64,000 nucleotides of DNA from Mycobacterium decipiens (GTDB taxonomy: Bacteria; Actinomycetota; Actinomycetes; Mycobacteriales; Mycobacteriaceae), in the NCBI RefSeq assembly GCF_963853665.1, contig NZ_OY970459.1, positions 2,480,001-2,544,000 of the forward strand, written 5' to 3'. Each line of letters opens with the position of its first letter. Positions within the stretch are counted from its first letter, which is position 1. Of this stretch, positions 1 through 64,000 are shown piece by piece. A model generated the notes under the pieces. The model saw only the letters and a program-made list of their open reading frames with translations, ran no database searches and was not told where the DNA came from. Made by a program: the position numbers and the translations under genes.

Positions 1-459
1 CGGATTTCCGAAGCCGTCGGCCTGGACGTCGACGACATCGACACGCATGCCAGGTCGGTGCTGTTGCGCGGCAAGGGCGGTAAGCAGCGGCTGGTGCCGG
101 TGGGACGTCCGGCCGTGCAAGCGCTGGACGCTTATCTGGTGCGGGGCCGTCCGGACCTAGCACGTCGGGGTCGCGGAACGCCGGCCATCTTTCTCAATGC
201 GCGCGGTGGCCGGCTGTCGCGACAAAGCGCATGGCAGGTGCTGCAGGACGCGGCCGAGCGGGCCGGCATCACCGCCGGTGTTTCGCCGCATATGCTGCGG
301 CACTCTTTCGCCACCCACCTGCTTGAGGGCGGCGCGGACGTCCGCGTCGTGCAGGAGTTGCTGGGCCACGCCTCGGTGACCACGACGCAGATCTATACCC
401 TCGTCACCGTCCACGCACTGCGCGAAGTGTGGGCCGGAGCACACCCGCGGGCACGTTAA
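1..459 (+). CDS. xerD: Tyrosine recombinase XerD, 3' part
   Basis: C-terminal catalytic domain of a tyrosine site-specific recombinase. With XerC this enzyme resolves chromosome dimers at dif. The frame is open from base 1, so the 5' half lies outside the window; about 152 residues are visible. The family's catalytic residues can be read in order: the beta-hairpin lysine in [11 protein letters not shown], the HxxR box in [10 protein letters not shown], the [12 protein letters not shown] histidine and the nucleophilic tyrosine of that last motif. The C-terminus stops shortly after the tyrosine, as in XerC/D. XerD rather than a phage integrase is inferred from the short tail and from the following Rv1703c-like gene, which matches mycobacterial synteny. 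Confidence 0.92.
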
Positions 460-475
460 GCGCCGAACTACCGCG

Positions 476-1228
476 TCAACCCAGGTATTCGGACTCCAAC
501 ACCAGGTCCGGCACCAGGGTCTGGTATTCGAGGTGCGCCTTGTGCTCGATGGTGTTCCATGAAATGCCTTGTTGCCGGCGCATGTACGCGCGGTACTTCG
601 GCGCGCCTGGCACCTTGACATTGTCGGCAACCACTACCGAACCCGGATGCAACCAGCCGCGGTCCAGGATGCTCTGCAGGTCGGCCAAGTAAACCTTCTT
701 GTCATGATCCAAGAACACGAAATCGAGAGCGCTAGCTGCGAATCCGTGTTCGGTGGCCAGCGCGTCCAGGGTGCGCCCACCATCACCGATGGTGCCGACC
801 ACACACGTCACCCGGTCAGTAACGCCGGCATGTGCCCAGATCCGGCGAGCGTTGACGGCGTTGGCTTCGGCCAGCTCGACGGAGTACACCTTGGCGGTCG
901 GGGCGGCCCGGGCGATCCGCAGTGCGCCGTAGCCGCAGTAGGTGCCCAGCTCCAGCGCCAATGCCGGGTCGGCTCGACGCACCGCCGCGTCGAGCAGTAG
1001 ACCCTTCTCGTCGCCGACGTTGATCAGCATCGACTTTTCGTAGGCGAACTTATCGATGGTGGCCAACACGTCGTCAATGTCGCCGGCCGTGGCGCGCTGA
1101 AGGACGTAGTCGACGGCCGCCGCTTCGCGTCCGTCACCGATCTGGCCCGTCGTGGTGAGATGGCGGATTCCTGGCGCCAACCGCCAAACCGACCACCGCA
1201 ACGGGGCAATGCGCGCTCTGAAGCTCAT
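476..1228 (-). CDS. Catechol O-methyltransferase-like SAM-dependent enzyme (Rv1703c-like)
   Basis: Class I SAM-dependent O-methyltransferase of the COMT type, expected to methylate a catechol-like hydroxyl with Mg2+. The SAM-binding loop reads ELGTYCGYGALRIAR, followed by the acidic residue in VYSVELAEAN. The metal-ligand region reads FLDHDKKVY and VVADNVKVPGAP, matching the D/D/N triad of COMT. The N-terminal ~70 residues before MLINVG are less conserved and the true start may lie further in. I use ATG 1228 rather than the TTG one codon upstream. It is convergent with xerD, 17 bp away. The physiological substrate is unknown. Confidence 0.85.
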   Translation of the reverse strand: MSFRARIAPLRWSVWRLAPGIRHLTTTGQIGDGREAAAVDYVLQRATAGDIDDVLATIDKFAYEKSMLINVGDEKGLLLDAAVRRADPALALELGTYCGYGALRIARAAPTAKVYSVELAEANAVNARRIWAHAGVTDRVTCVVGTIGDGGRTLDALATEHGFAASALDFVFLDHDKKVYLADLQSILDRGWLHPGSVVVADNVKVPGAPKYRAYMRRQQGISWNTIEHKAHLEYQTLVPDLVLESEYLG

Positions 1229-1485
1229 CAAAGCCCACCCTAGCTGGTATATCCGTGGTTGCTAATACCGTTACTCGGTCGGGGTATAGTCTCTACGAGT
1301 TCGCTTGTGGCGCCGCCAGAGTCGACGGTGTTGTGCGGGTGTAGGTAGTCGGTATCGCTACTTAGCTTCGCCATAAAGATTTCGTTAGCCACACGGACCC
1401 GCCGACCGGTGCTAGCATTATTTTCCGAGAAAAGCTAGTCCGACACGCTTAATCATCAGGACTTCCACAGCTGGGGGGTCAACGA

Positions 1486-2736
1486 ATGGAACCCGACTGC
1501 ACCGTCGCTCGGCCTAGCGGGTCGCCGCACCAGGATATTCGGGAGGCCAAGCGTTGTGGACTCTGGCTTACCGGTGCGCGTGGGTCGGTGGCGACCACTT
1601 CAATTGTGGGTCTGTATGCACTCAGCGCGGATCTGATACCGGATACCGGATGCGTCACGGCGAGCGAAGACTTTGCTGGCGTGCCGCTGCCGCAGTTTGC
1701 TGATTTCGTGGTGGGCGGTCGCGATGTGGTCACCACCGCTTTGGTCAAGCGTGCGGAAACGCTGGTCGAGGCGGGACTATTGCCGCCCCGGGTGGTCGAC
1801 GCCGTGTCGGATCGACTGCTGGCCACCGAAGACGAGGTCGTCGGTCCGACGTGCATGGCCACGGCCGATCCGTCCACCGCAGGGGCCGCCACCCAAGCTG
1901 AGTTGGTCGACCGGCTCACCGATGTAATGGCTTCGTTCGTATCGCGGAACGCGCTCGATGTGCTGGTTGTGATCGACGTGGCGTCCACCCAGCCACCGGT
2001 GGCGGACTCGCCCGAATATCACGATCCTGATCGGCTGATCGCGGCCTTGGGGAGGAAGAACCGCATTGTCCTGCCTGCGAGCGGGCTGACCGCGCTTGCG
2101 GCCATTCGCGCTGGCGCCGCTTACTCCTGCTTCACCCCGTCACCCACCCTGGGTGTGCCCGCGCTGCGGATCTTGGCCGACCAAGCCGGAATCCCCTATG
2201 CCGGCCAGGATGCCAAGACGGGCCAGACGTTGCTGAGAACCGTGTTGGCGCCGATGTTCGCCACGCGCGCGATCACCGTTCAATCGTGGGCCGGGTCCAA
2301 CCTGCTGGGCGGCGGCGATGGCGCCACGCTGGCCGACCCGGTCGCCGTTCAGTCCAAACTCGCCAGCAAGAAGCGCGGCATCCAACGGCTGCTCGGTGAC
2401 ACCGTCACCGCCCCGCTGCATATCGACTACGTGCCCGACCTCGGCGAAACCAAGGTCGCGTGGGATCACATCCATGCGACCGGGTTTCTGGGCGGCCAGA
2501 TCACGCTGCAAACGATCTGGTCCGCGCCGGATTCCGCGTTGGCCGCACCGCTGGTTCTCGACGTTGCCCGCCTGCTAACGATGGCCCGCACGCGCGGTGT
2601 GCGCGGCGTCGTGCCGCAGCTGGGCTTCTTCTTTAAGGAGCCGTGGGGTTCCGAAACGCATTCACTTGCTGCCCAATACGAAGAACTGTTGCGGTGGGCT
2701 CAGTCCTTTTCGTCGTCGTCTTCGGCCGGCCGGTGA
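1486..2736 (+). CDS. Inositol-3-phosphate synthase-like cyclase (first gene of ebo-type cluster)
   Basis: Member of the myo-inositol-1-phosphate synthase family (NAD-dependent sugar-phosphate cyclase). Visible signatures are the Rossmann loop TGARGSVATT at residues 29-38, the family lysine box AGQDAKTGQT near residue 240, and SWAGSNLLGGGDG with the following SKLASKKR. At 416 aa it is slightly longer than the typical actinobacterial Ino1, and several segments differ, so the product may not be inositol phosphate. It is the first of six genes that overlap by 1-4 nt. Known Ebo clusters usually contain a sugar-phosphate cyclase (a dehydroquinate-synthase-like protein); no such gene is present here and this enzyme may take that place. 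A purine-rich GGGGGG lies just upstream of the ATG. The ~250 bp before it probably hold the operon promoter. Confidence 0.82.
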   Translation: MEPDCTVARPSGSPHQDIREAKRCGLWLTGARGSVATTSIVGLYALSADLIPDTGCVTASEDFAGVPLPQFADFVVGGRDVVTTALVKRAETLVEAGLLPPRVVDAVSDRLLATEDEVVGPTCMATADPSTAGAATQAELVDRLTDVMASFVSRNALDVLVVIDVASTQPPVADSPEYHDPDRLIAALGRKNRIVLPASGLTALAAIRAGAAYSCFTPSPTLGVPALRILADQAGIPYAGQDAKTGQTLLRTVLAPMFATRAITVQSWAGSNLLGGGDGATLADPVAVQSKLASKKRGIQRLLGDTVTAPLHIDYVPDLGETKVAWDHIHATGFLGGQITLQTIWSAPDSALAAPLVLDVARLLTMARTRGVRGVVPQLGFFFKEPWGSETHSLAAQYEELLRWAQSFSSSSSAGR

Positions 2737-3593
2737 AGGTCAAGGCCTATCTAGACCTGATGCGGGCGCCGGCTGCGCTCACCGTTCTCGGTGACACTGC
2801 CGTGGGCGCCATCTGGTCGGGGCGGCCGCTGGCGGGGCCACGTCTGGCGCTGCCGCTGGCCTCCGCCCTGCTGTATTGGGGCGGCATGGTGCTCAACGAC
2901 TACGCCGACCGCGATCGCGATGCGCTGGAACGCCCAGAGCGGCCAATCCCGTCCGGTCGCGTCTCACCCCGCGCGGCGTTGTCGCTAGCGGCGCTGTTGG
3001 CGGGGGCAGGTGTGGTGACGGCGACGGTGGCCGGGGGGCGTCACGGGTTGGCGGCCGCTGGCCGGATCACGCTGTGCGTGGCGGCCTACGACCTCGTTGC
3101 CAAGGACACCGCCGCAGGGCCGTTGGTCATGTCGGGTTGCCGGTTTTACGACGTGATGCTCGGGGCCAGCCCCAACTATCGCCGCGCGCTGGTTCCGGCG
3201 TCGGTGATCGGCCTGCACACCACGGCCATCACCGTATTGTCCCGCAGCGAAGTCACGGGTGCGCGGCGCAGTCTGCCGGCGACCGTCGCGAGTATGGCTG
3301 GGGCAGTGGCCACCTCGGCGTTGGTCGGCACGGCAGGCTCAGCGTGGTATCGCGGCCTGCCGGCGGGGGCCGTGTACCTGTGGTCGTTTGGCCCCAGTCT
3401 GTGGAAGGCGTGGCAGCAACCCACCGCGGACGCGATCCGCGCCGCGGTGCGAACCGGTATCGCATCGATGATCGCCGTGCAGGCGATGTTGGCGGCGCGA
3501 TCGCCGAAGTTCAGCACAACACTTGCGTTGTGCGGGCTCGCAATCGGATTGCGGCTGAAAGTCTCCGCGCCTAGACCCACCGAGGTGACGTGA
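2733..3593 (+). CDS. eboC: UbiA-family prenyltransferase, EboC type
   Basis: Integral-membrane UbiA-superfamily prenyltransferase, 286 aa, about eight hydrophobic helices. The first Asp-rich motif is visible as MVLNDYADRDRDALERPERPIPSGR (positions 2887-2961), with the characteristic N-D-x-x-D-x-x-x-D core that binds Mg-diphosphate. GTG 2733 overlaps the stop of the cyclase (GTGA); the frame is open further upstream but homologues begin at the VKAYLDLMRAP segment. The family attaches isoprenoid chains to aromatic or other acceptors. EboC proteins are UbiA relatives found in ebo clusters that help a metabolite precursor cross the membrane; the acceptor here is unknown. Confidence 0.83.
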   Translation: MKVKAYLDLMRAPAALTVLGDTAVGAIWSGRPLAGPRLALPLASALLYWGGMVLNDYADRDRDALERPERPIPSGRVSPRAALSLAALLAGAGVVTATVAGGRHGLAAAGRITLCVAAYDLVAKDTAAGPLVMSGCRFYDVMLGASPNYRRALVPASVIGLHTTAITVLSRSEVTGARRSLPATVASMAGAVATSALVGTAGSAWYRGLPAGAVYLWSFGPSLWKAWQQPTADAIRAAVRTGIASMIAVQAMLAARSPKFSTTLALCGLAIGLRLKVSAPRPTEVT

Positions 3594-5017
3594 TGGATGT
3601 GGGCTACAACACCAATAGCTTGGCCGACCATCCACTGGGTGATGCACTGGCCCTGATCGCCGACGAGGGGTATACCGCCGTCGCGCTGACCGTCGGTTAT
3701 CCGCACGTGCGACCCTTTGACTCCGATCTTGGCGCGCAGCTAGCTGCTCTGCGTGCGTTGCTGGATACCTATGGCTTGCGGGTGGCCATCGAAACCGGAG
3801 CACGCTACCTGCTGGACCCGCGCAACAAGCACAAACCTTCACTGGTAGACATCGCCGGGGAACCCCGGGTCGAATTCATGCGGCGGGCCATCGATATCGC
3901 AGCGGACCTCGGGGCCACCTGCGTCTCGTTGTGGTCGGGCTACGCGGTCAGCCACAGCGACGCCAACACCACCCGCGACCTTATGCTGAGCAGGCTCGCG
4001 CGGGTGGTTGACTACGCGGACCGCAAGGCGGTCACGCTCGGATTCGAGCCCGAGCCAGGCATGTTCGTCGAGACCGTGCAACAGGTGCGCGAGGTGTGTC
4101 GAGCATTGGGTGACCCTCCGCGGCTTGGCATTACGCTCGACGTTGGTCATTGTGTGATGACCGAGCCGATCGGCGCGCAGGCTGCGATCGGCGAGCTGGG
4201 CGACAAGCTGGTCAACGTGCATCTGGATGACATGACGCCGCTCAAACACGAACACCTTGAGTTTGGCGATGGTGATGTCGATCTCGGTGCGGTGATGGAT
4301 GCTTTGTCGGCCAGCGGGTTTGGTGGCATCGCCTCTGTCGAGCTGCCGCGTCACTCGCACGATGCACCGAATGTGTTGCGCCGCAGCATGTGGGCGATAA
4401 GCCTGGCTAGGCTGTCTCCTGGCGCCAGGTCATGGATCGGTTCGGCCGCCGCGGAGATCGGGCGATCTCCCGACAAAGTCGTTGAGATCTTTCCCGGTGC
4501 GGTGCGCGGGATGGTAGGAGCACAAGCGCCCGGCGGCGCGATTCTGGTGGCGCGAGTGCAGTTGCTGGCCACCTTGGTTTCGGGTACCAGCGATGAAACG
4601 GCGGCCGCGCTCATCGAAAAGCTCTACCGATGGGGCGACACCGACGAACGCTTGGCCGTGCTAAGCGGATTGGAGATGACGGTGCTGCGCGGCCAACTCG
4701 GCCCCGCTGCGTGCGCGACAGGAATGGAGCTGGCCCAGGATGCGTTGCGGTGCAACGATCCGCGGCTGGTCGCGGCTGCGCTCGGCGGGTTTGGCGCACG
4801 CTTCTTGACTCAGCACGCATGGCGCCATGGCGTGATGAAGCTCGTATTCATGGACGTGCCGTTGAGCGGCGTGCACGGGTTACACACCCGGGCTGATGAC
4901 GAATTAGGGCGCATGGCAGCCGATTACGTTACTGAACGTTGTGCAGCGGGTCGCTCGGTGTCGGCCGACGTGGAGATGCTGCAACAGCTGACCGCCAGGA
5001 CGGGGGCCGCGGAATGA
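3593..5017 (+). CDS. Fusion: TIM-barrel sugar isomerase/epimerase + EboA domain
   Basis: 474-aa protein with two parts. Residues 1 to ~265 form a xylose-isomerase-like TIM barrel with the usual metal residues in order: GFEPEPGM (Glu), LDVGH (Asp and His), VNVHLDDM (His), EHLEFGDGDVD, and SVELPRH (Glu). Residues ~280-474 match the EboA domain, with RWGDTDERLAVL, ALRCNDPRLVAAALGG, LVFMDVPLSGVHGL and a Cys-containing DYVTERCAAGR tail. EboA is usually a separate small protein of unknown function; the natural fusion suggests that it works on the isomerase product or binds the same intermediate. The ATG sits in a TGATG overlap with the UbiA stop, indicating translational coupling. The sugar-phosphate substrate is not known. 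Confidence 0.82.
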   Translation: MDVGYNTNSLADHPLGDALALIADEGYTAVALTVGYPHVRPFDSDLGAQLAALRALLDTYGLRVAIETGARYLLDPRNKHKPSLVDIAGEPRVEFMRRAIDIAADLGATCVSLWSGYAVSHSDANTTRDLMLSRLARVVDYADRKAVTLGFEPEPGMFVETVQQVREVCRALGDPPRLGITLDVGHCVMTEPIGAQAAIGELGDKLVNVHLDDMTPLKHEHLEFGDGDVDLGAVMDALSASGFGGIASVELPRHSHDAPNVLRRSMWAISLARLSPGARSWIGSAAAEIGRSPDKVVEIFPGAVRGMVGAQAPGGAILVARVQLLATLVSGTSDETAAALIEKLYRWGDTDERLAVLSGLEMTVLRGQLGPAACATGMELAQDALRCNDPRLVAAALGGFGARFLTQHAWRHGVMKLVFMDVPLSGVHGLHTRADDELGRMAADYVTERCAAGRSVSADVEMLQQLTARTGAAE

Positions 5018-5871
5018 AGATATTCGACCCGCACATTCACATGACATCTCGTACCACCGATGACTACGAGCGGATGTACGCGGCGGGTGTGCGCGCGGTA
5101 GTCGAACCGGCCTTCTGGTTGGGACAACCCCGGACGGATGCAGCGTCGTTCATCGACTATTTTGACGGCTTGATCGGGTGGGAGCGATACCGTGCTTCGC
5201 AGTTCGGCATTGCTCACAACTGCACGATCGCATTGAATCCGAAGGAAGCCAACGACAGCCGCTGCCGGCCCGTGCTTGAGCAGATACCCCGCTACCTGTC
5301 GAAAACCGGCGTGGTGGCCGTCGGCGAGATCGGCTACGACTCGATGACGGCCGACGAAACCGCAGTGTTCGAAACACAATTGGAAATGGCGGCCGAGCGC
5401 GCCATGCCCGCCCTGGTACACACGCCCCACCGGGACAAGCTCGGCGGGACTCTGGCCAGCATTGAGGTGGTGAAGCGGGTTGGAATTGACCCGGGGATGG
5501 TGCTACTGGACCATCTGAACGAGGTGACAATAGAGCCGGCACGGGATAGCGGGTGCTGGATGGGCTTTTCGATCTATCCAGACACCAAGATGGACGAGGG
5601 ACGGATGGTCGCCCTGATGCAGCGGTACGGCCTCGAACGAATCATCGTCAACTCGGCCGCCGATTGGGGCCGGTCAGATCCGCTCAAGACGGCCAAGACG
5701 GCGCAGGCGATGCTGGCGGCTTCCTTCACCGAAGACGACGTCGACCGGGTGATGTGGCGCAATCCAGTCGAGTTTTACGGCCAGAGCGGGCAACTCCGAC
5801 TCATAAGCGACGAGCACGACGCCACGGGCGCATTCGCCGGCAACACGATCCACCGCGGGGAAAAGCGGTGA
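5014..5871 (+). CDS. eboB: TatD-family metal-dependent hydrolase, EboB type
   Basis: 285-aa amidohydrolase-fold protein. The metal site is intact: HxH in FDPHIHM (residues 4-10), the Glu of VGEIGYD, the His in LVHTPH, the His in LLDHL and the Asp in SAADWGRSD. General TatD proteins are nucleases or deacylases, but EboB-type members in ebo clusters have no assigned substrate. It starts in an ATGA overlap with the EboA-fusion gene and ends in a TGATG overlap with the next gene. The C-terminal ~20 residues after EFYGQSGQ are poorly conserved-looking. Confidence 0.84.
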   Translation: MKIFDPHIHMTSRTTDDYERMYAAGVRAVVEPAFWLGQPRTDAASFIDYFDGLIGWERYRASQFGIAHNCTIALNPKEANDSRCRPVLEQIPRYLSKTGVVAVGEIGYDSMTADETAVFETQLEMAAERAMPALVHTPHRDKLGGTLASIEVVKRVGIDPGMVLLDHLNEVTIEPARDSGCWMGFSIYPDTKMDEGRMVALMQRYGLERIIVNSAADWGRSDPLKTAKTAQAMLAASFTEDDVDRVMWRNPVEFYGQSGQLRLISDEHDATGAFAGNTIHRGEKR

Positions 5872-7001
5872 TGTTGTCCTACTGCAGCAACGTCGTTGCC
5901 GCCGACACCTTGCTGCTGCTGGAGCAGCAATTGCTATCGGTGTTCGCTGTGGCCCGGGACCGGGCCGGGCTCGACCAACTCGGCGTCGGGTTGTGGTTGC
6001 CGGCCCGCACCATGACTCGGCTGGCAGACGATCGTCGTGCGCGTCGTCGCCTGGCTGCCATCCTGGCGGACAACGGGCTAGCTGTGGTGACCATGAATGC
6101 CTTCCCCTACGGAGTTTTCCACGGCGGTTCGGTGAAGCACGCAGTCTACCAACCGGATTGGACGACACCTAAGCGGTTGGAATACACCAGAAACTGCGCC
6201 GAGGTACTAAATGACCTGCTGACTGACACGGAGCACGGCACCATCTCGACGCTGCCGCTGGGTTGGAGCGATCCATGGGACGACGACGCAGATGCCAAGG
6301 CCCGGCACAGTCTGTCCACGCTGAGCGATGAGCTACGCCGCATTGAGAACGGGTCTGGGCATCGAATCAGACTGGCCGTCGAACCCGAACCCGGCTGTGT
6401 CATCGGATCTTGTGGCGATGCGCTCGATTGGTTTGCGCGGGCAGTCGAGGGCGATGACGTGGACCCGCGATATGTGGGTCTGTGCCTGGATACCTGCCAT
6501 TTGGCCGTGATGCACGAAGACCCCGTCGACGTCTTGGCCGGCCTGGCCGAAGTGGGAGTAGAGGTGGTAAAGATACAGGCCTCCAACGCTATTCAGATCT
6601 CCGACTTGGCCGCCAAAGGGTTGGACGAGGCCTTCGCCGAGTTCGGTAACTCCCCGTATTTGCATCAGGTCAACGGTATCGACGCGGACGGTCACCCGTG
6701 GTTTCGAGACGATTTCTCCCTCGAAGACCCATCAACACCCAGGTCGGGTAGTGCACGAGTGCACTACCATGTGCCGTTGCACCTCAGTCCGCCCGCACCG
6801 CTGAGCAACACGTCGCAGGTACTTGTTGATGTCATGGACATGCTGCGCGACGGGTCGCTGCCGGGGCCGATCGACATCGAAATCGAAACTTACACGTGGG
6901 ATGTCCTTCCGCCGTCGCTGCGTAGTGGCAGCCTGGCCGAAGATATTGCGGCGGAGATTCGCTGGCTGGACGAACTGATAAGTGAGTGGGATCCGGCATG
7001 A
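5871..7001 (+). CDS. eboE: Metabolite traffic protein EboE (TIM barrel)
   Basis: 376-aa xylose-isomerase-like TIM barrel with EboE signatures: N-terminal SYCSNVVAADT, FPYGVFHGGSVKHAVYQPDW, the EPEPGC metal Glu, LCLDTCHLAV, YLHQVNG, HYHVPLHL and the C-terminal DIEIETYTWDVLP. In cyanobacteria ebo genes are needed to bring the scytonemin monomer to the periplasm, and an Ebo-like (EDB) cluster in Pseudomonas fluorescens makes a nematode-repellent factor; the biochemical step of EboE is unresolved. The ATG is in a TGATG overlap with eboB. A second reading frame is open well upstream of this start, but it lies inside eboB and has no EboE features. Confidence 0.86.
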   Translation: MLSYCSNVVAADTLLLLEQQLLSVFAVARDRAGLDQLGVGLWLPARTMTRLADDRRARRRLAAILADNGLAVVTMNAFPYGVFHGGSVKHAVYQPDWTTPKRLEYTRNCAEVLNDLLTDTEHGTISTLPLGWSDPWDDDADAKARHSLSTLSDELRRIENGSGHRIRLAVEPEPGCVIGSCGDALDWFARAVEGDDVDPRYVGLCLDTCHLAVMHEDPVDVLAGLAEVGVEVVKIQASNAIQISDLAAKGLDEAFAEFGNSPYLHQVNGIDADGHPWFRDDFSLEDPSTPRSGSARVHYHVPLHLSPPAPLSNTSQVLVDVMDMLRDGSLPGPIDIEIETYTWDVLPPSLRSGSLAEDIAAEIRWLDELISEWDPA

Positions 7002-8389
7002 CCCAACGTGTTCTGCTGATCAACGTCGTCGGATTGACCGCGCCGCTGCTGCGGCAGATGCCGAATCTTTCCGCGCTCGCCAGCCAGGGGGCCATGACGC
7101 AGCTGGCAACCGTTTTTCCGGCGGTCACATGTTCGGTGCAGTCATCGATGGTCACCGGCCTAATGCCCAACCAGCATGGAATCGTCGGTAATGGATGGTA
7201 TTTCCGCGAGCTCGGGGAAGTACTGCTGTGGCGCCAAAGCAACAAGCTGGTGGTCGGGGAGAAGGTGTGGGAGACGGCAGCCGGCCGGTTTGATGACTAC
7301 AGCTCGGCGAACGTCGGGTGGTGGTACGCGATGAACGCTGGCCACGACGTGATCGTCACGCCGCGACCGGTATATCACCAAGATGGGCGGAAATCACCTG
7401 ACTGCTATGTCGTCCCGTCCGATCTGCACGACATCCTAACCGAGAAGCTGGGCACCTTTCCCCTGTTCCAGTACTGGGGGCCAACGGCCAACATCGCGTC
7501 GTCGCGCTGGCTGGTGGATGCGTCGGTGGAGATACTGCGACGCTATTCACCCACGCTGCTCACCGCCTACATCCCACACCTCGACTACGACTTTCAGCGT
7601 TATGGTCCGCATTCCGAGCAGGCGGCAGCTGCCGCCGCGGATGTCGACGCGGCGCTGGCTCCCTTGCTGGGGTTCGCCGCTGAGCGCGGCATGACGACCA
7701 TTGTCGTATCCGAGTACGGGATAGCGCCGGCCAACAATCCGGTGGATATCAACCGGCTACTTAGACGGGAGGGCTACCTCAACGTCTACGCCCAGCAGGG
7801 CCGAGAATACCTGGACCCGTGGACATCCCGGGCCTTCGCCGTCGCCGACCATCAAGTTGCCCACATCTATGTGCGGGAGCATTCGGATATTGCGCGGGTA
7901 GCGGCACTGGTCCAAGAATCCGACGGTGTCGACGAGGTGCTGGATCGAGAAGGGCAGCGGACCTTGGCCATCGATCACCCTCGATCAGGGGAGTTGGTGG
8001 CGATCGCCGAACCGGGCGCCTGGTTCACCTACTACTACTGGCTCGACGACAACCGCGCTCCAGAGTTTGCGCCGTGCGTGGATATTCATCGCAAGCCCGG
8101 CTATGACCCGGCCGAGTTGCTGATGAACCCAGACGACCGGGCAGTGAAAGTCAGAGCTACTGCGGCCCTGGTAAAAAAGCTGGTCGGGCTGCGCTACACG
8201 ATGGGTGTCGTTGGGCTCACCGGTACGCACGTGGGCGGCACGCACGGGAGGCTGCCGGATTCAGACGACGACACGCCGGTGGTAATCACGTCGGTACCGG
8301 AGCTGCTCTCCGATGCGCCGGCGCGGGTGTCGGCTACCGCCGTGCGTGACCTCATTCTGGATGCCCATGTGCGGCAAAGAGCCAGGTAG
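6998..8389 (+). CDS. Alkaline-phosphatase-superfamily phosphodiesterase, last gene of ebo cluster
   Basis: 463-aa nucleotide pyrophosphatase/phosphodiesterase-like protein. The nucleophile threonine lies in FPAVTCSVQSS (about residue 43). Metal-binding segments are YIPHLDYDFQRYGPH and VSEYGI. Two positions deviate from the canonical family: the N-terminal metal aspartate region reads LLINVVGLT, with Asn where Asp is expected, and the usual SDHG is SEYG. The latter may be typical of the ebo-associated subfamily. The ATG overlaps the eboE stop (ATGA). The 3' end overlaps, on the opposite strand, the end of the CycA-like gene by 196 bp. It probably hydrolyses a phosphoester of the cluster's metabolite. 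Confidence 0.8.
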   Translation: MTQRVLLINVVGLTAPLLRQMPNLSALASQGAMTQLATVFPAVTCSVQSSMVTGLMPNQHGIVGNGWYFRELGEVLLWRQSNKLVVGEKVWETAAGRFDDYSSANVGWWYAMNAGHDVIVTPRPVYHQDGRKSPDCYVVPSDLHDILTEKLGTFPLFQYWGPTANIASSRWLVDASVEILRRYSPTLLTAYIPHLDYDFQRYGPHSEQAAAAAADVDAALAPLLGFAAERGMTTIVVSEYGIAPANNPVDINRLLRREGYLNVYAQQGREYLDPWTSRAFAVADHQVAHIYVREHSDIARVAALVQESDGVDEVLDREGQRTLAIDHPRSGELVAIAEPGAWFTYYYWLDDNRAPEFAPCVDIHRKPGYDPAELLMNPDDRAVKVRATAALVKKLVGLRYTMGVVGLTGTHVGGTHGRLPDSDDDTPVVITSVPELLSDAPARVSATAVRDLILDAHVRQRAR

Positions 8390-9783
8390 GCTTTGACGGG
8401 CCGGCGCTGGGCGATGAGCCAACCCAGGGTGAGGACCACGAACCATAGCGGGAACCATGCCAACGCGAGCGTGGTTTCGGGTTCGGTGGTCAGCGTCCAG
8501 ACCACGAACACGAAGAACGCAAGGATGGCCCAGCACATCGCCACGCCCCCGGGCATCTTGTAGACCGAGGCGGTGTGGCGCTGCGGGTGTCGGCGCCGGT
8601 AGACCAGATAGCTGACGATGATCATCGCCCACACAAACATGAACAGCAACGACGCGACCGCCGTGACGAGCGTGAACGCGCCAATCACCGACCGGCCGGC
8701 ATACAGCACCGGGATGGAGGTCAGCAGCAGCGGAGCCGTCAGCAGCAGGGCGGATGCGGGCACGCCGCCGCGGTTGAGTCGGCGGAAGGCCGCCGGGGCG
8801 TGGCCTTCGTCGGCGAGGCCGAAAAGCATTCGCCCGGTAGAGAAGAATCCCGAGTTCGCTGACGAGGACGCCGCGGTGATCACGACGAAGTTGACGATCG
8901 AGGCCGCGGCGACAAGTCCGGCCAGCGAGAACATCGCCACAAACGGGGACTGACCGCCGGCGAACTGCCGCCACGGCACCACGGCCAGGATTGCCAGCAG
9001 CGCACCGATGTAGAAGACCGCCACCCGCAGCGGAACCGCATTGATCGCGCGGGGAAGGGTGCGGCGCGGGTTCTCCGTTTCGGCCGCCGCGGTGCCGATG
9101 AGTTCCACACCGATGTAGGCGAAAAACGCGATCTGGAAGCCACTGACCACACCCAGGAAGCCCGTTGGGAAGAACCCGCCGTCGTTCCACAGGTTCTCGA
9201 TCGTTGCGTGCGCACCATGCGGGGAGACGAAGTTGGTCGCCACCAGGATCGCACCGATGGCGATCAGACAGATGATGGCGACGACCTTGATCAAGGCGAA
9301 CCAGAACTCCAGCTCCCCGAAATGGCGGACGCTGGACAAATTGACCAGAATGATCAAGCCAATCGTGACCACGGCCGGGAGCCAGGTGGGCAGGTCGGGC
9401 CACCAGAACTTTGAGTAGCCGGTGATCGCGACGAGGTCTGCGATGCCGGTGACGACCCAGGCGAACCAGTACGACCACCCCACGAAAAAGCCCGCCGCAG
9501 GGCCCAACAGGTCGGCGGTGAAGTCGACGAACGACTTGTAGTTCAGGTTCGACAGCAGCAGCTCGCCCATCGCGCGCAACACGAAGAACACGAAGAAGCC
9601 AATGATCCCGTACACCAGCAGCACCGCCGGACCGGCGAGGGAGATCGTTCGCCCGGATCCCATGAAGAGGCCGGTGCCGATCGCGCCTCCGATCGCGATC
9701 AACTGAATATGACGGTTGGCAAGGTCGCGACGCAGATGTGGTTGGGTCTCTGCCGGGTCGGCAACGGGGACATCGTTCGGCAT
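8194..9783 (-). CDS. cycA: CycA-like D-serine/D-alanine/glycine permease (Rv1704c-like)
   Basis: Amino acid permease of the APC/AAT family, 529 aa, about 12 membrane helices. The diagnostic first helix contains IGGAIGTGLFMGSGR; FWFALIKVVAII and ETENPRRTLPRAI are also family motifs. It imports D-alanine, D-serine and glycine and, in M. bovis BCG, is linked to D-cycloserine uptake. The ATG at 9783 is preceded by GAGGA at a good distance. The last ~65 residues are Ser/Thr-rich, have no membrane segment, and are encoded on the reverse complement of the 3' end of the ebo phosphodiesterase gene, so the C-terminus may have been created when the ebo genes were inserted. Confidence 0.88.
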   Translation of the reverse strand: MPNDVPVADPAETQPHLRRDLANRHIQLIAIGGAIGTGLFMGSGRTISLAGPAVLLVYGIIGFFVFFVLRAMGELLLSNLNYKSFVDFTADLLGPAAGFFVGWSYWFAWVVTGIADLVAITGYSKFWWPDLPTWLPAVVTIGLIILVNLSSVRHFGELEFWFALIKVVAIICLIAIGAILVATNFVSPHGAHATIENLWNDGGFFPTGFLGVVSGFQIAFFAYIGVELIGTAAAETENPRRTLPRAINAVPLRVAVFYIGALLAILAVVPWRQFAGGQSPFVAMFSLAGLVAAASIVNFVVITAASSSANSGFFSTGRMLFGLADEGHAPAAFRRLNRGGVPASALLLTAPLLLTSIPVLYAGRSVIGAFTLVTAVASLLFMFVWAMIIVSYLVYRRRHPQRHTASVYKMPGGVAMCWAILAFFVFVVWTLTTEPETTLALAWFPLWFVVLTLGWLIAQRRPVKAYLALCRTWASRMRSRTAVADTRAGASESSSGTDVITTGVSSSESGSLPCVPPTCVPVSPTTPIV

Positions 9784-9833
9784 ACGGGCGTCCTCATTCA
9801 GGTAGGAGCGGAGCTAGCGGAGACGGCCTCGCG

Positions 9834-11003
9834 CTATCCGGCAAACGGCGGCCGAGACATCACCGTAACCCGGAACCCGTACCGAGGACCTGCACCCCCC
9901 GCGCCGGTGCCCGGACCGGCCATCGGCATGCCACCCAACAGGTTTCCCGACGCCGCTGCCTCCGGTTGATCGACGATGTCGCTAACCAGCGGTGCGGAGG
10001 CCGAACCCACGGTCGGGGCCAAGCTCGGGGCGGCCCCCGCCCAGGTGCTCGGCACCGATAGCTTGCCGATGGCGGCCGCGTTGCCCAGACCGGCGGCTAC
10101 CGGCCCCGCTTCGCCGAGCGCCGCCGGTACGGCGCCCTCGGCTATGGCGATCGGTGCCCCGGCAGCTTCGGCGGCTTCGGGTCCGATCAATCCCAGCGCC
10201 CGCCACGATGTAATGAGGCTGTTGGCAATACCAATAGCGAAATACGGCAAACCCACGGTGTTGTAGAAAAGCTGTGATATGGGCAAGTACCAGTTGATGA
10301 ACCAATCCAGCCATCCCGGGGTTGCTCCGGCCGTCAAGAGGGACGAGAGGGGCGAGGTGAGCCCCATCAGCGTGCTGGGCAGGTTAGCGATCAGCTCGGC
10401 GATCGTGTTCTGCGCCGCACCGGCTGCAGTGCCAGCAGCTTTGCCGACTGCGGCCAGCTGCGACGCCGCGGCGCCGGGGCTGGTGGTGTGCGGCGGCGGG
10501 GCAAACGGTGTCACCTTCGCCGCGGTCGCCGAGGAACCCGCGTAGCTATACATGGCCATCGAGTCTTGGGCCCACATTTCACCGTATTGAGCTTCGGTGG
10601 TTGCGATCGAGGCGGTGTTCTGCCCGAACACGTTGCGCGCTACCAGCGAAGCTAGCTGAGCACGATTGGCTGCGATGAGTGGTGGGGGCACCATGGCGGC
10701 AAATGCAGTTTCATAAGCGGCCGCTGCTGCGCGCGCCTGACTGGCCGCTTGCTCTGCTTGGGCGGCGGTGGCTCTCATCCACGCCACGTAGGGGGCGACC
10801 GCCTCGACCATCAATGCCGACGCCGGACCCAGCCATTCTTCGGTGTTCAGCGTCGCAATCACCCTCTCGTAGCCGGCGGCCGCCGAACTCAGCTCCGCGG
10901 CCAGCCCGTTCCAGGCCGACGCGGCAGCAACTGTGGGTGATGACCCCGGGCCGGAATACATGCGCCCGGAGTTGACCTCCGGTGGCAACGCCCCAAAATC
11001 CAT
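9834..11003 (-). CDS. PPE22: PPE family protein, SVP subgroup (PPE22-like)
   Basis: 389-aa PPE protein. The N-terminal domain starts [18 protein letters not shown] and carries the WxG turn in [11 protein letters not shown], followed by the helical PPE core to about residue 170. The SVP motif [12 protein letters not shown] (Gxx-SVP-xxW) is present in the C-terminal part. Such proteins are secreted by ESX systems, usually ESX-5. The start is preceded by AGGAG about nine bases upstream. Position next to a second PPE gene and before cycA matches Rv1705c. Confidence 0.9.
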
Positions 11004-11066
11004 CGCTATGCACTCCTTACCTCGTCGCGGGCCGTGTCATACGGCGGCCGTCGGTCATTTCGCGCG

Positions 11067-12332
11067 CTATCCGACGTTCGGTTGGCGAGACATCACGGTG
11101 AGCCGTACTCCGTATCGGCGTCCCGTGTGGGCGGCGCGACTCCTGCCCTGCGTCGGTACACCCCGGAGGAGGCCCGATACCTCACCGACCTCAGTGGCGG
11201 CGCGAATACTAGGAACCGATATCCCCGCGGGCGGCGCCTGGGGCGTGGCGAGCTGAGCGCACCAGCTTGGCGGCACCGACATCGGTCCGATCTTGGCGGC
11301 CAGAGCCGCGCTCGCGGCCACCGGTCCCGCGCCCATCTGCGACAAGGCCGACCACGCAGCGGCTCCGCTCGCGCCGGCCGCTACCTCGCCCGCACCGGCC
11401 GTCGCCGCCGCGGGCGCCCACAACAGCTGTCCCGCGGTCCCAAGAATCATCAAAGTGAAGCCACCGCTGTCGTAGATGAACCCTTCTGCGGTAGCAAGGG
11501 CGCCAAGGAACATGATCCAGTACTGCTGTATGTCGCTCCATGGAATCGCCGCTACCGCGGTGTGCTGTGTTAGCACCGCGGCCAGCGCAGCGGCGCTGAT
11601 GAGGTGGGCGGTCGCTTCTGACAACGTTGACGCGAAGGTGCCTGCCGTGGTGCCGGCGGCCTGGTCCACCGCGGCGGTCTGGCCGGCCAGGGCGGCCGGG
11701 TTGGTGGTTATCGGCGGCGGTGCAAACGGAGTCAAAACCGAGGAAAGCGCGGCGGCGCTGGCATAGCCGAACATCGCGGCGGCGTCTTGGGCCCACATCT
11801 CGGCGTATTGCAACTCGGTGGTGGCGATCGCTGGCGTGTTTTGTCCGAACCAGTTGGTCGCGATGAGCGTCGTCAACAATGTCCGGTTGGCCGCGATCAC
11901 CGGCGGGGGCACCGTCATCGCAAAAGCCGCCTCAAAGGCCGCCGCCGTCGCCCTACCCTGAATCGCGGTCTGCTCGGCGAGCGTTGCGGTTGCACTCAAC
12001 CAGCAGACAAAGGGCAGGGCGGCGGCCACCATCGAATCCGACGCGGGCCCCGACCACCACCGCATGCTGGCCAGCTCGGAGATCACCGAATCGTAGCTCG
12101 TCGCCGCCGAGGAGAGTTCTGCGGCAATGTTGTCCCAGGCCGCCGCCGCTTCCATTAGGGGCCCCGATCCCGCCCCGCTGTACATGCGCCCGGAGTTGAC
12201 CTCGGGAGGTAACGCCCCAAAGTTGATTGCCCGGTGGGTGCTGCCGACGCCGACGGCGTCGACCCCACCCGGGCACCAGGTAGCGGTGCCCGGGGGGGCA
12301 TACCCCTGGCTGACAGGGACATCGAGGGTCAT
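11067..12332 (-). CDS. PPE23: PPE family protein, SVP subgroup (PPE23-like), with N-terminal extension
   Basis: PPE protein of 421 aa. The conserved PPE domain begins with [17 protein letters not shown], but the codon where most PPE proteins have their ATG is ATC here, so translation must start upstream. I use ATG 12332, giving [15 protein letters not shown] and about 38 residues before the PPE domain. As I recall, M. tuberculosis PPE23 has the same kind of leader. The WxG turn is WWSGPAS and the SVP motif is GPMSVPPSW. Expected to be exported by an ESX system; the extension could affect pairing with a PE partner or EspG. No PE gene is adjacent. Confidence 0.85.
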
Positions 12333-13065
12333 CGAAATCCGCCTCGTTGTGAGACTGTTGGGCTGGCTCGACACCGGTGTCGGTGTGATAGCAATCACTA
12401 ATGCAACTGTGGCCTATCACATTAATATCTATAGGAGATCTTCTGCAAGAAAGATTTCAGCCATGTTTAATTCATGTAAATACCCTATAGGGGTATTTAG
12501 TATGGTGTGAACGAAATTTGCATCACGACCATTGGTAGAACGGTCGGTGCACCGGCGGGCGTCGCGGCACCGCGATCCACGTCGGCAACCGCACCGATCC
12601 TTGTTTCCGGGCAGGCGGGCAAGGCGAAAGTTGTTGCGGCCCTGGTGAAGAATAGGCGCTCGGTCTTGGGTTCGCCAGGGAAAGTCGCACGCAATGACGC
12701 CACGCATGGGCGACTGCCGGGCTCAGCCGAGCGGGCTTTTCGGGATCATCGCTGCACTGGAAGCACCGTCCGAGGGGCCGGCTGACTTCGCCCGTCGCTT
12801 CCGGATGTGACTCAGTTCTCAACGCCTGTGCGCTACCCATAGGACCGGCGGCCCGCCAGCACGCGCCGGTTCGCGTTGCGTCTCGCGCCGGCTGGGTGTC
12901 CCGACACCGGACTGGCGGCCATTTTCGGAGTGGGCCGATAGAATCTTCAAGATTTTTATTTTGCACGCTGCCGGAATTGAGGTCACTATCTCGATGGCCG
13001 ATAACGAGCTTGACGCCTACATCGACGATATGGGTCGCGCGCTGCCGAGCCGGAGCGACTGGACA
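12333..13065. other. Intergenic stretch of about 730 bp without a recognised gene
   Basis: The segment is AT-rich around 12415-12500 (rare in this window) and contains a perfect inverted repeat at 12478-12498. Short open frames on both strands have no recognisable domain, and their composition is that of high-GC shadow frames. It is probably the promoter region of PPE23 plus decayed sequence upstream of the drug exporter's 3' end. Confidence 0.5.
12478..12498. promoter_or_regulatory. Perfect inverted repeat, operator candidate
   Basis: AAATACCC-N5-GGGTATTT, eight perfectly paired bases around TATAG, in an AT-rich stretch about 150 bp upstream of the PPE23 start. The CCC/GGG arms around an AT core resemble operators of CsoR-family metal sensors, but the assignment is only by appearance. 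No obvious gene follows it on the plus strand. Confidence 0.4.
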
Positions 13066-14616
13066 TTAGGTCTGTATCGCGCCCGCCGGCCTTTTCGGCA
13101 GAAACACCACCGGGATGATTACCAACGTCGCCAACGCGGCCGCGACCACAAACACCACGGTGTAGGCCTGTGAGAGGTCGTTCAGCAGGTTGGCTGGAAA
13201 ATCGGGGGTCCGTGCTTGTTCCGGAATCGTCGACGGGTCAATGGGTACCCCGCGCCGGGCGGCGTCCTCGCGCAGGCTCGCCATCGTATTGGCGGCGGAA
13301 ATGTTCGCACTTCGGTTGAACTGGCTGGTCAGGATCACCGACATCAGTGCAGTTCCGATGGACGCGCCTACCTGCTGATTGACGTTGACCAGGGTCGACC
13401 CCCGCGCGATCTGGCGGGGGGCCAAGGTCTGCACAGCGGCAGCGGAAAGCGGCATCATCGCGCAACCCATGCCCATGCCCATGATCGTCAACCCGGTGAC
13501 CAGGGTGGGCAGGTAGTCGGCCTGGCTCGCGACCCCGTAGGCGAAGATGCCCATGCCCGATGCGATCAGTGCGAAGCCGACCACCAGGATCTGGCCCGGT
13601 CCACGTCGGTCAACGAGCAATCCGGCGAACGGCATGGTCAGCAGGGCACCGATGCCCCGGGGGGCCATGCTCATGCCGGACTGCAATGGCGTCTGGTGCA
13701 GCAATTCCTGAAAGTAGCTCGGAAACAGCAGCCCGGCACCAAAAAAGGCGGCCATGAAAATAAGCATCGCTGCGTTGGAAAGCGCCACCACCCGGTTCCG
13801 AAACAGCCGCAAATCGATCAGCGGATGATCCGCTCGGTAGAGGGCATGGAAAACGAACCCGGTGATCAATATCAGACCGATGGTCACCGGTATCCACACC
13901 TGACGATCGGTCAGCGTGCCGCGCTCTGGCACGACCGAAACCCCGTAAAGGAACGTTGCCAGGCCGGGCGACAGCAGCAGCATGCCGAGGAAGTCGAAGG
14001 TTTCCGACGGCGTCGGGTGATCGGAGGGCAGGACGATCGCCGCGAGGGCGAAGGCGGTCAGGCCGATCGGAAGGTTGATCCAGAAGATCCACTCCCAGCC
14101 ATAACTATCGATCAGCCAGCCGCCCAGCACTGGCCCGAAGACCGGGCCGAGCAGCATCGGGATGCCCAGCAGCGCCATTACGCGGCCCAGCCGCTTGGGA
14201 CCTGCCTCGTGGGTCAGGATGGTGAGGACCAGGGGTAGCAACATCCCGCCGCCGAGGCCCTGTGCCACCCGAAATGTGATGAGCAGTATGACGTTTGGCG
14301 CCATCGCGCATAGCAGCGAGCCCAGTGTGAACGCCGCGAGCGAGCCCATGAAGAGTCGTTTGGTGCCGAACCGGTCGGCGGCCCAACCTGCCAGTGGGAT
14401 CACGGCGGCCATCGCGAGTGTGTAGCCCGTCATCGTCCAGGCGACGATGGCGTGGGTGGTGTCGAACTCGGCGACAAAGGTGCGCTGTGCGACGGTGACC
14501 ACCGTCGTGTCCACGATCGCCATCATCGTGCCCAGGACACAGACGCCGGCGATGCGGAGCAGCCTCGCGTCGAGCTGGTCGGAACTTCGGTCTGTGCCCG
14601 GATCGTCGATGGCCAT
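13066..14616 (-). CDS. DHA2-family (EmrB/QacA) 14-helix MFS drug exporter
   Basis: 516-aa major facilitator with the 14-helix DHA2 layout. Motif C-like and motif A sequences are visible: the first helix ends MMAIVDTTVVTVAQ, then WTMTGYTLAMAAVIPLAGWAADRFG (positions 14389-14463) and GPVFGPVLGGWL. It is expected to expel drugs or lipophilic metabolites in exchange for protons. I start at ATG 14616; the frame is open 19 codons upstream but those are Arg-rich and overlap the promoter side. It is not in M. tuberculosis synteny as I recall it, so it may be an insertion between PPE23 and the SulP gene. No adjacent TetR-type regulator is visible. Confidence 0.88.
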   Translation of the reverse strand: MAIDDPGTDRSSDQLDARLLRIAGVCVLGTMMAIVDTTVVTVAQRTFVAEFDTTHAIVAWTMTGYTLAMAAVIPLAGWAADRFGTKRLFMGSLAAFTLGSLLCAMAPNVILLITFRVAQGLGGGMLLPLVLTILTHEAGPKRLGRVMALLGIPMLLGPVFGPVLGGWLIDSYGWEWIFWINLPIGLTAFALAAIVLPSDHPTPSETFDFLGMLLLSPGLATFLYGVSVVPERGTLTDRQVWIPVTIGLILITGFVFHALYRADHPLIDLRLFRNRVVALSNAAMLIFMAAFFGAGLLFPSYFQELLHQTPLQSGMSMAPRGIGALLTMPFAGLLVDRRGPGQILVVGFALIASGMGIFAYGVASQADYLPTLVTGLTIMGMGMGCAMMPLSAAAVQTLAPRQIARGSTLVNVNQQVGASIGTALMSVILTSQFNRSANISAANTMASLREDAARRGVPIDPSTIPEQARTPDFPANLLNDLSQAYTVVFVVAAALATLVIIPVVFLPKRPAGAIQT

Positions 14617-14875
14617 CAGCCCAGTATCGGGAAGTCGGTGCCGGCGAGCGACGGATTCGGCCGCATGGCGCACAGCATGTCATACGGCGGCAGCCGGTCG
14701 GCCGAGTCGCGGGTATTGGCTAGGATCGCTGCGGGCAAACCTCGGCAACGGCAGGGGTTGCCTTATCCATGGTCTTTGCGGCATGTTTAGGGCAGGGAGT
14801 GCCGGAAAGTCTGGTCGGCAACCCGGCCCGCAGCGGGTCGGGTTCGGGTTCGCTTGGCTAGAAGGTGCTTGCCTG

Positions 14876-16336
14876 GTGTTACAACGAATCGCCAAAGAGC
14901 TCTTATCCGGGGTGGCCGTCGCGATCGTTGCACTGCCGTTGGCGATAGCGTTCGGCATCACCGCCACCGGAACGTCCGAGGGCGCGCTCGTCGGGCTTTA
15001 CGGCGCCATCTTCGCCGGATTCTTCGCGGCGGTGTTCGGCGGGACGCCCGGCCAGGTGACCGGCCCCACCGGCCCAATCACGGTCGTCGCCACGGCAACC
15101 ATCGCCGCCCACGGGCTCGAGGCCGCCTTCGTCGCGTTCATCATGGGCGGCGTCTTTCAGATCCTGTTCGGGGTGTGTCGGCTCGGTTCGCTCATCCGCT
15201 ACATCCCCAGCCCCGTGGTCTCTGGGTTCATGGGCGGAATTGCGCTGATCATCATCATGACTCAATTGGGTCAGGTGCGGAACAGCTTCCTGATCGTAGT
15301 GGTGACGATCGTTTTGCTGCTGGCATCCGGCAGGCTCATCAAAGCGATTCCGCCAAGCCTGATAGTCCTCGTGCTGATCACCTCGACGCTGCCGATTATC
15401 GAGCCTTGGGTGGAGCACGTCAGGATTGGGCCGGTCTCGATCAACCGGGCGGTCGAGTACATCGGCGAGATCCCAGAGGCCATGCCGTCGTTCAATGTGC
15501 CGGAGGTCAGCGCTTCGCTGGCTGTGCAACTGCTGTTTTCGGCGCTGGCCATCGCGCTCCTAGGATCCATCGATTCGCTGCTGACGTCGGTCGTGATGGA
15601 CAGCATCACCGGAACCCGGCACCGCAGCAACAAAGAACTGATTGGCCAGGGGCTGGGAAATGTCGCCACCGGGCTGTTCGGCGGGCTGGCCAGCGCCGGT
15701 GCGACCGTCCGATCGGTGGTGAACATCAGAAATGGTGGCCGCACCGCGGTGTCGGCGGCCACCCACAGTGTCGTTCTGTTCACGTTCGTGGCTGGGCTCG
15801 GTCCGGTGGTGGAATACATCCCACTTGCCGTGCTCTCGGGAATCCTGATACTCGTTGCCGTCGGCATGTTCGACTGGAAGGCCATGCGTAAGGCACACGT
15901 GTCACCCAAAGGTGATGTCATCGTCTTGTTCGCGACGATGATCGTTACCGTCCTGGTCGATCTCACCGTCGCGGTGATGGTGGGAATCGTCCTCTCGCTG
16001 ATCGTCCATGGGCTTAGATCCCGGCAGCGCAAAGCCAAGGTCACCCAGGACGACACCGGCACGTACCGCATCGAGGGACCGCTGTCGTTCCTGTCCGTCG
16101 ACGGTGTGTTCAGCTCCCTGCGCAACGGCCATGACGATGTGTCGCTGGACCTCGAACACGTCACCTACCTCGACACTTCCGGTGCCCGTGCCTTGCTGAA
16201 TTTCATCGACCACTCCGAGATGGACGGCGTCGAGGTAAATATCAAGAAGATCCCACCGCACATCGAAAACCAAATCACCTCCTTCGCTGACCACAAGCAA
16301 CGCGACAAGCTAAGAAGCGTCCTACAATCAACCTGA
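14876..16336 (+). CDS. SulP-family anion transporter with STAS domain (Rv1707-like)
   Basis: 486-aa SulP/SLC26 transporter. The transmembrane part begins ELLSGVAVAIVALPLAIAFG and includes GGTPGQVTGPTGP and the family segment ALLGSIDSLLTSVVMDSITG. A C-terminal STAS domain of about 110 residues ends the protein, with the conserved DLEHVTYLDTSGARALL phosphorylation-type loop. It likely imports an anion such as sulfate or bicarbonate. GTG 14876 is chosen because the protein then begins at the conserved region, although the frame is open much further upstream into sequence opposite the MFS gene start. Confidence 0.85.
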   Translation: MLQRIAKELLSGVAVAIVALPLAIAFGITATGTSEGALVGLYGAIFAGFFAAVFGGTPGQVTGPTGPITVVATATIAAHGLEAAFVAFIMGGVFQILFGVCRLGSLIRYIPSPVVSGFMGGIALIIIMTQLGQVRNSFLIVVVTIVLLLASGRLIKAIPPSLIVLVLITSTLPIIEPWVEHVRIGPVSINRAVEYIGEIPEAMPSFNVPEVSASLAVQLLFSALAIALLGSIDSLLTSVVMDSITGTRHRSNKELIGQGLGNVATGLFGGLASAGATVRSVVNIRNGGRTAVSAATHSVVLFTFVAGLGPVVEYIPLAVLSGILILVAVGMFDWKAMRKAHVSPKGDVIVLFATMIVTVLVDLTVAVMVGIVLSLIVHGLRSRQRKAKVTQDDTGTYRIEGPLSFLSVDGVFSSLRNGHDDVSLDLEHVTYLDTSGARALLNFIDHSEMDGVEVNIKKIPPHIENQITSFADHKQRDKLRSVLQST

Positions 16337-16446
16337 CGAATTGGCTGGTTGATTTGCCTGCGGGTCTGCTGGCCCAGGCGTAGGCAGCCGTTAGACTTTC
16401 CTGCGATGTCCACCCTGACGCCCGTCACCACGAGCCGCGACCGGGT

Positions 16447-17310
16447 ATGACCGAGCACCCCGACAGCGGCATCGAGATCGGCCTCACCGGACGGCCGCCC
16501 CGGGCGATCCCTGACCCGCAGCCGCGCAGCTCGCACGGCCCGGCCAAGGTCGTCGCGATGTGCAACCAGAAGGGTGGAGTCGGGAAGACCACCTCGACGA
16601 TCAACCTGGGCGCCGCGCTCGCCGAGTACGGCCGGCGGGTGCTGCTGGTGGATATGGATCCGCAGGGCGCGCTGTCCGCGGGCTTGGGCGTGGCGCACTA
16701 TGAGCTCGACAAGACCATCCACAACGTGCTGGTGGAGCCCCGGGTGTCGATCGACGACGTGCTGCTCCACTCCCGGCTCAAGAACATGGATCTGGTCCCC
16801 AGCAACATCGACCTGTCCGCGGCGGAGATCCAACTGGTCAACGAGGTGGGGCGCGAACAAACCTTGGCCCGGGCGCTGTACCCGGTATTGGACCGCTACG
16901 ACTATGTGCTGATCGACTGTCAGCCGTCGCTGGGCCTGCTCACCGTCAACGGGCTGGCCTGCGCGGACGGCGTGGTCATCCCGACCGAATGCGAGTTCTT
17001 CTCGCTGCGCGGCCTGGCATTGCTCACCGATACCGTCGACAAGGTGCGTGACCGGCTCAACCCGAAGCTGGATATCAGCGGGATCTTGCTCACCCGCTAC
17101 GACCCGCGGACCGTCAACTCGCGAGAGGTCATGGCCCGCGTCGTGGAGCGGTTCGGTGATCTAGTGTTCGACACCGTGATCACCCGCACGGTTCGTTTCC
17201 CCGAGACCAGCGTCGCGGGCGAACCCATTACCACTTGGGCCCCGAAGTCGGCGGGTGCCCTGGCCTACCGCGCGCTGGCTCGCGAGTTGATCGACCGATT
17301 CGGCGTGTGA
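16447..17310 (+). CDS. parA: ParA/Soj-family ATPase (Rv1708-like)
   Basis: 287-aa deviant-Walker ATPase. Walker A' reads CNQKGGVGKTTSTINLG with the signature Lys, then VDMDPQGALSAG and the DCQPSLGLLT Walker B. Such proteins position chromosomes or large complexes; next to scpA/scpB it is likely part of the chromosome organisation operon, distinct from the parAB pair near oriC. The ATG lies in an ATGA overlap with a 14-codon frame (16406-16450) that starts ATGTCC, so translation could be coupled to that mini-ORF. The stop overlaps the scpA start (GTGA). Confidence 0.9.
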   Translation: MTEHPDSGIEIGLTGRPPRAIPDPQPRSSHGPAKVVAMCNQKGGVGKTTSTINLGAALAEYGRRVLLVDMDPQGALSAGLGVAHYELDKTIHNVLVEPRVSIDDVLLHSRLKNMDLVPSNIDLSAAEIQLVNEVGREQTLARALYPVLDRYDYVLIDCQPSLGLLTVNGLACADGVVIPTECEFFSLRGLALLTDTVDKVRDRLNPKLDISGILLTRYDPRTVNSREVMARVVERFGDLVFDTVITRTVRFPETSVAGEPITTWAPKSAGALAYRALARELIDRFGV

Positions 17311-18149
17311 ACGGCGTCGCGAACGGTGATACGGCACCTGAGAACGGCTGCCCGGATGGTTACGCGGATGGTTTCCGGGTCCGGCTGACCAACTTCGAGG
17401 GCCCGTTCGACCTGTTGCTGCAGCTGATCTTTGCGCATCGGCTCGACGTCACCGAGGTGGCGTTGCATCAGGTCACTGACGACTTCATCGCCTACACCAA
17501 AGCGATCGGTGCTCGGCTGGAACTGGAGGAGACCACAGCGTTCCTGGTGATCGCCGCGACCTTGCTCGATCTCAAAGCGGCCCGGCTACTGCCAGCCGGA
17601 CAGGTCGACGACGATGAAGACCTAGCGCTTCTTGAGGTACGCGACCTGCTGTTCGCCCGGTTGCTCCAATACCGGGCGTTCAAGCACGTTGCGGAGATGT
17701 TCGCCGAGCTGGAGGCCACCGCGTTGCGCAGCTATCCACGCGCGGTGTCGCTGGAGGACCGCTTCGCCGGGCTGCTTCCCGAGGTGATGCTCGGCGTCGA
17801 CGCTCACCGGTTCGCCGAGATCGCCGCGATCGCATTGACGCCGCGACCAGTGCCGACGGTGGCCATCGAGCATCTGCACGAGCTCATGGTCTCGGTTCCC
17901 GAGCAGGCCAAACACGTGCTGGCGATGCTGGAAGCGCGGGGCAGCGGCCAGTGGGCATCATTTTCGGAGTTGGTCGCCGACTGTACGGCGCCGATCGAGA
18001 TCGTTGGGCGCTTCCTGGCGCTGCTCGAACTGTATCGGACCCGGGCGGTAGCATTCGAGCAGTCAGAGCCGCTTGGCGTGCTCCAGGTTTCGTGGACCGG
18101 GGAACGGCCGACCAGCGAGGCCTTCGTAGATGTGCGAGACCAATCATGA
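17307..18149 (+). CDS. scpA: Segregation and condensation protein A
   Basis: 280-aa kleisin subunit that bridges SMC heads and, with ScpB, forms the bacterial condensin acting on newly replicated DNA. The conserved N-terminal helix reads LTNFEGPFDLLLQLIFAH, followed by VTDDFIAYT and the helical LVIAATLLDLKAARLLP. The C-terminal winged-helix region is FSELVADCTAPIEIVGRFLALLELYR. GTG 17307 overlaps the parA stop and gives a short Gly/Asn-rich leader before the conserved part. Confidence 0.93.
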   Translation: MNGVANGDTAPENGCPDGYADGFRVRLTNFEGPFDLLLQLIFAHRLDVTEVALHQVTDDFIAYTKAIGARLELEETTAFLVIAATLLDLKAARLLPAGQVDDDEDLALLEVRDLLFARLLQYRAFKHVAEMFAELEATALRSYPRAVSLEDRFAGLLPEVMLGVDAHRFAEIAAIALTPRPVPTVAIEHLHELMVSVPEQAKHVLAMLEARGSGQWASFSELVADCTAPIEIVGRFLALLELYRTRAVAFEQSEPLGVLQVSWTGERPTSEAFVDVRDQS

Positions 18150-18159
18150 CCGCGCGCAA

Positions 18160-18257
18160 GCGACGATGCAGAGCGCAGCGATGAGGAGGAGCGGCGCTGG
18201 TGACTGAAGCCGGCGACGATGCAGAGCGCAGCGATGAGGAGGAGCGGCGCTGGTGAC
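18160..18257 (+). repeat. Two direct copies of a 45-bp element between scpA and scpB
   Basis: Copies at 18160-18204 and 18213-18257 are identical over 45 bases and begin GCGACGATGCAGAGCGCAGC; the period is 53 bp. Each contains an AGGAGGAG purine block followed by GGTGAC, so each supplies a ribosome-binding site and a GTG. The downstream GTG is the scpB start. The upstream one (18200) opens an 18-codon frame that ends in a GTGA overlap with scpB. The element resembles a short intergenic repeat that I recall being scattered in mycobacterial genomes. Confidence 0.75.
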
Positions 18258-18957
18258 CGAAGATATGCCCGATCACGATTTGGGCTATGGCATCCCGGGC
18301 ATCCCGGAGATCGCTGAGCCCGCGGAGCTGGATGCCGACGAGCTCGGTCGGGTGCTGGAGGCGTTGCTGTTGGTGGTGGACACCCCGGTCAATGCCGACG
18401 CGCTCGCCGCGGCCACGGAACAGCCGGTCTACCGGGTCGCCGCGAAGCTGCGGCTGATGGCCGACGAGCTCACCGAACGCGACAGCGGTTTCGATCTGCG
18501 ACACACCAGCGAGGGCTGGCGGGTGTACACCCGCGCTCGGTTCGCGCCCTATGTCGAAAAGCTGCTGCTGGACGGTGCGCGAACCAAGCTCACCCGGGCC
18601 GCGCTGGAGACCCTAGCCGTGGTGGCCTACCGGCAACCGGTCACGCGGGCGCGGGTGAGTGCGGTGCGCGGTGTCAACGTGGACGCCGTCATGCGCACGC
18701 TATTGGCGCGCGGTCTGATCACCGAGGTTGGCACCGACGCCGACACCGGCGCGGTAACGTTCGCCACCACCGAGCTGTTTCTGGAGCGTCTGGGATTGAC
18801 ATCGCTGTCCGAACTGCCCGATATCGCACCGCTGCTACCCGACGTCGACACCATCGACGATCTGAGCGAATCCCTGGACAGTGAGCCACGGTTCATCAAA
18901 CTCGGTGGTGGTCAGGCGCCCGAGCAGACACTGTCGTTTGACGTGGACCGCGATTGA
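18253..18957 (+). CDS. scpB: Segregation and condensation protein B
   Basis: 234-aa winged-helix protein, partner of ScpA in the SMC condensin. The conserved region includes LEALLLVVDTPVNADALA near the N-terminus and LTRAALETLAVVAYRQPVTRARVSAVRGVNVD (positions 18589-18684), the double winged-helix hallmark. The GTG start is preceded by AGGAGGAG inside the repeated element. The stop overlaps the next start (TGATG). Confidence 0.92.
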   Translation: MTEDMPDHDLGYGIPGIPEIAEPAELDADELGRVLEALLLVVDTPVNADALAAATEQPVYRVAAKLRLMADELTERDSGFDLRHTSEGWRVYTRARFAPYVEKLLLDGARTKLTRAALETLAVVAYRQPVTRARVSAVRGVNVDAVMRTLLARGLITEVGTDADTGAVTFATTELFLERLGLTSLSELPDIAPLLPDVDTIDDLSESLDSEPRFIKLGGGQAPEQTLSFDVDRD

Positions 18958-19718
18958 TGGTCGAGCCGGAAGAGTTCCTAGAGACCCGGGCAGTCCGCCT
19001 GCAGAAAGTGTTGTCGCAGGCCGGGATTGCGTCCCGGCGGGCTGCGGAGAAGATGATCATCGACGGCCGGGTGGTGGTGGACGGGAAGGTGGTGACCGAG
19101 TTGGGCACTCGGGTCGACCCGGACGTTTCGGTGATCCATGTCGACGGGGCCAGGGTGGTCGTCGATGACTCGCTGGTGTACCTGGCGCTGAACAAGCCAC
19201 GCGGCATGCACTCGACCATGTCCGACGATCGCGGCCGCCCGTGCTTGGGCGACCTGATCGAACGAAAGGTCCGGGGTACCAAGAATCTTTTTCATGTCGG
19301 GCGCCTGGACGCCGACACCGAGGGGCTGATCTTACTGACCAACGACGGCGAGTTGGCGCACCGGTTGATGCACCCCTCCCACGAAGTGCCCAAGACATAT
19401 CTGGCGACGGTGACCGGGTCAGTGCCGCGTGGACTGGGCAAGAAATTGTGTTCCGGCGTCGAGCTGGACGATGGACCGGCGCGCGTTGACGATTTCGCCG
19501 TCGTGGATGCGATCCCGGGCAAGACGCTGCTGCGGGTGACGCTGCACGAGGGACGCAATCGCATTGTGCGCCGGCTGCTGGCGGCGGTGGGCTTCCCGGT
19601 GGAGGCCTTGGTGCGCACCGATATCGGCGCGGTGTCGCTGGGAAACCAGCGCCCGGGCAGCGTCCGGGCGTTGCGCCTCGACGAGATCGGCCAACTGTAC
19701 AAGGCGGTCGGCCTGTGA
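18957..19718 (+). CDS. rluB: 23S rRNA pseudouridine synthase, RluB/RsuA family
   Basis: 253-aa pseudouridine synthase. An N-terminal S4 RNA-binding domain reads [21 protein letters not shown]; the catalytic motif is [17 protein letters not shown], with the active-site Asp. The C-terminal [19 protein letters not shown] box is typical of RsuA/RluB/E/F. It most likely modifies the large rRNA near the peptidyl transferase centre. ATG 18957 is in a one-base overlap with scpB. Confidence 0.9.
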
Positions 19719-20464
19719 GCGGAACGAACGCGGTGAGTGACGGGTACGAGACGAATGGGAATGCAGCGCACCAGCGGGCCGTGCGCGACGTAGTCATCGC
19801 GATAGACGGTCCGGCTGGAACCGGAAAGTCCTCCGTATCAAGGAAGTTGGCACGTGCTTTGGGGGCGCGATTCCTGGACACTGGGGCGATGTACCGGATC
19901 GTGACGCTGGCGGTGCTGCGCGCCGGAATTGACCCGGCAGACGCCGATGCCGTTGCGGCGGTCGCGACGACGGCGGAGTTGTCAGTGGGTTACGACCCCA
20001 ATCTGAGCGGTTGTTCCCTTGCCGGAAAAGATGTTTCGACGGAGATCCGCGGTGATGAAGTCACCGCGGCGGTGTCGGCGGTGTCGGCCGTACCCGCGGT
20101 GCGTACCCGGCTGGTCGACCTGCAGCGCGCCATGGTCGAGGGCCCAGGCAGCGTCGTCGTGGAGGGCCGCGACATTGGGACCGTGGTGTTGCCCGACGCG
20201 CCGGTGAAGATCTACTTGACCGCGTCTGCCGAAACCCGGGCCCGGCGCCGCAACGATCAGAATGTCGCGGCGGGTCTGCCCGACGACTATGACGCGGTGT
20301 TGGCCGACGTGCGCCGGCGCGACCATCTCGATTCCACCCGGGCGGTGTCGCCGCTGCGAGCGGCTTCGGACGCGGTGGTCGTCGATACCAGCGCTATGAC
20401 CGAGGCCGAGGTGGTCGCTCACCTGTTGGACTTGGTGACTCAGCAAAGCGAGGCAGTACGGTGA
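19715..20464 (+). CDS. cmk: Cytidylate kinase
   Basis: Phosphorylates CMP and dCMP. The P-loop is [18 protein letters not shown], followed by the substrate-binding [27 protein letters not shown] and the lid ARRRNDQN. Length 249 aa with GTG 19715, which overlaps the rluB stop; the first ~25 residues are not conserved, so an internal GTG at 19733 is also possible. Coupled to der through a GTGA overlap. Confidence 0.92.
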
Positions 20465-21852
20465 TCCAGGACGGCACCTGGGCCGACGAAAGCGATTGGG
20501 AACTCGAAGATTCGGAGGTCGGGGAGTCCGGACCGGCGCCTGTGGTGGCGATAGTCGGTCGGCCCAATGTCGGCAAGTCGACTCTGGTCAACCGGATCCT
20601 GGGCCGCCGCGAAGCGGTGGTGCAGGATGTTCCCGGCGTGACGCGTGATCGGGTGTCCTACGAGGCGCTGTGGACCGGACGGCGGTTCGTCGTCCAGGAC
20701 ACCGGGGGATGGGAGCCCGAGGCCAAGGGCTTGCAGCAGCTGGTGGCTGAGCAGGCGTCGGTGGCCATGCGCACCGCGGACGCGGTGATCTTGGTGGTTG
20801 ATGCCGGCGTCGGTGCCACTACCGCCGATGAGGCTGCCGCCCGCATCTTGCTGCGATCCGGCAAGCCGGTGTTCTTGGCCGCCAACAAGGTTGACAGCGA
20901 GAAAGGCGAATCCGATGCGGCGGCCCTATGGTCGCTGGGGCTCGGAGAGCCGCATGCGATCAGCGCGATGCACGGCCGCGGCGTCGGCGACCTGCTCGAC
21001 GAGGTGCTCGCCGCATTGCCCGAGGTAGCGGAGTCGGCACCGGGGGGCGGCGGTCCGCGGCGGGTGGCACTGGTCGGAAAACCCAACGTAGGCAAGAGTT
21101 CGTTGCTGAACAAGCTGGCCGGTGATCAGCGGTCGGTGGTGCACGAGGTCGCCGGGACGACGGTCGACCCGGTGGATTCGCTGATCGACCTGGGCGGGAA
21201 GGTCTGGCGATTCGTTGACACCGCTGGACTGCGTCGCAAGGTCGGTCAGGCCAGCGGGCACGAGTTCTATGCCTCGGTGCGCACCCACGCGGCCATCGAC
21301 ACGGCCGAAGTGGTCATCGTGCTGATCGACGCCTCGGAGCCGCTGACCGAACAGGATCTGCGGGTGCTGTCGATGGTCATCGAGGCCGGGCGGGCGCTAG
21401 TGCTGACGTTCAACAAATGGGACCTGGTTGACGAGGACCGGCGCGAGCTGTTGGAGCGCGAGATCGATCGCGAACTGGTACAGCTGCGCTGGGCGCAGCG
21501 AGTAAACATCTCCGCCAAGACGGGGAGAGCCGTGCAGAAGCTAGTGCCGGCGATGGAGGGCGCGTTGGCGTCCTGGGACACCAGGATCGCGACCGGCCCG
21601 CTGAACACCTGGATCAAGGAGGTGGTGGCGGCGACGCCACCACCGGTGCGCGGTGGTAAGCAGCCACGTATCCTGTTCGCCACCCAGGCGACCGCCCGGC
21701 CACCGACGTTCGTGCTGTTCACGACCGGTTTTCTGGAGGCCGGCTACCGACGGTTTCTGGAACGGCGACTGCGCGAGTCGTTCGGGTTCGAGGGTAGCCC
21801 GATCCGGGTCAACGTTCGGGTACGCGAAAAGCGGGCAGCCAAGCGCCGCTGA
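20461..21852 (+). CDS. der: Ribosome-assembly GTPase Der (EngA)
   Basis: 463-aa GTPase with two consecutive G domains and a C-terminal KH-like domain. The first P-loop is [14 protein letters not shown] (about residue 34) and the second [14 protein letters not shown] (about residue 206). The G4 motifs are NKVD and NKWD. Der is essential for 50S subunit maturation. It is the last gene of the parA-to-der coupled operon. Confidence 0.94.
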
Positions 21853-22174
21853 GTGCTGCGATCGGCACGGTCCGCGCCGCGGCAACCGCTGTGCGTGGAT
21901 ACCGCGCCGAGGGGCGCACGGTACATCCGCCACGAGGCGAAACGTTGCCTGGTGCCCAACTACGTGGATAACTTCGTCTGCGGCACAGCGACCTTGACGG
22001 TTTCCGCTCGACCTGTCGTCGCAGTTGCCCCTGCCCTATAGGAAGAACGCGTACTGGTCGATGCACTGGGTCCGGACCGGGCAAGCTGGCTCTCAGGTCG
22101 AGTAGGCCGTCGCGGGCCTGGGGTGCGTCTACGGTAGGCTTTCGACCTGCCGCCGGTGGCGTCACCGGCAGCAC
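21853..22174. other. Intergenic stretch between der and tRNA-Pro
   Basis: About 320 bp with no convincing coding frame. Several short open frames exist on both strands but none shows a domain or a ribosome-binding site. It contains the hairpin described at 22152-22169 and presumably the tRNA promoter. Confidence 0.5.
22152..22169 (+). terminator. Perfect 7-bp hairpin before tRNA-Pro, terminator candidate
   Basis: GCCGGTG-GCGT-CACCGGC forms a perfect GC-rich stem with a four-base loop, extended by partly matching flanks. No T-run follows, as is usual in mycobacteria. It could end der-operon transcription or shape the tRNA leader, since it ends only five bases before the tRNA. Confidence 0.4.
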
Positions 22175-22248
22175 CGGGCTGTGGCGCAGTTTGGTAGCGC
22201 ACTTGACTGGGGGTCAAGTGGTCGCAGGTTCAAATCCTGTCAGCCCGA
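22175..22248 (+). tRNA. tRNA-Pro, anticodon GGG
   Basis: A 74-nt cloverleaf. The acceptor stem CGGGCTG pairs with CAGCCCG and is followed by discriminator A; the D-arm is GCGCAGTTTGGTAGCGC. The anticodon stem CTTGA/TCAAG encloses CTGGGGG, giving anticodon GGG, and the T-arm contains GGTTCAAATCC. CCA is not encoded. The accessory region begins right after it. Confidence 0.95.
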
Positions 22249-22353
22249 CTTAGAGAAATATGTCTTGACCTGCCAATATGCACTCGCCGTTGGGTGAACA
22301 GCCTGTCGCGGTTTGACGACGCGGCACTCTTTTGCGGGATGGGCATGCCTGCG

Positions 22354-23079
22354 CTAGTCGCGACGGCTGGCACGGACCCGGTAGTCGAATGAGATGAATA
22401 ACCGCTGACGATTGGCGCCCCGCCACCTCTCAACCGGCGGGAACTGGTGAACTGTATAGGGCGGCCGATAGACGATCTGGCCGGTCATGCCTGGTTGTGC
22501 CGTGCCAAGGCTCAAAAAGTCGATCGCCGCGATCTTCCAGTCCCCGCCAGAATCTTGCTGCAGCCGAACGACCCCGTCTTGCTCATCGAGGAAGAACTCG
22601 GTCGGCGGGCCACCCAGAACACAGTCGATCGAGTGGCAACCTCCCAGCCAGAGGAACGAACCAGGATCAGGCCGGTGTGGCGGAGGACTCTGCCATTCGC
22701 TCTCGTTGAAAGTGGTCCCCGCGCACCAGTCGATGTGTGCGCCCTGGCGCTGCGTGTACCGATCTTTTTCGTCGACCCGAACCGTCACCATCAGTTGGTT
22801 CTCGTCGAAGTCGACTCCGAAGATCTGCCGGCATGCCGATGTCATGCGAGCGAGCACATACAGGCTAACTGGCGTGGCCGATTTGATCGCATACGCATAG
22901 GGTTTCGCCGCGAATGTAGGTTGGTCCGCAAAATCGAACGACTCAATGCGCCAACGAACGACGTCAGGGGTGTGTTCGTCGACCACCGGTCCCAGCGGGA
23001 GGATCCGCCTGCTCGCAAAGCGCACCGTAGCGGTGGCGCGCCGGCGGTCACCGGTATTTGTTCGAACCCCGTGCACCAT
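22354..23079 (-). other. Oxygenase-like module, probably a separate gene (Fe(II)/2-oxoglutarate type)
   Basis: Stretch of 241 codons from ATG 23079. A possible facial triad is visible: HxD in GAHIDWCAG, a distal His in PPYTVHQFPPV, and a downstream Arg in NRQRLFISFDYRVR that could bind 2-oxoglutarate. The region SFLWLGGCHSIDCVLGG lies between them. These spacings fit the cupin-type oxygenases that hydroxylate amino acids or peptides, but I recognise no specific family. Next to a RiPP cluster, a tailoring hydroxylase is the natural guess. It could instead be a leader-processing or regulatory cupin. Confidence 0.45.
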
Positions 23080-24285
23080 TGTTGGTGGGTCGACGTCGTT
23101 ACCACCTACGCGCGGCCGTGGGCCAGGATGATTTCCTGGAGAATTCCGACGCGTTGCTCGTGCCGCGGGGTGGTGTGATCCGATGTCAAGGAGCCGGCTC
23201 GATACCCGGTCGATGGTGGCGCAGCGGGCATCGTGATCGTGATGATCACCGAGTCGAACGGCTCTGTGCCAGGATCGCCGCGCTAATTCGTCTGCCCGCT
23301 TTTGCCAGACGGGCAAACGCCCCGATCCCTCGGCGCACACCGCGACAAACCACGCCTCGAACACCTCGTCGCCTACGATGCGCGAAGCATCGTAGGCCGA
23401 TGCAGCCCAATGCATAGCCAACCGCTCGTCTAGCTGCCACATCAGGGCGACGATGTGTTGCAGGACGGCGAGTTCCCACGGGCGTACTGTGCTCCCCAGA
23501 AGACGTCGTGCCGTCAAGTCGAGGATGGCGGTGTCGACGAGTTCTGCACCGCCGCGAGCCAGGTTCAACTCCGCGAGCCGGACGTCGCGCACCGCCGCCA
23601 ACGGTGGTTCGGTTGCATGCTGCCAGTACACGTCGGCGACGGTGCTCCCCGCTTTACCGACGAGACGATCAACGATCAGGTGCGCCTCATCCAGCATGTG
23701 GCGCAGATGGAGCTCGCACTCGTAACCATCGAGCGCAGAGGCGATCTCGTCGATGCGGTCATACGCGCCGTCACGCAGGGCGCAGAGCAGGTTCTCATGG
23801 GTCCAGTTGTATCGCAGGAACTGTGGCAGCACCTCGACTTGGGTGAGCAGCTGGTCCCAGTCGCCAGGGGCGAGCGAGGCAGCGCCTATGGTTGCCGACT
23901 TCGTCTGCCATTCCCGGCGAAGGACATCGAGCCTCTCGACGGCCCGGTCATAGTGGCCCTCGACGCGATCCAGGCGCGCAAGGTTTACCCAGGGCTGGAA
24001 CGCGTAGGCAATCACGCCCCGGTTGTTCCCAGCACAGGCCATCCTCTCGAGCCAACCGATCTCAGTTTCGCACAGTCGCCGCGCCAGATCCGTTCGGCCG
24101 AACATTGCTGCCAGCAGCGCCCCCAGATTGAAGCACTTGACAACCGCATAGACACGGGCCAAACCGGTGTCATCGGCTTCGGGCGCTGAATCGAGTTGAC
24201 GTTCAATTGATTCCACCATCCACGGCAGCGCAGGTCGTAAGGCGTGGTCCAACGTCGCAAGCAGGTTCAAGGGCACATTCTGCAT
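22354..24285 (-). CDS. Helical-repeat protein read through into an oxygenase-like domain, possibly two genes joined by a frameshift
   Basis: As sequenced this is one 643-aa frame. Residues 1 to ~365 are Leu/Ala/Arg-rich helices resembling a TPR-like scaffold. Residues ~403-643 look like a non-heme Fe(II) oxygenase. Between them about 30 residues are Pro/Arg/Gly-rich and read poorly. One base change would explain this: if the AA at 23188-23189 were a single A, the helical protein would continue in another frame as LLTSDHTTPRHEQRVGIL and end at a TAG at 23106-23108, just before ATG 23079. So the fusion may be a frameshift between two formerly separate genes, or a sequencing error. ATG 24285 has GGGAG eight bases upstream. 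It is divergent from the RiPP operon and probably belongs to it. Confidence 0.6.
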   Translation of the reverse strand: MQNVPLNLLATLDHALRPALPWMVESIERQLDSAPEADDTGLARVYAVVKCFNLGALLAAMFGRTDLARRLCETEIGWLERMACAGNNRGVIAYAFQPWVNLARLDRVEGHYDRAVERLDVLRREWQTKSATIGAASLAPGDWDQLLTQVEVLPQFLRYNWTHENLLCALRDGAYDRIDEIASALDGYECELHLRHMLDEAHLIVDRLVGKAGSTVADVYWQHATEPPLAAVRDVRLAELNLARGGAELVDTAILDLTARRLLGSTVRPWELAVLQHIVALMWQLDERLAMHWAASAYDASRIVGDEVFEAWFVAVCAEGSGRLPVWQKRADELARRSWHRAVRLGDHHDHDARCATIDRVSSRLLDIGSHHPAARATRRNSPGNHPGPRPRVGGNDVDPPTMVHGVRTNTGDRRRATATVRFASRRILPLGPVVDEHTPDVVRWRIESFDFADQPTFAAKPYAYAIKSATPVSLYVLARMTSACRQIFGVDFDENQLMVTVRVDEKDRYTQRQGAHIDWCAGTTFNESEWQSPPPHRPDPGSFLWLGGCHSIDCVLGGPPTEFFLDEQDGVVRLQQDSGGDWKIAAIDFLSLGTAQPGMTGQIVYRPPYTVHQFPPVERWRGANRQRLFISFDYRVRASRRD

Positions 24286-24303
24286 TACACGTACTCCCGC
24301 AGC

Positions 24304-24567
24304 TCAACTTTTGGTATGTGGTGCCGAGTTCGGCCTGTAGCTCCTCCGGGCGTCAGCCGAGCCGGAATCACCGGCCGTTGAAATCGCAGATAGCTCCGTC
24401 CAACGTCGCATGAAACGTCCGCAACGGAAAGCGAATCTCTGTTGTTCTGAAGTCTGAACTGGAATAGAGGGGCACAGTTCGTACGGTGTCGGAATGGTAG
24501 GTGACTGCTCAAGCAGCGACGATCCGAGGGTCGTGCCGCCAAGTTGAGGTGCGAATGCGCTCCGCAT
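24304..24567 (-). CDS. Small hypothetical protein upstream of the helical-repeat gene
   Basis: 87 codons, ending 18 bp before the helical-repeat gene start, on the same strand. The sequence after SPTIPTPYELCPSIPVQ reads like ordinary protein (FRCGRFMRRWTELS) and has two Cys and a Ser/Arg-rich tail. No ribosome-binding site is evident at ATG 24567, and an alternative frame (24285-24542) stops in a TAATG overlap with the helical gene. Only one of the two can be real. No function is proposed. Confidence 0.25.
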   Translation of the reverse strand: MRSAFAPQLGGTTLGSSLLEQSPTIPTPYELCPSIPVQTSEQQRFAFRCGRFMRRWTELSAISTAGDSGSADARRSYRPNSAPHTKS

Positions 24568-24624
24568 GTGTGTAGTTTGTCACGCCGCGGCTACAGGCGC
24601 TCTCGTCAGGCGATGAACCGGCTA

Positions 24625-24662
24625 CGTGGGCATTATTGACGGCCGCGTGGACATTATTGACG
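24625..24662 (+). promoter_or_regulatory. Tandem 17-bp direct repeat, operator candidate for the RiPP operon
   Basis: CGTGGGCATTATTGACG (24625-24641) and CGTGGACATTATTGACG (24646-24662) differ at one base and are 21 bp apart, two turns of the helix. They sit between the divergent helical-repeat gene and the precursor gene, just upstream of a -35-like TTGACA. This arrangement fits side-by-side binding of a dimeric activator or a response regulator. No regulator gene is seen in the cluster. Confidence 0.5.
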
Positions 24663-24677
24663 AGTCAACGCGACCCG

Positions 24678-24707
24678 TTGACAGCGCTGACACGACCGTA
24701 TTATGCT
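24678..24707 (+). promoter_or_regulatory. Promoter candidate for the RiPP precursor
   Basis: TTGACA at 24678-24683 with TATGCT at 24702-24707 (18-bp spacer), or TATTAT at 24699-24704 with a shorter spacer. It lies 85-110 bp upstream of the precursor ATG and right after the tandem 17-bp repeats. Mycobacterial promoters often lack a good -35, so the match to both boxes is notable. Confidence 0.45.
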
Positions 24708-24792
24708 CATGTTCACATTGCGCTCACACGCATTTTCAGCTAACGCGTTCTAGCCAAGTTGGCGATCGCGTTATCGGGGAGGGGAATGTGGT

Positions 24793-25260
24793 ATGGCCGG
24801 TGGGGATTATATTTCTCCTGCAGATATCGATTTCGATGACCAGGGCCGGGCAATAATTTCTAATCCGGCAGTCGTGAAACGGTTACGTGAATTGGGCAGC
24901 AACGACACGATTAGCGCCGCGGCCAGTCTCGAACTCAAGAATGTCGGCTGCTGCAGCGTAACCGACGAGTTGCGCAAGTCGGCCAAAGATTTCGCCGAAG
25001 TTGAACTTAAGAATGTTGGCTGCTGCAGCGTAACTGATGAGTTGCGCAAGTCGGCCAAAGATTTCGCCGAAGTTGAACTTAAGAATGTTGGCTGCTGCAG
25101 CGTAACTGATGAGTTGCGCAAGTCGGCCAAAGATTTCGGCGAGCTCGAACTCAAGAATGTTGGCTGCTGCAGCGTAACCGACGAGTTGCGCAAGTCGGCC
25201 AAAGATTTCGCCGAAGTCGAACTCAAGAATGTCGGCTGCTGCAGCGTAACCGCGGAGTAG
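24793..25260 (+). CDS. Multi-core RiPP precursor peptide with five GCCS repeats
   Basis: 155-aa protein. Residues 1-46 form a leader-like segment (GGDYISPADIDFDDQGRAII, then NPAVVKRLRELG). From residue 47 a 24-residue unit repeats: ELKNVGCCSVTDE, LRKSAKDFAEV; the Cys pairs are at 53/54, 77/78, 101/102, 125/126 and 149/150. Unit 5 is cut short by TAG. Gly followed by Cys-Cys-Ser is the type of core that YcaO enzymes turn into azol(in)es, and the acidic/basic helix-like spacer (DELRKSAKDF) may act as an internal recognition or cleavage segment. ATG 24793 is preceded by GGGGAGGGG. The three downstream maturase genes make a precursor role very likely. The modified product is unknown, and I know of no described family with this repeat. 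Confidence 0.85.
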   Translation: MAGGDYISPADIDFDDQGRAIISNPAVVKRLRELGSNDTISAAASLELKNVGCCSVTDELRKSAKDFAEVELKNVGCCSVTDELRKSAKDFAEVELKNVGCCSVTDELRKSAKDFGELELKNVGCCSVTDELRKSAKDFAEVELKNVGCCSVTAE

Positions 25261-25320
25261 CGCAAGTCGGCCGAAGATTTCGCCGAACTCGAACTCAAGA
25301 ACATCGGCTGCTGCAGCGTC
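24931..25320 (+). repeat. 72-bp coding tandem repeat, five full units plus a sixth partial
   Basis: Units start at 24931, 25003, 25075, 25147 and 25219; a partial sixth runs 25291-25320. Units 2 and 3 share the same synonymous choices and are identical over their first 64 bases, so they duplicated recently. The TAG stop lies in unit 5, where units 1-4 have TTG. The sixth unit keeps the CC-Ser codons (reading KNIGCCSV) but is beyond the stop. Confidence 0.92.
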
Positions 25321-25389
25321 GACAGGCCCCGAGTCCCTAATACAGCAACACTCGGTGGCAGAGGCGCGGTCGAGCCAAAGGAGCTTACC

Positions 25390-26424
25390 GTGACGATCCT
25401 GCCTGTGCGCGACTACTGGACGGCCGCGGCGGATGCATTCGCCGCAGACGCACTTGAATTGACACTATTGCCTACAGAGCAGTGCAATCTTCGTTGCACG
25501 TACTGCTACGAAACATTTGCAGTCGGCCGGATGGAGGACTGGGTCGTTGCGGCGGTAAAGGAGTTGATTGCCCGTCGGGTGCCCGAATTGCGCCGACTGA
25601 CACTAGATTGGTTCGGCGGCGAACCGCTGCTGGCGATAGATATTATTGAGGAGATCAGCGGACTGGCGCAGATTTTGTCGCACGCCAATCCTCTTGTCGA
25701 GTACCGGTCTTCGATTACCACAAACGGCGTGCTGCTCACCGCCGATTACGCGCGGCGGCTTTCCGCGGTCGGTGTGGACCACCTACACGTCAGTTTGGAC
25801 GGGCCGGCACCAAGCCACGATCTGACTCGCAAGCTGCGGGGAGGGCGGGGCACATTCGAGCGAATCCAAACAAATCTGTACGAGATTCGCGCTAGTGATG
25901 TCGATACGCACATCGACCTCCGAGTGCACGTGACTCCAGCCAACGTCGACGTTTTGGACGAGTTCACGACGCATCTGATCGAGACCTTCCTCGACGACGA
26001 ACGTTTCTCGGCATACTTCTTCCCCATAGTCGACCTGGGTGGCCCCAACCAGGGCGACTTTTCGGTGCTGCGTCCTTCTGAGGCGTCCGCTGTGGTGCAG
26101 CGGTTGTCGGTACGTGTGGCGGAGGTACAACGACGAAAGCCTAAGAAAGGCAAGGGCTGTGATTCCTCCTATGTATGCTACGCCGCGAAGCCGAACGCCT
26201 GGGTAGTTCGCGCCGACGGGCGCCTCGCCAAGTGCACAGTCGGCTTCGAAGACGAGCGCAACAACGTCGGCCGCATCCTGCCCGATGGGTCGTTCGAGGT
26301 CCGCAGTGACGACGTGCGACCGTGGCTTCGGGGATGGTCGAACGGTGACATGCTGAGCTTGCACTGCCCATACGAGGAGATGCGCGACGACGTGCAAAAC
26401 GGACTTGTCACCTCGCGGCGATAG
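25390..26424 (+). CDS. Radical SAM peptide-modifying enzyme with twitch-type auxiliary cluster
   Basis: 344 aa. The SAM-cleaving 4Fe-4S cluster is held by CNLRCTYC (Cys 32, 36, 39), followed by DWFGGEPLL and ITTNGVLLT. The C-terminal region has Cys 257, 263, 282 and 326. Cys263-x13-Gly-x4-Cys282 matches the SPASM/twitch CX9-15GX4C motif, but the later Cys cluster of full SPASM domains is missing, so one auxiliary cluster is likely. Relatives form thioether or carbon-carbon crosslinks, or epimerise residues in RiPPs. GTG 25390 follows AAAGGAG. The frame is open upstream without a stop to the precursor's TAG, so the two genes share one frame. No separate leader-binding RRE protein is visible nearby. 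Confidence 0.88.
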   Translation: MTILPVRDYWTAAADAFAADALELTLLPTEQCNLRCTYCYETFAVGRMEDWVVAAVKELIARRVPELRRLTLDWFGGEPLLAIDIIEEISGLAQILSHANPLVEYRSSITTNGVLLTADYARRLSAVGVDHLHVSLDGPAPSHDLTRKLRGGRGTFERIQTNLYEIRASDVDTHIDLRVHVTPANVDVLDEFTTHLIETFLDDERFSAYFFPIVDLGGPNQGDFSVLRPSEASAVVQRLSVRVAEVQRRKPKKGKGCDSSYVCYAAKPNAWVVRADGRLAKCTVGFEDERNNVGRILPDGSFEVRSDDVRPWLRGWSNGDMLSLHCPYEEMRDDVQNGLVTSRR

Positions 26425-27715
26425 CGCTATCGACACACGGGTCTTGTCATTCAGCCCGGGCAATCGGCATGCCCCGGTACGCGGTCGGGCGGGTTACATT
26501 GAAACGCCCACTGGTGCAGTACAACTGCCCAACCTGCCGCCAGCGTTCGAGACCCTCCTGATGCGGCTGCCGCTGCCATCGCCGTTAGCTACCGGCGGTT
26601 TCGCTGCCATCGGCCCGGAAGCTGTGGCGGTGATTGCGGCGCTGGGCCGCTCGCGCATCGTTGAGGAACAAGTCCTATCCGGCGACGGCCGGGTACTGGC
26701 AATAGCGCACTGTCCGACGCTTGCAACGGCGAGCCAGCGTACCCGACAAGTTCGACTGCACGAGTCGGTGTTCTTGCGGCGCGGGCGCATCGGCTGGACC
26801 CTCTATCGTGCCGATGGCGCGCCTCATGTCGACATCGAACCTAGCGCCGTCGACTTTGCCCGGCTTATCGGCGCGCCGGAAGCGAGCGACCTCACCGCCG
26901 TCGAAAGACTGCTTCTCGACAATGGTCTGCTTATCGATCTCACCGGCCATGCCGAGCGGAAACCGGTATGGGAGTTCCATGATGAACTGTTGCACTCGGT
27001 GTCCGTGCATGGTGCCGCCACGGCCATCGCTTACGGCGCGCGCCGTGAAGCCAGTCTCCCTCAGGCCCCGCTGAACGGCACCGGCAGCAATATCAATACT
27101 CACCCACTGCCCGAACCAGAGGCATGTACCACTCCGCTGGACGAAGTATTCGTAAAGCGGCGGTCCTGCCGTGTTTTCAGTGCCGAGCCGCTGAGCGCCT
27201 CCGCGCTGGCCACCATCCTCGGTCTGGCGCTCCGCTCGCACTCCGCCCATGTAGCCAACACAGGCGACATGGTTCGGCATTCCTATCCGAGCGCGGGAGC
27301 TCTCGACGAAATCACCACAGTGGTCGCCAGCACCGGCCCCTTCGCCGGGGTGAGCATATACCGGCACGCACAGCACCGACTCGAAATCCTCCAAGACTCG
27401 ACTGTGCGAGCGCGGGAGCTGATCGAGACATTATGTGCCCCTTGCGGAATCATCAAACCGCTGCCCTGCATCGGTCTGGTATTCGCCGCAGACTACGCGG
27501 TGATGGCCGCCAAGTACGCGAGCATCGCCTACGCCAACATCCTGCGCGACGTCGGTGCCGTCTATCAAACCGTCTCACTGGCCGCCACTGCGGTCGGTGC
27601 CGGCAGCTGCATTGTCGGCGGTGGCTGGGGCCAGCTCGAGCGGCAGTCTGTGGCCGGGCTTCATGAGAATCAGGTTGTTGTCGGCGGCATGGTCCTCGGA
27701 GCGCGGGGACAATGA
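26405..27715 (+). CDS. SagB-like flavin-dependent peptide dehydrogenase (nitroreductase fold)
   Basis: About 436 aa. Residues ~250-436 form the FMN nitroreductase fold with DEVFVKRRSCRVFSAEPLS, HSYPSAGALDE, YASIAYANILRDVGAVYQ and GGWGQL. The N-terminal ~230 residues are an extra domain, possibly a peptide-binding winged helix. SagB-type enzymes oxidise azolines made by YcaO proteins to aromatic thiazoles and oxazoles. The start is uncertain: the frame opens at a TTG (26405) that overlaps the radical SAM gene by 20 bases, and other TTG codons follow; there is no ATG before the conserved part. The stop overlaps the YcaO start (ATGA). Confidence 0.85.
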   Translation: MSPRGDSAIDTRVLSFSPGNRHAPVRGRAGYIETPTGAVQLPNLPPAFETLLMRLPLPSPLATGGFAAIGPEAVAVIAALGRSRIVEEQVLSGDGRVLAIAHCPTLATASQRTRQVRLHESVFLRRGRIGWTLYRADGAPHVDIEPSAVDFARLIGAPEASDLTAVERLLLDNGLLIDLTGHAERKPVWEFHDELLHSVSVHGAATAIAYGARREASLPQAPLNGTGSNINTHPLPEPEACTTPLDEVFVKRRSCRVFSAEPLSASALATILGLALRSHSAHVANTGDMVRHSYPSAGALDEITTVVASTGPFAGVSIYRHAQHRLEILQDSTVRARELIETLCAPCGIIKPLPCIGLVFAADYAVMAAKYASIAYANILRDVGAVYQTVSLAATAVGAGSCIVGGGWGQLERQSVAGLHENQVVVGGMVLGARGQ

Positions 27716-29358
27716 CCAACGCAACAACCACACGACGCGTGACCGGGCACCTCATCGACAGCTTTGTCGTGCACATCGAGACCGATGGCGCCGACGTCGT
27801 GATAAGTCCATTGCTCGGCGACGGCAGGCTGTGTGAGCGGTGCTGGCGGCGCCGGCGCGCAGCGGCGATTGACCGACAGCGCCTGACGGCCGCCGAAGCT
27901 GAAGCGAACTTGGCGGCGGCTCTTGACCAACCTGTCACAGACTCGCAGTGGAGCACCTCGCAGCGGAGTGAAGTCAATCGGCATCTCGCCGCGCGCACGG
28001 TCGATGCCCAACGGGGTCGTGCCGAAATCCCATATCAACTGGCCAGAATCGCGTCTGACGGCTATGTCCGCGTTGAGCCGGTTGTGCCGTTGCCGGAATG
28101 CCCGACGTGTTGGCACGCTGCCGTTGAGCCGCCCAAGCTACGCGCGCCGCAGAACATAGTGGGTGAAACCGCGGGCATCGTCACGACCATTAAAGAATTG
28201 CCCCCTGCGGAGGGTGAGCTGCCGATGCCCCATGTGATGATCGTCCGCTTGGCCAATAGTTCGCTGAATCCAGACCGGCCGATCTGGACGGGCGCCTCTG
28301 GCAAGGGCTGGAGCAAGCCCGACGCGATTCGGTCCGGACTCGGCGAAGCCGTAGAGCGCTACTGTGCCAGCGTCGTTAGCGTGCCCGTGGTCACCGCCTG
28401 CCACGCTGAGCTTCCGACCGCGGTCGATCCTGCATATCTGAGCGGCATGAGTTCGGCGGCAGCTGCGGCCGCAGGCCAGGATCCGACCGCGCCACGCCCG
28501 TGGGTCGCTGCTCGAGTGATCGACGGCGCGCAGGAGCACGTGTGGGTACCAGCCGCATCGGTCTATCTGAATCTGCCCCCTCGGTGGCGTACCCCGCGCA
28601 GTGCCCCGATGTCGTCGAACGGTCTAGCCTGCGGGGTGGATGAGGCTAGCGCGATCACGTCGGCGTTTCGCGAGGTCATCGAACGACACGAGTTCTTTTC
28701 GGTCTGGTACGGACTGAGCTCCGCCTGCGAGGTAGTCGCGGACAACGCGCTGGCTCCGGAATTGCAGGACCCGTTCGCAGCGCACGAGTTGCGGCTGCGG
28801 GTACTTATTCTCGGCGAACGCGATGGCGTGGTCGTTGCCTCCGCGTCCTGTTGGCCGCGCAGTCCGTCGCCGAGCAGGCCTGGATTCACGCTCGGTTTGG
28901 GTGCCGGGGACGACGCCGCAAAAGCGATGACTAACGCGGTCCTTGAGCTGGCTCAGGTCTACCGCGGTTTGAGCTGGGCCCTTCAACTGCCGTCGATGAT
29001 CGGCCGCGCACGTTCACTTGCGGCGGGTCGCATCGTGCCCGTCGAACCGTATGACCACGGCCTGCTGTATTCGCAGCGTGACGCCTCGACAGTGCCGTGG
29101 CCGTTCGGCTTGGGCGCTCGCCGTGCGTGCCGAACGGTCGGAACCGTTTCTAGCGTAACCGATTTCGGCCAGGCGCTGTTCGTAGATCTAACGTCGAAGG
29201 ATGTGCTGGAATCGGTGGGGTGGCGGGTCGTCCGCGTCTTGGTGCCCGACGCTATCCCGTTTCATTTCGGCACCCGCACGATCCCTGACGCCCGTCTGTA
29301 CTTGTCGACCGCGCAGCGTATCGACTTTGCAGGCCCACTCCTGCATCCGCTGGCTTGA
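27712..29358 (+). CDS. YcaO-family azoline-forming cyclodehydratase
   Basis: 548 aa. Two CxxC pairs (Cys 41/44 and 130/133) in the N-terminal ~140 residues resemble the zinc tetrad of the E1-like partner of TOMM cyclodehydratases. The YcaO domain then shows its ATP-binding acidic residues: GKGWSKPDAIRSGLGEAVERY (27998-residue coding region near 28306-28360), SNGLACGVDEASAITSAF and EVIERHEFF. The C-terminus ends AGPLLHPLA, comparable to the Pro-containing tail of TOMM YcaO proteins. These enzymes activate the backbone amide with ATP and cyclise Cys/Ser/Thr. The GCCS units of the precursor are the obvious substrate. ATG 27712 overlaps the preceding stop. Confidence 0.88.
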   Translation: MTNATTTRRVTGHLIDSFVVHIETDGADVVISPLLGDGRLCERCWRRRRAAAIDRQRLTAAEAEANLAAALDQPVTDSQWSTSQRSEVNRHLAARTVDAQRGRAEIPYQLARIASDGYVRVEPVVPLPECPTCWHAAVEPPKLRAPQNIVGETAGIVTTIKELPPAEGELPMPHVMIVRLANSSLNPDRPIWTGASGKGWSKPDAIRSGLGEAVERYCASVVSVPVVTACHAELPTAVDPAYLSGMSSAAAAAAGQDPTAPRPWVAARVIDGAQEHVWVPAASVYLNLPPRWRTPRSAPMSSNGLACGVDEASAITSAFREVIERHEFFSVWYGLSSACEVVADNALAPELQDPFAAHELRLRVLILGERDGVVVASASCWPRSPSPSRPGFTLGLGAGDDAAKAMTNAVLELAQVYRGLSWALQLPSMIGRARSLAAGRIVPVEPYDHGLLYSQRDASTVPWPFGLGARRACRTVGTVSSVTDFGQALFVDLTSKDVLESVGWRVVRVLVPDAIPFHFGTRTIPDARLYLSTAQRIDFAGPLLHPLA

Positions 29359-29537
29359 GACCTTTGTGATGTCGGCCAATGTCTCGAGCCCGGCGCGGTG
29401 CCCCCCAACAACGGCCAGGGCTTGGATCACTAAACGGGTCCGGTCGGGTCGGCCATAAGCGTCGTCATCATCCGGAACCTGTAATCAACATGGGCATCGG
29501 ACTACCAGTTGCCACCGTGGCCACAATTCATGCCGCC

Positions 29538-29549
29538 GTTGCATGCAAC
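29538..29549. promoter_or_regulatory. 12-bp palindrome upstream of the mazE remnant
   Basis: GTTGCATGCAAC is a perfect palindrome, with a second half-site ATGCAAC at 29558-29564. It is 30 bp before the first codon of the mazE remnant and may be the old autoregulatory operator of the toxin-antitoxin pair. The surrounding 29359-29578 has no recognised gene. Confidence 0.35.
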
Positions 29550-29578
29550 AGCGTGACATGCAACACAACAGTCGAGGT

Positions 29579-29853
29579 ATGGGTGCATCATCGACACGGC
29601 GAGCCAGCGAATGCCGCCAACGTATGCGTGAACGTGGCTACCGCCTGTGCAGGTGTGAGTGCCCGACGTTCGGTCGCCACAGTTTGCCGAAGCGGCGCAC
29701 AGAGAAGCGCTGGCGCTGGCCGAAGCCGACCGGAACAGCGATGACATGGACTTCGTCGAGGCGATCTCCGCCCTGGGTGACCACGGGGAAACCGTGGTGA
29801 GCTCTGGACCGTCTCGGGGGGTTGCTAGGCGGCCAAGCCTCGCCCGGCGCTGA
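29579..29853 (+). pseudogene. Degenerate MazE-like antitoxin (DUF3018 type)
   Basis: Two frames together spell a DUF3018 antitoxin. The first reads ECRQRMRERGYRL; after a one-base loss near 29650 the second reads PDVRSPQFAEAAHREALALA and DDMDFVEAISALGDH. The junction also carries a TGA where a Trp codon (TGG) is expected in the VQVWVPDV segment. The protein therefore cannot be made in one piece. It precedes a mazF remnant, so this is a dead type II toxin-antitoxin module at the edge of the accessory region. Confidence 0.72.
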
Positions 29854-30109
29854 TCATTCAAGACGATCTGTTCTCCGCAACCGAATCGGTCATTCGTCAT
29901 CCCATTGACCAGGACTGTGGCTGACGCGACCATAGCGCGAATCGCGGTACCGATGACCACCGGAATCGCTCGACCTGGCTACGCCGTGATCGACAAGATC
30001 ACCACCATCCGCCGGTCCAACCTTGGGCAGCGGGTTCGGTCGCGTATCCGCAGCGCTCATGGCGGACATCGAACGGTCGCTCATGGTGTTTCTCGGCCTA
30101 GCCTGTTGA
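29777..30109 (+). pseudogene. Degenerate MazF-like toxin
   Basis: Pieces of a MazF endoribonuclease lie in three frames: GELWTVSGG and AAKPRPALIIQDDLFSATESVI (with an in-frame TAG at 29826 between them), then VIPLTRTVADATIARIAVP and GYAVIDKITTIRRSNLGQRV, then SAALMADIERSLMVFLGLAC and a stop at 30109. At least two frameshifts and one nonsense codon are needed. A GTG at 29777 is the probable former start. Not functional as read. Confidence 0.72.
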
Positions 30110-30150
30110 CCGATGGGAACATTCCGTCGGTATTGCGCGACTATAGAGAG

Positions 30151-30861
30151 GTGAACTGTGAAGTGGCCCGCGAGGCGCTCTCCGCCCGACTCGACGGCGA
30201 GCGGGAGCCGGTGCCCGCGGCACGGGTCGATGAGCACCTCGATGGGTGCGCCGCTTGCCGCGCCTGGTTCGATCGGGTGGCTAGCCAGGCTAGCGACCTG
30301 CGGGGGTTGGTCCAGCCGCGGCGTGTTGGCGCACCTCTTGGCCCGCTCAGGATCCGGCGAGTGCCGCCGCGGAGACGGATACGGATGAGTTGGCAACGAT
30401 GGGCGTTGTTGGCCGTGGGCATCGCGCAAATTGCGCTGGCGGTCGTGCAAGGGGTGGGCCTCAACCTCGGGCTGGCACCCGCGCACGGCATGAGTTCTGG
30501 GCACCACCTGCTTAACGAATCCACATCCTGGTCGATCGCACTCGGTGTGATCATGGTGGGCGCGGCGGTGTGGCCGGGTGCCGCTGCGGGTCTTGCGGGT
30601 GTCTTGACGGTGTTCGTCGGTGTCCTAACGGTCTATGTTGTCGTGGATGCATTGTCCGGCGCCGTCACGACCACACGGATCCTGACGCACATCCCGGTGG
30701 TGATCGGCGCGGTCCTGGCGACCATGGTGTGGCGAAGCATTGCTGCGCCGCGGCCGGCACCGGATAGCGCCGCGGACGAGCCCGATATCGTGTTGCCCGA
30801 CAACGCAGCCCGTGGCCGGCGCCGCGGTCATCTGTGGCCTACCGATGGGTCGGCGGCCTAG
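30151..30861 (+). CDS. Zinc-finger (anti-sigma-like) membrane protein, Rv0093c-like
   Basis: 236 aa. The N-terminus has the anti-sigma zinc-finger pattern: [31 protein letters not shown] (HxxxCxxC). Four hydrophobic helices follow (residues ~80-200) and a basic tail ends the protein. Such proteins usually hold an ECF sigma factor at the membrane, but no sigma gene is adjacent. GTG 30151 starts right at the finger; the frame is open upstream only because it runs through the mazF remnant. It is convergent with the copper ATPase gene and the two stops overlap by four bases, the same arrangement as Rv0092/Rv0093c. Confidence 0.8.
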
Positions 30862-33116
30862 TCACGCTCTAGAGCACTAGTGGCCCCGAAGTTCCGCAAC
30901 CGCAAGCTGTTCGAGACGACGAAGAACGACGAAAACGCCATGGCCGCACCGGCAATCACCGGGTTGAGCAGTCCGGCGGCGGCGATCGGGATTGCGGCGA
31001 TGTTGTAGCCGAATGCCCAGACCATGTTCATTTTGATGGTGCGCATCGTCGCTGCGGCCAAGTCGAGCGCCAGGGGCACAACCTCGAGGTTGTCGCGGAC
31101 CAGGATGATGTCGGCGGCGCCGATCGCGACGTCGGTGCCGCGTCCGATGGCCACACCCAGATCGGCGGATGCGAGTGCGGGACCGTCGTTGATGCCGTCC
31201 CCGACCATGGCGACCACCCTGCCGCGGTCGCGCAGCTGCTCGATGACGTCGACCTTGCCTTCGGGCAGGACATCGGCGATCACCTCGTCGATACCGACCC
31301 GAGCGGCCACGGCGGCCGCCGATTCTGGATTGTCGCCGGTCAACAGCACGGTTCGAAAGCCGCGCTTGTGCAGTGCCGCAACGGCATCGGCTGCCGAGTC
31401 CTTCACCGCATCGGCCACCGCGATGACCCCGCACGGCTCACCGTCGACCTCGACGAAAACGGCTGTCTCACCACGTGATTCGGCGCTACGCCGGGCCGCG
31501 ACCATCGTCGCCGAGCTGCGCGACGAGGAAGCGATCCATGATGGTTTGCCCACCCGTACCGCCCGCCCCGCCACCGTGCCACAAACTCCGCGCCCGGGTA
31601 CTGCGCGGAAGTTCGCCACGTGTTCCCGCGCAATCCTTGACGTGGCGATCGCCAGTGCGACGGCGTGCTCGGAGGCCGCTTCCAGCGTCGCAGCCAGTTC
31701 GAGCACCGCGTCGGCTTGCCAGCCCGGCGCCGCCACCACCGCGCTGACCGCCAACTGGCCCGTGGTCAGGGTGCCCGTTTTGTCGAAAACGACAGTGTCC
31801 ACTGCCCGGGTGGCTTCCAGACAGTGCTGGCCTTTGAGAAATATCCCGAGCTGGGCGCCGCGACCGGATGCCACCATCATTGCGGTCGGGGTCGCCAGTC
31901 CCAGGGCGCACGGGCAGGCGATGACAAGTACGGCAAGTCCGGCCGAGAACGCCCGATCGGGTACACCGCCGGCGATGAGCCATCCCACGGTGGTCAGTAC
32001 CGCGATCGCGAATACGCACGGAACGAACACCGAGGCGATGCGGTCGGCGAGCCGCTGCGCGTCGGCCTTTTGCGCCTGCGCCTGCTCGACGAGGCGAACC
32101 ATTCCGGCGAATTGGGTGTCGCGACCCACCGCGGCGGCCTCCACGATCAGCCTGCCGTCGAGTACCGTCGTGCCACCGACGACCTTTGCGCCGGGATTCA
32201 CCCGGACCGGCTTGGCTTCGCCCGTCATCGCACTCATGTCCACCGCGGCCGACCCGTCGACGACGAGGCCATCGGCGGCGATTGTCTGACCGGGGCGGAC
32301 CACGAAGCGCTGCTGTTCGGTAAGTTCGTCGGCCGGGATGACCATTTCCGAGCCGTCGGGCTGCAGGACTGCGACGTCTTTAGCGGTCAGCGCTGCCAGG
32401 GCACGCAACGCGCCGCCGGCCTTCGACTTGGCGCGGGCTTCGAAATACCGTCCCGCCAGCACGAACACCGTGACCCCCGCGGCGACTTCGAAGTAGACGG
32501 CGTCGCTTCCCAGCAGCGCTTGCCAGACACCCGCGTGCTCGATGGGCCGCCGACTGCCGAAGACGGTGTAGAGCGACCACACCGTGGCGGCGGTGATGCC
32601 GACGGAGATCAACGTCTCCATGGAGGCGCCCAGCGCGTGCGCGTTGCGCAGCGCGACTCGGTGGAATGGCCACGCCGCCCAACACACGACCGGGATGACC
32701 AGTGCAGTCAGCACCCACTCCCAGCCGGCGAAGCGGGTGCTGGGCACCACGGCGAACATCACCGACATGTCGGCCAAGGGCACGAACAATACCGCGGCGA
32801 CCGCCAACCGGATCAGCAGATATCGCGCGTGATCGGCGTCGGGATCGGCCTCGCCCGCACCGCCGGCGCTGCGCGGCTCGGCTTGATATCCCGCTCGCGC
32901 AACCGCCTCGCACAGCGCGGTGGCCTGGGTGTCCTCAGCGGCGTCGATAGTTGCCATTCGGGTGGCGAAGTTCACCGACGCCCGCACTCCCGGCAACTTG
33001 TTGAGCGCCGACTCAACCCGCCTGGCGCACGCTGCGCAGGACATCCCGGTGACCTCGAGTTGTACCCGATGCACGCCTACGGGGCGCTCATCGGTTGCCG
33101 CGGTCGTCGCCGACAT
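30858..33116 (-). CDS. ctpA: Copper-type P1B ATPase, CtpA-like
   Basis: 752-aa heavy-metal ATPase. An N-terminal HMA domain carries [12 protein letters not shown]. The membrane metal site is the CPC of [12 protein letters not shown]; the phosphorylation site is DKTGTLTTG; the HP motif is [10 protein letters not shown], and the hinge is [10 protein letters not shown]. The C-terminal helix reads [18 protein letters not shown], typical of CopA-type Cu(I) pumps. In mycobacteria CtpA/CtpB-type pumps supply or export copper. It lies 37 bp after the nrp gene on the same strand, so it is probably the last gene of the isonitrile lipopeptide operon, consistent with a copper-acquisition role. Confidence 0.9.
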
Positions 33117-33123
33117 CTTTACC

Positions 33124-33140
33124 GTTCACCTCCTGTGAAC
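33124..33140 (-). promoter_or_regulatory. Hairpin enclosing the ctpA ribosome-binding site
   Basis: On the minus strand GTTCAC-AGGAG-GTGAAC is a perfect 6-bp stem whose loop is part of the AGGAGGTGA ribosome-binding site of ctpA, about 12 bases before the ATG. A 15-bp palindrome, TGGTCACTGTGACCA (33151-33165), overlaps the nrp stop just upstream. Together they could regulate translation of the pump relative to nrp. Confidence 0.4.
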
Positions 33141-33153
33141 CCGAGCTCACTGG

Positions 33154-36100
33154 TCACTGTGACCATCCATTTGCCAATAGTGCCCGAACCGACTGTGGTG
33201 TCGCGGTGAGCTCGGCAACGGGGTCGACCCCAACGGCGATGGTCGGGCGCTCCGCCAGGTACTCAGCATAGGAGCGGGCACCGAGCGTCATACCCAAGGT
33301 GACCCACGCATCGACCACCGACCACCTGCGCGGATGCTTCTTCGCCCAGTCGCTTTGATCCAGCCGATGCTTCCACTCGGGGGGGTCGAGTTCGTCGAGC
33401 CCGTACCCGCGGAGGAACTCCGCGTATGCCACCGCTTCACCGCGTACGACGCTGATTCCCCGTCCCAACTCGGCCGATCCGCCCAATTCCGGCAACAGGC
33501 CCAACACGGCCTGCGCGGCGGCTCGGCCCGTGGTGATCTCTTCGGTCAATGTCAACCAAGGATAGGCCCGCAACGCGATACAGGCATCGACGACCGAGAC
33601 CAGAACGTCGGCGGAATCGTGCAATTGATAGTCCTCGCCAAGTACCCGGGGCAGGCGTACCAGGGTGAAATCGAGTGCGTGCGGCGAGCCGGCCACGACC
33701 AGCTCCGCCAGTGCCTTGGATGCGGCATAGGGATAGGGCGCGGCACGGGGATCGGTGACTCGCGGCGCGGTGACATCCGCATTGACGACGAACGTCGACA
33801 AATGCACCAACCGGATATTGCGGCGCGCGCATGCCGCGGCGATGGTGGAGACAAGCTCCACGTTGGGCGACCGGATTTCGCGGTATGGCACGAGCACGTT
33901 GGTATTGCCGATGCAATTGACGAGGGTTCGGGCGTCCGTGTCGGGCATTAGTGCGTCGAGTTCTCCTGGGCCAAGCTGAGCGGAGATGTGTTCGATCCGA
34001 ACCCCATCAACGTTGCGCAGAGCTGCCCATGGATCCCGGTCGGGGAGTTTTGATCTCGTGGCCAAGACCACTTCAGGACACGGTGCCCCGGACCGTCTCA
34101 GGTCGAGGACCGCGCGAGCGAATCCGGTGCCGAGAATTCCCGACGCACCCAGCACGAGGATTGCCCCGTCGCGGTTGCCGTTCGGAGGCGCTTCGACGCT
34201 CAACGCGGTAGGCGGATGGGGCCGCCACTGTGAAGCAAGATCGCGGTCAATCTCGGCGGCAGTCTCCGCGTCCATCCATGCATCGGCCCTCGGCGCTGCC
34301 CCGCTCAGGTTGGCCGTCAGGTTTGCGGCGGTATCGGCGCTGATCAGATCCAGAACCGATAGGTGCTGACCCAGATACTTGCGGGTGTCGGGGAGGATCC
34401 GGATCAGATCCAGCGAGCCGATCCCCTCGCCGAGCAGCGACGCGTCTACCGGGATGGCCCTGCCGAGGTGCCGGCTCCAGATGTCCGCGAGACCCGCCGC
34501 CCGTTCGCCCGAGCCGGAACGGCTTCGCACAGCATCCACGAACTGCGGCATCGTCCGCAGGGTGTCGCCGTCGACCTTCCCGTTCGGCTTCCGCGGGATA
34601 TTCGGCACGCCGACAACGCAAAACGAGGACACCCCGAAGCTGACGAGAATCAGCCTGATCCGTGCCGCCGCCGCATCATCTTCGCCGCCTTCGCGGGTCC
34701 GTTGGGTCTGGAACCACACCCCCAAACTTGCCCTGAGAGCAAATTCGTGCAGCTCGACGGCGACATCGGATACCGCGGGATCCTCGGAGATGCGCCGGGC
34801 TACCGCAGCGGTGTCGACACGCTTGCCGGACACCTTCACGATGGCGTCTTTACGTCCGGAGAAGACCGGAAAACCGTCGGCATCAATAGTTACCCGGTCG
34901 GCGGTGGCGAACGCGCGGCGTCGTGAACCGTCAATGGTGGTCACGGTGCCGAAGCCGGGGCCGTCGATCCCGAGGTAGCCGGCGGAGACCAAGTCCCCGA
35001 GGATGACGACTTCACCAAAGGCGAGGAACACCGTGTTCGGTACTATCGGCCGGCCCAGACCGAGGCGGGCTCCGTCCGCCAGGTTCGCCCGGTCGCAGAC
35101 GATCGGCAAATGGGTGACGACTACTGTGGTCTCTGTCGGACCATAGGTCGATACAAGCGAGATCCCCTGCGAGGCACCAGAATCGATCCACTTGTCGACG
35201 GCGCTGGAGCGGATGGCTTCACCGCCGACTACTATCTGCCGCAGCTGCGAGCGACGCATCGCGTCAATGGCATCGCCGTCCTCGCACAACAGCTGCCACA
35301 CAGCGGTCGGTAGGTCGACAACTGTCGCCCCCTGGCCAGCGGCATCTCGTGCGAGCGCCTGCAAGTCACCCGCTCTCATGGCCGTGGATCGAACCAGCTT
35401 CGATCCACTGAATGCGCCGCCAAAGACCTCCTCGACACTGATGTCCGACGTCAACGGCGCGCACTGGAGGATGGCGTCGTGTGTTCCCCAGCCATAGGCG
35501 TGTCTGATCGCGGCGCAGAAAAGCGCGAGCGACCCGTGGGAGATTCGGACAAGTTTGGGTTGCCCGGTGGTCCCCGAGGTCGGCATGATGTACGCCGTTT
35601 TGGCGGCGAGCAGGGTGTCGTGTGCCACCTGTTTGATGCGCCCGTCGACGAGCTTGCGGAGTTCGTCCTCAACGCCCACCGCGAGCCGGGCAGCGGCGAC
35701 GTCGACAACGTGCGCCGACACGCCATCGCCGTGCTCGGCAATTGTGTTCGCTCGCAATAAAACCTCGTCGGCGGAGTCGCAGACGCTGTAGCCGCAGCCA
35801 GCGAGGTGGCACGCGATCAGGAGGTCGATGGTCTTGTCGGTGTTGTCGTCGGTGAACACCAGGACGTCACCCGGCACGGCGCCGCTTTGCACCAACCACG
35901 CCACCCATGGGTCGACATAGCAACGCGTTTCAAGAGTTTGGTCGACGCCCCCCGAGGGGTCCAGGAACCAGGCGGGCGCTGCCGGCCGGTGTGTCTGGGG
36001 TGTTCCATCGCCGTGGTTGCGGGACCCGTCCGGGCCAATGCCGAACCACTCGTTGACGGTCATGGCGATCGGCTGCTCCCACATCGCCGCCATCGATTCC

Positions 36101-37368
36101 AATGCCGCGGCGACGCGTGCTGCGACCCTGGGGTGTGTCTTCCACTCGGAAAGATCCGCTCTGTTCCAGATGGACAGGCTAAGGGTGCGCTGGCCCTCGT
36201 CCAGAACACAGGCCACGGTCATGCCCTCGACTGGACCAATCGCCGTTGCCACCGGTGTTGTTGACAAGAATGGGCGAAGGCTGGGGGCGCATGGCTCTCG
36301 TATGAAATTGAGCGTCAACGCGTCCACCTGAGATGTCCGGTTGATCGCCAAATACATTCGGCGGTAGTGCTCCTCACGAAGCCACCGGCGTCTGACTGCC
36401 TTAACGTAGCCGCGGTCAACATTGCGAACGACGTCCTGTACCGACGCAAATGGGGGAAACCGGACCGAGTGCGCAACCGAGTTGACCAGACACGTCGCGA
36501 CATTCAGATCAGCATCTCCGAACCGGTTGTCCACGGCGTGAACCAGCAGGCTCTCGGTGTTCTGCCGAAGGCTAGCGTCCACCGCTACCGCCGCCGCGGC
36601 CACCAGCACGTTGAGGGGGACCTGCTGTGCCTCCGAAAGGGTGAGGATTGTGTCATAGGCCTTGCCGGAGATCACTATTGATTCGTGCAGGACCCCCATG
36701 GCGGCGGTCCCAGAAGCGTTGGTTGAACCGTGACCGTACCCGCCATGGTGCGCCTCTTCGGCGAGCTCACGCTGCACCACGTCGGCGAGACGCTGCCGCG
36801 ATTCCTCCGCCCTGGTCGTCTCGCGACGGTGTGCTTTAGTCAGCTTGGTCAGACCCACTATGACACAGGGGATCTCCTCCACCCATCCGGCTGCAAGGTG
36901 CCGTGCCAGATCATCCTCGATGATCCCCGTCGCGCCGCCATCAAGCAGGATGTGGTGGGTGTGCACGTCCAGGCCCAACACATAGCCGCTCTCGTCGGTC
37001 CGCACGGCATACCGCACGAGTGGCTTCGCGAGGATGTCAGAAGACCACGCGCGCTTGAGCTCATCGGCACCGCGAGGTATCTGGTCTGTCGGGTACGGAT
37101 CGTCTGACCACACGCTCACGATGTCGCCGAGCTGCAGCCCTGGCACGAACTCCGGATAGCCACCTTCCGTCGGCGCATCGAGAACGCAAAGCTGCAAAGG
37201 GTTTTCGAGTATCGTTGCTTCCAGGGCCGCCTGGAATCGCGGCAGCTCCACTGGGTGAAACCGATAGCTCTTGCCGATCAGATACAAGGCGGGATCACTA
37301 TCCTGCAATACGCCGTTGTAGATGTTCTGTTGCGACCTACTCAGGGGCACTCGATCAGGCGGGGTCAC
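33154..37368 (-). CDS. nrp: One-module NRPS (C-A-T-R), isonitrile lipopeptide synthetase
   Basis: 1404 aa. Domain order: condensation (HHILLDGG, matching HHxxxDG, near residue 138), adenylation (TSGTTGQPK near 596; VSTYGPTETT; A8-like FSGRKDAIVKVSGKR near 840; PNGKVD), carrier (GIGSLDLIRIL, pantetheinyl Ser near 985), and an NAD(P)H reductase (ILVLGASGILGTGF near 1070; YAASK). The reductase releases the peptide as an aldehyde or alcohol. This matches ScoA-type enzymes of isonitrile lipopeptide pathways. The M. tuberculosis Nrp (Rv0101) is about 2500 aa with two modules, so this one is shorter by a module. GTG 37368 overlaps the ACP end by 14 bases; the frame is open 11 codons upstream. Confidence 0.88.
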   Translation of the reverse strand: MTPPDRVPLSRSQQNIYNGVLQDSDPALYLIGKSYRFHPVELPRFQAALEATILENPLQLCVLDAPTEGGYPEFVPGLQLGDIVSVWSDDPYPTDQIPRGADELKRAWSSDILAKPLVRYAVRTDESGYVLGLDVHTHHILLDGGATGIIEDDLARHLAAGWVEEIPCVIVGLTKLTKAHRRETTRAEESRQRLADVVQRELAEEAHHGGYGHGSTNASGTAAMGVLHESIVISGKAYDTILTLSEAQQVPLNVLVAAAAVAVDASLRQNTESLLVHAVDNRFGDADLNVATCLVNSVAHSVRFPPFASVQDVVRNVDRGYVKAVRRRWLREEHYRRMYLAINRTSQVDALTLNFIREPCAPSLRPFLSTTPVATAIGPVEGMTVACVLDEGQRTLSLSIWNRADLSEWKTHPRVAARVAAALESMAAMWEQPIAMTVNEWFGIGPDGSRNHGDGTPQTHRPAAPAWFLDPSGGVDQTLETRCYVDPWVAWLVQSGAVPGDVLVFTDDNTDKTIDLLIACHLAGCGYSVCDSADEVLLRANTIAEHGDGVSAHVVDVAAARLAVGVEDELRKLVDGRIKQVAHDTLLAAKTAYIMPTSGTTGQPKLVRISHGSLALFCAAIRHAYGWGTHDAILQCAPLTSDISVEEVFGGAFSGSKLVRSTAMRAGDLQALARDAAGQGATVVDLPTAVWQLLCEDGDAIDAMRRSQLRQIVVGGEAIRSSAVDKWIDSGASQGISLVSTYGPTETTVVVTHLPIVCDRANLADGARLGLGRPIVPNTVFLAFGEVVILGDLVSAGYLGIDGPGFGTVTTIDGSRRRAFATADRVTIDADGFPVFSGRKDAIVKVSGKRVDTAAVARRISEDPAVSDVAVELHEFALRASLGVWFQTQRTREGGEDDAAAARIRLILVSFGVSSFCVVGVPNIPRKPNGKVDGDTLRTMPQFVDAVRSRSGSGERAAGLADIWSRHLGRAIPVDASLLGEGIGSLDLIRILPDTRKYLGQHLSVLDLISADTAANLTANLSGAAPRADAWMDAETAAEIDRDLASQWRPHPPTALSVEAPPNGNRDGAILVLGASGILGTGFARAVLDLRRSGAPCPEVVLATRSKLPDRDPWAALRNVDGVRIEHISAQLGPGELDALMPDTDARTLVNCIGNTNVLVPYREIRSPNVELVSTIAAACARRNIRLVHLSTFVVNADVTAPRVTDPRAAPYPYAASKALAELVVAGSPHALDFTLVRLPRVLGEDYQLHDSADVLVSVVDACIALRAYPWLTLTEEITTGRAAAQAVLGLLPELGGSAELGRGISVVRGEAVAYAEFLRGYGLDELDPPEWKHRLDQSDWAKKHPRRWSVVDAWVTLGMTLGARSYAEYLAERPTIAVGVDPVAELTATPQSVRALLANGWSQ

Positions 37369-37600
37369 ACAGACTCTCCAGCTCCCGAACCCAGCCCGCA
37401 ATCGACAGGTTCTCCGCGAGTCGGGACGGCAGTTCGGATTCTCGGTTCACGCCGAGCTGCTTCATCAGGAGAACGAACCGCACCGAGTCGAGCCCCAGGT
37501 CCCTGAGATCGGTTTTGTCGCCGTCAATGAGATCGGATTCCTCGATGTACAGCACGGCGCAGACGGCGGCGAGGATCCGCTCCCGCACCGTCTCAGCCAC
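37355..37600 (-). CDS. Acyl carrier protein of the isonitrile lipopeptide pathway (Rv0100-like)
   Basis: 81-aa carrier protein. The phosphopantetheine serine is in RDLGLDSVRFVLLMKQLG. It carries the beta-isonitrile fatty acyl chain made by FadD10, the FcoT-like enzyme and the oxygenase, and hands it to the NRPS condensation domain. ATG 37600 overlaps the fadD10 end by eight bases, so the three genes are translationally coupled. Confidence 0.88.
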   Translation of the reverse strand: MAETVRERILAAVCAVLYIEESDLIDGDKTDLRDLGLDSVRFVLLMKQLGVNRESELPSRLAENLSIAGWVRELESLCDPA

Positions 37601-39206
37601 GAACGGCCACTGCGGTTTTGTCGGCGCTTATCGCCGCTGCCAGCGACGCCCGCATGACCTTTCCGGACTGCGTTCGGGGAATATCCGCCACGATCACGAT
37701 TGTCGATGGCCGCGCCATCGACTCCGAGTCACGTCGAAAGCGAGCCGCAATCGATTGCTTCAGCTTGCCGGCTGCTGGCTCGTCGAGGTCTGTCGACGGG
37801 ACCACCGCCAGGCCCACCAACGCCCCGAACTCCGGATCGGGTATCTCGTAACACGCGGCGGCACGGACACCCACAACGCCCTCCGCAATGCGATCGACCT
37901 CGTCGGGCGCGATGTTGACGCCACCGGAGATGATCATCTCCGACGACCGGCCCTTGATATAGAAGAAACCGTCCGGGTGGCGCTCCAACAGGTCGCCGGT
38001 GTTCACCCACCCGTCACTCAGAACTTCTTGGGTGCGATCCGGATTGTTCCAGTACCCCAGCATGTTCGCCGGTGACCTTATCCAAAGCGTGCCGAACGTC
38101 GCGGACGGGGCAGCGCCGGGGGCGGTGGGGCCCCCGCCATCGGTACTAGCCGCATCCGCCAGATAGACGTCCACGCCAGGGTAGGGACGTCCCACAGCAC
38201 CAGCCTCGATCTTGGAGATTGAGCCTTCATCGGTCGGCAGACACAAGGCGGTACAACCCGTCTCGCTCAACCCGTAGACCTGTGCGGTGCGGACCCCGGT
38301 GGCTTCAATGAATCGCACATCGGCTGCGATCGCCCGCGAACCGCCGTATCCCACTAGACGCAGCGACGGAAGCGTCGCGTCTGCGGTCTTGAGTTCGGAA
38401 ACCAGTTTCGAAAGAAGAGTCGGAACCAGGCATGTCGTCGCGACCGCGTTCGCGTTGAGAATCTCCATTAGGGACGGCGTGTTCTCCCCCCCGGTGATAC
38501 ACAACCCCCCATGCATCAGGCAGGTGAGTATCCACCACAGTCCGCCGATGTGCGTCGCCGGCAGCGGTGAGTAGGTGGTTTCGCCGACGACCCAAGTGAC
38601 CCAGTTCAATCCCTCCTTTTGCAAGATGTCCGGGATGGCGAAGAAGGTGCGATTGGCCAGCAGCACCGCCTTTGGATCACCCGTTGTGCCGCTGGTGAAG
38701 ATCATCGCCAGCGGATCATCGGCGCCCTGCTGGGGGAGTCCGGCAACATGATCGGCATCCAAGCATTTACCGAAATCCATTGCAGCAGCGGATATATCGA
38801 CCGGGATCGTCGGTATCGAGTCGAGCGTTTCGGGCAGCGAGGAAGATCCGATCTTGCTTCCGGGTGCAATGAGAATCGCGCCCGGGTCGGTGATCTGGCA
38901 GAACCGGCCGATGGTTGCCGGCGGAAGATTGCCGTCCGCCATGACCGCGATCGCGCCGAGTTTCGCGCACGCCAGCACCGAAAGATATGTCTCGGGTCCG
39001 TTGTCCGAAACGACGATTACCCGGGATCCTCGTGAAACCGCCTGCGTACGAAGCTTGGCGGCGAGCTTCGCCACTTCGGTGACAAGTTCGGAGTACCGCA
39101 GCGCGCTGGTGCCGTCGCAGCGACGCAAGGCGACCGCCTCAGGCCGCTGCCGCGCCTGCTGAAAGACTCGTTCCAGGACGGTAGGCGGCAAGTGAGGCAT
39201 AGCCAT
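37593..39206 (-). CDS. fadD10: Fatty acyl-AMP/ACP ligase FadD10-like
   Basis: 537-aa ANL-family adenylating enzyme. The P-loop-like motif reads MIFTSGTTGDPKAVLL; later VYGLSETG, GWVNTGDLLERHPDGFFYIKGR (with the hinge Asp) and the terminal lysine in RTQSGKVMR. In the pathway it activates a fatty acid and transfers it straight to the ACP rather than to CoA. I choose ATG 39206, with AAAGGAG eight bases upstream; the frame extends 50 codons upstream, but those run into fcoT. Confidence 0.9.
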   Translation of the reverse strand: MAMPHLPPTVLERVFQQARQRPEAVALRRCDGTSALRYSELVTEVAKLAAKLRTQAVSRGSRVIVVSDNGPETYLSVLACAKLGAIAVMADGNLPPATIGRFCQITDPGAILIAPGSKIGSSSLPETLDSIPTIPVDISAAAMDFGKCLDADHVAGLPQQGADDPLAMIFTSGTTGDPKAVLLANRTFFAIPDILQKEGLNWVTWVVGETTYSPLPATHIGGLWWILTCLMHGGLCITGGENTPSLMEILNANAVATTCLVPTLLSKLVSELKTADATLPSLRLVGYGGSRAIAADVRFIEATGVRTAQVYGLSETGCTALCLPTDEGSISKIEAGAVGRPYPGVDVYLADAASTDGGGPTAPGAAPSATFGTLWIRSPANMLGYWNNPDRTQEVLSDGWVNTGDLLERHPDGFFYIKGRSSEMIISGGVNIAPDEVDRIAEGVVGVRAAACYEIPDPEFGALVGLAVVPSTDLDEPAAGKLKQSIAARFRRDSESMARPSTIVIVADIPRTQSGKVMRASLAAAISADKTAVAVRG

Positions 39207-39226
39207 GACCGCTCTCCTTTCGGGGG

Positions 39227-39781
39227 TCAGGGGATGTTCAGGGCTGCTAGTTCGATTTCGCCGGACGCGGCCCCGCCATATTCGTCCCAGAACTCGATGG
39301 CGCACGGGACGAGGAGATAACGCCACTTCCGTTCGATGACCTGCAAATCTCGACATAGCAAGCGGGCGGAAAACTTTTGGGGGTTGATCGGCTTTCTGAA
39401 TCGCGATGAGGTGCTCCTGATCAACATGCTGGCGAGCTGGTGCCCGTAGTAGTCGTCGATCGACCAGCCCCGGAGTGCAGGAATATCCCCGTTGATGACG
39501 GCTGGCGCGAAAGCGCTGTAAGCGAGTTGGTTAAAACACAGCAACAATTCGACCGCATTGAAGTGTCCCGTGCTTCGAATATAGGCGGATTCGCCAATCC
39601 TAAAATTGCCATAGGCAATGACCGAATCGGCGGTAGCTTTGGATGCCGCGTCGATGAGATAGCGGCATCCTTTGTAGGAGTAGGGCTCCAACACTCTGCT
39701 GAGCAAATCCTCTGCAATCGGAACGGTGTCGGTGGCTTCCACCGCAGTCGCCTCGGCAGGAGTGAGATCGATGTGGGTCAT
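39227..39781 (-). CDS. fcoT: FcoT/ScoD-type hot-dog enzyme (Rv0098-like)
   Basis: 184-aa protein of the FcoT family. Rv0098 was first described as a long-chain acyl-CoA thioesterase; in isonitrile lipopeptide pathways the ScoD homologue adds glycine to the beta-carbon of an enoyl-ACP. Recognisable segments are SRVLEPYSYKGCRYLIDAA, FNAVELLLCFNQLAYSAF and KFSARLLCRDLQVIERKWRY. ATG 39781 overlaps the stop of the upstream oxygenase gene (ATGA). Same length as Rv0098 as I recall it. Confidence 0.86.
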   Translation of the reverse strand: MTHIDLTPAEATAVEATDTVPIAEDLLSRVLEPYSYKGCRYLIDAASKATADSVIAYGNFRIGESAYIRSTGHFNAVELLLCFNQLAYSAFAPAVINGDIPALRGWSIDDYYGHQLASMLIRSTSSRFRKPINPQKFSARLLCRDLQVIERKWRYLLVPCAIEFWDEYGGAASGEIELAALNIP

Positions 39782-40647
39782 ACGGCGTACCCCGGCGTCT
39801 TGAGGCCATCCAGCATGGTCAGCCGGTAGGTCGTCAGAGTGCCTGAGGCTGTGCCGTGTTTCGCTCGGTGCATGAGAACCCGGTTGTCCCACAAAATGAT
39901 GTCACCAACTTCGTAGTGTTGAGTGTGTATGAATGGCGATTTGTACTCGGGATCGAGCTGTCCCGTCGCGGCCATGAGTTCTTGCAGCACCGCCGGATCG
40001 AGCAGGTTCCCGTCTTTGTCCTCGATCTTGGTGGTGCCCGACGCGCAGATGTAGAGGATCTCTTGCCCGGTCTTCGGGTGCTCGATCACCGTAGGCCACT
40101 TGATCGGGGGAGTGGTCCGGCTGATTTCGTTCCAAACTTCGCCGATGGGCTTATGAACATCGCTCGGACGGATTTTGATGTGACGCCGAGGATCGTGGGT
40201 GCTAAATGTTCCCCGGACCGGGTCTCGCTTGGCGGGGGGGAGTGACTCCCACACCTTGTTGAGATCGATGAAGTAGGTTCCGCGGTCGTTTCCGGGTACT
40301 GCAAGAGGTAGAACCATTGAAAAGGCGAAAGGTTCCGGCATAAACATATAGTCGATATGCCAGAACGCGCCGGTCCGCGGAACCCCCTGGCCTTCCTCGG
40401 TGGAAGAAACAAAGATCTCGGGATACTCGTTGTGATGGTACATCGGCTCGTAATACGTAACGATTTCTCCGATTAGCCCACCGAGTTTTGTGAATTCCTT
40501 CGGAGATGGATGGACATCTTTTAGGACGACGAGCTTGTTCTCGTAAACTATTTCGCGGAGCTCGTCGGTGGATATGTTGTCCAGGTTTTTAGGATCAATC
40601 CCGGTGACCTGTGCACCGAGGCCCTCGCCTTTTACATTGAGCTTCAT
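39778..40647 (-). CDS. Isonitrile-forming Fe(II)/2-oxoglutarate oxygenase (Rv0097/ScoE-like)
   Basis: 289-aa TauD-family enzyme. The iron triad is visible: HxD in AFWHIDYMF, distal His in DNRVLMHRAKHG, and the 2-oxoglutarate Arg in TTYRLTML. ScoE and Rv0097 convert the N-carboxymethyl (glycine-derived) group of the beta-amino fatty acid into an isonitrile by oxidative decarboxylation. Length, family and neighbours all fit. It starts at ATG 40647, 72 bp after PPE1. Confidence 0.9.
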   Translation of the reverse strand: MKLNVKGEGLGAQVTGIDPKNLDNISTDELREIVYENKLVVLKDVHPSPKEFTKLGGLIGEIVTYYEPMYHHNEYPEIFVSSTEEGQGVPRTGAFWHIDYMFMPEPFAFSMVLPLAVPGNDRGTYFIDLNKVWESLPPAKRDPVRGTFSTHDPRRHIKIRPSDVHKPIGEVWNEISRTTPPIKWPTVIEHPKTGQEILYICASGTTKIEDKDGNLLDPAVLQELMAATGQLDPEYKSPFIHTQHYEVGDIILWDNRVLMHRAKHGTASGTLTTYRLTMLDGLKTPGYAV

Positions 40648-40719
40648 CGGCTCCGTTCACCCCATCCATTTCTTACGGTTTTGGTCATTGTGTAATGCAA
40701 AGTTCCCCTATTCGTGTCC

Positions 40720-42108
40720 CTATGTTTGGTCGGTGTCTTTTGTCCAGGTAATGGGAAGGAGCGGAACGGCTTTGCGTGTGCTGTCGGATGACAGTTGGAC
40801 CATTCCGGCGGGCCTGCGGGTGGTTGTTGGTGCGGTACCGCTAAAGCCGAGCGGGCCGGCGCCCTGGCCACCCGTTGGGTCGTCCATTGTGACGGTCGCT
40901 TCCAGGAATTCGTCTCGGTAGCCGCGCACTTTGCTCTTGCTGCGCTTTTCGCGGCGGGCCCGGGCGGGTGCGGCGCCCTTTCGTGCGGCGGCGGCGGCGC
41001 CGACGTTGTCGGGGAGGGAGGCAGGGGATCTGGTGCCGGCTTTCGGGCCGAAACCTACACCGGGCGGTGCCAGAGTCGGCACGGCATAAGTGATGGTGAG
41101 CGAAGGGGCAGGGCCGCTAGCCGGAGCCGTGGGGGCCGCGGTTGGCGCGGGGTTGCCGACTTGTGAGCCACCGATGGGGGCGGCCGACGGGGCCAGCGCG
41201 ACCGCAGCATTCATGCGGGAGCCAACGTGCGGGCCGGGGCCGGGTTCTGCGGGAGTGGGAGGTGTTCCGAGAGAGGGCTCTCTAATCAGCAAATAGGCCA
41301 GGGCGCTCAGAGCGCTCATCGCGCTCAATGCAGGGGTGAAAAATGGGAGAAGCAGGAGAGAATAGGACGCATAGTACGGGTACCAAAGAACGTCATACAA
41401 GAACAATGCAATTATTGCAAGCGCGACCGTAACGGCGGGGCTGAATCCGAATCTTTCGAAAAACTCAAGAAAATACTTGTATGGATTGGCAATAAAATCC
41501 AGGATATCCCTGATGAGTTGACCGATTGAAGTCAATACGTCCGCGGGGATACTTCGGGCTTCACCACCGGGGGCAAGGATGGCTGGCGCTGGTTGGATGG
41601 ACGGTGCTACCGAGGTCGCGGCCTCGCTGATGGCCTGGTAGTTGGCCATGGTGTCGGCGGCTTGAACCCACATGCGGACGTAATCGGCTTCGTTGATGGC
41701 GATAGGGATGGTGTTGATCCCGAAGAAGTTCGTGGCGACCAGGACGCCGTGGATAGCGTGGTTGGCGGCCAGTTCCGCCAGGGTGGGCATGGTGACTAGG
41801 GCGCAACTGTAGGCGGCGGCGGCGGTGTCGTGCTGTGCGGCGATGACCGCGCTATCGATGGAAGTTTTCTCCAGCCAGGCCAAGTACGGGGTGTGCGCCG
41901 CAACGTACTGGGTGGTGCTGGGTCCCTGCCAGCTGCTGGCCTGCACGTCGGCCAATAGCTGGGCCAATTCGGCAGCCGTGTGCAGGTACTGACTGCTCAG
42001 CACCCTCCAGTGCGCTGCCGCGGCAAGCAATGCTCCCGGGCCTGGACCGGTGCTCAGCAGGGTCGAGTGCACCTCCGGAGGCATAGCCATCCATACCGGT
42101 GCACTCAC
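40720..42108 (-). CDS. PPE1: PPE family protein, PPW subgroup (PPE1-like)
   Basis: 462 aa. The N-terminal PPE domain begins [18 protein letters not shown] and has the WxG turn ASSWQGPST. The middle contains hydrophobic helices ([13 protein letters not shown] to LSALAYLL). The C-terminus has the PPW-subgroup signature [10 protein letters not shown] and a basic Ala/Lys/Arg stretch. PPE1 is the first gene of the chalkophore (isonitrile lipopeptide) operon in M. tuberculosis and may act in transport of the product or of the copper complex. GTG 42108 with GGGAGG eight bases upstream. The ~137 bp to the divergent methyltransferase gene should hold the operon promoter. Confidence 0.9.
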
Positions 42109-42245
42109 AACTTGACCTCCCTACCGCATCGCGTCACCAGAGGAGTAGTCGGCGGAGCGGACAGAAAAGTTCCGAGCGCTCTTTAGATCCTCGACCCCGC
42201 GACTCGACAACGGTGCTCGGGTTGTGCACCACTACAGTCGGATCC

Positions 42246-43052
42246 ATGCCAGTCATCGATGCCCGTCATCTCGACGGGATCTCTGAAACCGCGCTGCTCA
42301 CACTGCATCAACGCGCTACCGAGGCCGCCCGGCCTGACGGCATCATCCACGACCCGATGGCCATCGCCTTGCACGCCGACCTCGCCTACGACTACCACCA
42401 CTTCGGTCGGACACACCAGGCGACCGCCCTACGAGCGTTGGCATTCGACGCGGCCTCCCGGGCATATCTGGACACGCATCCGCGCGCCACGGTGGTCGCG
42501 CTGGCAGAGGGGCTGCAGACCAGCTTCTGGCGCCTGGACAACGGTGAGCTGACCTGGCTTTCGGTGGACCTGGCGCCGATCGTGCGGCTGCGCCAGCAGC
42601 TGCTGCCGTCATCGAACCGGCTGCGCCACTGTACCCAGTCGGCGCTCGACTACTCCTGGATGGACCGGGTCGACGATACCCACGGCGTGCTGATCACCGG
42701 CGAAGGTCTATTTCAGTATCTGGAGCGCGATGTGGTGTTCGACCTAATAGCGGCCTGCGCCAAACGATTTCCCGACGGTCAGTTGATCTTCGACAGCGTC
42801 CCCTGGTTCTTGAGCGCGTATACGCGACGCGGCATGAAGCTCAGCAAACACTATAGGGTGCCGGCGATGCCGTTCGCGTTCACCGCCAACCAGTATGACG
42901 AACTGCGCGCTATCCCCGGCATCTGCGCGGTACGCGAGCTGCCGGTGCCGCCGGGGCGTGGCAAATTCCTGCGGTGGGCTATTCCGCTGTTCTACAGGCT
43001 GCCTCACCTCGATCGGCTCCGGGCCCCCACAACACTCGTCGAATTCGGTTGA
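42246..43052 (+). CDS. SAM-dependent O-methyltransferase, LCMT/TcmP-like
   Basis: 268 aa, related to the leucine carboxyl methyltransferase-like family that includes polyketide O-methyltransferases. Family segments are SETALLTLHQRATEAARPDGIIHDPMA (42276-42356), RATVVALAEGLQTSFWRLDNG as the SAM-binding loop region, and GVLITGEGLFQYLE. ATG 42246 is used; the frame is open upstream, but that part is Ser/Arg-rich and lies in the divergent promoter. The substrate is unknown. It is divergent from PPE1 and could modify the lipopeptide, but this is not shown. Confidence 0.82.
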   Translation: MPVIDARHLDGISETALLTLHQRATEAARPDGIIHDPMAIALHADLAYDYHHFGRTHQATALRALAFDAASRAYLDTHPRATVVALAEGLQTSFWRLDNGELTWLSVDLAPIVRLRQQLLPSSNRLRHCTQSALDYSWMDRVDDTHGVLITGEGLFQYLERDVVFDLIAACAKRFPDGQLIFDSVPWFLSAYTRRGMKLSKHYRVPAMPFAFTANQYDELRAIPGICAVRELPVPPGRGKFLRWAIPLFYRLPHLDRLRAPTTLVEFG

Positions 43053-43070
43053 TTCGCAACTAGGCAACCA

Positions 43071-43490
43071 CTAGCGGAAATATGATTCGTCCCACTTCTC
43101 CATACGACGTTTGCGTACCGCATCGAGCTTGTGGTTAAGCGCTGTCTGCTCATTTTCGATGGCACGACCGGCATTTCGCACGGCGTTGTAGACGATGTCG
43201 TCTAGCTTGCACAGATCTTGTGCGGACACGTCGCTCGATACGAAAACCGAGAAACGAATGCAGTCGTCAACCACCGAAATGTCGATCTTTGGTGACGGTT
43301 CCAGTTGGCGGTGGAAGTGTTTGGCTAGTGCTTGGATCCAGTATCTTGGCCAACGTGGAACGGGCCGCAGGTCGTAGACGACGATCGCTTGTTCGCCGTT
43401 GTAGACGCCGATTGGCGCGTCTGTTCGGCTGAAGCGTGGTTGCTGCGCTGTCCGCTCGTCCGGCGGTTCGTTCTCGTCATTGCCCACCAT
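43071..43490 (-). CDS. Hypothetical protein, about 139 aa
   Basis: I recognise no family. The sequence has an acidic N-terminus, a central part with alternating strands (IVVYDLRPVPRWPRYWIQALAKHF and KIDISVVDDCIRFSVFVS; positions given by the gene) and a charged C-terminal helix ending RRMEKWDESYFR. No signal peptide or membrane segment. It overlaps or abuts the stop of the upstream exported peptidase-like gene: a TTG at 43496 or ATG at 43490 are both possible starts, within the TTGACAATG junction, so the two genes are probably coupled. Confidence 0.6.
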   Translation of the reverse strand: MVGNDENEPPDERTAQQPRFSRTDAPIGVYNGEQAIVVYDLRPVPRWPRYWIQALAKHFHRQLEPSPKIDISVVDDCIRFSVFVSSDVSAQDLCKLDDIVYNAVRNAGRAIENEQTALNHKLDAVRKRRMEKWDESYFR

Positions 43491-43492
43491 TG

Positions 43493-44173
43493 TCAAGCGG
43501 GCGGCGTCGGGCTCATGGATCCGATGAAGTAGGTTTCGCGCCCGGTTGGATATCCACCGCCGTCGGTGGCGATATGCACGTGGTCATAGTGGTTGAGGGT
43601 TTCGGAGCCGTAGTCCGCCGTCCAACTCGGTGCGCCGATGCCCGGGTAATAACCCTGCCGCCAGATCACATGCAGCACTCCCCATCGTTTCGCATTCGCC
43701 AAGGCAAGCCCGGCGATTTGGTTGCCGAGCTGGATTCCCTCATCGCTGTGATAGTTCGGGATCATCACGTCGATCGCCAACCCGTTGGGGTGCCACTTCA
43801 ATGGATCCTGCCGAAACCCGAAGATGTTGGTGATCTGCGGAAATAGCACGCTGATGGCACGGGCCGCCCAGATGGTCTTGACCTGCAATCCCTCCTCCGA
43901 TGCGACGCCAGTAGGTAACGCGAACCGGAATTCCTGGGCAGCGACCGGCGCGCTTGCCGCCAAGAGGTCCGCCTGTGTGGGACGGGCGAATTGTGGCGCA
44001 CTGGGCGCAGCTCCCGGAGCTGCTGCGGTCACCGCCGGGGTCTTTGGGCAGCATGGACGCTCGGTGTCTTTGCCCTGGGCATAGAGCATGGCGGCAGAGA
44101 CGACGAGCGAGGCCGTGATTGCCAACCAGCGGCCCCGGCCGTTGGCTAACAGGTCTTTGCCCACGGACAGCAC
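43493..44173 (-). CDS. Exported M15/ARB_07466-like peptidase-fold protein (Rv1728c-like)
   Basis: 226 aa. A short basic N-terminus and one hydrophobic helix (RWLAITASLVVSAAMLY) suggest a signal anchor, followed by CC and a Pro/Ala-rich linker. The C-terminal domain has HPNGLAIDVMIPN and NHYDHVHIAT, matching the HxxGxAxD and DHVH zinc motifs of the D-Ala-D-Ala carboxypeptidase-like fold. It may act on peptidoglycan or be a non-catalytic relative. GTG 44173 is chosen; the frame is open much further upstream but through the divergent lipoprotein gene. Position before the gabD2 region matches Rv1728c. Confidence 0.75.
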   Translation of the reverse strand: MLSVGKDLLANGRGRWLAITASLVVSAAMLYAQGKDTERPCCPKTPAVTAAAPGAAPSAPQFARPTQADLLAASAPVAAQEFRFALPTGVASEEGLQVKTIWAARAISVLFPQITNIFGFRQDPLKWHPNGLAIDVMIPNYHSDEGIQLGNQIAGLALANAKRWGVLHVIWRQGYYPGIGAPSWTADYGSETLNHYDHVHIATDGGGYPTGRETYFIGSMSPTPPA

Positions 44174-44303
44174 TCTAGTGTCGGGTGCGACGCGTGTGGC
44201 AGTCTTTGTTATCGATTGGTTACCGGTACGGCGGAGTACAGCCGACGGCGACCGCCGCAAACGGCGGCTGAATGCATTTGGCTGTCCCTCTAGGAGGCAG
44301 ACG

Positions 44304-44933
44304 GTGAGTATGGTGCGGACATCCTTTTTTGGCAGCTTCGCGATAGTCATGTTGGCGGTCGTTACTGGGTGCGGCAGCGACGACAACTCCGCTGCACCGT
44401 CGACGGCATCACCGGGTTCAGCCGCGCCGACGACCGCGGCGGCATCACCGAGCCCGGGGAGCCCGCCGGCGAGCCCACCGGGCGTCGAACCCGAATACAG
44501 CTCATTGCTGATTAAGGCCAGCGACATCGGCCCCGATGCCTGGGCTGATGGCCCGCCGATCGCGAATCCGGCCGGCGTGGTGGGCGTCGGGCAGACCTTC
44601 AAGAACCCCGACGGCAAGCGCACGATCGTTGTCACGCTCGCGGTCTTTGCCGATCCATCCGAAGCGGCGCACATGGTCCCGGCGATGAGAGAAACTCTCA
44701 GCAAGAAGGTCGCTGGTGAACCGCAGCCGGTCGACGTGGGTTCCGACGGGCTGATGGTCGCGGGTGTCGCGTCCGAAAAATCCATGGAGGTGTCCGAGGT
44801 GGTGTTCACCGCGGGGAAGGTGCTTGTCGATCTGGAGTTCGACAGCTCTCTGGGCAATCCCACACCGCCGGATGTCGTGCTCGACGTTGCCCGCAAACAG
44901 GACGCCGCCGTCAGGAACGGCTTGCCCAGCTAG
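44304..44933 (+). CDS. Putative lipoprotein
   Basis: 209 aa. The signal peptide FFGSFAIVMLAVVTGC ends in a lipobox with the modified Cys, followed by a long Ser/Pro/Ala linker (residues ~28-65) and a globular domain beginning EYSSLLIKASDIGPDAW. A strong AGGAGG seven bases before GTG 44304 fixes the start. It lies divergent from the exported peptidase-like gene, so both may serve the envelope. Resembles the many mycobacterial lipoproteins of unknown ligand. Confidence 0.8.
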   Translation: MSMVRTSFFGSFAIVMLAVVTGCGSDDNSAAPSTASPGSAAPTTAAASPSPGSPPASPPGVEPEYSSLLIKASDIGPDAWADGPPIANPAGVVGVGQTFKNPDGKRTIVVTLAVFADPSEAAHMVPAMRETLSKKVAGEPQPVDVGSDGLMVAGVASEKSMEVSEVVFTAGKVLVDLEFDSSLGNPTPPDVVLDVARKQDAAVRNGLPS

Positions 44934-44986
44934 CGCAGCTTGGGAGAGGCGCGTGGCCGTCGGGGGGGCCAGGTAGTATCGAAGGT

Positions 44987-46489
44987 ATGTTCGATCAACG
45001 GGTATCGCCGCAGGTGGCGGGGCCGAGTTTGGTCGATGATGCGGCCCGACTCGACAATGCGGCCGGACTCGACGATGCCGCGGTGATCGATGCGCTGGGA
45101 GTGGCCGCGCGCGCAGAGAACGCCGCCGCGGCACGCCGGTTGGCCTGGATGGGTGAGCTGTATGCCCGTCGTGCCCCCAACGATGACGTCGATCGGATCA
45201 ACTGGGCCATCGATGGGCAGGCCAACGTGGTGGCCGAGATTTCGGCGGCGTTGCGGATCAGTCGGGGCCGCGCCGGGGCCCAGCTGCGCTATGGCATCGC
45301 GTTGCGGGAACGGCTGCCCAAGGTGGCCGAGGTGTTTGGTCGCGGGGCGATTGATTATCCGATGATGGTCGCGTTGGTGGCGCGCAGCGACATCGTTGAC
45401 GGCGAGGTGATCGCCAAGCTGGATGCGGTGTTCGCCAAGCATGCGCCCAACTGGATGCGTATGTCGGGGCCCAAGCTCACCGAGCGCATCGACATGTGGG
45501 TGGAGAAGTTCGACCCCGAAGGGGTGCGTGAGCCGCGCGCGCCGCGCGAGGACCGGTTCCTGGAGATCGGGCCAACCAGCGCAGGGATGGCTGGCATTTG
45601 GGGCCAGCTGGAGATGACCGAGGGTGCGGCCCTGGATCGCCGCCTCGATGAGCTGGCGGGTGCGGTGTGCGGCGATGATCCGCGCACCACCGTGCAGCGC
45701 CGCGCCGATGCGCTGGTAGCGCTGGCCGGCGGGCAGTCGCGGCTGGCTTGCGGGTGTGGGGCCAAGGATTGCCCGGCCTCGGGTGCTGTGCACCAGCCGC
45801 TGGCCCAGGTCGTGATCCATGTGCTGGCCGAACAGGCCACCGTGGCGGGCGCGTCGCGGGCACCCGGGTATCTGCCCGGGTTGGGGCCGGTGCCCGCGCC
45901 GCTGGTGCGCAAGCTGGCCGAAAGCGCCAAGTGCACGCCGGTGCGGATACCGCCGCCGGTGGCCGAGCCGGGGTATCGGCCCTCGGCAGCGCTGGCCGAG
46001 TTCATCCGGTGGCGAGATCTCACCTGTAGGTTTCCCGGTTGTGATCAACCCGCCGCGGTGTGCCATATCGACCACACCATTCCGTATCCGGCGGGGCCCA
46101 CACACCCCTCGAACCTCAAGCTCTACTGCCCGCCACACCATCTGATCAAAACCTTCTACACCGGGGTCGACGGCTGGACGGATCGCCAATTGCCGGACGG
46201 CACCGTCATTTTCACCGCGCCCACCGGCCACACCTACCTAACCACACCCGCCGGGGCGCTGTTCTTCCCCGCCCTGGGCACCCCGACCGGACAACTGGCC
46301 ATCCCCGAGCGCACCACCGCGCCAACCGTGCAGCGCGCGCTGATGATGCCCAGACGCACCCGCACCCGCACCCAAGACCGCGCCGCCCGCATATCCGGTG
46401 AGCGCAAACGCAACGCCGCGCGCATCAACCGCAAAGGTTTCCTCCTCGCCGAGCGCCTCGCCCGCGACGACGAACCCCCGCCATTCTGA
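44987..46489 (+). CDS. DUF222 / HNH endonuclease domain protein, 13E12 repeat family
   Basis: 500 aa. The DUF222 part spans residues ~1-330 (NVVAEISAALRISRGRAGAQL; GRGAIDYPMMVALVAR) and the HNH nuclease domain follows: CRFPGCDQPAAVCHIDHT, then HPSNLKLYCPPHHLIKT, with four zinc-type Cys and the His pairs. The 13E12 family occurs in several copies per mycobacterial genome and can carry phage attachment sites. The C-terminal tail is very Arg/Thr-rich. A short internal DNA repeat near 45030-45080 encodes DDAARLDNAAGLDDAA. Confidence 0.88.
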   Translation: MFDQRVSPQVAGPSLVDDAARLDNAAGLDDAAVIDALGVAARAENAAAARRLAWMGELYARRAPNDDVDRINWAIDGQANVVAEISAALRISRGRAGAQLRYGIALRERLPKVAEVFGRGAIDYPMMVALVARSDIVDGEVIAKLDAVFAKHAPNWMRMSGPKLTERIDMWVEKFDPEGVREPRAPREDRFLEIGPTSAGMAGIWGQLEMTEGAALDRRLDELAGAVCGDDPRTTVQRRADALVALAGGQSRLACGCGAKDCPASGAVHQPLAQVVIHVLAEQATVAGASRAPGYLPGLGPVPAPLVRKLAESAKCTPVRIPPPVAEPGYRPSAALAEFIRWRDLTCRFPGCDQPAAVCHIDHTIPYPAGPTHPSNLKLYCPPHHLIKTFYTGVDGWTDRQLPDGTVIFTAPTGHTYLTTPAGALFFPALGTPTGQLAIPERTTAPTVQRALMMPRRTRTRTQDRAARISGERKRNAARINRKGFLLAERLARDDEPPPF

Positions 46490-46584
46490 TGTGGTCCTAC
46501 CGCTGGGTCGCACGCCCTTGGCCAGGAGCGGCGGGCCGATAGTCTGGTGCCTAAGACACCTGCGCTTCGTGGAGAGGTAACGAT

Positions 46585-48141
46585 ATGCCTGCACCGTCTG
46601 CCGAAGTCTTCGATCGCCTGCGCAATCTGGTCGCGATCAAGGACGTCAGCGCACGTCAGACCAAAACGATCGATGAGGTCTTCACCGGCACGCCGCTGAC
46701 CACGATTCCGGTCGGCACGGCCGTCGACGTCGAAGCGGCCTTCGCCGAAGCTCGTGCGGCGCAGGCCGATTGGGCGAAGCGTCCGGTGCACGAGCGGGTC
46801 GGGATCGTCCGTCGCTACCGTGACCTGGTCATCGAAAACCGCGAGTTCCTCATGGACCTCCTGCAGGCCGAGGCGGGCAAGGCGAGATGGGCCGCACAAG
46901 AGGAAATCGTCGATCTGATGGCGAACGCGAACTACTACGCGCGCGTCGCCGCGGACCTGCTGAAGCCTCGCAACGCGCAGCCGCTGCTGCCGGGGATCGG
47001 CAAGACCACGGTTGGCTATCAGCCCAAGGGTGTGGTCGGGGTGATTTCGCCGTGGAACTACCCCATGACGCTCACGGTGTCGGACTCGGTCCCCGCGCTT
47101 ATCGCGGGCAACGCGGTGGTGCTCAAGCCGGATAGCCAGACACCGTACTGCGCGCTTGCGTGTGCCGAGCTGTTGTACCGGGCCGGATTGCCGCGAGCGC
47201 TGTACGCGATCGTGCCGGGTCCGGGCTCCGTGGTGGGCACCGCGATCACCGATAATTGCGACTACCTGATGTTCACCGGTTCGTCGGCGACCGGCAGCCA
47301 GCTAGCCGAGCGCGCGGGCCGTCGGCTCATTGGATTCTCGGCCGAACTTGGCGGCAAGAACCCAATGATCGTCACGCGGGGCGCCAACCTCGACAAGGTC
47401 GCCAAGGCGGCAACCCGCGCCTGCTTCTCGAACGCAGGACAGCTCTGCATCTCGATTGAGCGGATCTACGTCGAGAAGGACGTCGCCGACGAATTCACGC
47501 GTAAGTTCGGCGATGCGGTGCAGAACATGAAACTTGGGACCGCGTATGACTTCTCAGTGGACATGGGCAGCCTGATCTCTGCGAGTCAGCTGCAAACCGT
47601 GTCGGGCCACGTGGACGACGCAACCGCCAAGGGCGCCAAGGTAATCGCGGGCGGCAAGGCTCGACCCGACATCGGGCCGCTGTTCTACGAGCCGACCGTG
47701 CTGACGGATGTCACGCCCGAAATGGAGTGCGCGGCCAACGAGACATTTGGGCCACTCGTCTCGATCTATCCGGTCGCCGACGTGGACGAAGCCGTCGAGA
47801 AGGCCAACGACACCGAGTATGGGCTCAACGCGAGCGTGTGGGCGGGCTCGGCCGCAGCTGGCCAGGAGATCGCCGCCCGCCTGCGGTCGGGGACGGTGAA
47901 CGTCGACGAAGGCTATGCGTTCGCCTGGGGCAGCCTCAGCGCACCGATGGGCGGGATGGGCTTGTCCGGTGTCGGCCGCAGGCATGGCCCCGAGGGGCTG
48001 CTGAAGTACACCGAATCTCAGACGATCGCGACCGCCCGCGTGTTCAATCTCGATCCGCCTTTTGGCGTTCCGGCGACTCTTTGGCAGAAGTCGCTGCTCC
48101 CGATCGTGCGAACGGTGATGAAGCTCCCCGGTCGGAAGTGA
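46585..48141 (+). CDS. gabD2: Succinate-semialdehyde dehydrogenase GabD2
   Basis: 518-aa aldehyde dehydrogenase that oxidises succinic semialdehyde to succinate with NAD(P)+. Active-site motifs are ISPWNYPMTL (the catalytic Asn), ELGGKNP (Glu) and SNAGQLCIS (nucleophilic Cys). The C-terminal SLSAPMGGMGLSGVGRRHG loop is typical. ATG 46585 follows GAGAGG. Length and neighbours match Rv1731. In mycobacteria this enzyme links the GABA shunt to the TCA cycle. Confidence 0.9.
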   Translation: MPAPSAEVFDRLRNLVAIKDVSARQTKTIDEVFTGTPLTTIPVGTAVDVEAAFAEARAAQADWAKRPVHERVGIVRRYRDLVIENREFLMDLLQAEAGKARWAAQEEIVDLMANANYYARVAADLLKPRNAQPLLPGIGKTTVGYQPKGVVGVISPWNYPMTLTVSDSVPALIAGNAVVLKPDSQTPYCALACAELLYRAGLPRALYAIVPGPGSVVGTAITDNCDYLMFTGSSATGSQLAERAGRRLIGFSAELGGKNPMIVTRGANLDKVAKAATRACFSNAGQLCISIERIYVEKDVADEFTRKFGDAVQNMKLGTAYDFSVDMGSLISASQLQTVSGHVDDATAKGAKVIAGGKARPDIGPLFYEPTVLTDVTPEMECAANETFGPLVSIYPVADVDEAVEKANDTEYGLNASVWAGSAAAGQEIAARLRSGTVNVDEGYAFAWGSLSAPMGGMGLSGVGRRHGPEGLLKYTESQTIATARVFNLDPPFGVPATLWQKSLLPIVRTVMKLPGRK

Positions 48142-48167
48142 AGCGCGCGCTCGGCGTGAGCCGCGCT
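48142..48167. terminator. Bidirectional terminator candidate after gabD2
   Basis: AGCGCG-C-GCTC-GGCGT-GAGC-CGCGCT folds into a ten-pair hairpin with one bulged C. It fills the 25-bp gap between the gabD2 stop and the stop of the convergent peroxiredoxin-like gene, where a two-way terminator is expected. No T-run follows, as is common in mycobacteria. Confidence 0.6.
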
Positions 48168-48715
48168 CAACGCCACTTGATGCTGCACCCGATCGACGGC
48201 CGCTGGTCGGGGTTTACCGGCCGCCCGGCGAGCACGGCTTCGACCGCCGCCTGAACGTCAGCTCCCGTCACCGGTAGGTCGTTGCGGGGGCGGGAGTCGT
48301 CAAGCTGGCCGCGGTAGACGAGGCGACGATCGCCGTCGAAGACGAACGTGTCGGGTGTGCAGGCTGCGGAAAACGCGCGGGCCACGTCCTGCGTCTCGTC
48401 GTAAAGGTACGGAAATGTCCAGCCGTGGCGGCGGGCCTCGGCAACCATCTGATCGGGTCCGTCCTGGGGGTAGGTGACGACGTCGTTGCTGGAGATGGCG
48501 ACCATCGGGACGCCTCGGTCGGCGAGGTCGCGACCGAGCGCGGCCAGCCCGGCGGCGACGTGCTGGACGTACGGGCAGTGATTGCAGATGAAGGTGACAA
48601 CCAGGGCGGGGCCGGTGAGCTCGTCGAGGCTGACCGTGACGCCGGTGGCTGGCTCGGGCAGAGTGAAACCCGGCGCGGGGGTACCGAGGGCGAGCATGGT
48701 GGACTCAGTGGCCAT
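48167..48715 (-). CDS. Thioredoxin-fold peroxiredoxin-like protein (Rv1732c-like)
   Basis: 182-aa AhpC/TSA-like or redoxin-fold protein. PAPGFTLPEPATG and VVTFICNHCPYVQHV are the family marks; the active-site CxxC-like pair is CNHC, followed by the cis-Pro region CTPDTFVFDGD. It may act as a thioredoxin-dependent peroxidase or disulfide reductase in the cytoplasm; no signal peptide is seen. ATG 48715 is chosen, giving the family length; the frame is open 36 codons upstream. Confidence 0.84.
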   Translation of the reverse strand: MATESTMLALGTPAPGFTLPEPATGVTVSLDELTGPALVVTFICNHCPYVQHVAAGLAALGRDLADRGVPMVAISSNDVVTYPQDGPDQMVAEARRHGWTFPYLYDETQDVARAFSAACTPDTFVFDGDRRLVYRGQLDDSRPRNDLPVTGADVQAAVEAVLAGRPVNPDQRPSIGCSIKWR

Positions 48716-48853
48716 GGCCTCCAGCGTAGGTCCACAACGGCTGTGCGCAGCGAGCTGGCCGCGATCCGCCGCCCCCGCGCTGATATCGCCCGGTGCTGCG
48801 GGAGAATCACGACCCATGTCCAATCACCATGCGCGGCGAGGGAAGTGTGAGCG

Positions 48854-49591
48854 ATGAGCGCCCTGCTGGACCAGGTGCTGGATGCTCACGGGGGCCTGGC
48901 GCGATGGCGGGCTGCCGCAGCGGTCCATGCGCGGGTGCGCACGGGAGGGCTGTTGCTTCGAACTCGGGTGCCGGGCAATCCCTTGGCGGACTACCGCATC
49001 ACGGTTCAGGTCCAGCGGGCCCGCACGGTCCTGGACCCGTTTCCGCGTGACGGCCAGCGCGGGGTTTTCGAGAGCGGGCAGGTGCGGATCGAGAGTCACG
49101 AGGGCGAGGTCATCGGCTCGCGCGGGAACCAGCGGGCGGCGTTCTTCGGCCGCTCGGGCCTGCGCCGAAACATCCGGTGGGACCCGCTGGACACCGTCTA
49201 CTTCGCCGGCTATGCCATGTGGAATTACCTCACCACGCCGTACCTGCTGACCCGCGAGGACGTCGAGGTCGACGAGGCGGATGAGTGGCAAGAGGACGGA
49301 CAGACGTGGCGGCGCTTGAACGTGAACTTCCCGCCGCATATCGACACCCACTCGCCCCGCCAGACCTTCTACTTCGATGACAGTGGTCACCTACGCCGGC
49401 ACGACTATGTCCCGGAGGTTGTTGGCCGCTGGGCACGGGCCGCTCACTATTGCGCCGACCCCGTGCACACCGACGGGTTGGTGTTCCCAACTCGTCGCTG
49501 GGTCCACCCGATAGGTCCGGGCAATCGCACGCTGCCCTTCCCGACCCTGGTGTCGATTCAGCTGACCGACGTGCGGGTCGAGAGCGAATAG
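48854..49591 (+). CDS. Conserved hypothetical protein, 245 aa
   Basis: No signal peptide or named family recognised. The sequence is rich in beta-strand patterns (YRITVQVQRARTVLDPF; RQTFYFDDSGHLRRHDYV) suggesting an open barrel such as the LolA/LppX-like folds, but this is only an impression. The frame is complete, codon usage is native, and ATG 48854 lies 138 bp from the divergent redoxin gene. Confidence 0.65.
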   Translation: MSALLDQVLDAHGGLARWRAAAAVHARVRTGGLLLRTRVPGNPLADYRITVQVQRARTVLDPFPRDGQRGVFESGQVRIESHEGEVIGSRGNQRAAFFGRSGLRRNIRWDPLDTVYFAGYAMWNYLTTPYLLTREDVEVDEADEWQEDGQTWRRLNVNFPPHIDTHSPRQTFYFDDSGHLRRHDYVPEVVGRWARAAHYCADPVHTDGLVFPTRRWVHPIGPGNRTLPFPTLVSIQLTDVRVESE

Positions 49592-49768
49592 ACTTCGCCG
49601 CCTCGCGGATCGGGTTATCTCTAGTCCCTGCACCCCACGGCTGCCCAAACCATTAGCCTTATGCCTGGCACGCCACCGCGTACTGGTGTCCGGCGCAGGC
49701 AAAGGCCGGGGCGCGAAGATCCTTCTAGTCGGTTGCTGCGCGCGGTTGGCGGGGTGAGGAGTCGGGCG

Positions 49769-51565
49769 ATGAGTGAGACCGCGGAATCGCGGGAGGGTAC
49801 GCAGTTCGGGCCGTATCGGTTGCGGCGGCTGGTGGGTCGCGGCGGCATGGGCGACGTCTATGAGGCTGAGGACACGGTGCGGGAGCGGATCGTGGCGCTG
49901 AAGCTGATGTCCGAGACCCTCTCCAGCGATCCGGTCTTCCGCACGCGTATGCAGCGCGAGGCTCGCACCGCGGGGCGCCTGCAAGAACCGCACGTCGTGC
50001 CGATCCACGACTTCGGTGAAATCGACGGGCAGCTCTATGTGGACATGCGCCTGATCGACGGCGTGGACCTGGCCGCAATATTGGGTCGCCGTGGGCCGCT
50101 TGCCCCGCCGCGGGCGGTGGCGATCGTGCGCCAGATTGGCTCGGCGCTCGACGCCGCGCACGCTGCCGGGGTAACGCATCGCGACGTCAAACCGGAGAAC
50201 ATCCTGGTCAGTACGGATGACTTCGCCTATCTCGTCGATTTTGGGATCGCCAGCGCCACCACCGACGAAAAGTTGACACAGCTCGGCAACACGGTGGGCA
50301 CCCTCTACTACATGGCCCCGGAGCGGTTCAGCGAGTCCGAGGCAACCTATCGGGCCGACATCTATGCATTGGCCTGCGTGTTGTATGAGTGCCTAACCGG
50401 ATCGCCGCCCTACCAGGGTGATCAGCTCAGCGTGATGGGCGCACACATCAACCAGGCGATCCCGCGGCCCAGCGCCGTGCGGCCGGATATTCCGGTCGCG
50501 TTCGATGCGGTGATCGCCCGTGGCATGGCCAAGAATCCCGAAGACCGCTACGCCAGCTGCGGGGATCTGTCCGCGGCCGGCTACGCGGCGCTGGCCACAC
50601 CCGATCAGGATCGGGCCACCGACATCTTGCGGCGCAGCCAGGTGGCCAAGCTGCCGGCGGGCTTTTCCGGTCACCCGGCCAGCGGGTTTACCCCGGTGCC
50701 GCCGGGCGCGGGGTGGCCGGCCCCGACCACCCCAGCGTCTCCGGTTGCTCGGGGCGGGCCTGTATCGCAGCCGACAGCATGGGCTGGCGCTCCTGGCTGG
50801 GGCGGGAGCGCGGGCAGCGGCGGGGCACCGCTGTGGAGTCAACCGATTCCCCAGCCCGCCAGTCGTAAGCCCTGGCTGTTTGTTGGCGTTGCCGTTGCCG
50901 TTGTGCTGGCGCTCGCGGGCGGCCTGGGCGTCGTGGTTGCCCATCCGTGGCGGTCATCCGGGCCCGCGTCGTCGCCGCCGCCGCCAGCGCCGCCCGCAGA
51001 TGCGGTCGAGCTCCGGGTCCTCAACGACGGTGTGTATGTGGGTAGCTCGCTGGCACCGACGAAGATCGACATTTTCAACGAACCCATCTGCCCGCCTTGC
51101 GGCAGCTTCGTCAGGTCGTATGCGACCGATATTGAAACCGCGGTAACCGAAAAGAAGCTCGCGGTGCGCTATCACCTGCTCAACTTCCTCGACGACCAGT
51201 CGCACAGCAAGAATTACTCCACTCGGGCGGTGGCCGCCTCGTACTGTGTCGCCGGGCAGAACGATCCAAGGCTCTACGCCAGCTTCTACTCCGCTCTGTT
51301 CGGCAGTGACTTTCAGCCGCAAGAGAACGCCGCATCCGATCGCACCGATGCCGAACTGGCCAATCTTGCGCAAACCGTCGGCGCGGAGGCCACCGCGATC
51401 AGCTGCATTAGATCGGGAGCTGACCTGGGCACCGCCCAAACGAAGGCAGCAAACGCGAGCGAGACGCTGGCCGGCTTCAATGCCAGTGGCACGCCGTTCG
51501 TGTGGGACGGCAGCGGTGTCGTGAACTATCAGGATCCGAGCTGGCTTTCCCGGCTGATCGGGTAA
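49769..51565 (+). CDS. pknE: Transmembrane Ser/Thr protein kinase PknE
   Basis: 598 aa. Kinase domain residues ~12-275: GRGGMGDVYEAED (Gly loop), VALKLM (Lys), HRDVKPENIL, DFGIAS and APERFSE. A Pro/Gly/Ala linker follows, then a membrane helix (WLFVGVAVAVVLALAGGLG) and an extracellular thioredoxin/DsbA-like domain with the CPPC redox centre in NEPICPPCGSF. Nearly identical in outline to M. tuberculosis PknE (Rv1743), though the linker is longer. PknE responds to nitric oxide and affects host-cell apoptosis. ATG 49769 has GAGGAG seven bases upstream. tex follows after ~50 bp. Confidence 0.95.
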   Translation: MSETAESREGTQFGPYRLRRLVGRGGMGDVYEAEDTVRERIVALKLMSETLSSDPVFRTRMQREARTAGRLQEPHVVPIHDFGEIDGQLYVDMRLIDGVDLAAILGRRGPLAPPRAVAIVRQIGSALDAAHAAGVTHRDVKPENILVSTDDFAYLVDFGIASATTDEKLTQLGNTVGTLYYMAPERFSESEATYRADIYALACVLYECLTGSPPYQGDQLSVMGAHINQAIPRPSAVRPDIPVAFDAVIARGMAKNPEDRYASCGDLSAAGYAALATPDQDRATDILRRSQVAKLPAGFSGHPASGFTPVPPGAGWPAPTTPASPVARGGPVSQPTAWAGAPGWGGSAGSGGAPLWSQPIPQPASRKPWLFVGVAVAVVLALAGGLGVVVAHPWRSSGPASSPPPPAPPADAVELRVLNDGVYVGSSLAPTKIDIFNEPICPPCGSFVRSYATDIETAVTEKKLAVRYHLLNFLDDQSHSKNYSTRAVAASYCVAGQNDPRLYASFYSALFGSDFQPQENAASDRTDAELANLAQTVGAEATAISCIRSGADLGTAQTKAANASETLAGFNASGTPFVWDGSGVVNYQDPSWLSRLIG

Positions 51566-51613
51566 CGCCCGGCCGCTCTCAGCGCTGTCGTGGCGTTCGG
51601 TAGGGTCCTGGCC

Positions 51614-53926
51614 GTGAATCCACGCGCCACCGTCAGATCCGTAACTGCCCGTCTCGCTGAGGAACTCGCTGTGGGGGAGACCCAGGTGCTCGCCGCGGTC
51701 CGACTGCTCGATGAAGGCGCAACGGTGCCGTTCATCGCCCGCTACCGTAAGGAGGCCACCGGAAGCCTCGACGACGGGCAGCTCCGGGCCCTTGAGGAAC
51801 GGCTGCGGTATCTGCGCGAGCTCGACGAACGCCGAGCCGCGGTGCTCACGTCGATCGGGGAGCAGGGCAAGCTCACCGATGAGTTGCGGGCAGCACTGGT
51901 CGCCGCCGACACCAAGGCGCGGATCGAGGATATCTATCTGCCCTACAAACCCAAGCGCCGGACCAAGGCGCAGATCGCCCGCGAAGCCGGCCTTCAGCCC
52001 CTGGCCGACCTGCTCCTGGCCGATCCGACGCTCGTCCCCGATGCTGCGGCCGCGGCGTTCGTCCGCGACGACGTTGCCGATGCCGCCGCCGCATTGGAGG
52101 GGGCACGACACATTCTGGTGGAACGTGCCGCCGAGGACGCCGAGCTTGTCGGCGCAATTCGAGAGAGGTTCTGGACAGAGGGCGCGCTAAGGACGGTGCC
52201 GTGCTCCGAAGATGCCGCGAAAAGTGCTGAAGCACAGAAGTTTCGCGACTACTTCGAGTTCTCCGAGTCGCTGCAGACCTTGCCGTCCCATCGAGTGCTT
52301 GCCGTAATGCGCGGGGAGAAGGAGAAGGTCCTTGCCCTCACCTACGACGGCGGCGCTGATGACGCGTACCAAGCCATGATCGGTCGGGCGCTTGGTATCG
52401 ATCTGTCGTCAACTGCCGCGGCGACGCCGTGGCTGGCAACCACGGTGAGCTTCGCGTGGCGCACCAGACTGATGTTCTCCGCGGCGGTCGATGCTCGCGT
52501 TCGGCTGCGACAACGCGCGGAGGAGGAGGCCGTCGCGGTATTCGCCAGGAACCTCAAGGATCTCTTGCTCGCGGCACCGGCCGGAGCGTGCACCACAATC
52601 GGCCTGGATCCCGGCTTCCGGACGGGCGTGAAAGTGGCGGTGGTGGACGGCACCGGCAAGATGCTGGATGCGTGCACGATCTATCCGCATCAACCTCAGC
52701 GACAATGGGATTCGGCTAAAGCCACCCTGGCTGCGCTCGTCGCCCGGCACGGCGTCGAGCTGATTGCCATTGGTAACGGAACGGCGTCGCGCGAGACGGA
52801 CGCCCTGGCCACCGAACTCATCGCCGATATCCGGGCCGCCGGTGCGGCGGCACCGGCAAAGGCCATGGTGAGTGAAGCCGGCGCATCGGTGTACTCGGCC
52901 TCGGCGTACGCGGCACACGAACTGCCCGGTCTCGACGTGACACTGCGCGGGGCGGTGTCGATTGCTCGGCGGCTCCAAGATCCGCTGGCTGAATTGGTGA
53001 AGATCGAGCCGAAGTCGATCGGCGTAGGCCAGTACCAGCATGACGTGACACCCGGGATTCTCGCTCGCAGCCTGGACGCCGTGGTCGAGGACGCGGTGAA
53101 TGCGGTGGGCGTCGACCTGAACACGGCGTCTGTACCTCTGCTGGCTCGAGTGTCCGGCATCTCAGAATCCTTGGCTGAGGCCATCGTCTCCTATCGTGAT
53201 ATGACGGGTCCGTTCCGGAACCGCCGCGCACTGCTGGACGTCCCCCGCCTGGGCCCCAAGGCATTTGAGCAGTGTGCGGGCTTCCTTCGAATCCGCGGCG
53301 GTGACGACCCCCTCGACGCATCCGGTGTCCACCCCGAGGCGTACCCCGTTGTCCGGCGCATCCTGGACCGCTCGGGTGTCACGCTGGCCGAAATTATCGG
53401 TGATGAACGATCTTTGCGAGCCCTCCGACCCGCTGATTTCGCCGACGACCGATTCGGTATCCCCACCGTGACCGACATCCTCGCCGAGCTCGAGAAGCCG
53501 GGACGCGACCCGCGGCCGGCGTTCACCACGGCCACGTTCGCTGCCGGGGTCGAGAAGGTGGCAGACCTCAAGGTTGGCATGGTCCTGGAGGGAGTCGTGA
53601 CCAATGTGGCCGCGTTCGGCGCCTTTGTCGATGTCGGCGTGCATCAGGACGGCCTTGTGCACGTCTCGGCTATGGCCGAGCGGTTCGTTTCCGACCCCCA
53701 CCAGATCGTGCGGTCCGGACAGGTGGTGCGGGTGAAAGTCCTCGATGTCGACGTTGAACGTCAGCGAATCGCGCTGAGCCTGCGCCTCAACGACAATCCG
53801 CAACCCGCCCGGGGCAAGCGCTCCGATCGCGCGCCGGCTCCTCGCAACAACTCCGGTCGCCGGGAAGCCAAGCCGGTGGCGGGTTCGATGGCTCAGGCGC
53901 TGCGCGACGCGGGCTTCGGCAGGTGA
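51614..53926 (+). CDS. tex: Tex-family S1 RNA-binding transcription accessory protein
   Basis: 770 aa. The N-terminal Tex domain begins SVTARLAEELAVGETQVLAA and has TVPFIARYRKEATGSLDD. The RuvC/YqgF-like domain is TIGLDPGFRTGVKVAVVD; helix-hairpin-helix motifs are ASVPLLARVSGISESLAE, and the C-terminal S1 domain is GMVLEGVVTNVAAFGAFVDVGVHQDGLVH (starting 53578). Tex proteins bind RNA and help transcription. GTG 51614 is chosen; a GTG at 51590 is also possible. Confidence 0.92.
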   Translation: MNPRATVRSVTARLAEELAVGETQVLAAVRLLDEGATVPFIARYRKEATGSLDDGQLRALEERLRYLRELDERRAAVLTSIGEQGKLTDELRAALVAADTKARIEDIYLPYKPKRRTKAQIAREAGLQPLADLLLADPTLVPDAAAAAFVRDDVADAAAALEGARHILVERAAEDAELVGAIRERFWTEGALRTVPCSEDAAKSAEAQKFRDYFEFSESLQTLPSHRVLAVMRGEKEKVLALTYDGGADDAYQAMIGRALGIDLSSTAAATPWLATTVSFAWRTRLMFSAAVDARVRLRQRAEEEAVAVFARNLKDLLLAAPAGACTTIGLDPGFRTGVKVAVVDGTGKMLDACTIYPHQPQRQWDSAKATLAALVARHGVELIAIGNGTASRETDALATELIADIRAAGAAAPAKAMVSEAGASVYSASAYAAHELPGLDVTLRGAVSIARRLQDPLAELVKIEPKSIGVGQYQHDVTPGILARSLDAVVEDAVNAVGVDLNTASVPLLARVSGISESLAEAIVSYRDMTGPFRNRRALLDVPRLGPKAFEQCAGFLRIRGGDDPLDASGVHPEAYPVVRRILDRSGVTLAEIIGDERSLRALRPADFADDRFGIPTVTDILAELEKPGRDPRPAFTTATFAAGVEKVADLKVGMVLEGVVTNVAAFGAFVDVGVHQDGLVHVSAMAERFVSDPHQIVRSGQVVRVKVLDVDVERQRIALSLRLNDNPQPARGKRSDRAPAPRNNSGRREAKPVAGSMAQALRDAGFGR

Positions 53927-53938
53927 ACGCGACAGCTG

Positions 53939-56107
53939 TCACAGCAACTTTTCCACGGTTATCGGCAGGTCGGTGACTCGCCTTCCGGTGGCGTTGAACA
54001 CCGCGTTGGCGATCGCGGCCGGCACCGCGACGATCACCAACTCGCCGAGCCCCTTGACTCCGATCGGATCGGCGATCTGGTCCGCAGCCGGTAAGAAGGT
54101 TGCGTCCAATTCCGGGACGTCGGCATTGACCGGGACCAGATAATCCGACATGTTCGCGTTGACGATTCGGCCGTCGCGGTGATCCAGCAGGGTCGCTTCC
54201 AGCAGCGCCATCCCGATCCCGCCAACCATGCCGCCGATAGCTTGACTGTGCGCGAGTTTGGGATTGATCACTCGGCCCGCGTCGTAGCACGCATAGATGC
54301 GGCGGATCCGCACCGTCGCAAGTAGTGGGTCGACCGCGACTTCAGCGAACACGGCTCCGTAGGCATAGATGGAGAATCGTTTGTCGACGTCGCCAGGCAC
54401 CCAGGTCTGTTCCGACTCCAGTTTGGACCAGCCGCGCCGGCGCAATAGTTCCTGATACGACTCGCCGCGCTCGGGTCCGACCCCGGCGATCATGCGACCG
54501 TCGGTGACGACCACATCCTGCGGATTCAGGCCGCTCAGCGGCGATCCCGGGTCGACAACAGCGGTGCGAATAAACCTGTCGCGCAGCATATTCCCGGCGG
54601 TGAACACCGCAGAACCCACACTGGCCATGGTCCGGGAGGCGGAGTGCGGCGGCGCCGGCGGAAACTTGCTGTCCCCGAGGGCGAATCGCACCCGGGGAAG
54701 CGGCAGTCCGAGGGCATCCGCGGCGACCTGTGTCATCGACGTATATGTTCCGGGTCCCATGTCGCTGGTTCCGCTTTGTACCTCGGCAGTGCCGTCGGCT
54801 AAAACCCTTGCAACAACCCTACATTGACTACGATACGTGTGATACGCCGCCGCGGCCGTCCCGATCCCGACGAGGTGATCGCCGTCTCGGGTAGCGCCAG
54901 GCGCGGGATTACGCCGGTTCCACCCGAAGGCCGCTGCGCCCTGGCTGAGGCAATCGGTGAGTCGTCTCGTGGAAAACGGCAGGCCGCTGCTCTGGTCGAT
55001 ATCGGGTTCGTTGCGCAAACGCAACTCGATCGGATCGATGCCCAGCCGGTGCGCCAGATCGTCCATGCTGCACTCGAGCGCAAACGTTCCGGTGACCGCA
55101 CCAGGTCCCCTCATAAACCACGGAAGGTTGATGTCCAGCGGCACAACGTGATACGTCGAACGCATATTGGGGACGCGATAAACGAAACGCGGACTGCGGA
55201 CCAGGCCTTCTTCATAGGTTCCGTATCGGGCTGTCTCCGTGCGCCCCTCGTGGATGATGGCGTCGAGGCGTCCGGATGGGTTCGCGCCAATAGCCATGCG
55301 CTGCCGGCTGGTAGGCCGAAAGCCGATTCCGCTGTACATCTGCTTGCGGGTCAGCACCAGCTTGACGGGTCGTCGCATGCGGCGAGCGGCGAACGCGGTC
55401 AACAGTTGATGCGGCCAGGTCTTGCTGGCACTACCGAACGCACCGCCGACGAACGGCGAGATCAGCCGAACGTGGTCTTCGGGCACGTCGAATGCGGTGG
55501 CGTAGGACTGCCGCGCCGAGCTGATGTCCTGCACCTTGTCCCATACCGCGAGCTGGTCGCCATCCCACTGGGCGATGGTTGCAGGCAATTCCATGGGGTT
55601 GTGATCGTTGCGGGCGATGCTGAACTGGAGGTCTGTCACCACCGGCGCACTGCGCATCGCCAGATCCGCGGCGCCGCGGGCGTAATCGTGAATGTAGCGG
55701 CCGGATCGCATAACGGCATGCGGTGCATCGATATCCGTCAACGGCGGTCGACTTGAACAGCGGACATCGACGAGGGCCGCCCCGTGGGCCGCCGCCTCGA
55801 GGGTGGTGGCGACCACCACGGCGACTGGCTGGCCGAAGAAGGAAACCTGGCGGGTGTCGAAAGGCAGTTTCACCCCGGCAAAGTCGGTTAGTACCCGGAG
55901 CACGCCACGATGTCGCAATGCGGCACGGCTGTCCACGCGGTCGATGTCGCCGCATGCCACCGCGCTGCAGACCAGCGCGGCGTACAGCAAGCCGGGAATT
56001 TGGTTGTCGGCAGCGTATCGAGCTGTCCCGGTCACCTTGAGCGGGCCATCGACGCGGGTAATCGGCTGGCCGGAAGCGATCTGGGTGGTGGGTGATGGCC
56101 GAGTCAC
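53939..56107 (-). CDS. Molybdenum hydroxylase large subunit (xanthine dehydrogenase family)
   Basis: 722-aa molybdopterin subunit. The N-terminal part carries GTARYAADNQIPGLLYAA; the cofactor-binding segments include FVGGAFGSASKTWPHQ, MRGPGAVTGTFALE and the catalytic Glu in GVKGLGELVIVAVPAA. It would hydroxylate an N-heterocycle or aldehyde with water as oxygen donor; the substrate is not identifiable. It is the last of three genes (2Fe-2S, FAD, Mo), overlapping the FAD gene by GTGA. No MoCo sulfurase or chaperone gene is next to it. It is convergent with tex. Confidence 0.85.
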   Translation of the reverse strand: MTRPSPTTQIASGQPITRVDGPLKVTGTARYAADNQIPGLLYAALVCSAVACGDIDRVDSRAALRHRGVLRVLTDFAGVKLPFDTRQVSFFGQPVAVVVATTLEAAAHGAALVDVRCSSRPPLTDIDAPHAVMRSGRYIHDYARGAADLAMRSAPVVTDLQFSIARNDHNPMELPATIAQWDGDQLAVWDKVQDISSARQSYATAFDVPEDHVRLISPFVGGAFGSASKTWPHQLLTAFAARRMRRPVKLVLTRKQMYSGIGFRPTSRQRMAIGANPSGRLDAIIHEGRTETARYGTYEEGLVRSPRFVYRVPNMRSTYHVVPLDINLPWFMRGPGAVTGTFALECSMDDLAHRLGIDPIELRLRNEPDIDQSSGLPFSTRRLTDCLSQGAAAFGWNRRNPAPGATRDGDHLVGIGTAAAAYHTYRSQCRVVARVLADGTAEVQSGTSDMGPGTYTSMTQVAADALGLPLPRVRFALGDSKFPPAPPHSASRTMASVGSAVFTAGNMLRDRFIRTAVVDPGSPLSGLNPQDVVVTDGRMIAGVGPERGESYQELLRRRGWSKLESEQTWVPGDVDKRFSIYAYGAVFAEVAVDPLLATVRIRRIYACYDAGRVINPKLAHSQAIGGMVGGIGMALLEATLLDHRDGRIVNANMSDYLVPVNADVPELDATFLPAADQIADPIGVKGLGELVIVAVPAAIANAVFNATGRRVTDLPITVEKLL

Positions 56108-57081
56108 GGCATTGCCGCCACGATGACCAGCTGTCTCTCGACGGTGCGATTGAGCAGGTCGATCTTAAAACCGTTCTCACGCAGAGGCTTTGCCCCGTCA
56201 GCCGCAAGTGCGGCTGCGCTGCGGAAGACGTCGGCGTTGGGTGGTCGGCCCTGCAGCGCTGCTTCGACGGCCGGCAAGCGCCACGGCACGGTGGCCACCC
56301 CGCCAACGGCGACCCTCGCGCTTCGAATCGTGCCGGCGCCGATGTCGAGTGCGACGGCCGCCGAGGCCAGTGCGAACTGGTAGGACTCGCGGTCGCGTAC
56401 CTTGAGATAGCCGGACCGGCGGGTCTCCCGTCCGACCGGCACCTCAATGCTGACGATCAGCTCGCCCGGGCGAAGATTGTGCTCGCGCGCGGGTGTATCG
56501 CCCGGTTGCCGGAATAGATCCGCAATTCGAATCCGCCGTTCCCCGCAAGGTTGCCGAGTCTCCACGACGGCGTCCAGCGCCAGCAGGGCAACCGCGATGT
56601 CTGATGGGTGGGTCGCGCTGCAGTGTTGGCTCGTGCCAAGTATCGCGTTGGTGCGGTTGCGTCCTTCGGCCGCCGCGCAACCGGCACCAGGGGTACGCCG
56701 GTTGCATGCGGCCGACACGTCGCGGAAATACAGGCATCTCGGGCGTTGCAGGAGATTGCCGCCGATCGAAGCCATGTTGCGCAGCTGAGCGGAGGCACTG
56801 AGCTCGACGGCTTGACTGAGCACGGGAACTTGTTGCCGGACGACCGGATGAGCGGCGAGATCAGACATCCGCACCAGCGATCCCACCCGGATCCTTCCCG
56901 CCTGCACGTCGATCGAGCTGTAAGGGAGGGCGTTGATATCGACCAGGGAATCGGGGCGTTCGACCGTTTCGCGCATCAGGTCGACCAGCGTGGTTCCACC
57001 GGCGATGTAGCGAGCACCGGCCGCCCCCGCCCGCAACGCCGACTGCTCGTCGGCGGCCTTGGCGTAGCGGAACGGGAACAC
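56104..57081 (-). CDS. Molybdenum hydroxylase FAD-binding subunit
   Basis: 325 aa, CoxM/XdhB-like. FAD-binding motifs ARYIAGGTTLVDLMRE (near the N-terminus) and NMASIGGNLLQRPRC are present. A four-Cys segment RCLYFRDVSAACNRRTPGAGCAA (positions 56669-56737) can bind an extra 4Fe-4S cluster, as in some 4-hydroxybenzoyl-CoA reductase-like enzymes. GTG 57081 starts four bases after the 2Fe-2S gene stop. Confidence 0.86.
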   Translation of the reverse strand: MFPFRYAKAADEQSALRAGAAGARYIAGGTTLVDLMRETVERPDSLVDINALPYSSIDVQAGRIRVGSLVRMSDLAAHPVVRQQVPVLSQAVELSASAQLRNMASIGGNLLQRPRCLYFRDVSAACNRRTPGAGCAAAEGRNRTNAILGTSQHCSATHPSDIAVALLALDAVVETRQPCGERRIRIADLFRQPGDTPAREHNLRPGELIVSIEVPVGRETRRSGYLKVRDRESYQFALASAAVALDIGAGTIRSARVAVGGVATVPWRLPAVEAALQGRPPNADVFRSAAALAADGAKPLRENGFKIDLLNRTVERQLVIVAAMP

Positions 57082-57085
57082 GGAC

Positions 57086-57676
57086 CTAGCGTGCCTGCGC
57101 TGCGGCCGTGACCGCGTTGACGATGTTGGTGTAGGCCCCGCAACGGCAGATGTTGCCGCTCATCCACTCTCGTATTTCCGCCGCAGAGCCCGTGTGCCCT
57201 TCGGCTATACAACCCACCGCGGACATGATTTGGCCGGGTGTGCAGTAGCCGCATTGGAACGCGTCCTCAGCAATGAACGCCTGTTGGAGCGGATGGAGCC
57301 CGCCGTCGTCGGCCAAGCCCTCGATGGTGGTGATGTGCGCACCGTCGTGCATGACCGCGAGGGTCAGGCAGGAGTTGATCCGGCGACCGTCAACCAGCAC
57401 CGTGCACGCACCGCACGCGCCGTGGTCGCAGCCCCGCTTCGTTCCAGGCAATCCGGCTTGCTCTCGCAGCATGTCCAGCAGGGATGTGCGGTTATCGACG
57501 GCGAGTTCTCGATGCTCGCCGTTGATCTCGGCATGTACGACGGTGGTGTGGCTTCCGTCGTGCTCGGTGCGGTCAGATCCGGCAACGGTTGCGACGGCGG
57601 CTACTGTGCCACCCAGGGCGACCGAGGCGCCCATGAATGTCCTGCGGTTGAGTGGGACACCGACTCGGTCGTTCAC
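57086..57676 (-). CDS. Molybdenum hydroxylase 2Fe-2S subunit with Tat-type leader
   Basis: 196 aa. Residues 1-35 look like a Tat signal (NRRTFMGASVALGGTVAAVA). The plant-type cluster is bound by GCDHGACGACTVL and a later Cys; the second, helical cluster by FQCGYCTPGQIM and NICRCGAY. With the FAD and Mo subunits it forms a three-part hydroxylase that would be exported folded, like the periplasmic PaoABC aldehyde oxidase. GTG 57676 is used; earlier codons are possible but precede the Tat motif without gain. Confidence 0.86.
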   Translation of the reverse strand: MNDRVGVPLNRRTFMGASVALGGTVAAVATVAGSDRTEHDGSHTTVVHAEINGEHRELAVDNRTSLLDMLREQAGLPGTKRGCDHGACGACTVLVDGRRINSCLTLAVMHDGAHITTIEGLADDGGLHPLQQAFIAEDAFQCGYCTPGQIMSAVGCIAEGHTGSAAEIREWMSGNICRCGAYTNIVNAVTAAAQAR

Positions 57677-57765
57677 GGATCCACTGTAGGACGGGCAGCT
57701 CGAAACGTGGCCGTTAAACCGAAAAACCAGCCCAAGTTCGGATGACCGGGTCCGCACCTCAATGA

Positions 57766-58197
57766 TCAATCATGCGGCGACTCAACCCGAAGATTGCGGG
57801 CGCCGACCACATTTCGTAGTCCCGAACAATTCACGCAGCCGATACACCCCACACAGTCGGTGCAGCGCACACAGCCGACGCAGGCCACGCACCTGATGCA
57901 CCCGATGCATGCCAGGCATGCCACGCATTCTCGGGCAGCCACGCACAAGACGGTGAGCAGACTGGCGACCACTCCGACGCTTCCCGCGGTCGCGACCGAC
58001 CCGGCGACCGCGACGCTGCCCGCGGTCGCGACCGACCCGGCGACCGCGACGCTACCCGCGGTGGCTGCCGACCCGGCGACCGCGACGCTGCCCGCGGTGG
58101 CTGCCGACCCCGCGACGGCAACGCTGTCGATGCTGGCGATCGAGCCGACAATCGAGTCACTATCGACCTCGACTGTTGAATCCCACCTATCAACCAT
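57766..58197 (-). CDS. Cys-rich CxxC-repeat protein
   Basis: 143 aa. Residues ~25-75 are a hydrophobic Ala/Gly/Val/Ser region made of four copies of a 12-residue unit (AVAGS-ATAGS type). Residues ~85-130 have a Cys nearly every third position (ECVACLACIGCIRCVACV, then CVRCTDCVGCIGCVNC), followed by GLRNVVGARNLR. Regular Cys spacing suggests a beta-solenoid or metal-binding stack, and the LRN-GARN tail recurs in actinobacterial proteins of this kind as I recall. The plus strand is also open across the repeats but reads as Thr/Pro/Ala and has no such ordered Cys. No homologue of known function is recalled. The start has a weak ribosome-binding site. Confidence 0.6.
   Translation of the reverse strand: MVDRWDSTVEVDSDSIVGSIASIDSVAVAGSAATAGSVAVAGSAATAGSVAVAGSVATAGSVAVAGSVATAGSVGVVASLLTVLCVAARECVACLACIGCIRCVACVGCVRCTDCVGCIGCVNCSGLRNVVGARNLRVESPHD
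57977..58120 (-). repeat. Four tandem 36-bp repeats within the Cys-rich gene
   Basis: Units at 57977, 58013, 58049 and 58085, each 36 bp and differing at a few bases (GTCGCGACC against GTGGCTGCC). They encode the repeated Gly-Ser-Val-Ala segments on the minus strand. Being a multiple of three, unit gain or loss keeps the frame, so this is a likely variable-number tandem repeat. Confidence 0.85.
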
Positions 58198-58238
58198 TTG
58201 GTCATCATTTCAGGGTGGGGTGCGATGAATCGAGGGTT

Positions 58239-58871
58239 CTATCGTTCGGCCGTCGTGGGCGGCTTCTGGTGTGCGGCTTTGGGCAGCCGGCAGTCGTCGG
58301 CAACGGGCCAGCGTGCCGGATGTGGTCCCAGCATGGTCAGCTGCTCCAGCTGTGAGCGGCACCAAGGTGACAGCGGAGCGATTGCGCCGGCGGTGACGTC
58401 GCGCGCGAATTGTTCCCAGGGCAACCAGCGGGTCGCGTCGACCTCGTCCGAGTTCGGTCGGGGTTGTTGGTGAACCTGGACCCGGTACACGGGGCAGATC
58501 TCGTTCTCCACGGTGCCGTCAGCCATGGTGGCCCGATAGCGGAACCCCGGCAGGATCAAATCCACAAAATCGGCGGTAAGTCCGAGTTCGGCGGCTAGCC
58601 GCCGGCGAATGGCGTCGGGTAGCGATTCGCCGGGCAGCGGGTGCCCGCAACAACTGTTGCTCCACACCCCTGGCCAGGTCCGCTTTGTGGTGGCCCGCCG
58701 CGTGATCAACAGCCGATCCTGCGGATCGAACACATAACTGGAAAACGCGAGGTGCAAGGGGGTGTCAGCAGTGTGCACGGTGGCTTTGTCGGCGACACCT
58801 GCCGCACCGCCGCGCTCGTCGAGCAGAACTACCCGCTCGACGGGTGGGGCCGGCGGGCCGCTTTTGGCCAT
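58239..58871 (-). CDS. idi: Isopentenyl-diphosphate delta-isomerase, type I
   Basis: 210-aa Nudix-fold enzyme that interconverts IPP and DMAPP for isoprenoid synthesis. The catalytic Cys is in SNSCCGHP and the catalytic Glu in [11 protein letters not shown]; the metal ligands HLAFSSYVF and [12 protein letters not shown] are present. ATG 58871. Same relative order as Rv1745c after pknE. The supply of prenyl diphosphates would suit the UbiA gene of the ebo cluster, but there is no direct link. Confidence 0.92.
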
Positions 58872-58949
58872 GTCACACCTCGTGCCCGTGTTCTGCTTCC
58901 GGCACGAAATACGGAAGCAACCGTCGGGTCATTTCTAGCATGCCGACAT

Positions 58950-59360
58950 TCAGCTGCCTCGCCGGATGCGCGCCAGCAGGGTGCGGGCGTAGACAAAACT
59001 GAACGCGGTGCCCACGATCACCGACGGCGCGATGGCCACGACGATGTGCGGTGTGCCGGTGAATGCGTGGCCCACGACGAGCCAGACGATCGCCAGCGTC
59101 GGCGTCCCCACGCTGGCTAACCAGAAACCGTGCATGGGTTTGGACGGCAAGCGGAACAGTCGTTCCAATACCAAGACCAGCGCCAGCGTCGTCGGCATGC
59201 TCAGCGCTGCCTGCGTACAGCCCGCGCGCAGCGCCACCTCCGCGCCCAAGTGGCCGTGGGTCAATGCGGCCCAGCTGCCGTAAGCCACGCCGGCCACCAC
59301 CGCGACCAATACGGGGCGTGCGAGTTCACGCAGTCGCCTTCTCGTGGTAAACGTGCTCAT
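58950..59360 (-). CDS. Small membrane protein, four helices
   Basis: 136 aa with an Arg-rich start (TTRRRLRELAR) and four predicted membrane helices, the first VLVAVVAGVAYGSWAALTHG and the last VVAIAPSVIVGTAFSFVYA. No family is recognised. It overlaps the end of the upstream gene by four bases, so the two are one transcription unit. Confidence 0.7.
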   Translation of the reverse strand: MSTFTTRRRLRELARPVLVAVVAGVAYGSWAALTHGHLGAEVALRAGCTQAALSMPTTLALVLVLERLFRLPSKPMHGFWLASVGTPTLAIVWLVVGHAFTGTPHIVVAIAPSVIVGTAFSFVYARTLLARIRRGS

Positions 59361-60196
59361 CGGGCCAACCGCCTGCGCAGCAGGCCAACGAATCCGCCGG
59401 CGATGTTTGCCAGGTCAAGGGGCAGCCAGATCAACAGCGCTTCCCCCTCGGCGTACGTCGGGGCGAGTTCGGTAAAGAACCGCGCGTCGGGGTCGTGGCC
59501 GAGGAAGCGCAGCTGCGACGCATCGCGCGGTATCGCGACTGTTCGCACGATCCACGGGTTCTCGCCGACCGGGACGTAGCGTCGCCGAGCGCTGGCCGCG
59601 CGCGCCAGGGCGTCGATGTCGGCCGGCGTCGCGAACGTGCGATTCGGATAGATCCGCGGCACCGTGGCGAGCAGGCGGTAGACCGCCGGCGATGAGCAGC
59701 GGGTCACATAGGCCAGCGGAGTGCGTGGGTGACGGAGCTTGAACCGCAGGGCCTGCCGCAGCCCGAAGAGCCCGGTGAGCGTGCCGCCGTGATAGCCCGG
59801 CCGGAAGAACACGCCCGCGTTAATCAGTGCGTACCTGCGTCCCCCGTGTTGCAGGTATTCGAAGGCGGTGTAAGAGAAGCCCGCGAACTCGTCGTGCGCA
59901 TCGTAGAAGAACACGAAGCGGCCATCGCCGGCACTGAACACCACTGCCGCGAACTCGTCGCGCGTGCAGCCGTAGGAAGTCTGGCTGTAGACACCGTAGA
60001 GAAGATCCACCAGCGCGTAGCGCTGGTTGGGATCTAGTGACGCCGATCGGAGGTATTTGCTGCGGACGATGCGCTTCGGATTCGCGTCGCGCACGCGTGT
60101 TGGTGGGGGAGCCACCGGGTCATCGGCGTCGTCGATCGCCTCACTAGTAGTGGCGAGTGACTCGCGTCTTGTTGAGGGCAGGGGTGGTGGCTGCAT
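59357..60196 (-). CDS. GNAT-like hypothetical protein
   Basis: 279 aa. After a Pro/Arg/Asp-rich N-terminus (residues 1-55) the protein reads like an acyltransferase-fold domain: YALVDLLYGVYSQTSYGC, FVFFYDAHDEFAGFSY and ALINAGVFFRPGYHGG, the last resembling the acceptor/CoA region. The C-terminus carries a hydrophobic segment near LLIWLPLDLANIAGGFVGLL, which may attach it to the membrane. ATG 60196 has GGAAGG just upstream; the frame also continues 26 codons upstream. Function not known; it pairs with the small membrane protein. Confidence 0.6.
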   Translation of the reverse strand: MQPPPLPSTRRESLATTSEAIDDADDPVAPPPTRVRDANPKRIVRSKYLRSASLDPNQRYALVDLLYGVYSQTSYGCTRDEFAAVVFSAGDGRFVFFYDAHDEFAGFSYTAFEYLQHGGRRYALINAGVFFRPGYHGGTLTGLFGLRQALRFKLRHPRTPLAYVTRCSSPAVYRLLATVPRIYPNRTFATPADIDALARAASARRRYVPVGENPWIVRTVAIPRDASQLRFLGHDPDARFFTELAPTYAEGEALLIWLPLDLANIAGGFVGLLRRRLAR

Positions 60197-60807
60197 TGCA
60201 CCTTCCTTTGTGTGTTTGGAGAGCGGCTGGGTTGAGTAGCCAAATATGGTGATGCTGAAGGAGTCTCGCACCATACAGCTACGATTGCATCCTAATTAAC
60301 TAGAACGCAACGTAATTCAGTGATGTTGATGCAAAAGTAGTTGCAAAACAGAATGTTTGGAGCAACATTCGTGTCTTGCTCCGCTCGCAGACAGAGTTTC
60401 ACGCCATGGAATAACCCCTCCGGTGCACACACCATTGCGTAGCTGTCCTCGGGCAGACGCGCCTGCCGAGAGCGATCGGAAAGGCCTTGCGGAGCAAGGA
60501 TTTCGCGCTTGCGTTGGGACAACCGCTCCACGTTCGAGGGAGCCGCCGGGGCTGGAAGAGTTTAGCGGAGCAAGGATTCCGGGCCAGATGTTCGTGGCTT
60601 CGCGGGTCGCGTGTGGGGCAGTGACCGCTCCGGCGGTGAGGCCGCGGTCGCCGCTGCCCGCCGAGTCGCCGCATCTGACCTGCGACGTGCTCGCGACCCC
60701 GCCGTTGGCGCGGTTGATACGGCCCCCCTGGGGCGTCTGGTTCGTCGTATGCTTAGCGGTACCCAACACGCCGCATTTGCCGGGCGCTGTTGCAGAGAGG
60801 GTGTCGG
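60197..60807. other. 610-bp divergent intergenic region
   Basis: No convincing gene. It separates the GNAT-like unit (minus) from the BTAD regulator (plus). It contains GAATGTT-N6-AACATTC at 60351-60370, the hairpin CCTTGC-GGA-GCAAGG at 60485-60499, and a 14-bp direct repeat GCGGAGCAAGGATT at 60489 and 60565. These are good candidates for regulator binding. Confidence 0.5.
60351..60370. promoter_or_regulatory. Inverted repeat GAATGTT-N6-AACATTC
   Basis: Perfect seven-base arms around TGGAGC in the AT-rich part of the divergent region, about 155 bp before the GNAT-like start. Possibly the binding site of the neighbouring BTAD regulator or of another dimeric factor. Confidence 0.4.
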
Positions 60808-63774
60808 TTGACGGTCGAGTTCCGGTTGTTCGGCGGCGTCCGAGTCCTAGTCGACGGGCGGAGAGTGGACATCGGTCCGGCCCGCCAGCGGTGCGTCCTG
60901 GCCGCGCTTCTAGTCGATGTGAACCGGCCCGTCCCACTGCATCAGTTGGTCGATCGGATTTGGTCGGATCGGCCGCCGCATCGTGCCCGAAATGCTCTTG
61001 CGGTGTACGTGTGTCGGCTGCGGGATCTGCTCGCCGACGCCGAGGAGGTGACAATTTCGCGTGACCTGAGTGGCTATGTTCTTACCGCCGACCCGCTCTC
61101 GGTGGACCTGCACCGGTTCCGGTCTGTAATCTCGCAGGCTCGGGCGAGCGTTGATCCACACGTGGCCGCGGGCTTGTTCGACCGGGCACTGGCGATCTGG
61201 TCCGGTGAGCCATTTGTGCTGTTGGACACCCCATGGATTAACGACGTCCGCACCGCCATGCAAGCGGAGCGGTTTTCGGCGCAACTGGACCGCAACGATG
61301 TCGCACTGCGCGTCGGAAGACACGATGCGCTGTTGGTCGAGTTGTCTGCGGCGTTCGCCGCTCACCCGCTCAATGAACGCCTAGCCGGGCAATTGATGCT
61401 GGCCCAGTACCGCAGCGGCCGGCAGCACGATGCGCTGGACACCTACCGCCGGATCCGCGAGCGCCTCGTCAATGAGCTCGGCGTCGATCCAGGCCCAGCG
61501 CTGCGCCAGGTGCACCAGCAGATTCTCACCGGCGAGACCGAGGCACCAGTGACTACCGCCGCTGCGGCGCCGGTCGATGATGCGGTGCTCGCGCACTCGC
61601 TCACCGTCGATCGCCCACAGCTGGCTCAATTACGGCGCGCGACCAGCTTTGTCGGGCACGAACACGAATTGGGTCGGATCACTGATGCGCTGCTCGCGGG
61701 CCCGTTGGTAACGCTCACCGGGGTCGGTGGTGTTGGTAAGACACGGCTTGCTGCCGAAGTCGCGCGCCGCGAGCAGCAGCGCTTCGGTGAGGGAGTGTGG
61801 ATCTGCGAACTCGGGCCGTTGGAGCAGGGCAACGCCGTGGGCCAAGTCGTTGCCGCGGCGGGTCGGGTGTGGCGGCAGCAGGGCCTGGATCTCGAGGAAT
61901 CGGTGATCGAGTACCTGCGAGCTCACGAGGTGCTGTTGTTGCTCGACAACTGCGAACACGTGTTGGAAGCGGCTGCCAGGTTGGTGACCCGGATCATGCA
62001 AAACTGCCCGCGGGTGTCGGTGCTGGCGACCAGTAGGCAGCCGCTCGGCGTGGAGGGTGAGCAAATCGTCGTCGTCCCGTCGCTGCCGGAACAGGACGCG
62101 GTGCGACTGTTCGCCGATCGAGCCAGGGCGAGTCGACCGGACTTCACACTCGACGACCAACCGGCGGGTGTGGTCGCTGAGATCTGTCGTCGGGTCGATT
62201 GTCTGCCTCTTGGCGTGGAGCTGGCGGCGGCGCGGATGCGGGTGATGAGCACCCTCGACGTGGCGCGGCGGTTGGACGATCTGCGCCTACTGGACGGCGG
62301 GATGCGCGGTGTCCATCCCCGCCAACAGAGCCTGACCGCAACAATCGCTTGGTCGTACCGGATGCTAACCGAAGCCGAGCAATCGTTCTTCGCGCGACTT
62401 TCCCTGTTCGCCGGCACCTTCGACCTCGAAGCAGCCCACCGGGTATGCGGTGCGGACGGGACCACCGAGCATGAGTCGCTTTCATTACTTTCCGGTCTAG
62501 TGGACAAGTCGATGGTGGTCGTCCGCGATGTCACCGATTGGACACGCTACGGCGTTCTGGAAACACTGCGCGCGTTCGGGCGTGAGCGCTTGCAGGAGAG
62601 CGGGATTGACGCTGAATGCACGATGCGGCACGCCGTCTACTTCGCCGAACTGGCCGAGCGCGCCGGGGCTGGCATGCAGAGTCGGCAGGAGCGGGACTGG
62701 GTGGAGCGGGTGCTGCCCGACTACGACAACCTGCGCGCCGCGTTCGTCTATGCGATGGACCAGCACGATACGGACCTGGCACTGCGACTGGGCGCGGCAA
62801 CGCCGGAGTTCCTCGGCTGGCGCATGGGCTATGCGGAGGCCGAGTTGGCCGAGCAAGTTATCGCGGTCGCCGATCCCGAGCATCCGCTGTTTCCTACCGT
62901 AGTCGGGGCCGCCGCCCGGGTTGCGTGGAATCACGCAGACTTTTCGCACGCAAAATCGTTGGCGGCCCTGGCGCGGGGCCGACGTCCGCTGCACGGCACT
63001 GCGCGGGTGGTTTACCCCTCCGATGTGCTGGCCGACATTGCGCTGTTTGAGGGTGACCCGCTGGGAGCTCGGTCGTACTGGGAGGCCGAGGCGCAACGCG
63101 CTCGAACCGACGCCGACCCCATCCGCCTAGCGTGGACGCTGTATCTACTCGCGATCTGCCAAGCCCTGCTGGGAAACCCAGACACCGCCTTATCGGCCGC
63201 GCGCGAGGCGGTCGAGGTGGCTGACCGCACCGCCAACCCGACGACGCAGGCGTTGGCCTACTTTGCGCTTGGATATCTACTGAGAAGGTCCGAACCCGAT
63301 CGCGCGTTGGCCCTATTCGACGATGCGGCGCGACTGGCCGCGGAAGTGCAAAACTTCTGGGTGTACGGAACTGCGCTGATGGGAGCCGCGGCGACGCGTG
63401 CCGTGCACGGAGATCCACGAGCGGCGGCGCAGATGCTTATCGCGGTCCTCGACCATTGGGACCGGTTCGGCGACGTGACCGAACAATGGGTCGCCCTGCG
63501 CTATGTCACGCGATTGTTGTTTCGGCTCGGCAGCCATGAGGAGGCCGCCTTCTTGCACTATGCGCTTGTGAATGCGGGTAAACCGCCGCCGCTGAGCGCA
63601 TCCCAATTGGACGTCGTTGTGGACAGGCTGGGCGCTGCTGGCCTGGATGCCGGCAACGCACCCACCGGCAGTGCCATCGTGTTCGCACGAGCGCGTTGCA
63701 GCCTGCAGTGGCAAGTGGAAAACGCCGTCGTGCCCGTCGGCGGTCGCGGGGATGCCGACCCGTCAGGCCTGTGA
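60808..63774 (+). CDS. SARP/AfsR-like regulator: winged helix, BTAD, NB-ARC ATPase, TPR
   Basis: 988 aa. Domains in order: OmpR-type DNA-binding winged helix (EFRLFGGVRVLVDGRRVDIG; LHQLVDRIWSDRPP; residues ~1-90), BTAD helical domain (to ~250; DRALAIWSGEPFVLLD, LVNELGVDPGPALRQVHQQIL), a STAND ATPase with Walker A LTGVGGVGKTRLAAEV near 304 and LLLLDNCEHVLE, then a long helical TPR-like C-terminus. Such proteins activate biosynthetic or stress genes on sensing a ligand. The TTG start at 60808 is six bases after AGAGAGG; a TTG at 60790 is possible. The target genes are unknown. Confidence 0.85.
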   Translation: MTVEFRLFGGVRVLVDGRRVDIGPARQRCVLAALLVDVNRPVPLHQLVDRIWSDRPPHRARNALAVYVCRLRDLLADAEEVTISRDLSGYVLTADPLSVDLHRFRSVISQARASVDPHVAAGLFDRALAIWSGEPFVLLDTPWINDVRTAMQAERFSAQLDRNDVALRVGRHDALLVELSAAFAAHPLNERLAGQLMLAQYRSGRQHDALDTYRRIRERLVNELGVDPGPALRQVHQQILTGETEAPVTTAAAAPVDDAVLAHSLTVDRPQLAQLRRATSFVGHEHELGRITDALLAGPLVTLTGVGGVGKTRLAAEVARREQQRFGEGVWICELGPLEQGNAVGQVVAAAGRVWRQQGLDLEESVIEYLRAHEVLLLLDNCEHVLEAAARLVTRIMQNCPRVSVLATSRQPLGVEGEQIVVVPSLPEQDAVRLFADRARASRPDFTLDDQPAGVVAEICRRVDCLPLGVELAAARMRVMSTLDVARRLDDLRLLDGGMRGVHPRQQSLTATIAWSYRMLTEAEQSFFARLSLFAGTFDLEAAHRVCGADGTTEHESLSLLSGLVDKSMVVVRDVTDWTRYGVLETLRAFGRERLQESGIDAECTMRHAVYFAELAERAGAGMQSRQERDWVERVLPDYDNLRAAFVYAMDQHDTDLALRLGAATPEFLGWRMGYAEAELAEQVIAVADPEHPLFPTVVGAAARVAWNHADFSHAKSLAALARGRRPLHGTARVVYPSDVLADIALFEGDPLGARSYWEAEAQRARTDADPIRLAWTLYLLAICQALLGNPDTALSAAREAVEVADRTANPTTQALAYFALGYLLRRSEPDRALALFDDAARLAAEVQNFWVYGTALMGAAATRAVHGDPRAAAQMLIAVLDHWDRFGDVTEQWVALRYVTRLLFRLGSHEEAAFLHYALVNAGKPPPLSASQLDVVVDRLGAAGLDAGNAPTGSAIVFARARCSLQWQVENAVVPVGGRGDADPSGL

Positions 63775-63924
63775 CCAGGAAATTTAATCTCTGAGCAATG
63801 CCTTCCTACCAGCGTGCGGGCAGGATTCGCAGCTGAGGGAAGGGAATCGGGGAGGTGAAGTCCAACAACAATTCATCGCCACTAGGTGGGCGATGGCACC
63901 CATCTAGAAAGGAGCGATGAGGCT

Positions 63925-64000
63925 GTGCTGAGTCCTCGTCTCCAACATCCCGACTTTGTCATTGACTCCGTCGAAGCGCTTGTCGCGGGGGCTGGGATGG
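63925..64000 (+). CDS. Start of a further gene, cut by the window end
   Basis: A GTG at 63925 opens a frame that runs to the end of the window (25 codons, beginning LSPRLQHPDFVIDSVEALVA). AAAGGAG lies about 12 bases upstream, a little far. The piece is too short to assign a family. Confidence 0.4.
   Translation, partial: MLSPRLQHPDFVIDSVEALVAGAGM

Follow-up and report, generated by a model that had tools for sequence, protein, structure and literature searches.

A repeated KNVGCCS precursor encoded with radical SAM, SagB-type and YcaO enzymes in Mycobacterium decipiens: a candidate multicore peptide pathway

What might be made from a peptide with five near-identical units whose gene is followed by genes for three different modifying enzymes? 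This question is raised by a 64,000-nucleotide stretch of the Mycobacterium decipiens genome (contig NZ_OY970459.1; hereafter the window, whose positions are used throughout). The initial annotation described a 155-aa precursor with five repeat units, followed by radical SAM, SagB-type and YcaO genes. The open reading frames and Pfam matches confirm this arrangement, and the repeat-bearing precursor with its three enzyme genes supports a RiPP-type cluster. Our preferred reading, with a probability of roughly 0.55, is a multicore hybrid: each unit is predicted to carry an NxxC-type Asn-Cys thioether together with azol(in)es at the neighbouring Cys and Ser. The basis is gene order, the repeat, the shared leader, the constant core, the NxxC enrichment in relatives and the heterocyclase architecture, all of which are read from the sequence.

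The precursor gene (24793-25260, plus strand, 155 aa, ATG start) encodes a leader (residues 1-48) and then five KNVGCCS units. From the first base of core 1 to the last base of core 5, the cores span 24937..25245 (plus strand) with a period of exactly 72 bp. Units 1, 2 and 4 differ only synonymously (2-4 codons). Unit 5 ends early, with a stop codon after ...GCCSVTAE, and past this stop a partial sixth unit, LKNIGCCSVD, continues in the same frame (25261..25330, plus strand), outside the translated gene. The pattern AARAAYNTNGGNTGYTGY has 6 matches in the 5.3-Mb genome, all at the precursor locus, where the gene accounts for five and the partial sixth unit for the last, and none on the opposite strand; a reversed-pattern control also gives 0. 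Therefore, the repeat is not due to chance. A PADLOC match of the precursor to Cas8c is at chance level and was rejected.

The leader is common to the precursor and six relatives. In these seven precursors, KN[VI]GCCS is present in all 23 full units, and Asn-x-x-Cys likewise (23/23), while the spacers differ; each precursor carries 2-6 near-identical sites on variable linkers. Because the relatives were retrieved via shared five-residue words, part of this constancy is ascertainment. In this comparison the conserved core is the heptapeptide KN[VI]GCCS and not the 24-residue unit. The latter had been proposed as the product, released from a ten-residue spacer (DELRKSAKDF). That spacer is not conserved among the relatives, and with KN[VI]GCCS as the only conserved part a defined 24-residue product is unlikely, so this part of the proposal is rejected. 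A search of plasmids with one relative (P0016) returned a single chance-level match.

The radical SAM protein (25390-26424, plus strand, 344 aa, GTG start) matches PF04055 with 76.6 bits, above the Pfam cut-off. It contains CX3CX2C and three more cysteines (C263, C282, C326), and the CX13GX4C motif first reported for it is present (C263, G277, C282). C32, C36, C39, C263, C282 and C326 are invariant in 16 of 16 aligned proteins; the protein thus has the auxiliary-cluster cysteines that mark the SPASM/twitch enzymes of NxxC ranthipeptides. Two best fold matches tie, one of them being anSMEcpe, which does not crosslink. Three closer assignments were rejected: TIGR04463 maturase (radical SAM/SPASM; 133.6, cut-off 525), PapB ranthipeptide maturase (NF047865; 103.3, cut-off 340) and the viperin type of PADLOC, with distant matches.

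The radical SAM protein is a member of a broader family without a name, in which the precursors have the leader pattern in common. Relatives occur in plasmids of Streptomyces, Sinorhizobium, Acetobacter, Bradyrhizobium and Deinococcus and also in viral contigs; nine genomes of a single further actinobacterial genus carry them too. At E 1e-45 the profile found only the source genome among 396 genomes of the phylum, and phages gave 29 records with weak matches, none covering 80%. Like the window, the wider loci encode this radical SAM protein, at about 32-46% identity, and those with a recognised precursor also show its leader pattern and Asn-Cys core. Unlike the window, they have mostly one short Cys-containing core, and neither YcaO nor SagB was found in any of the 24 loci scanned (5.8-16 kb each).

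The spacing of Asn and Cys in these loci bears on what the radical SAM enzyme may do. Candidates were found by a regular expression that required the leader motif and a Cys, on the same strand as the radical SAM gene, but no Asn. Cores were chosen by leader motif and by eye, one per locus (two for L010), and trimmed by eye to the likely start; counting was restricted to the portion after the leader. Among the 24 loci examined, L013, L018, L036, L037 and L038 had no usable candidate, the near-duplicates L019, L024 and L034 were excluded, and chance-looking frames were discarded in L015, L018, L019, L025, L030, L031, L033 and L034. Asn-x-x-Cys is present in 13 of 17 cores, and shuffles, which treat the loci as unrelated, give 10 at most. 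N-x4-C is as enriched as N-x-x-C, so the size of a thioether ring is not fixed by these counts. Asn immediately before Cys and N-x3-C each occur in 7/17 cores (reached by 43/1000 and 40/1000 shuffles, respectively), and N-x-C, N-x5-C and N-x6-C in 2/17, 5/17 and 6/17. A reverse-strand peptide in L013, excluded from the count, also has the leader pattern and N-x3-C. In the published account, NxxcA has an Asn-x-x-Cys motif and its enzyme links Cys to the Asn beta-carbon. Given this motif and the enrichment, the original choice between crosslinking and epimerisation can be narrowed to a likely NxxC-type Asn-Cys thioether.

A doubtful alternative is that the product is a plain azol(in)e peptide whose Asn is kept for recognition only, with the radical SAM enzyme acting as an epimerase or changing a residue in some way other than by a thioether. 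However, the YcaO-less relatives retain Cys and Asn at fixed distances in those 13 of 17 cores, which would be needless for an epimerase, and the fold scores are higher for enzymes of the thioether and formylglycine types.

The surroundings of the cluster hold a further probable pathway gene and also raise a second alternative. On the left, a divergent gene (22354..24285, minus strand) encodes a 643-aa protein. In three related loci, the gene that comes immediately after the radical SAM gene encodes a homologue of its residues 52-185 (pairwise E 8e-12; phmmer E 4e-11, 4e-7 and 2e-6). The 643-aa protein matches no Pfam family, and nothing in plasmids or the PDB. No similarity was found to L064:8504-9826, an ORF that may be in the wrong frame. 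An HxD...H pattern was seen, by eye only, in the C-terminal part of the 643-aa protein. From the homology, this gene probably belongs to the pathway. Two operator-like direct repeats, GGRCATTATTGACG, lie 21 bp apart at 24628..24662 (plus strand), with exact matches nowhere else in the genome. A promoter-like TTGACA-18-TATGCT follows at 24678..24707 (plus strand; 10/12 match); 2 sites of such quality in the region versus 1.2 expected make this weak evidence alone. Further left, a tRNA-Pro(ggg) gene (22175..22249, plus strand) marks the left edge of a non-syntenic stretch: beyond it (beyond engA in L083), the window no longer follows the three relatives used for comparison. A tRNA-linked insertion cannot be taken as proven: at the right edge synteny with the same place is not resumed, and a rearrangement is therefore equally possible.

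On the right, outside the cluster, a copper P-type ATPase and an isonitrile-lipopeptide (chalkophore) operon with NRPS, FadD10, FcoT, ScoE and PPE genes occupy 30858..42108 (minus strand). ScoE scores 485.6 bits (cut-off 400), FadD10 1064 bits (cut-off 726) and the copper-type ATPase 500 bits (cut-off 397). In M. tuberculosis and M. marinum the operon is reported to respond to copper (PMC9600254; PMC7924339). A copper role for the peptide cluster is possible on genomic context. The uncut multi-site polypeptide might itself be a metal (copper) buffer or sensor acting with the adjacent operon, a reading that overlaps with our preferred one and that we hold to be just as doubtful as the plain azol(in)e peptide. 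Its near-identical sites on variable linkers are consistent with this, as are the copper-related genes next door and the fact that neither a protease nor an exporter gene was found among the neighbours scanned, in agreement with the initial annotation. Against it, the neighbourhood is known from one genome, the operator-like repeats were not found at the chalkophore operon, and some wider radical SAM loci carry exporter genes, which point to secreted products. A more specific idea is slightly more doubtful still: a novel multicore class in which each KN[VI]GCCS core would bear a radical Asn-Cys thioether ring joined to a thiazole/oxazole pair, so as to make a metal site rich in sulphur and nitrogen that would serve as a second, gene-encoded copper ligand beside the chalkophore operon.

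The two remaining enzymes are predicted to act on the other core residues. The SagB-type FMN dehydrogenase (26405-27715, plus strand, 436 aa, TTG start) overlaps the radical SAM gene by 20 bases. It matches PF00881 with 58 bits (cut-off 23.5) and TIGR03605 with 68.6 bits, under the NCBI domain cut-off of 78.4. It aligns with CyaGox, the KY..IAY stretch included. In plasmids, 10 records matched, none covering 80%. The YcaO protein (27712-29358, plus strand, 548 aa) overlaps the SagB-like gene by 4 bases and matches PF02624 with 127.8 bits, above the Pfam cut-off. The two CxxC pairs reported earlier are present in an N-terminal domain, and this Cys4 set is invariant in 13/13 aligned proteins. 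The protein has a heterocyclase fold with an intact ATP site, as in LAP/TOMM systems. Its model matches the heterocyclase LynD over almost the entire YcaO, N-terminal domain included (460 aligned), an architecture that favours the proposed role as azoline former. As to a leader-binding or E1-like partner, separate or fused, TIGR03882 scores 23.4 bits (E 5.6e-5), under the cut-off of 36.9, and the N-terminal domain aligns within LynD. Azoline-forming YcaOs typically end in PxPxP; this motif was not found here, where the protein stops one residue after an HPL that is invariant (13/13).

Searches for further YcaO relatives gave 69 (one protein) or 84 (alignment) pattern matches in genome contigs and 23 in viral contigs, with no confirmed relative, and weak matches in 4 plasmid records, none covering 80%. 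In overlapping draws from the genus only the source genome was found (1/297 at E 1e-20; 1/396 at E 1e-30); a third draw gave 0/394 with no match from the source genome itself, and so has no positive control.

The YcaO may instead form thioamides (or amidines), with SagB acting elsewhere and a core of thioether plus thioamide. We consider this improbable: the LynD match includes the N-terminal domain, TIGR03604 scores 118.9 (under the NCBI cut-off of 219.25) versus 49.4 for TIGR03266, no TfuA match was found among the neighbour genes scanned, and the SagB gene sits between. Finally, a decaying, non-functional cluster, as the partial sixth unit beyond the stop codon and the reduced G+C near the precursor (0.548 across 24400-25330, 0.643 across the window) might suggest, is more improbable again, since the four ORFs are all open and closely spaced, units 1, 2 and 4 differ only synonymously and the catalytic motifs are retained.

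In the multicore hybrid that we prefer, the shared leader would dock the precursor on the enzymes. The radical SAM enzyme would draw on an auxiliary Fe-S cluster bound by C263, C282 and C326 to abstract a hydrogen from the Asn of KN[VI]GCCS and would link the Asn carbon to the Cys sulphur at position +3 (or +4), as the NxxC pattern and the fold suggest. From their families and folds, the YcaO would turn the remaining Cys and Ser into azolines in an ATP-dependent reaction, and SagB would oxidise these to azoles. A first Cys cyclised by YcaO cannot also be the thioether donor. The spacers would be linkers, probably cut away by unlinked proteases.

Several known systems resemble parts of this scheme. 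The NxxC RaS-RiPPs of the ranthipeptide type (NxxcA/NxxcB, Streptococcus orisratti) share the Asn-x-x-Cys core and likewise have a SPASM/twitch-type radical SAM enzyme beside a small precursor, the likeness to NxxcB being one of description; they differ from the window, which has a multi-unit precursor, a second Cys plus Ser, and YcaO and SagB genes. A YcaO of heterocyclase fold together with an FMN dehydrogenase, here a putative one, also marks the systems that make linear azol(in)e-containing peptides (McbBCD of the microcin B17 type) and have SagB-type dehydrogenases. Unlike them, the window has an N-terminal Cys4 domain fused to the YcaO, no PxPxP, an additional radical SAM enzyme and a fixed seven-residue core that is repeated. 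With the cyanobactin heterocyclases LynD/TruD, the window YcaO aligns from LynD residue 154 on, so the first LynD domain is missing; multi-core cyanobactin systems differ further in their core, and in that no protease gene is among the window neighbours scanned. Judged by titles and abstracts, our literature searches found no description of the repeat or of the three-enzyme combination, as was first thought, and no case of radical thioether and azole chemistry on the same short repeated core; each is known separately.

If the preferred reading is true, this cluster would offer a compact, fixed seven-residue repeated substrate for testing directly in which order a radical SAM enzyme and a YcaO act and how they exclude each other. 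It would also extend the NxxC family beyond streptococci, with a recognisable leader, and may add a gene-encoded metal ligand adjoining the mycobacterial chalkophore operon.

The four ORFs named in the initial annotation are all present on the plus strand of the window, which lies at 2480001-2544000 of one single 5.3-Mb contig. The precursor ORF (24793-25260) is followed by the radical SAM (25390-26424), SagB-like (26405-27715) and YcaO (27712-29358) ORFs, which overlap successively by 20 and 4 bases and each score above the Pfam cut-off of their superfamily. The best relative recovered for the YcaO protein is P0004 from Mycobacterium sp. (66% identity); together with PPE and FadD10 genes nearby, it indicates a Mycobacterium as the host. 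Further YcaO genes are found in the same genome at L073 (G000:C1:2466773-2467693), L074 (88923-89921) and L075 (1286820-1287746), the latter two adjoined by SagB-like ORFs.

The precursor was initially described as a five-unit repeat. The 72-bp (24-residue) period holds: units 1, 2 and 4 differ at synonymous positions only, unit 3 additionally has GEL in place of AEV, and unit 5 is truncated by the stop codon, past which a partial sixth unit of the KNIGCCS type continues in frame (25261-25330, plus strand). Across the genome, a degenerate DNA pattern for KNxGCC has six matches, all at the precursor locus. A protein database search with the precursor returned two relatives, and a second one, with the alignment of all three as query, returned seven proteins; in both searches, scoring was confined to about 8,000 candidates with the most words in common. 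One of the seven, P0018, is a 48-aa piece on a 94,976-bp contig and matches units 4-5 of the precursor in the window exactly; it probably comes from another assembly or strain and was excluded from the counts. The six counted relatives (P0001, P0002, P0016, P0017, P0019 and P0020) are 83-167 aa long and carry 2-6 full cores each, P0017 terminating in an additional, cut unit. With the window's precursor they make seven, all of which show I-[SP]-x-x-x-[IV]-[DES]-F-[DT]-x-x-G-x-A-x-I in the leader, and KN[VI]GCCS, preceded by L, I or V, is present in 23 of 23 complete units. However, GCC-GCC spacing ranges from 16 to 38 residues and no conserved spacer was found between the cores of these seven precursors, so the 24-residue unit is not shared. 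Because the relatives are found through shared words, the constancy of KN[VI]GCCS is partly ascertainment, but this does not explain how it contrasts with the freely varying spacers. The conserved element of the precursor is the heptapeptide core.

Small precursors with a [FLIV]DxxGRxxI-type leader and Asn-Cys cores, adjoining a short radical SAM protein, form a wider, unnamed family in Actinomycetota, Alphaproteobacteria and viral contigs (L010-L015, L023-L031, L032-L035 and L064-L072). L033/L034 have five N-x-x-C within one core; in the family, N-x4-C is as strongly enriched as N-x-x-C. In L018 (Deinococcus sp. KNUC1210 plasmid), the genes beside a radical SAM relative encode a flavin-type LLM-class oxidoreductase, small hypothetical proteins and two lantibiotic dehydratases. 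In L016 (Methylomagnum ishizawai plasmid), the Cys-every-fifth peptide CefA is accompanied by a radical SAM enzyme of TIGR04463, a 2OG oxygenase and a radical SAM C-methyltransferase. In L022 (Mycobacterium avium plasmid), a dehydrogenase of the SagB family adjoins NRPS and WXG100/PE/PPE genes, and no YcaO was found within the 12.6-kb stretch.

Read most economically, the cluster would be a hybrid that installs both a thioether of NxxC type and azol(in)es at Cys/Ser on a repeated core. If the radical enzyme took the Cys at +3 in N-V-G-C-C-S, Cys-Ser would remain for YcaO; if it took the one at +4, Gly-Cys would remain. The +3 Cys is tentatively favoured since several relatives (L015, L023, L033) have N-x-G-C. 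The strings KNIGCCS, KNVGCCS, NIGCCS and NVGCCS occur in no paper in an open-licence literature search, and 'igccs' matches nine unrelated papers only. Searches there on YcaO + SagB + radical SAM, ranthipeptide + azole, mycobacterial YcaO RiPPs and NxxC + thiazole gave, by title or abstract start among the matches listed, no description of the repeat or of a radical SAM/azole pairing, in agreement with the initial view that no described class is known to combine the repeat with the three enzymes.

A divergent 643-aa gene (22354-24285) is probably also part of the pathway, judging from its similarity to the gene that immediately follows the radical SAM gene in L069 (134 residues aligned at 25% identity, E 8e-12). 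Same-placed genes in L071 and L072 are more weakly similar; these are the only three among 51 loci scanned, all within the nine genomic loci. Between the 643-aa gene and the precursor lie a promoter-like site and, before it, two direct repeats of the 14-bp sequence GGRCATTATTGACG, both exact and 21 bp apart (24628-24662), with no other exact copy in the genome. One-mismatch copies are found at 11871-11884 (minus strand) and at two more places in the genome.

To the right of the cluster lies an isonitrile-lipopeptide (chalkophore) operon (30858-42108) with a copper-type P-type ATPase, NRPS, FadD10, FcoT, ScoE and PPE. At the thresholds used, ScoE and engA were both detected in nine of 50 relatives. 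In five of these they fall on separate contigs; in the other four (G006, G020, G022, G026) they share a contig but are separated by about 0.9 Mb or more. In six stretches, three downstream of engA and three around ScoE, no match to 22354-29358 exceeds 60 bases; the block 30115-43048 is retained in one of the six, L086. In the window, therefore, two blocks that lie apart in the relatives meet at the RiPP genes. The position of the chalkophore operon in the window, with its copper P-type ATPase, is not common to the relatives compared. According to two reports (PMC9600254, PMC7924339), M. tuberculosis and M. marinum use this operon to acquire copper; for the cluster, location alone suggests a possible copper role.
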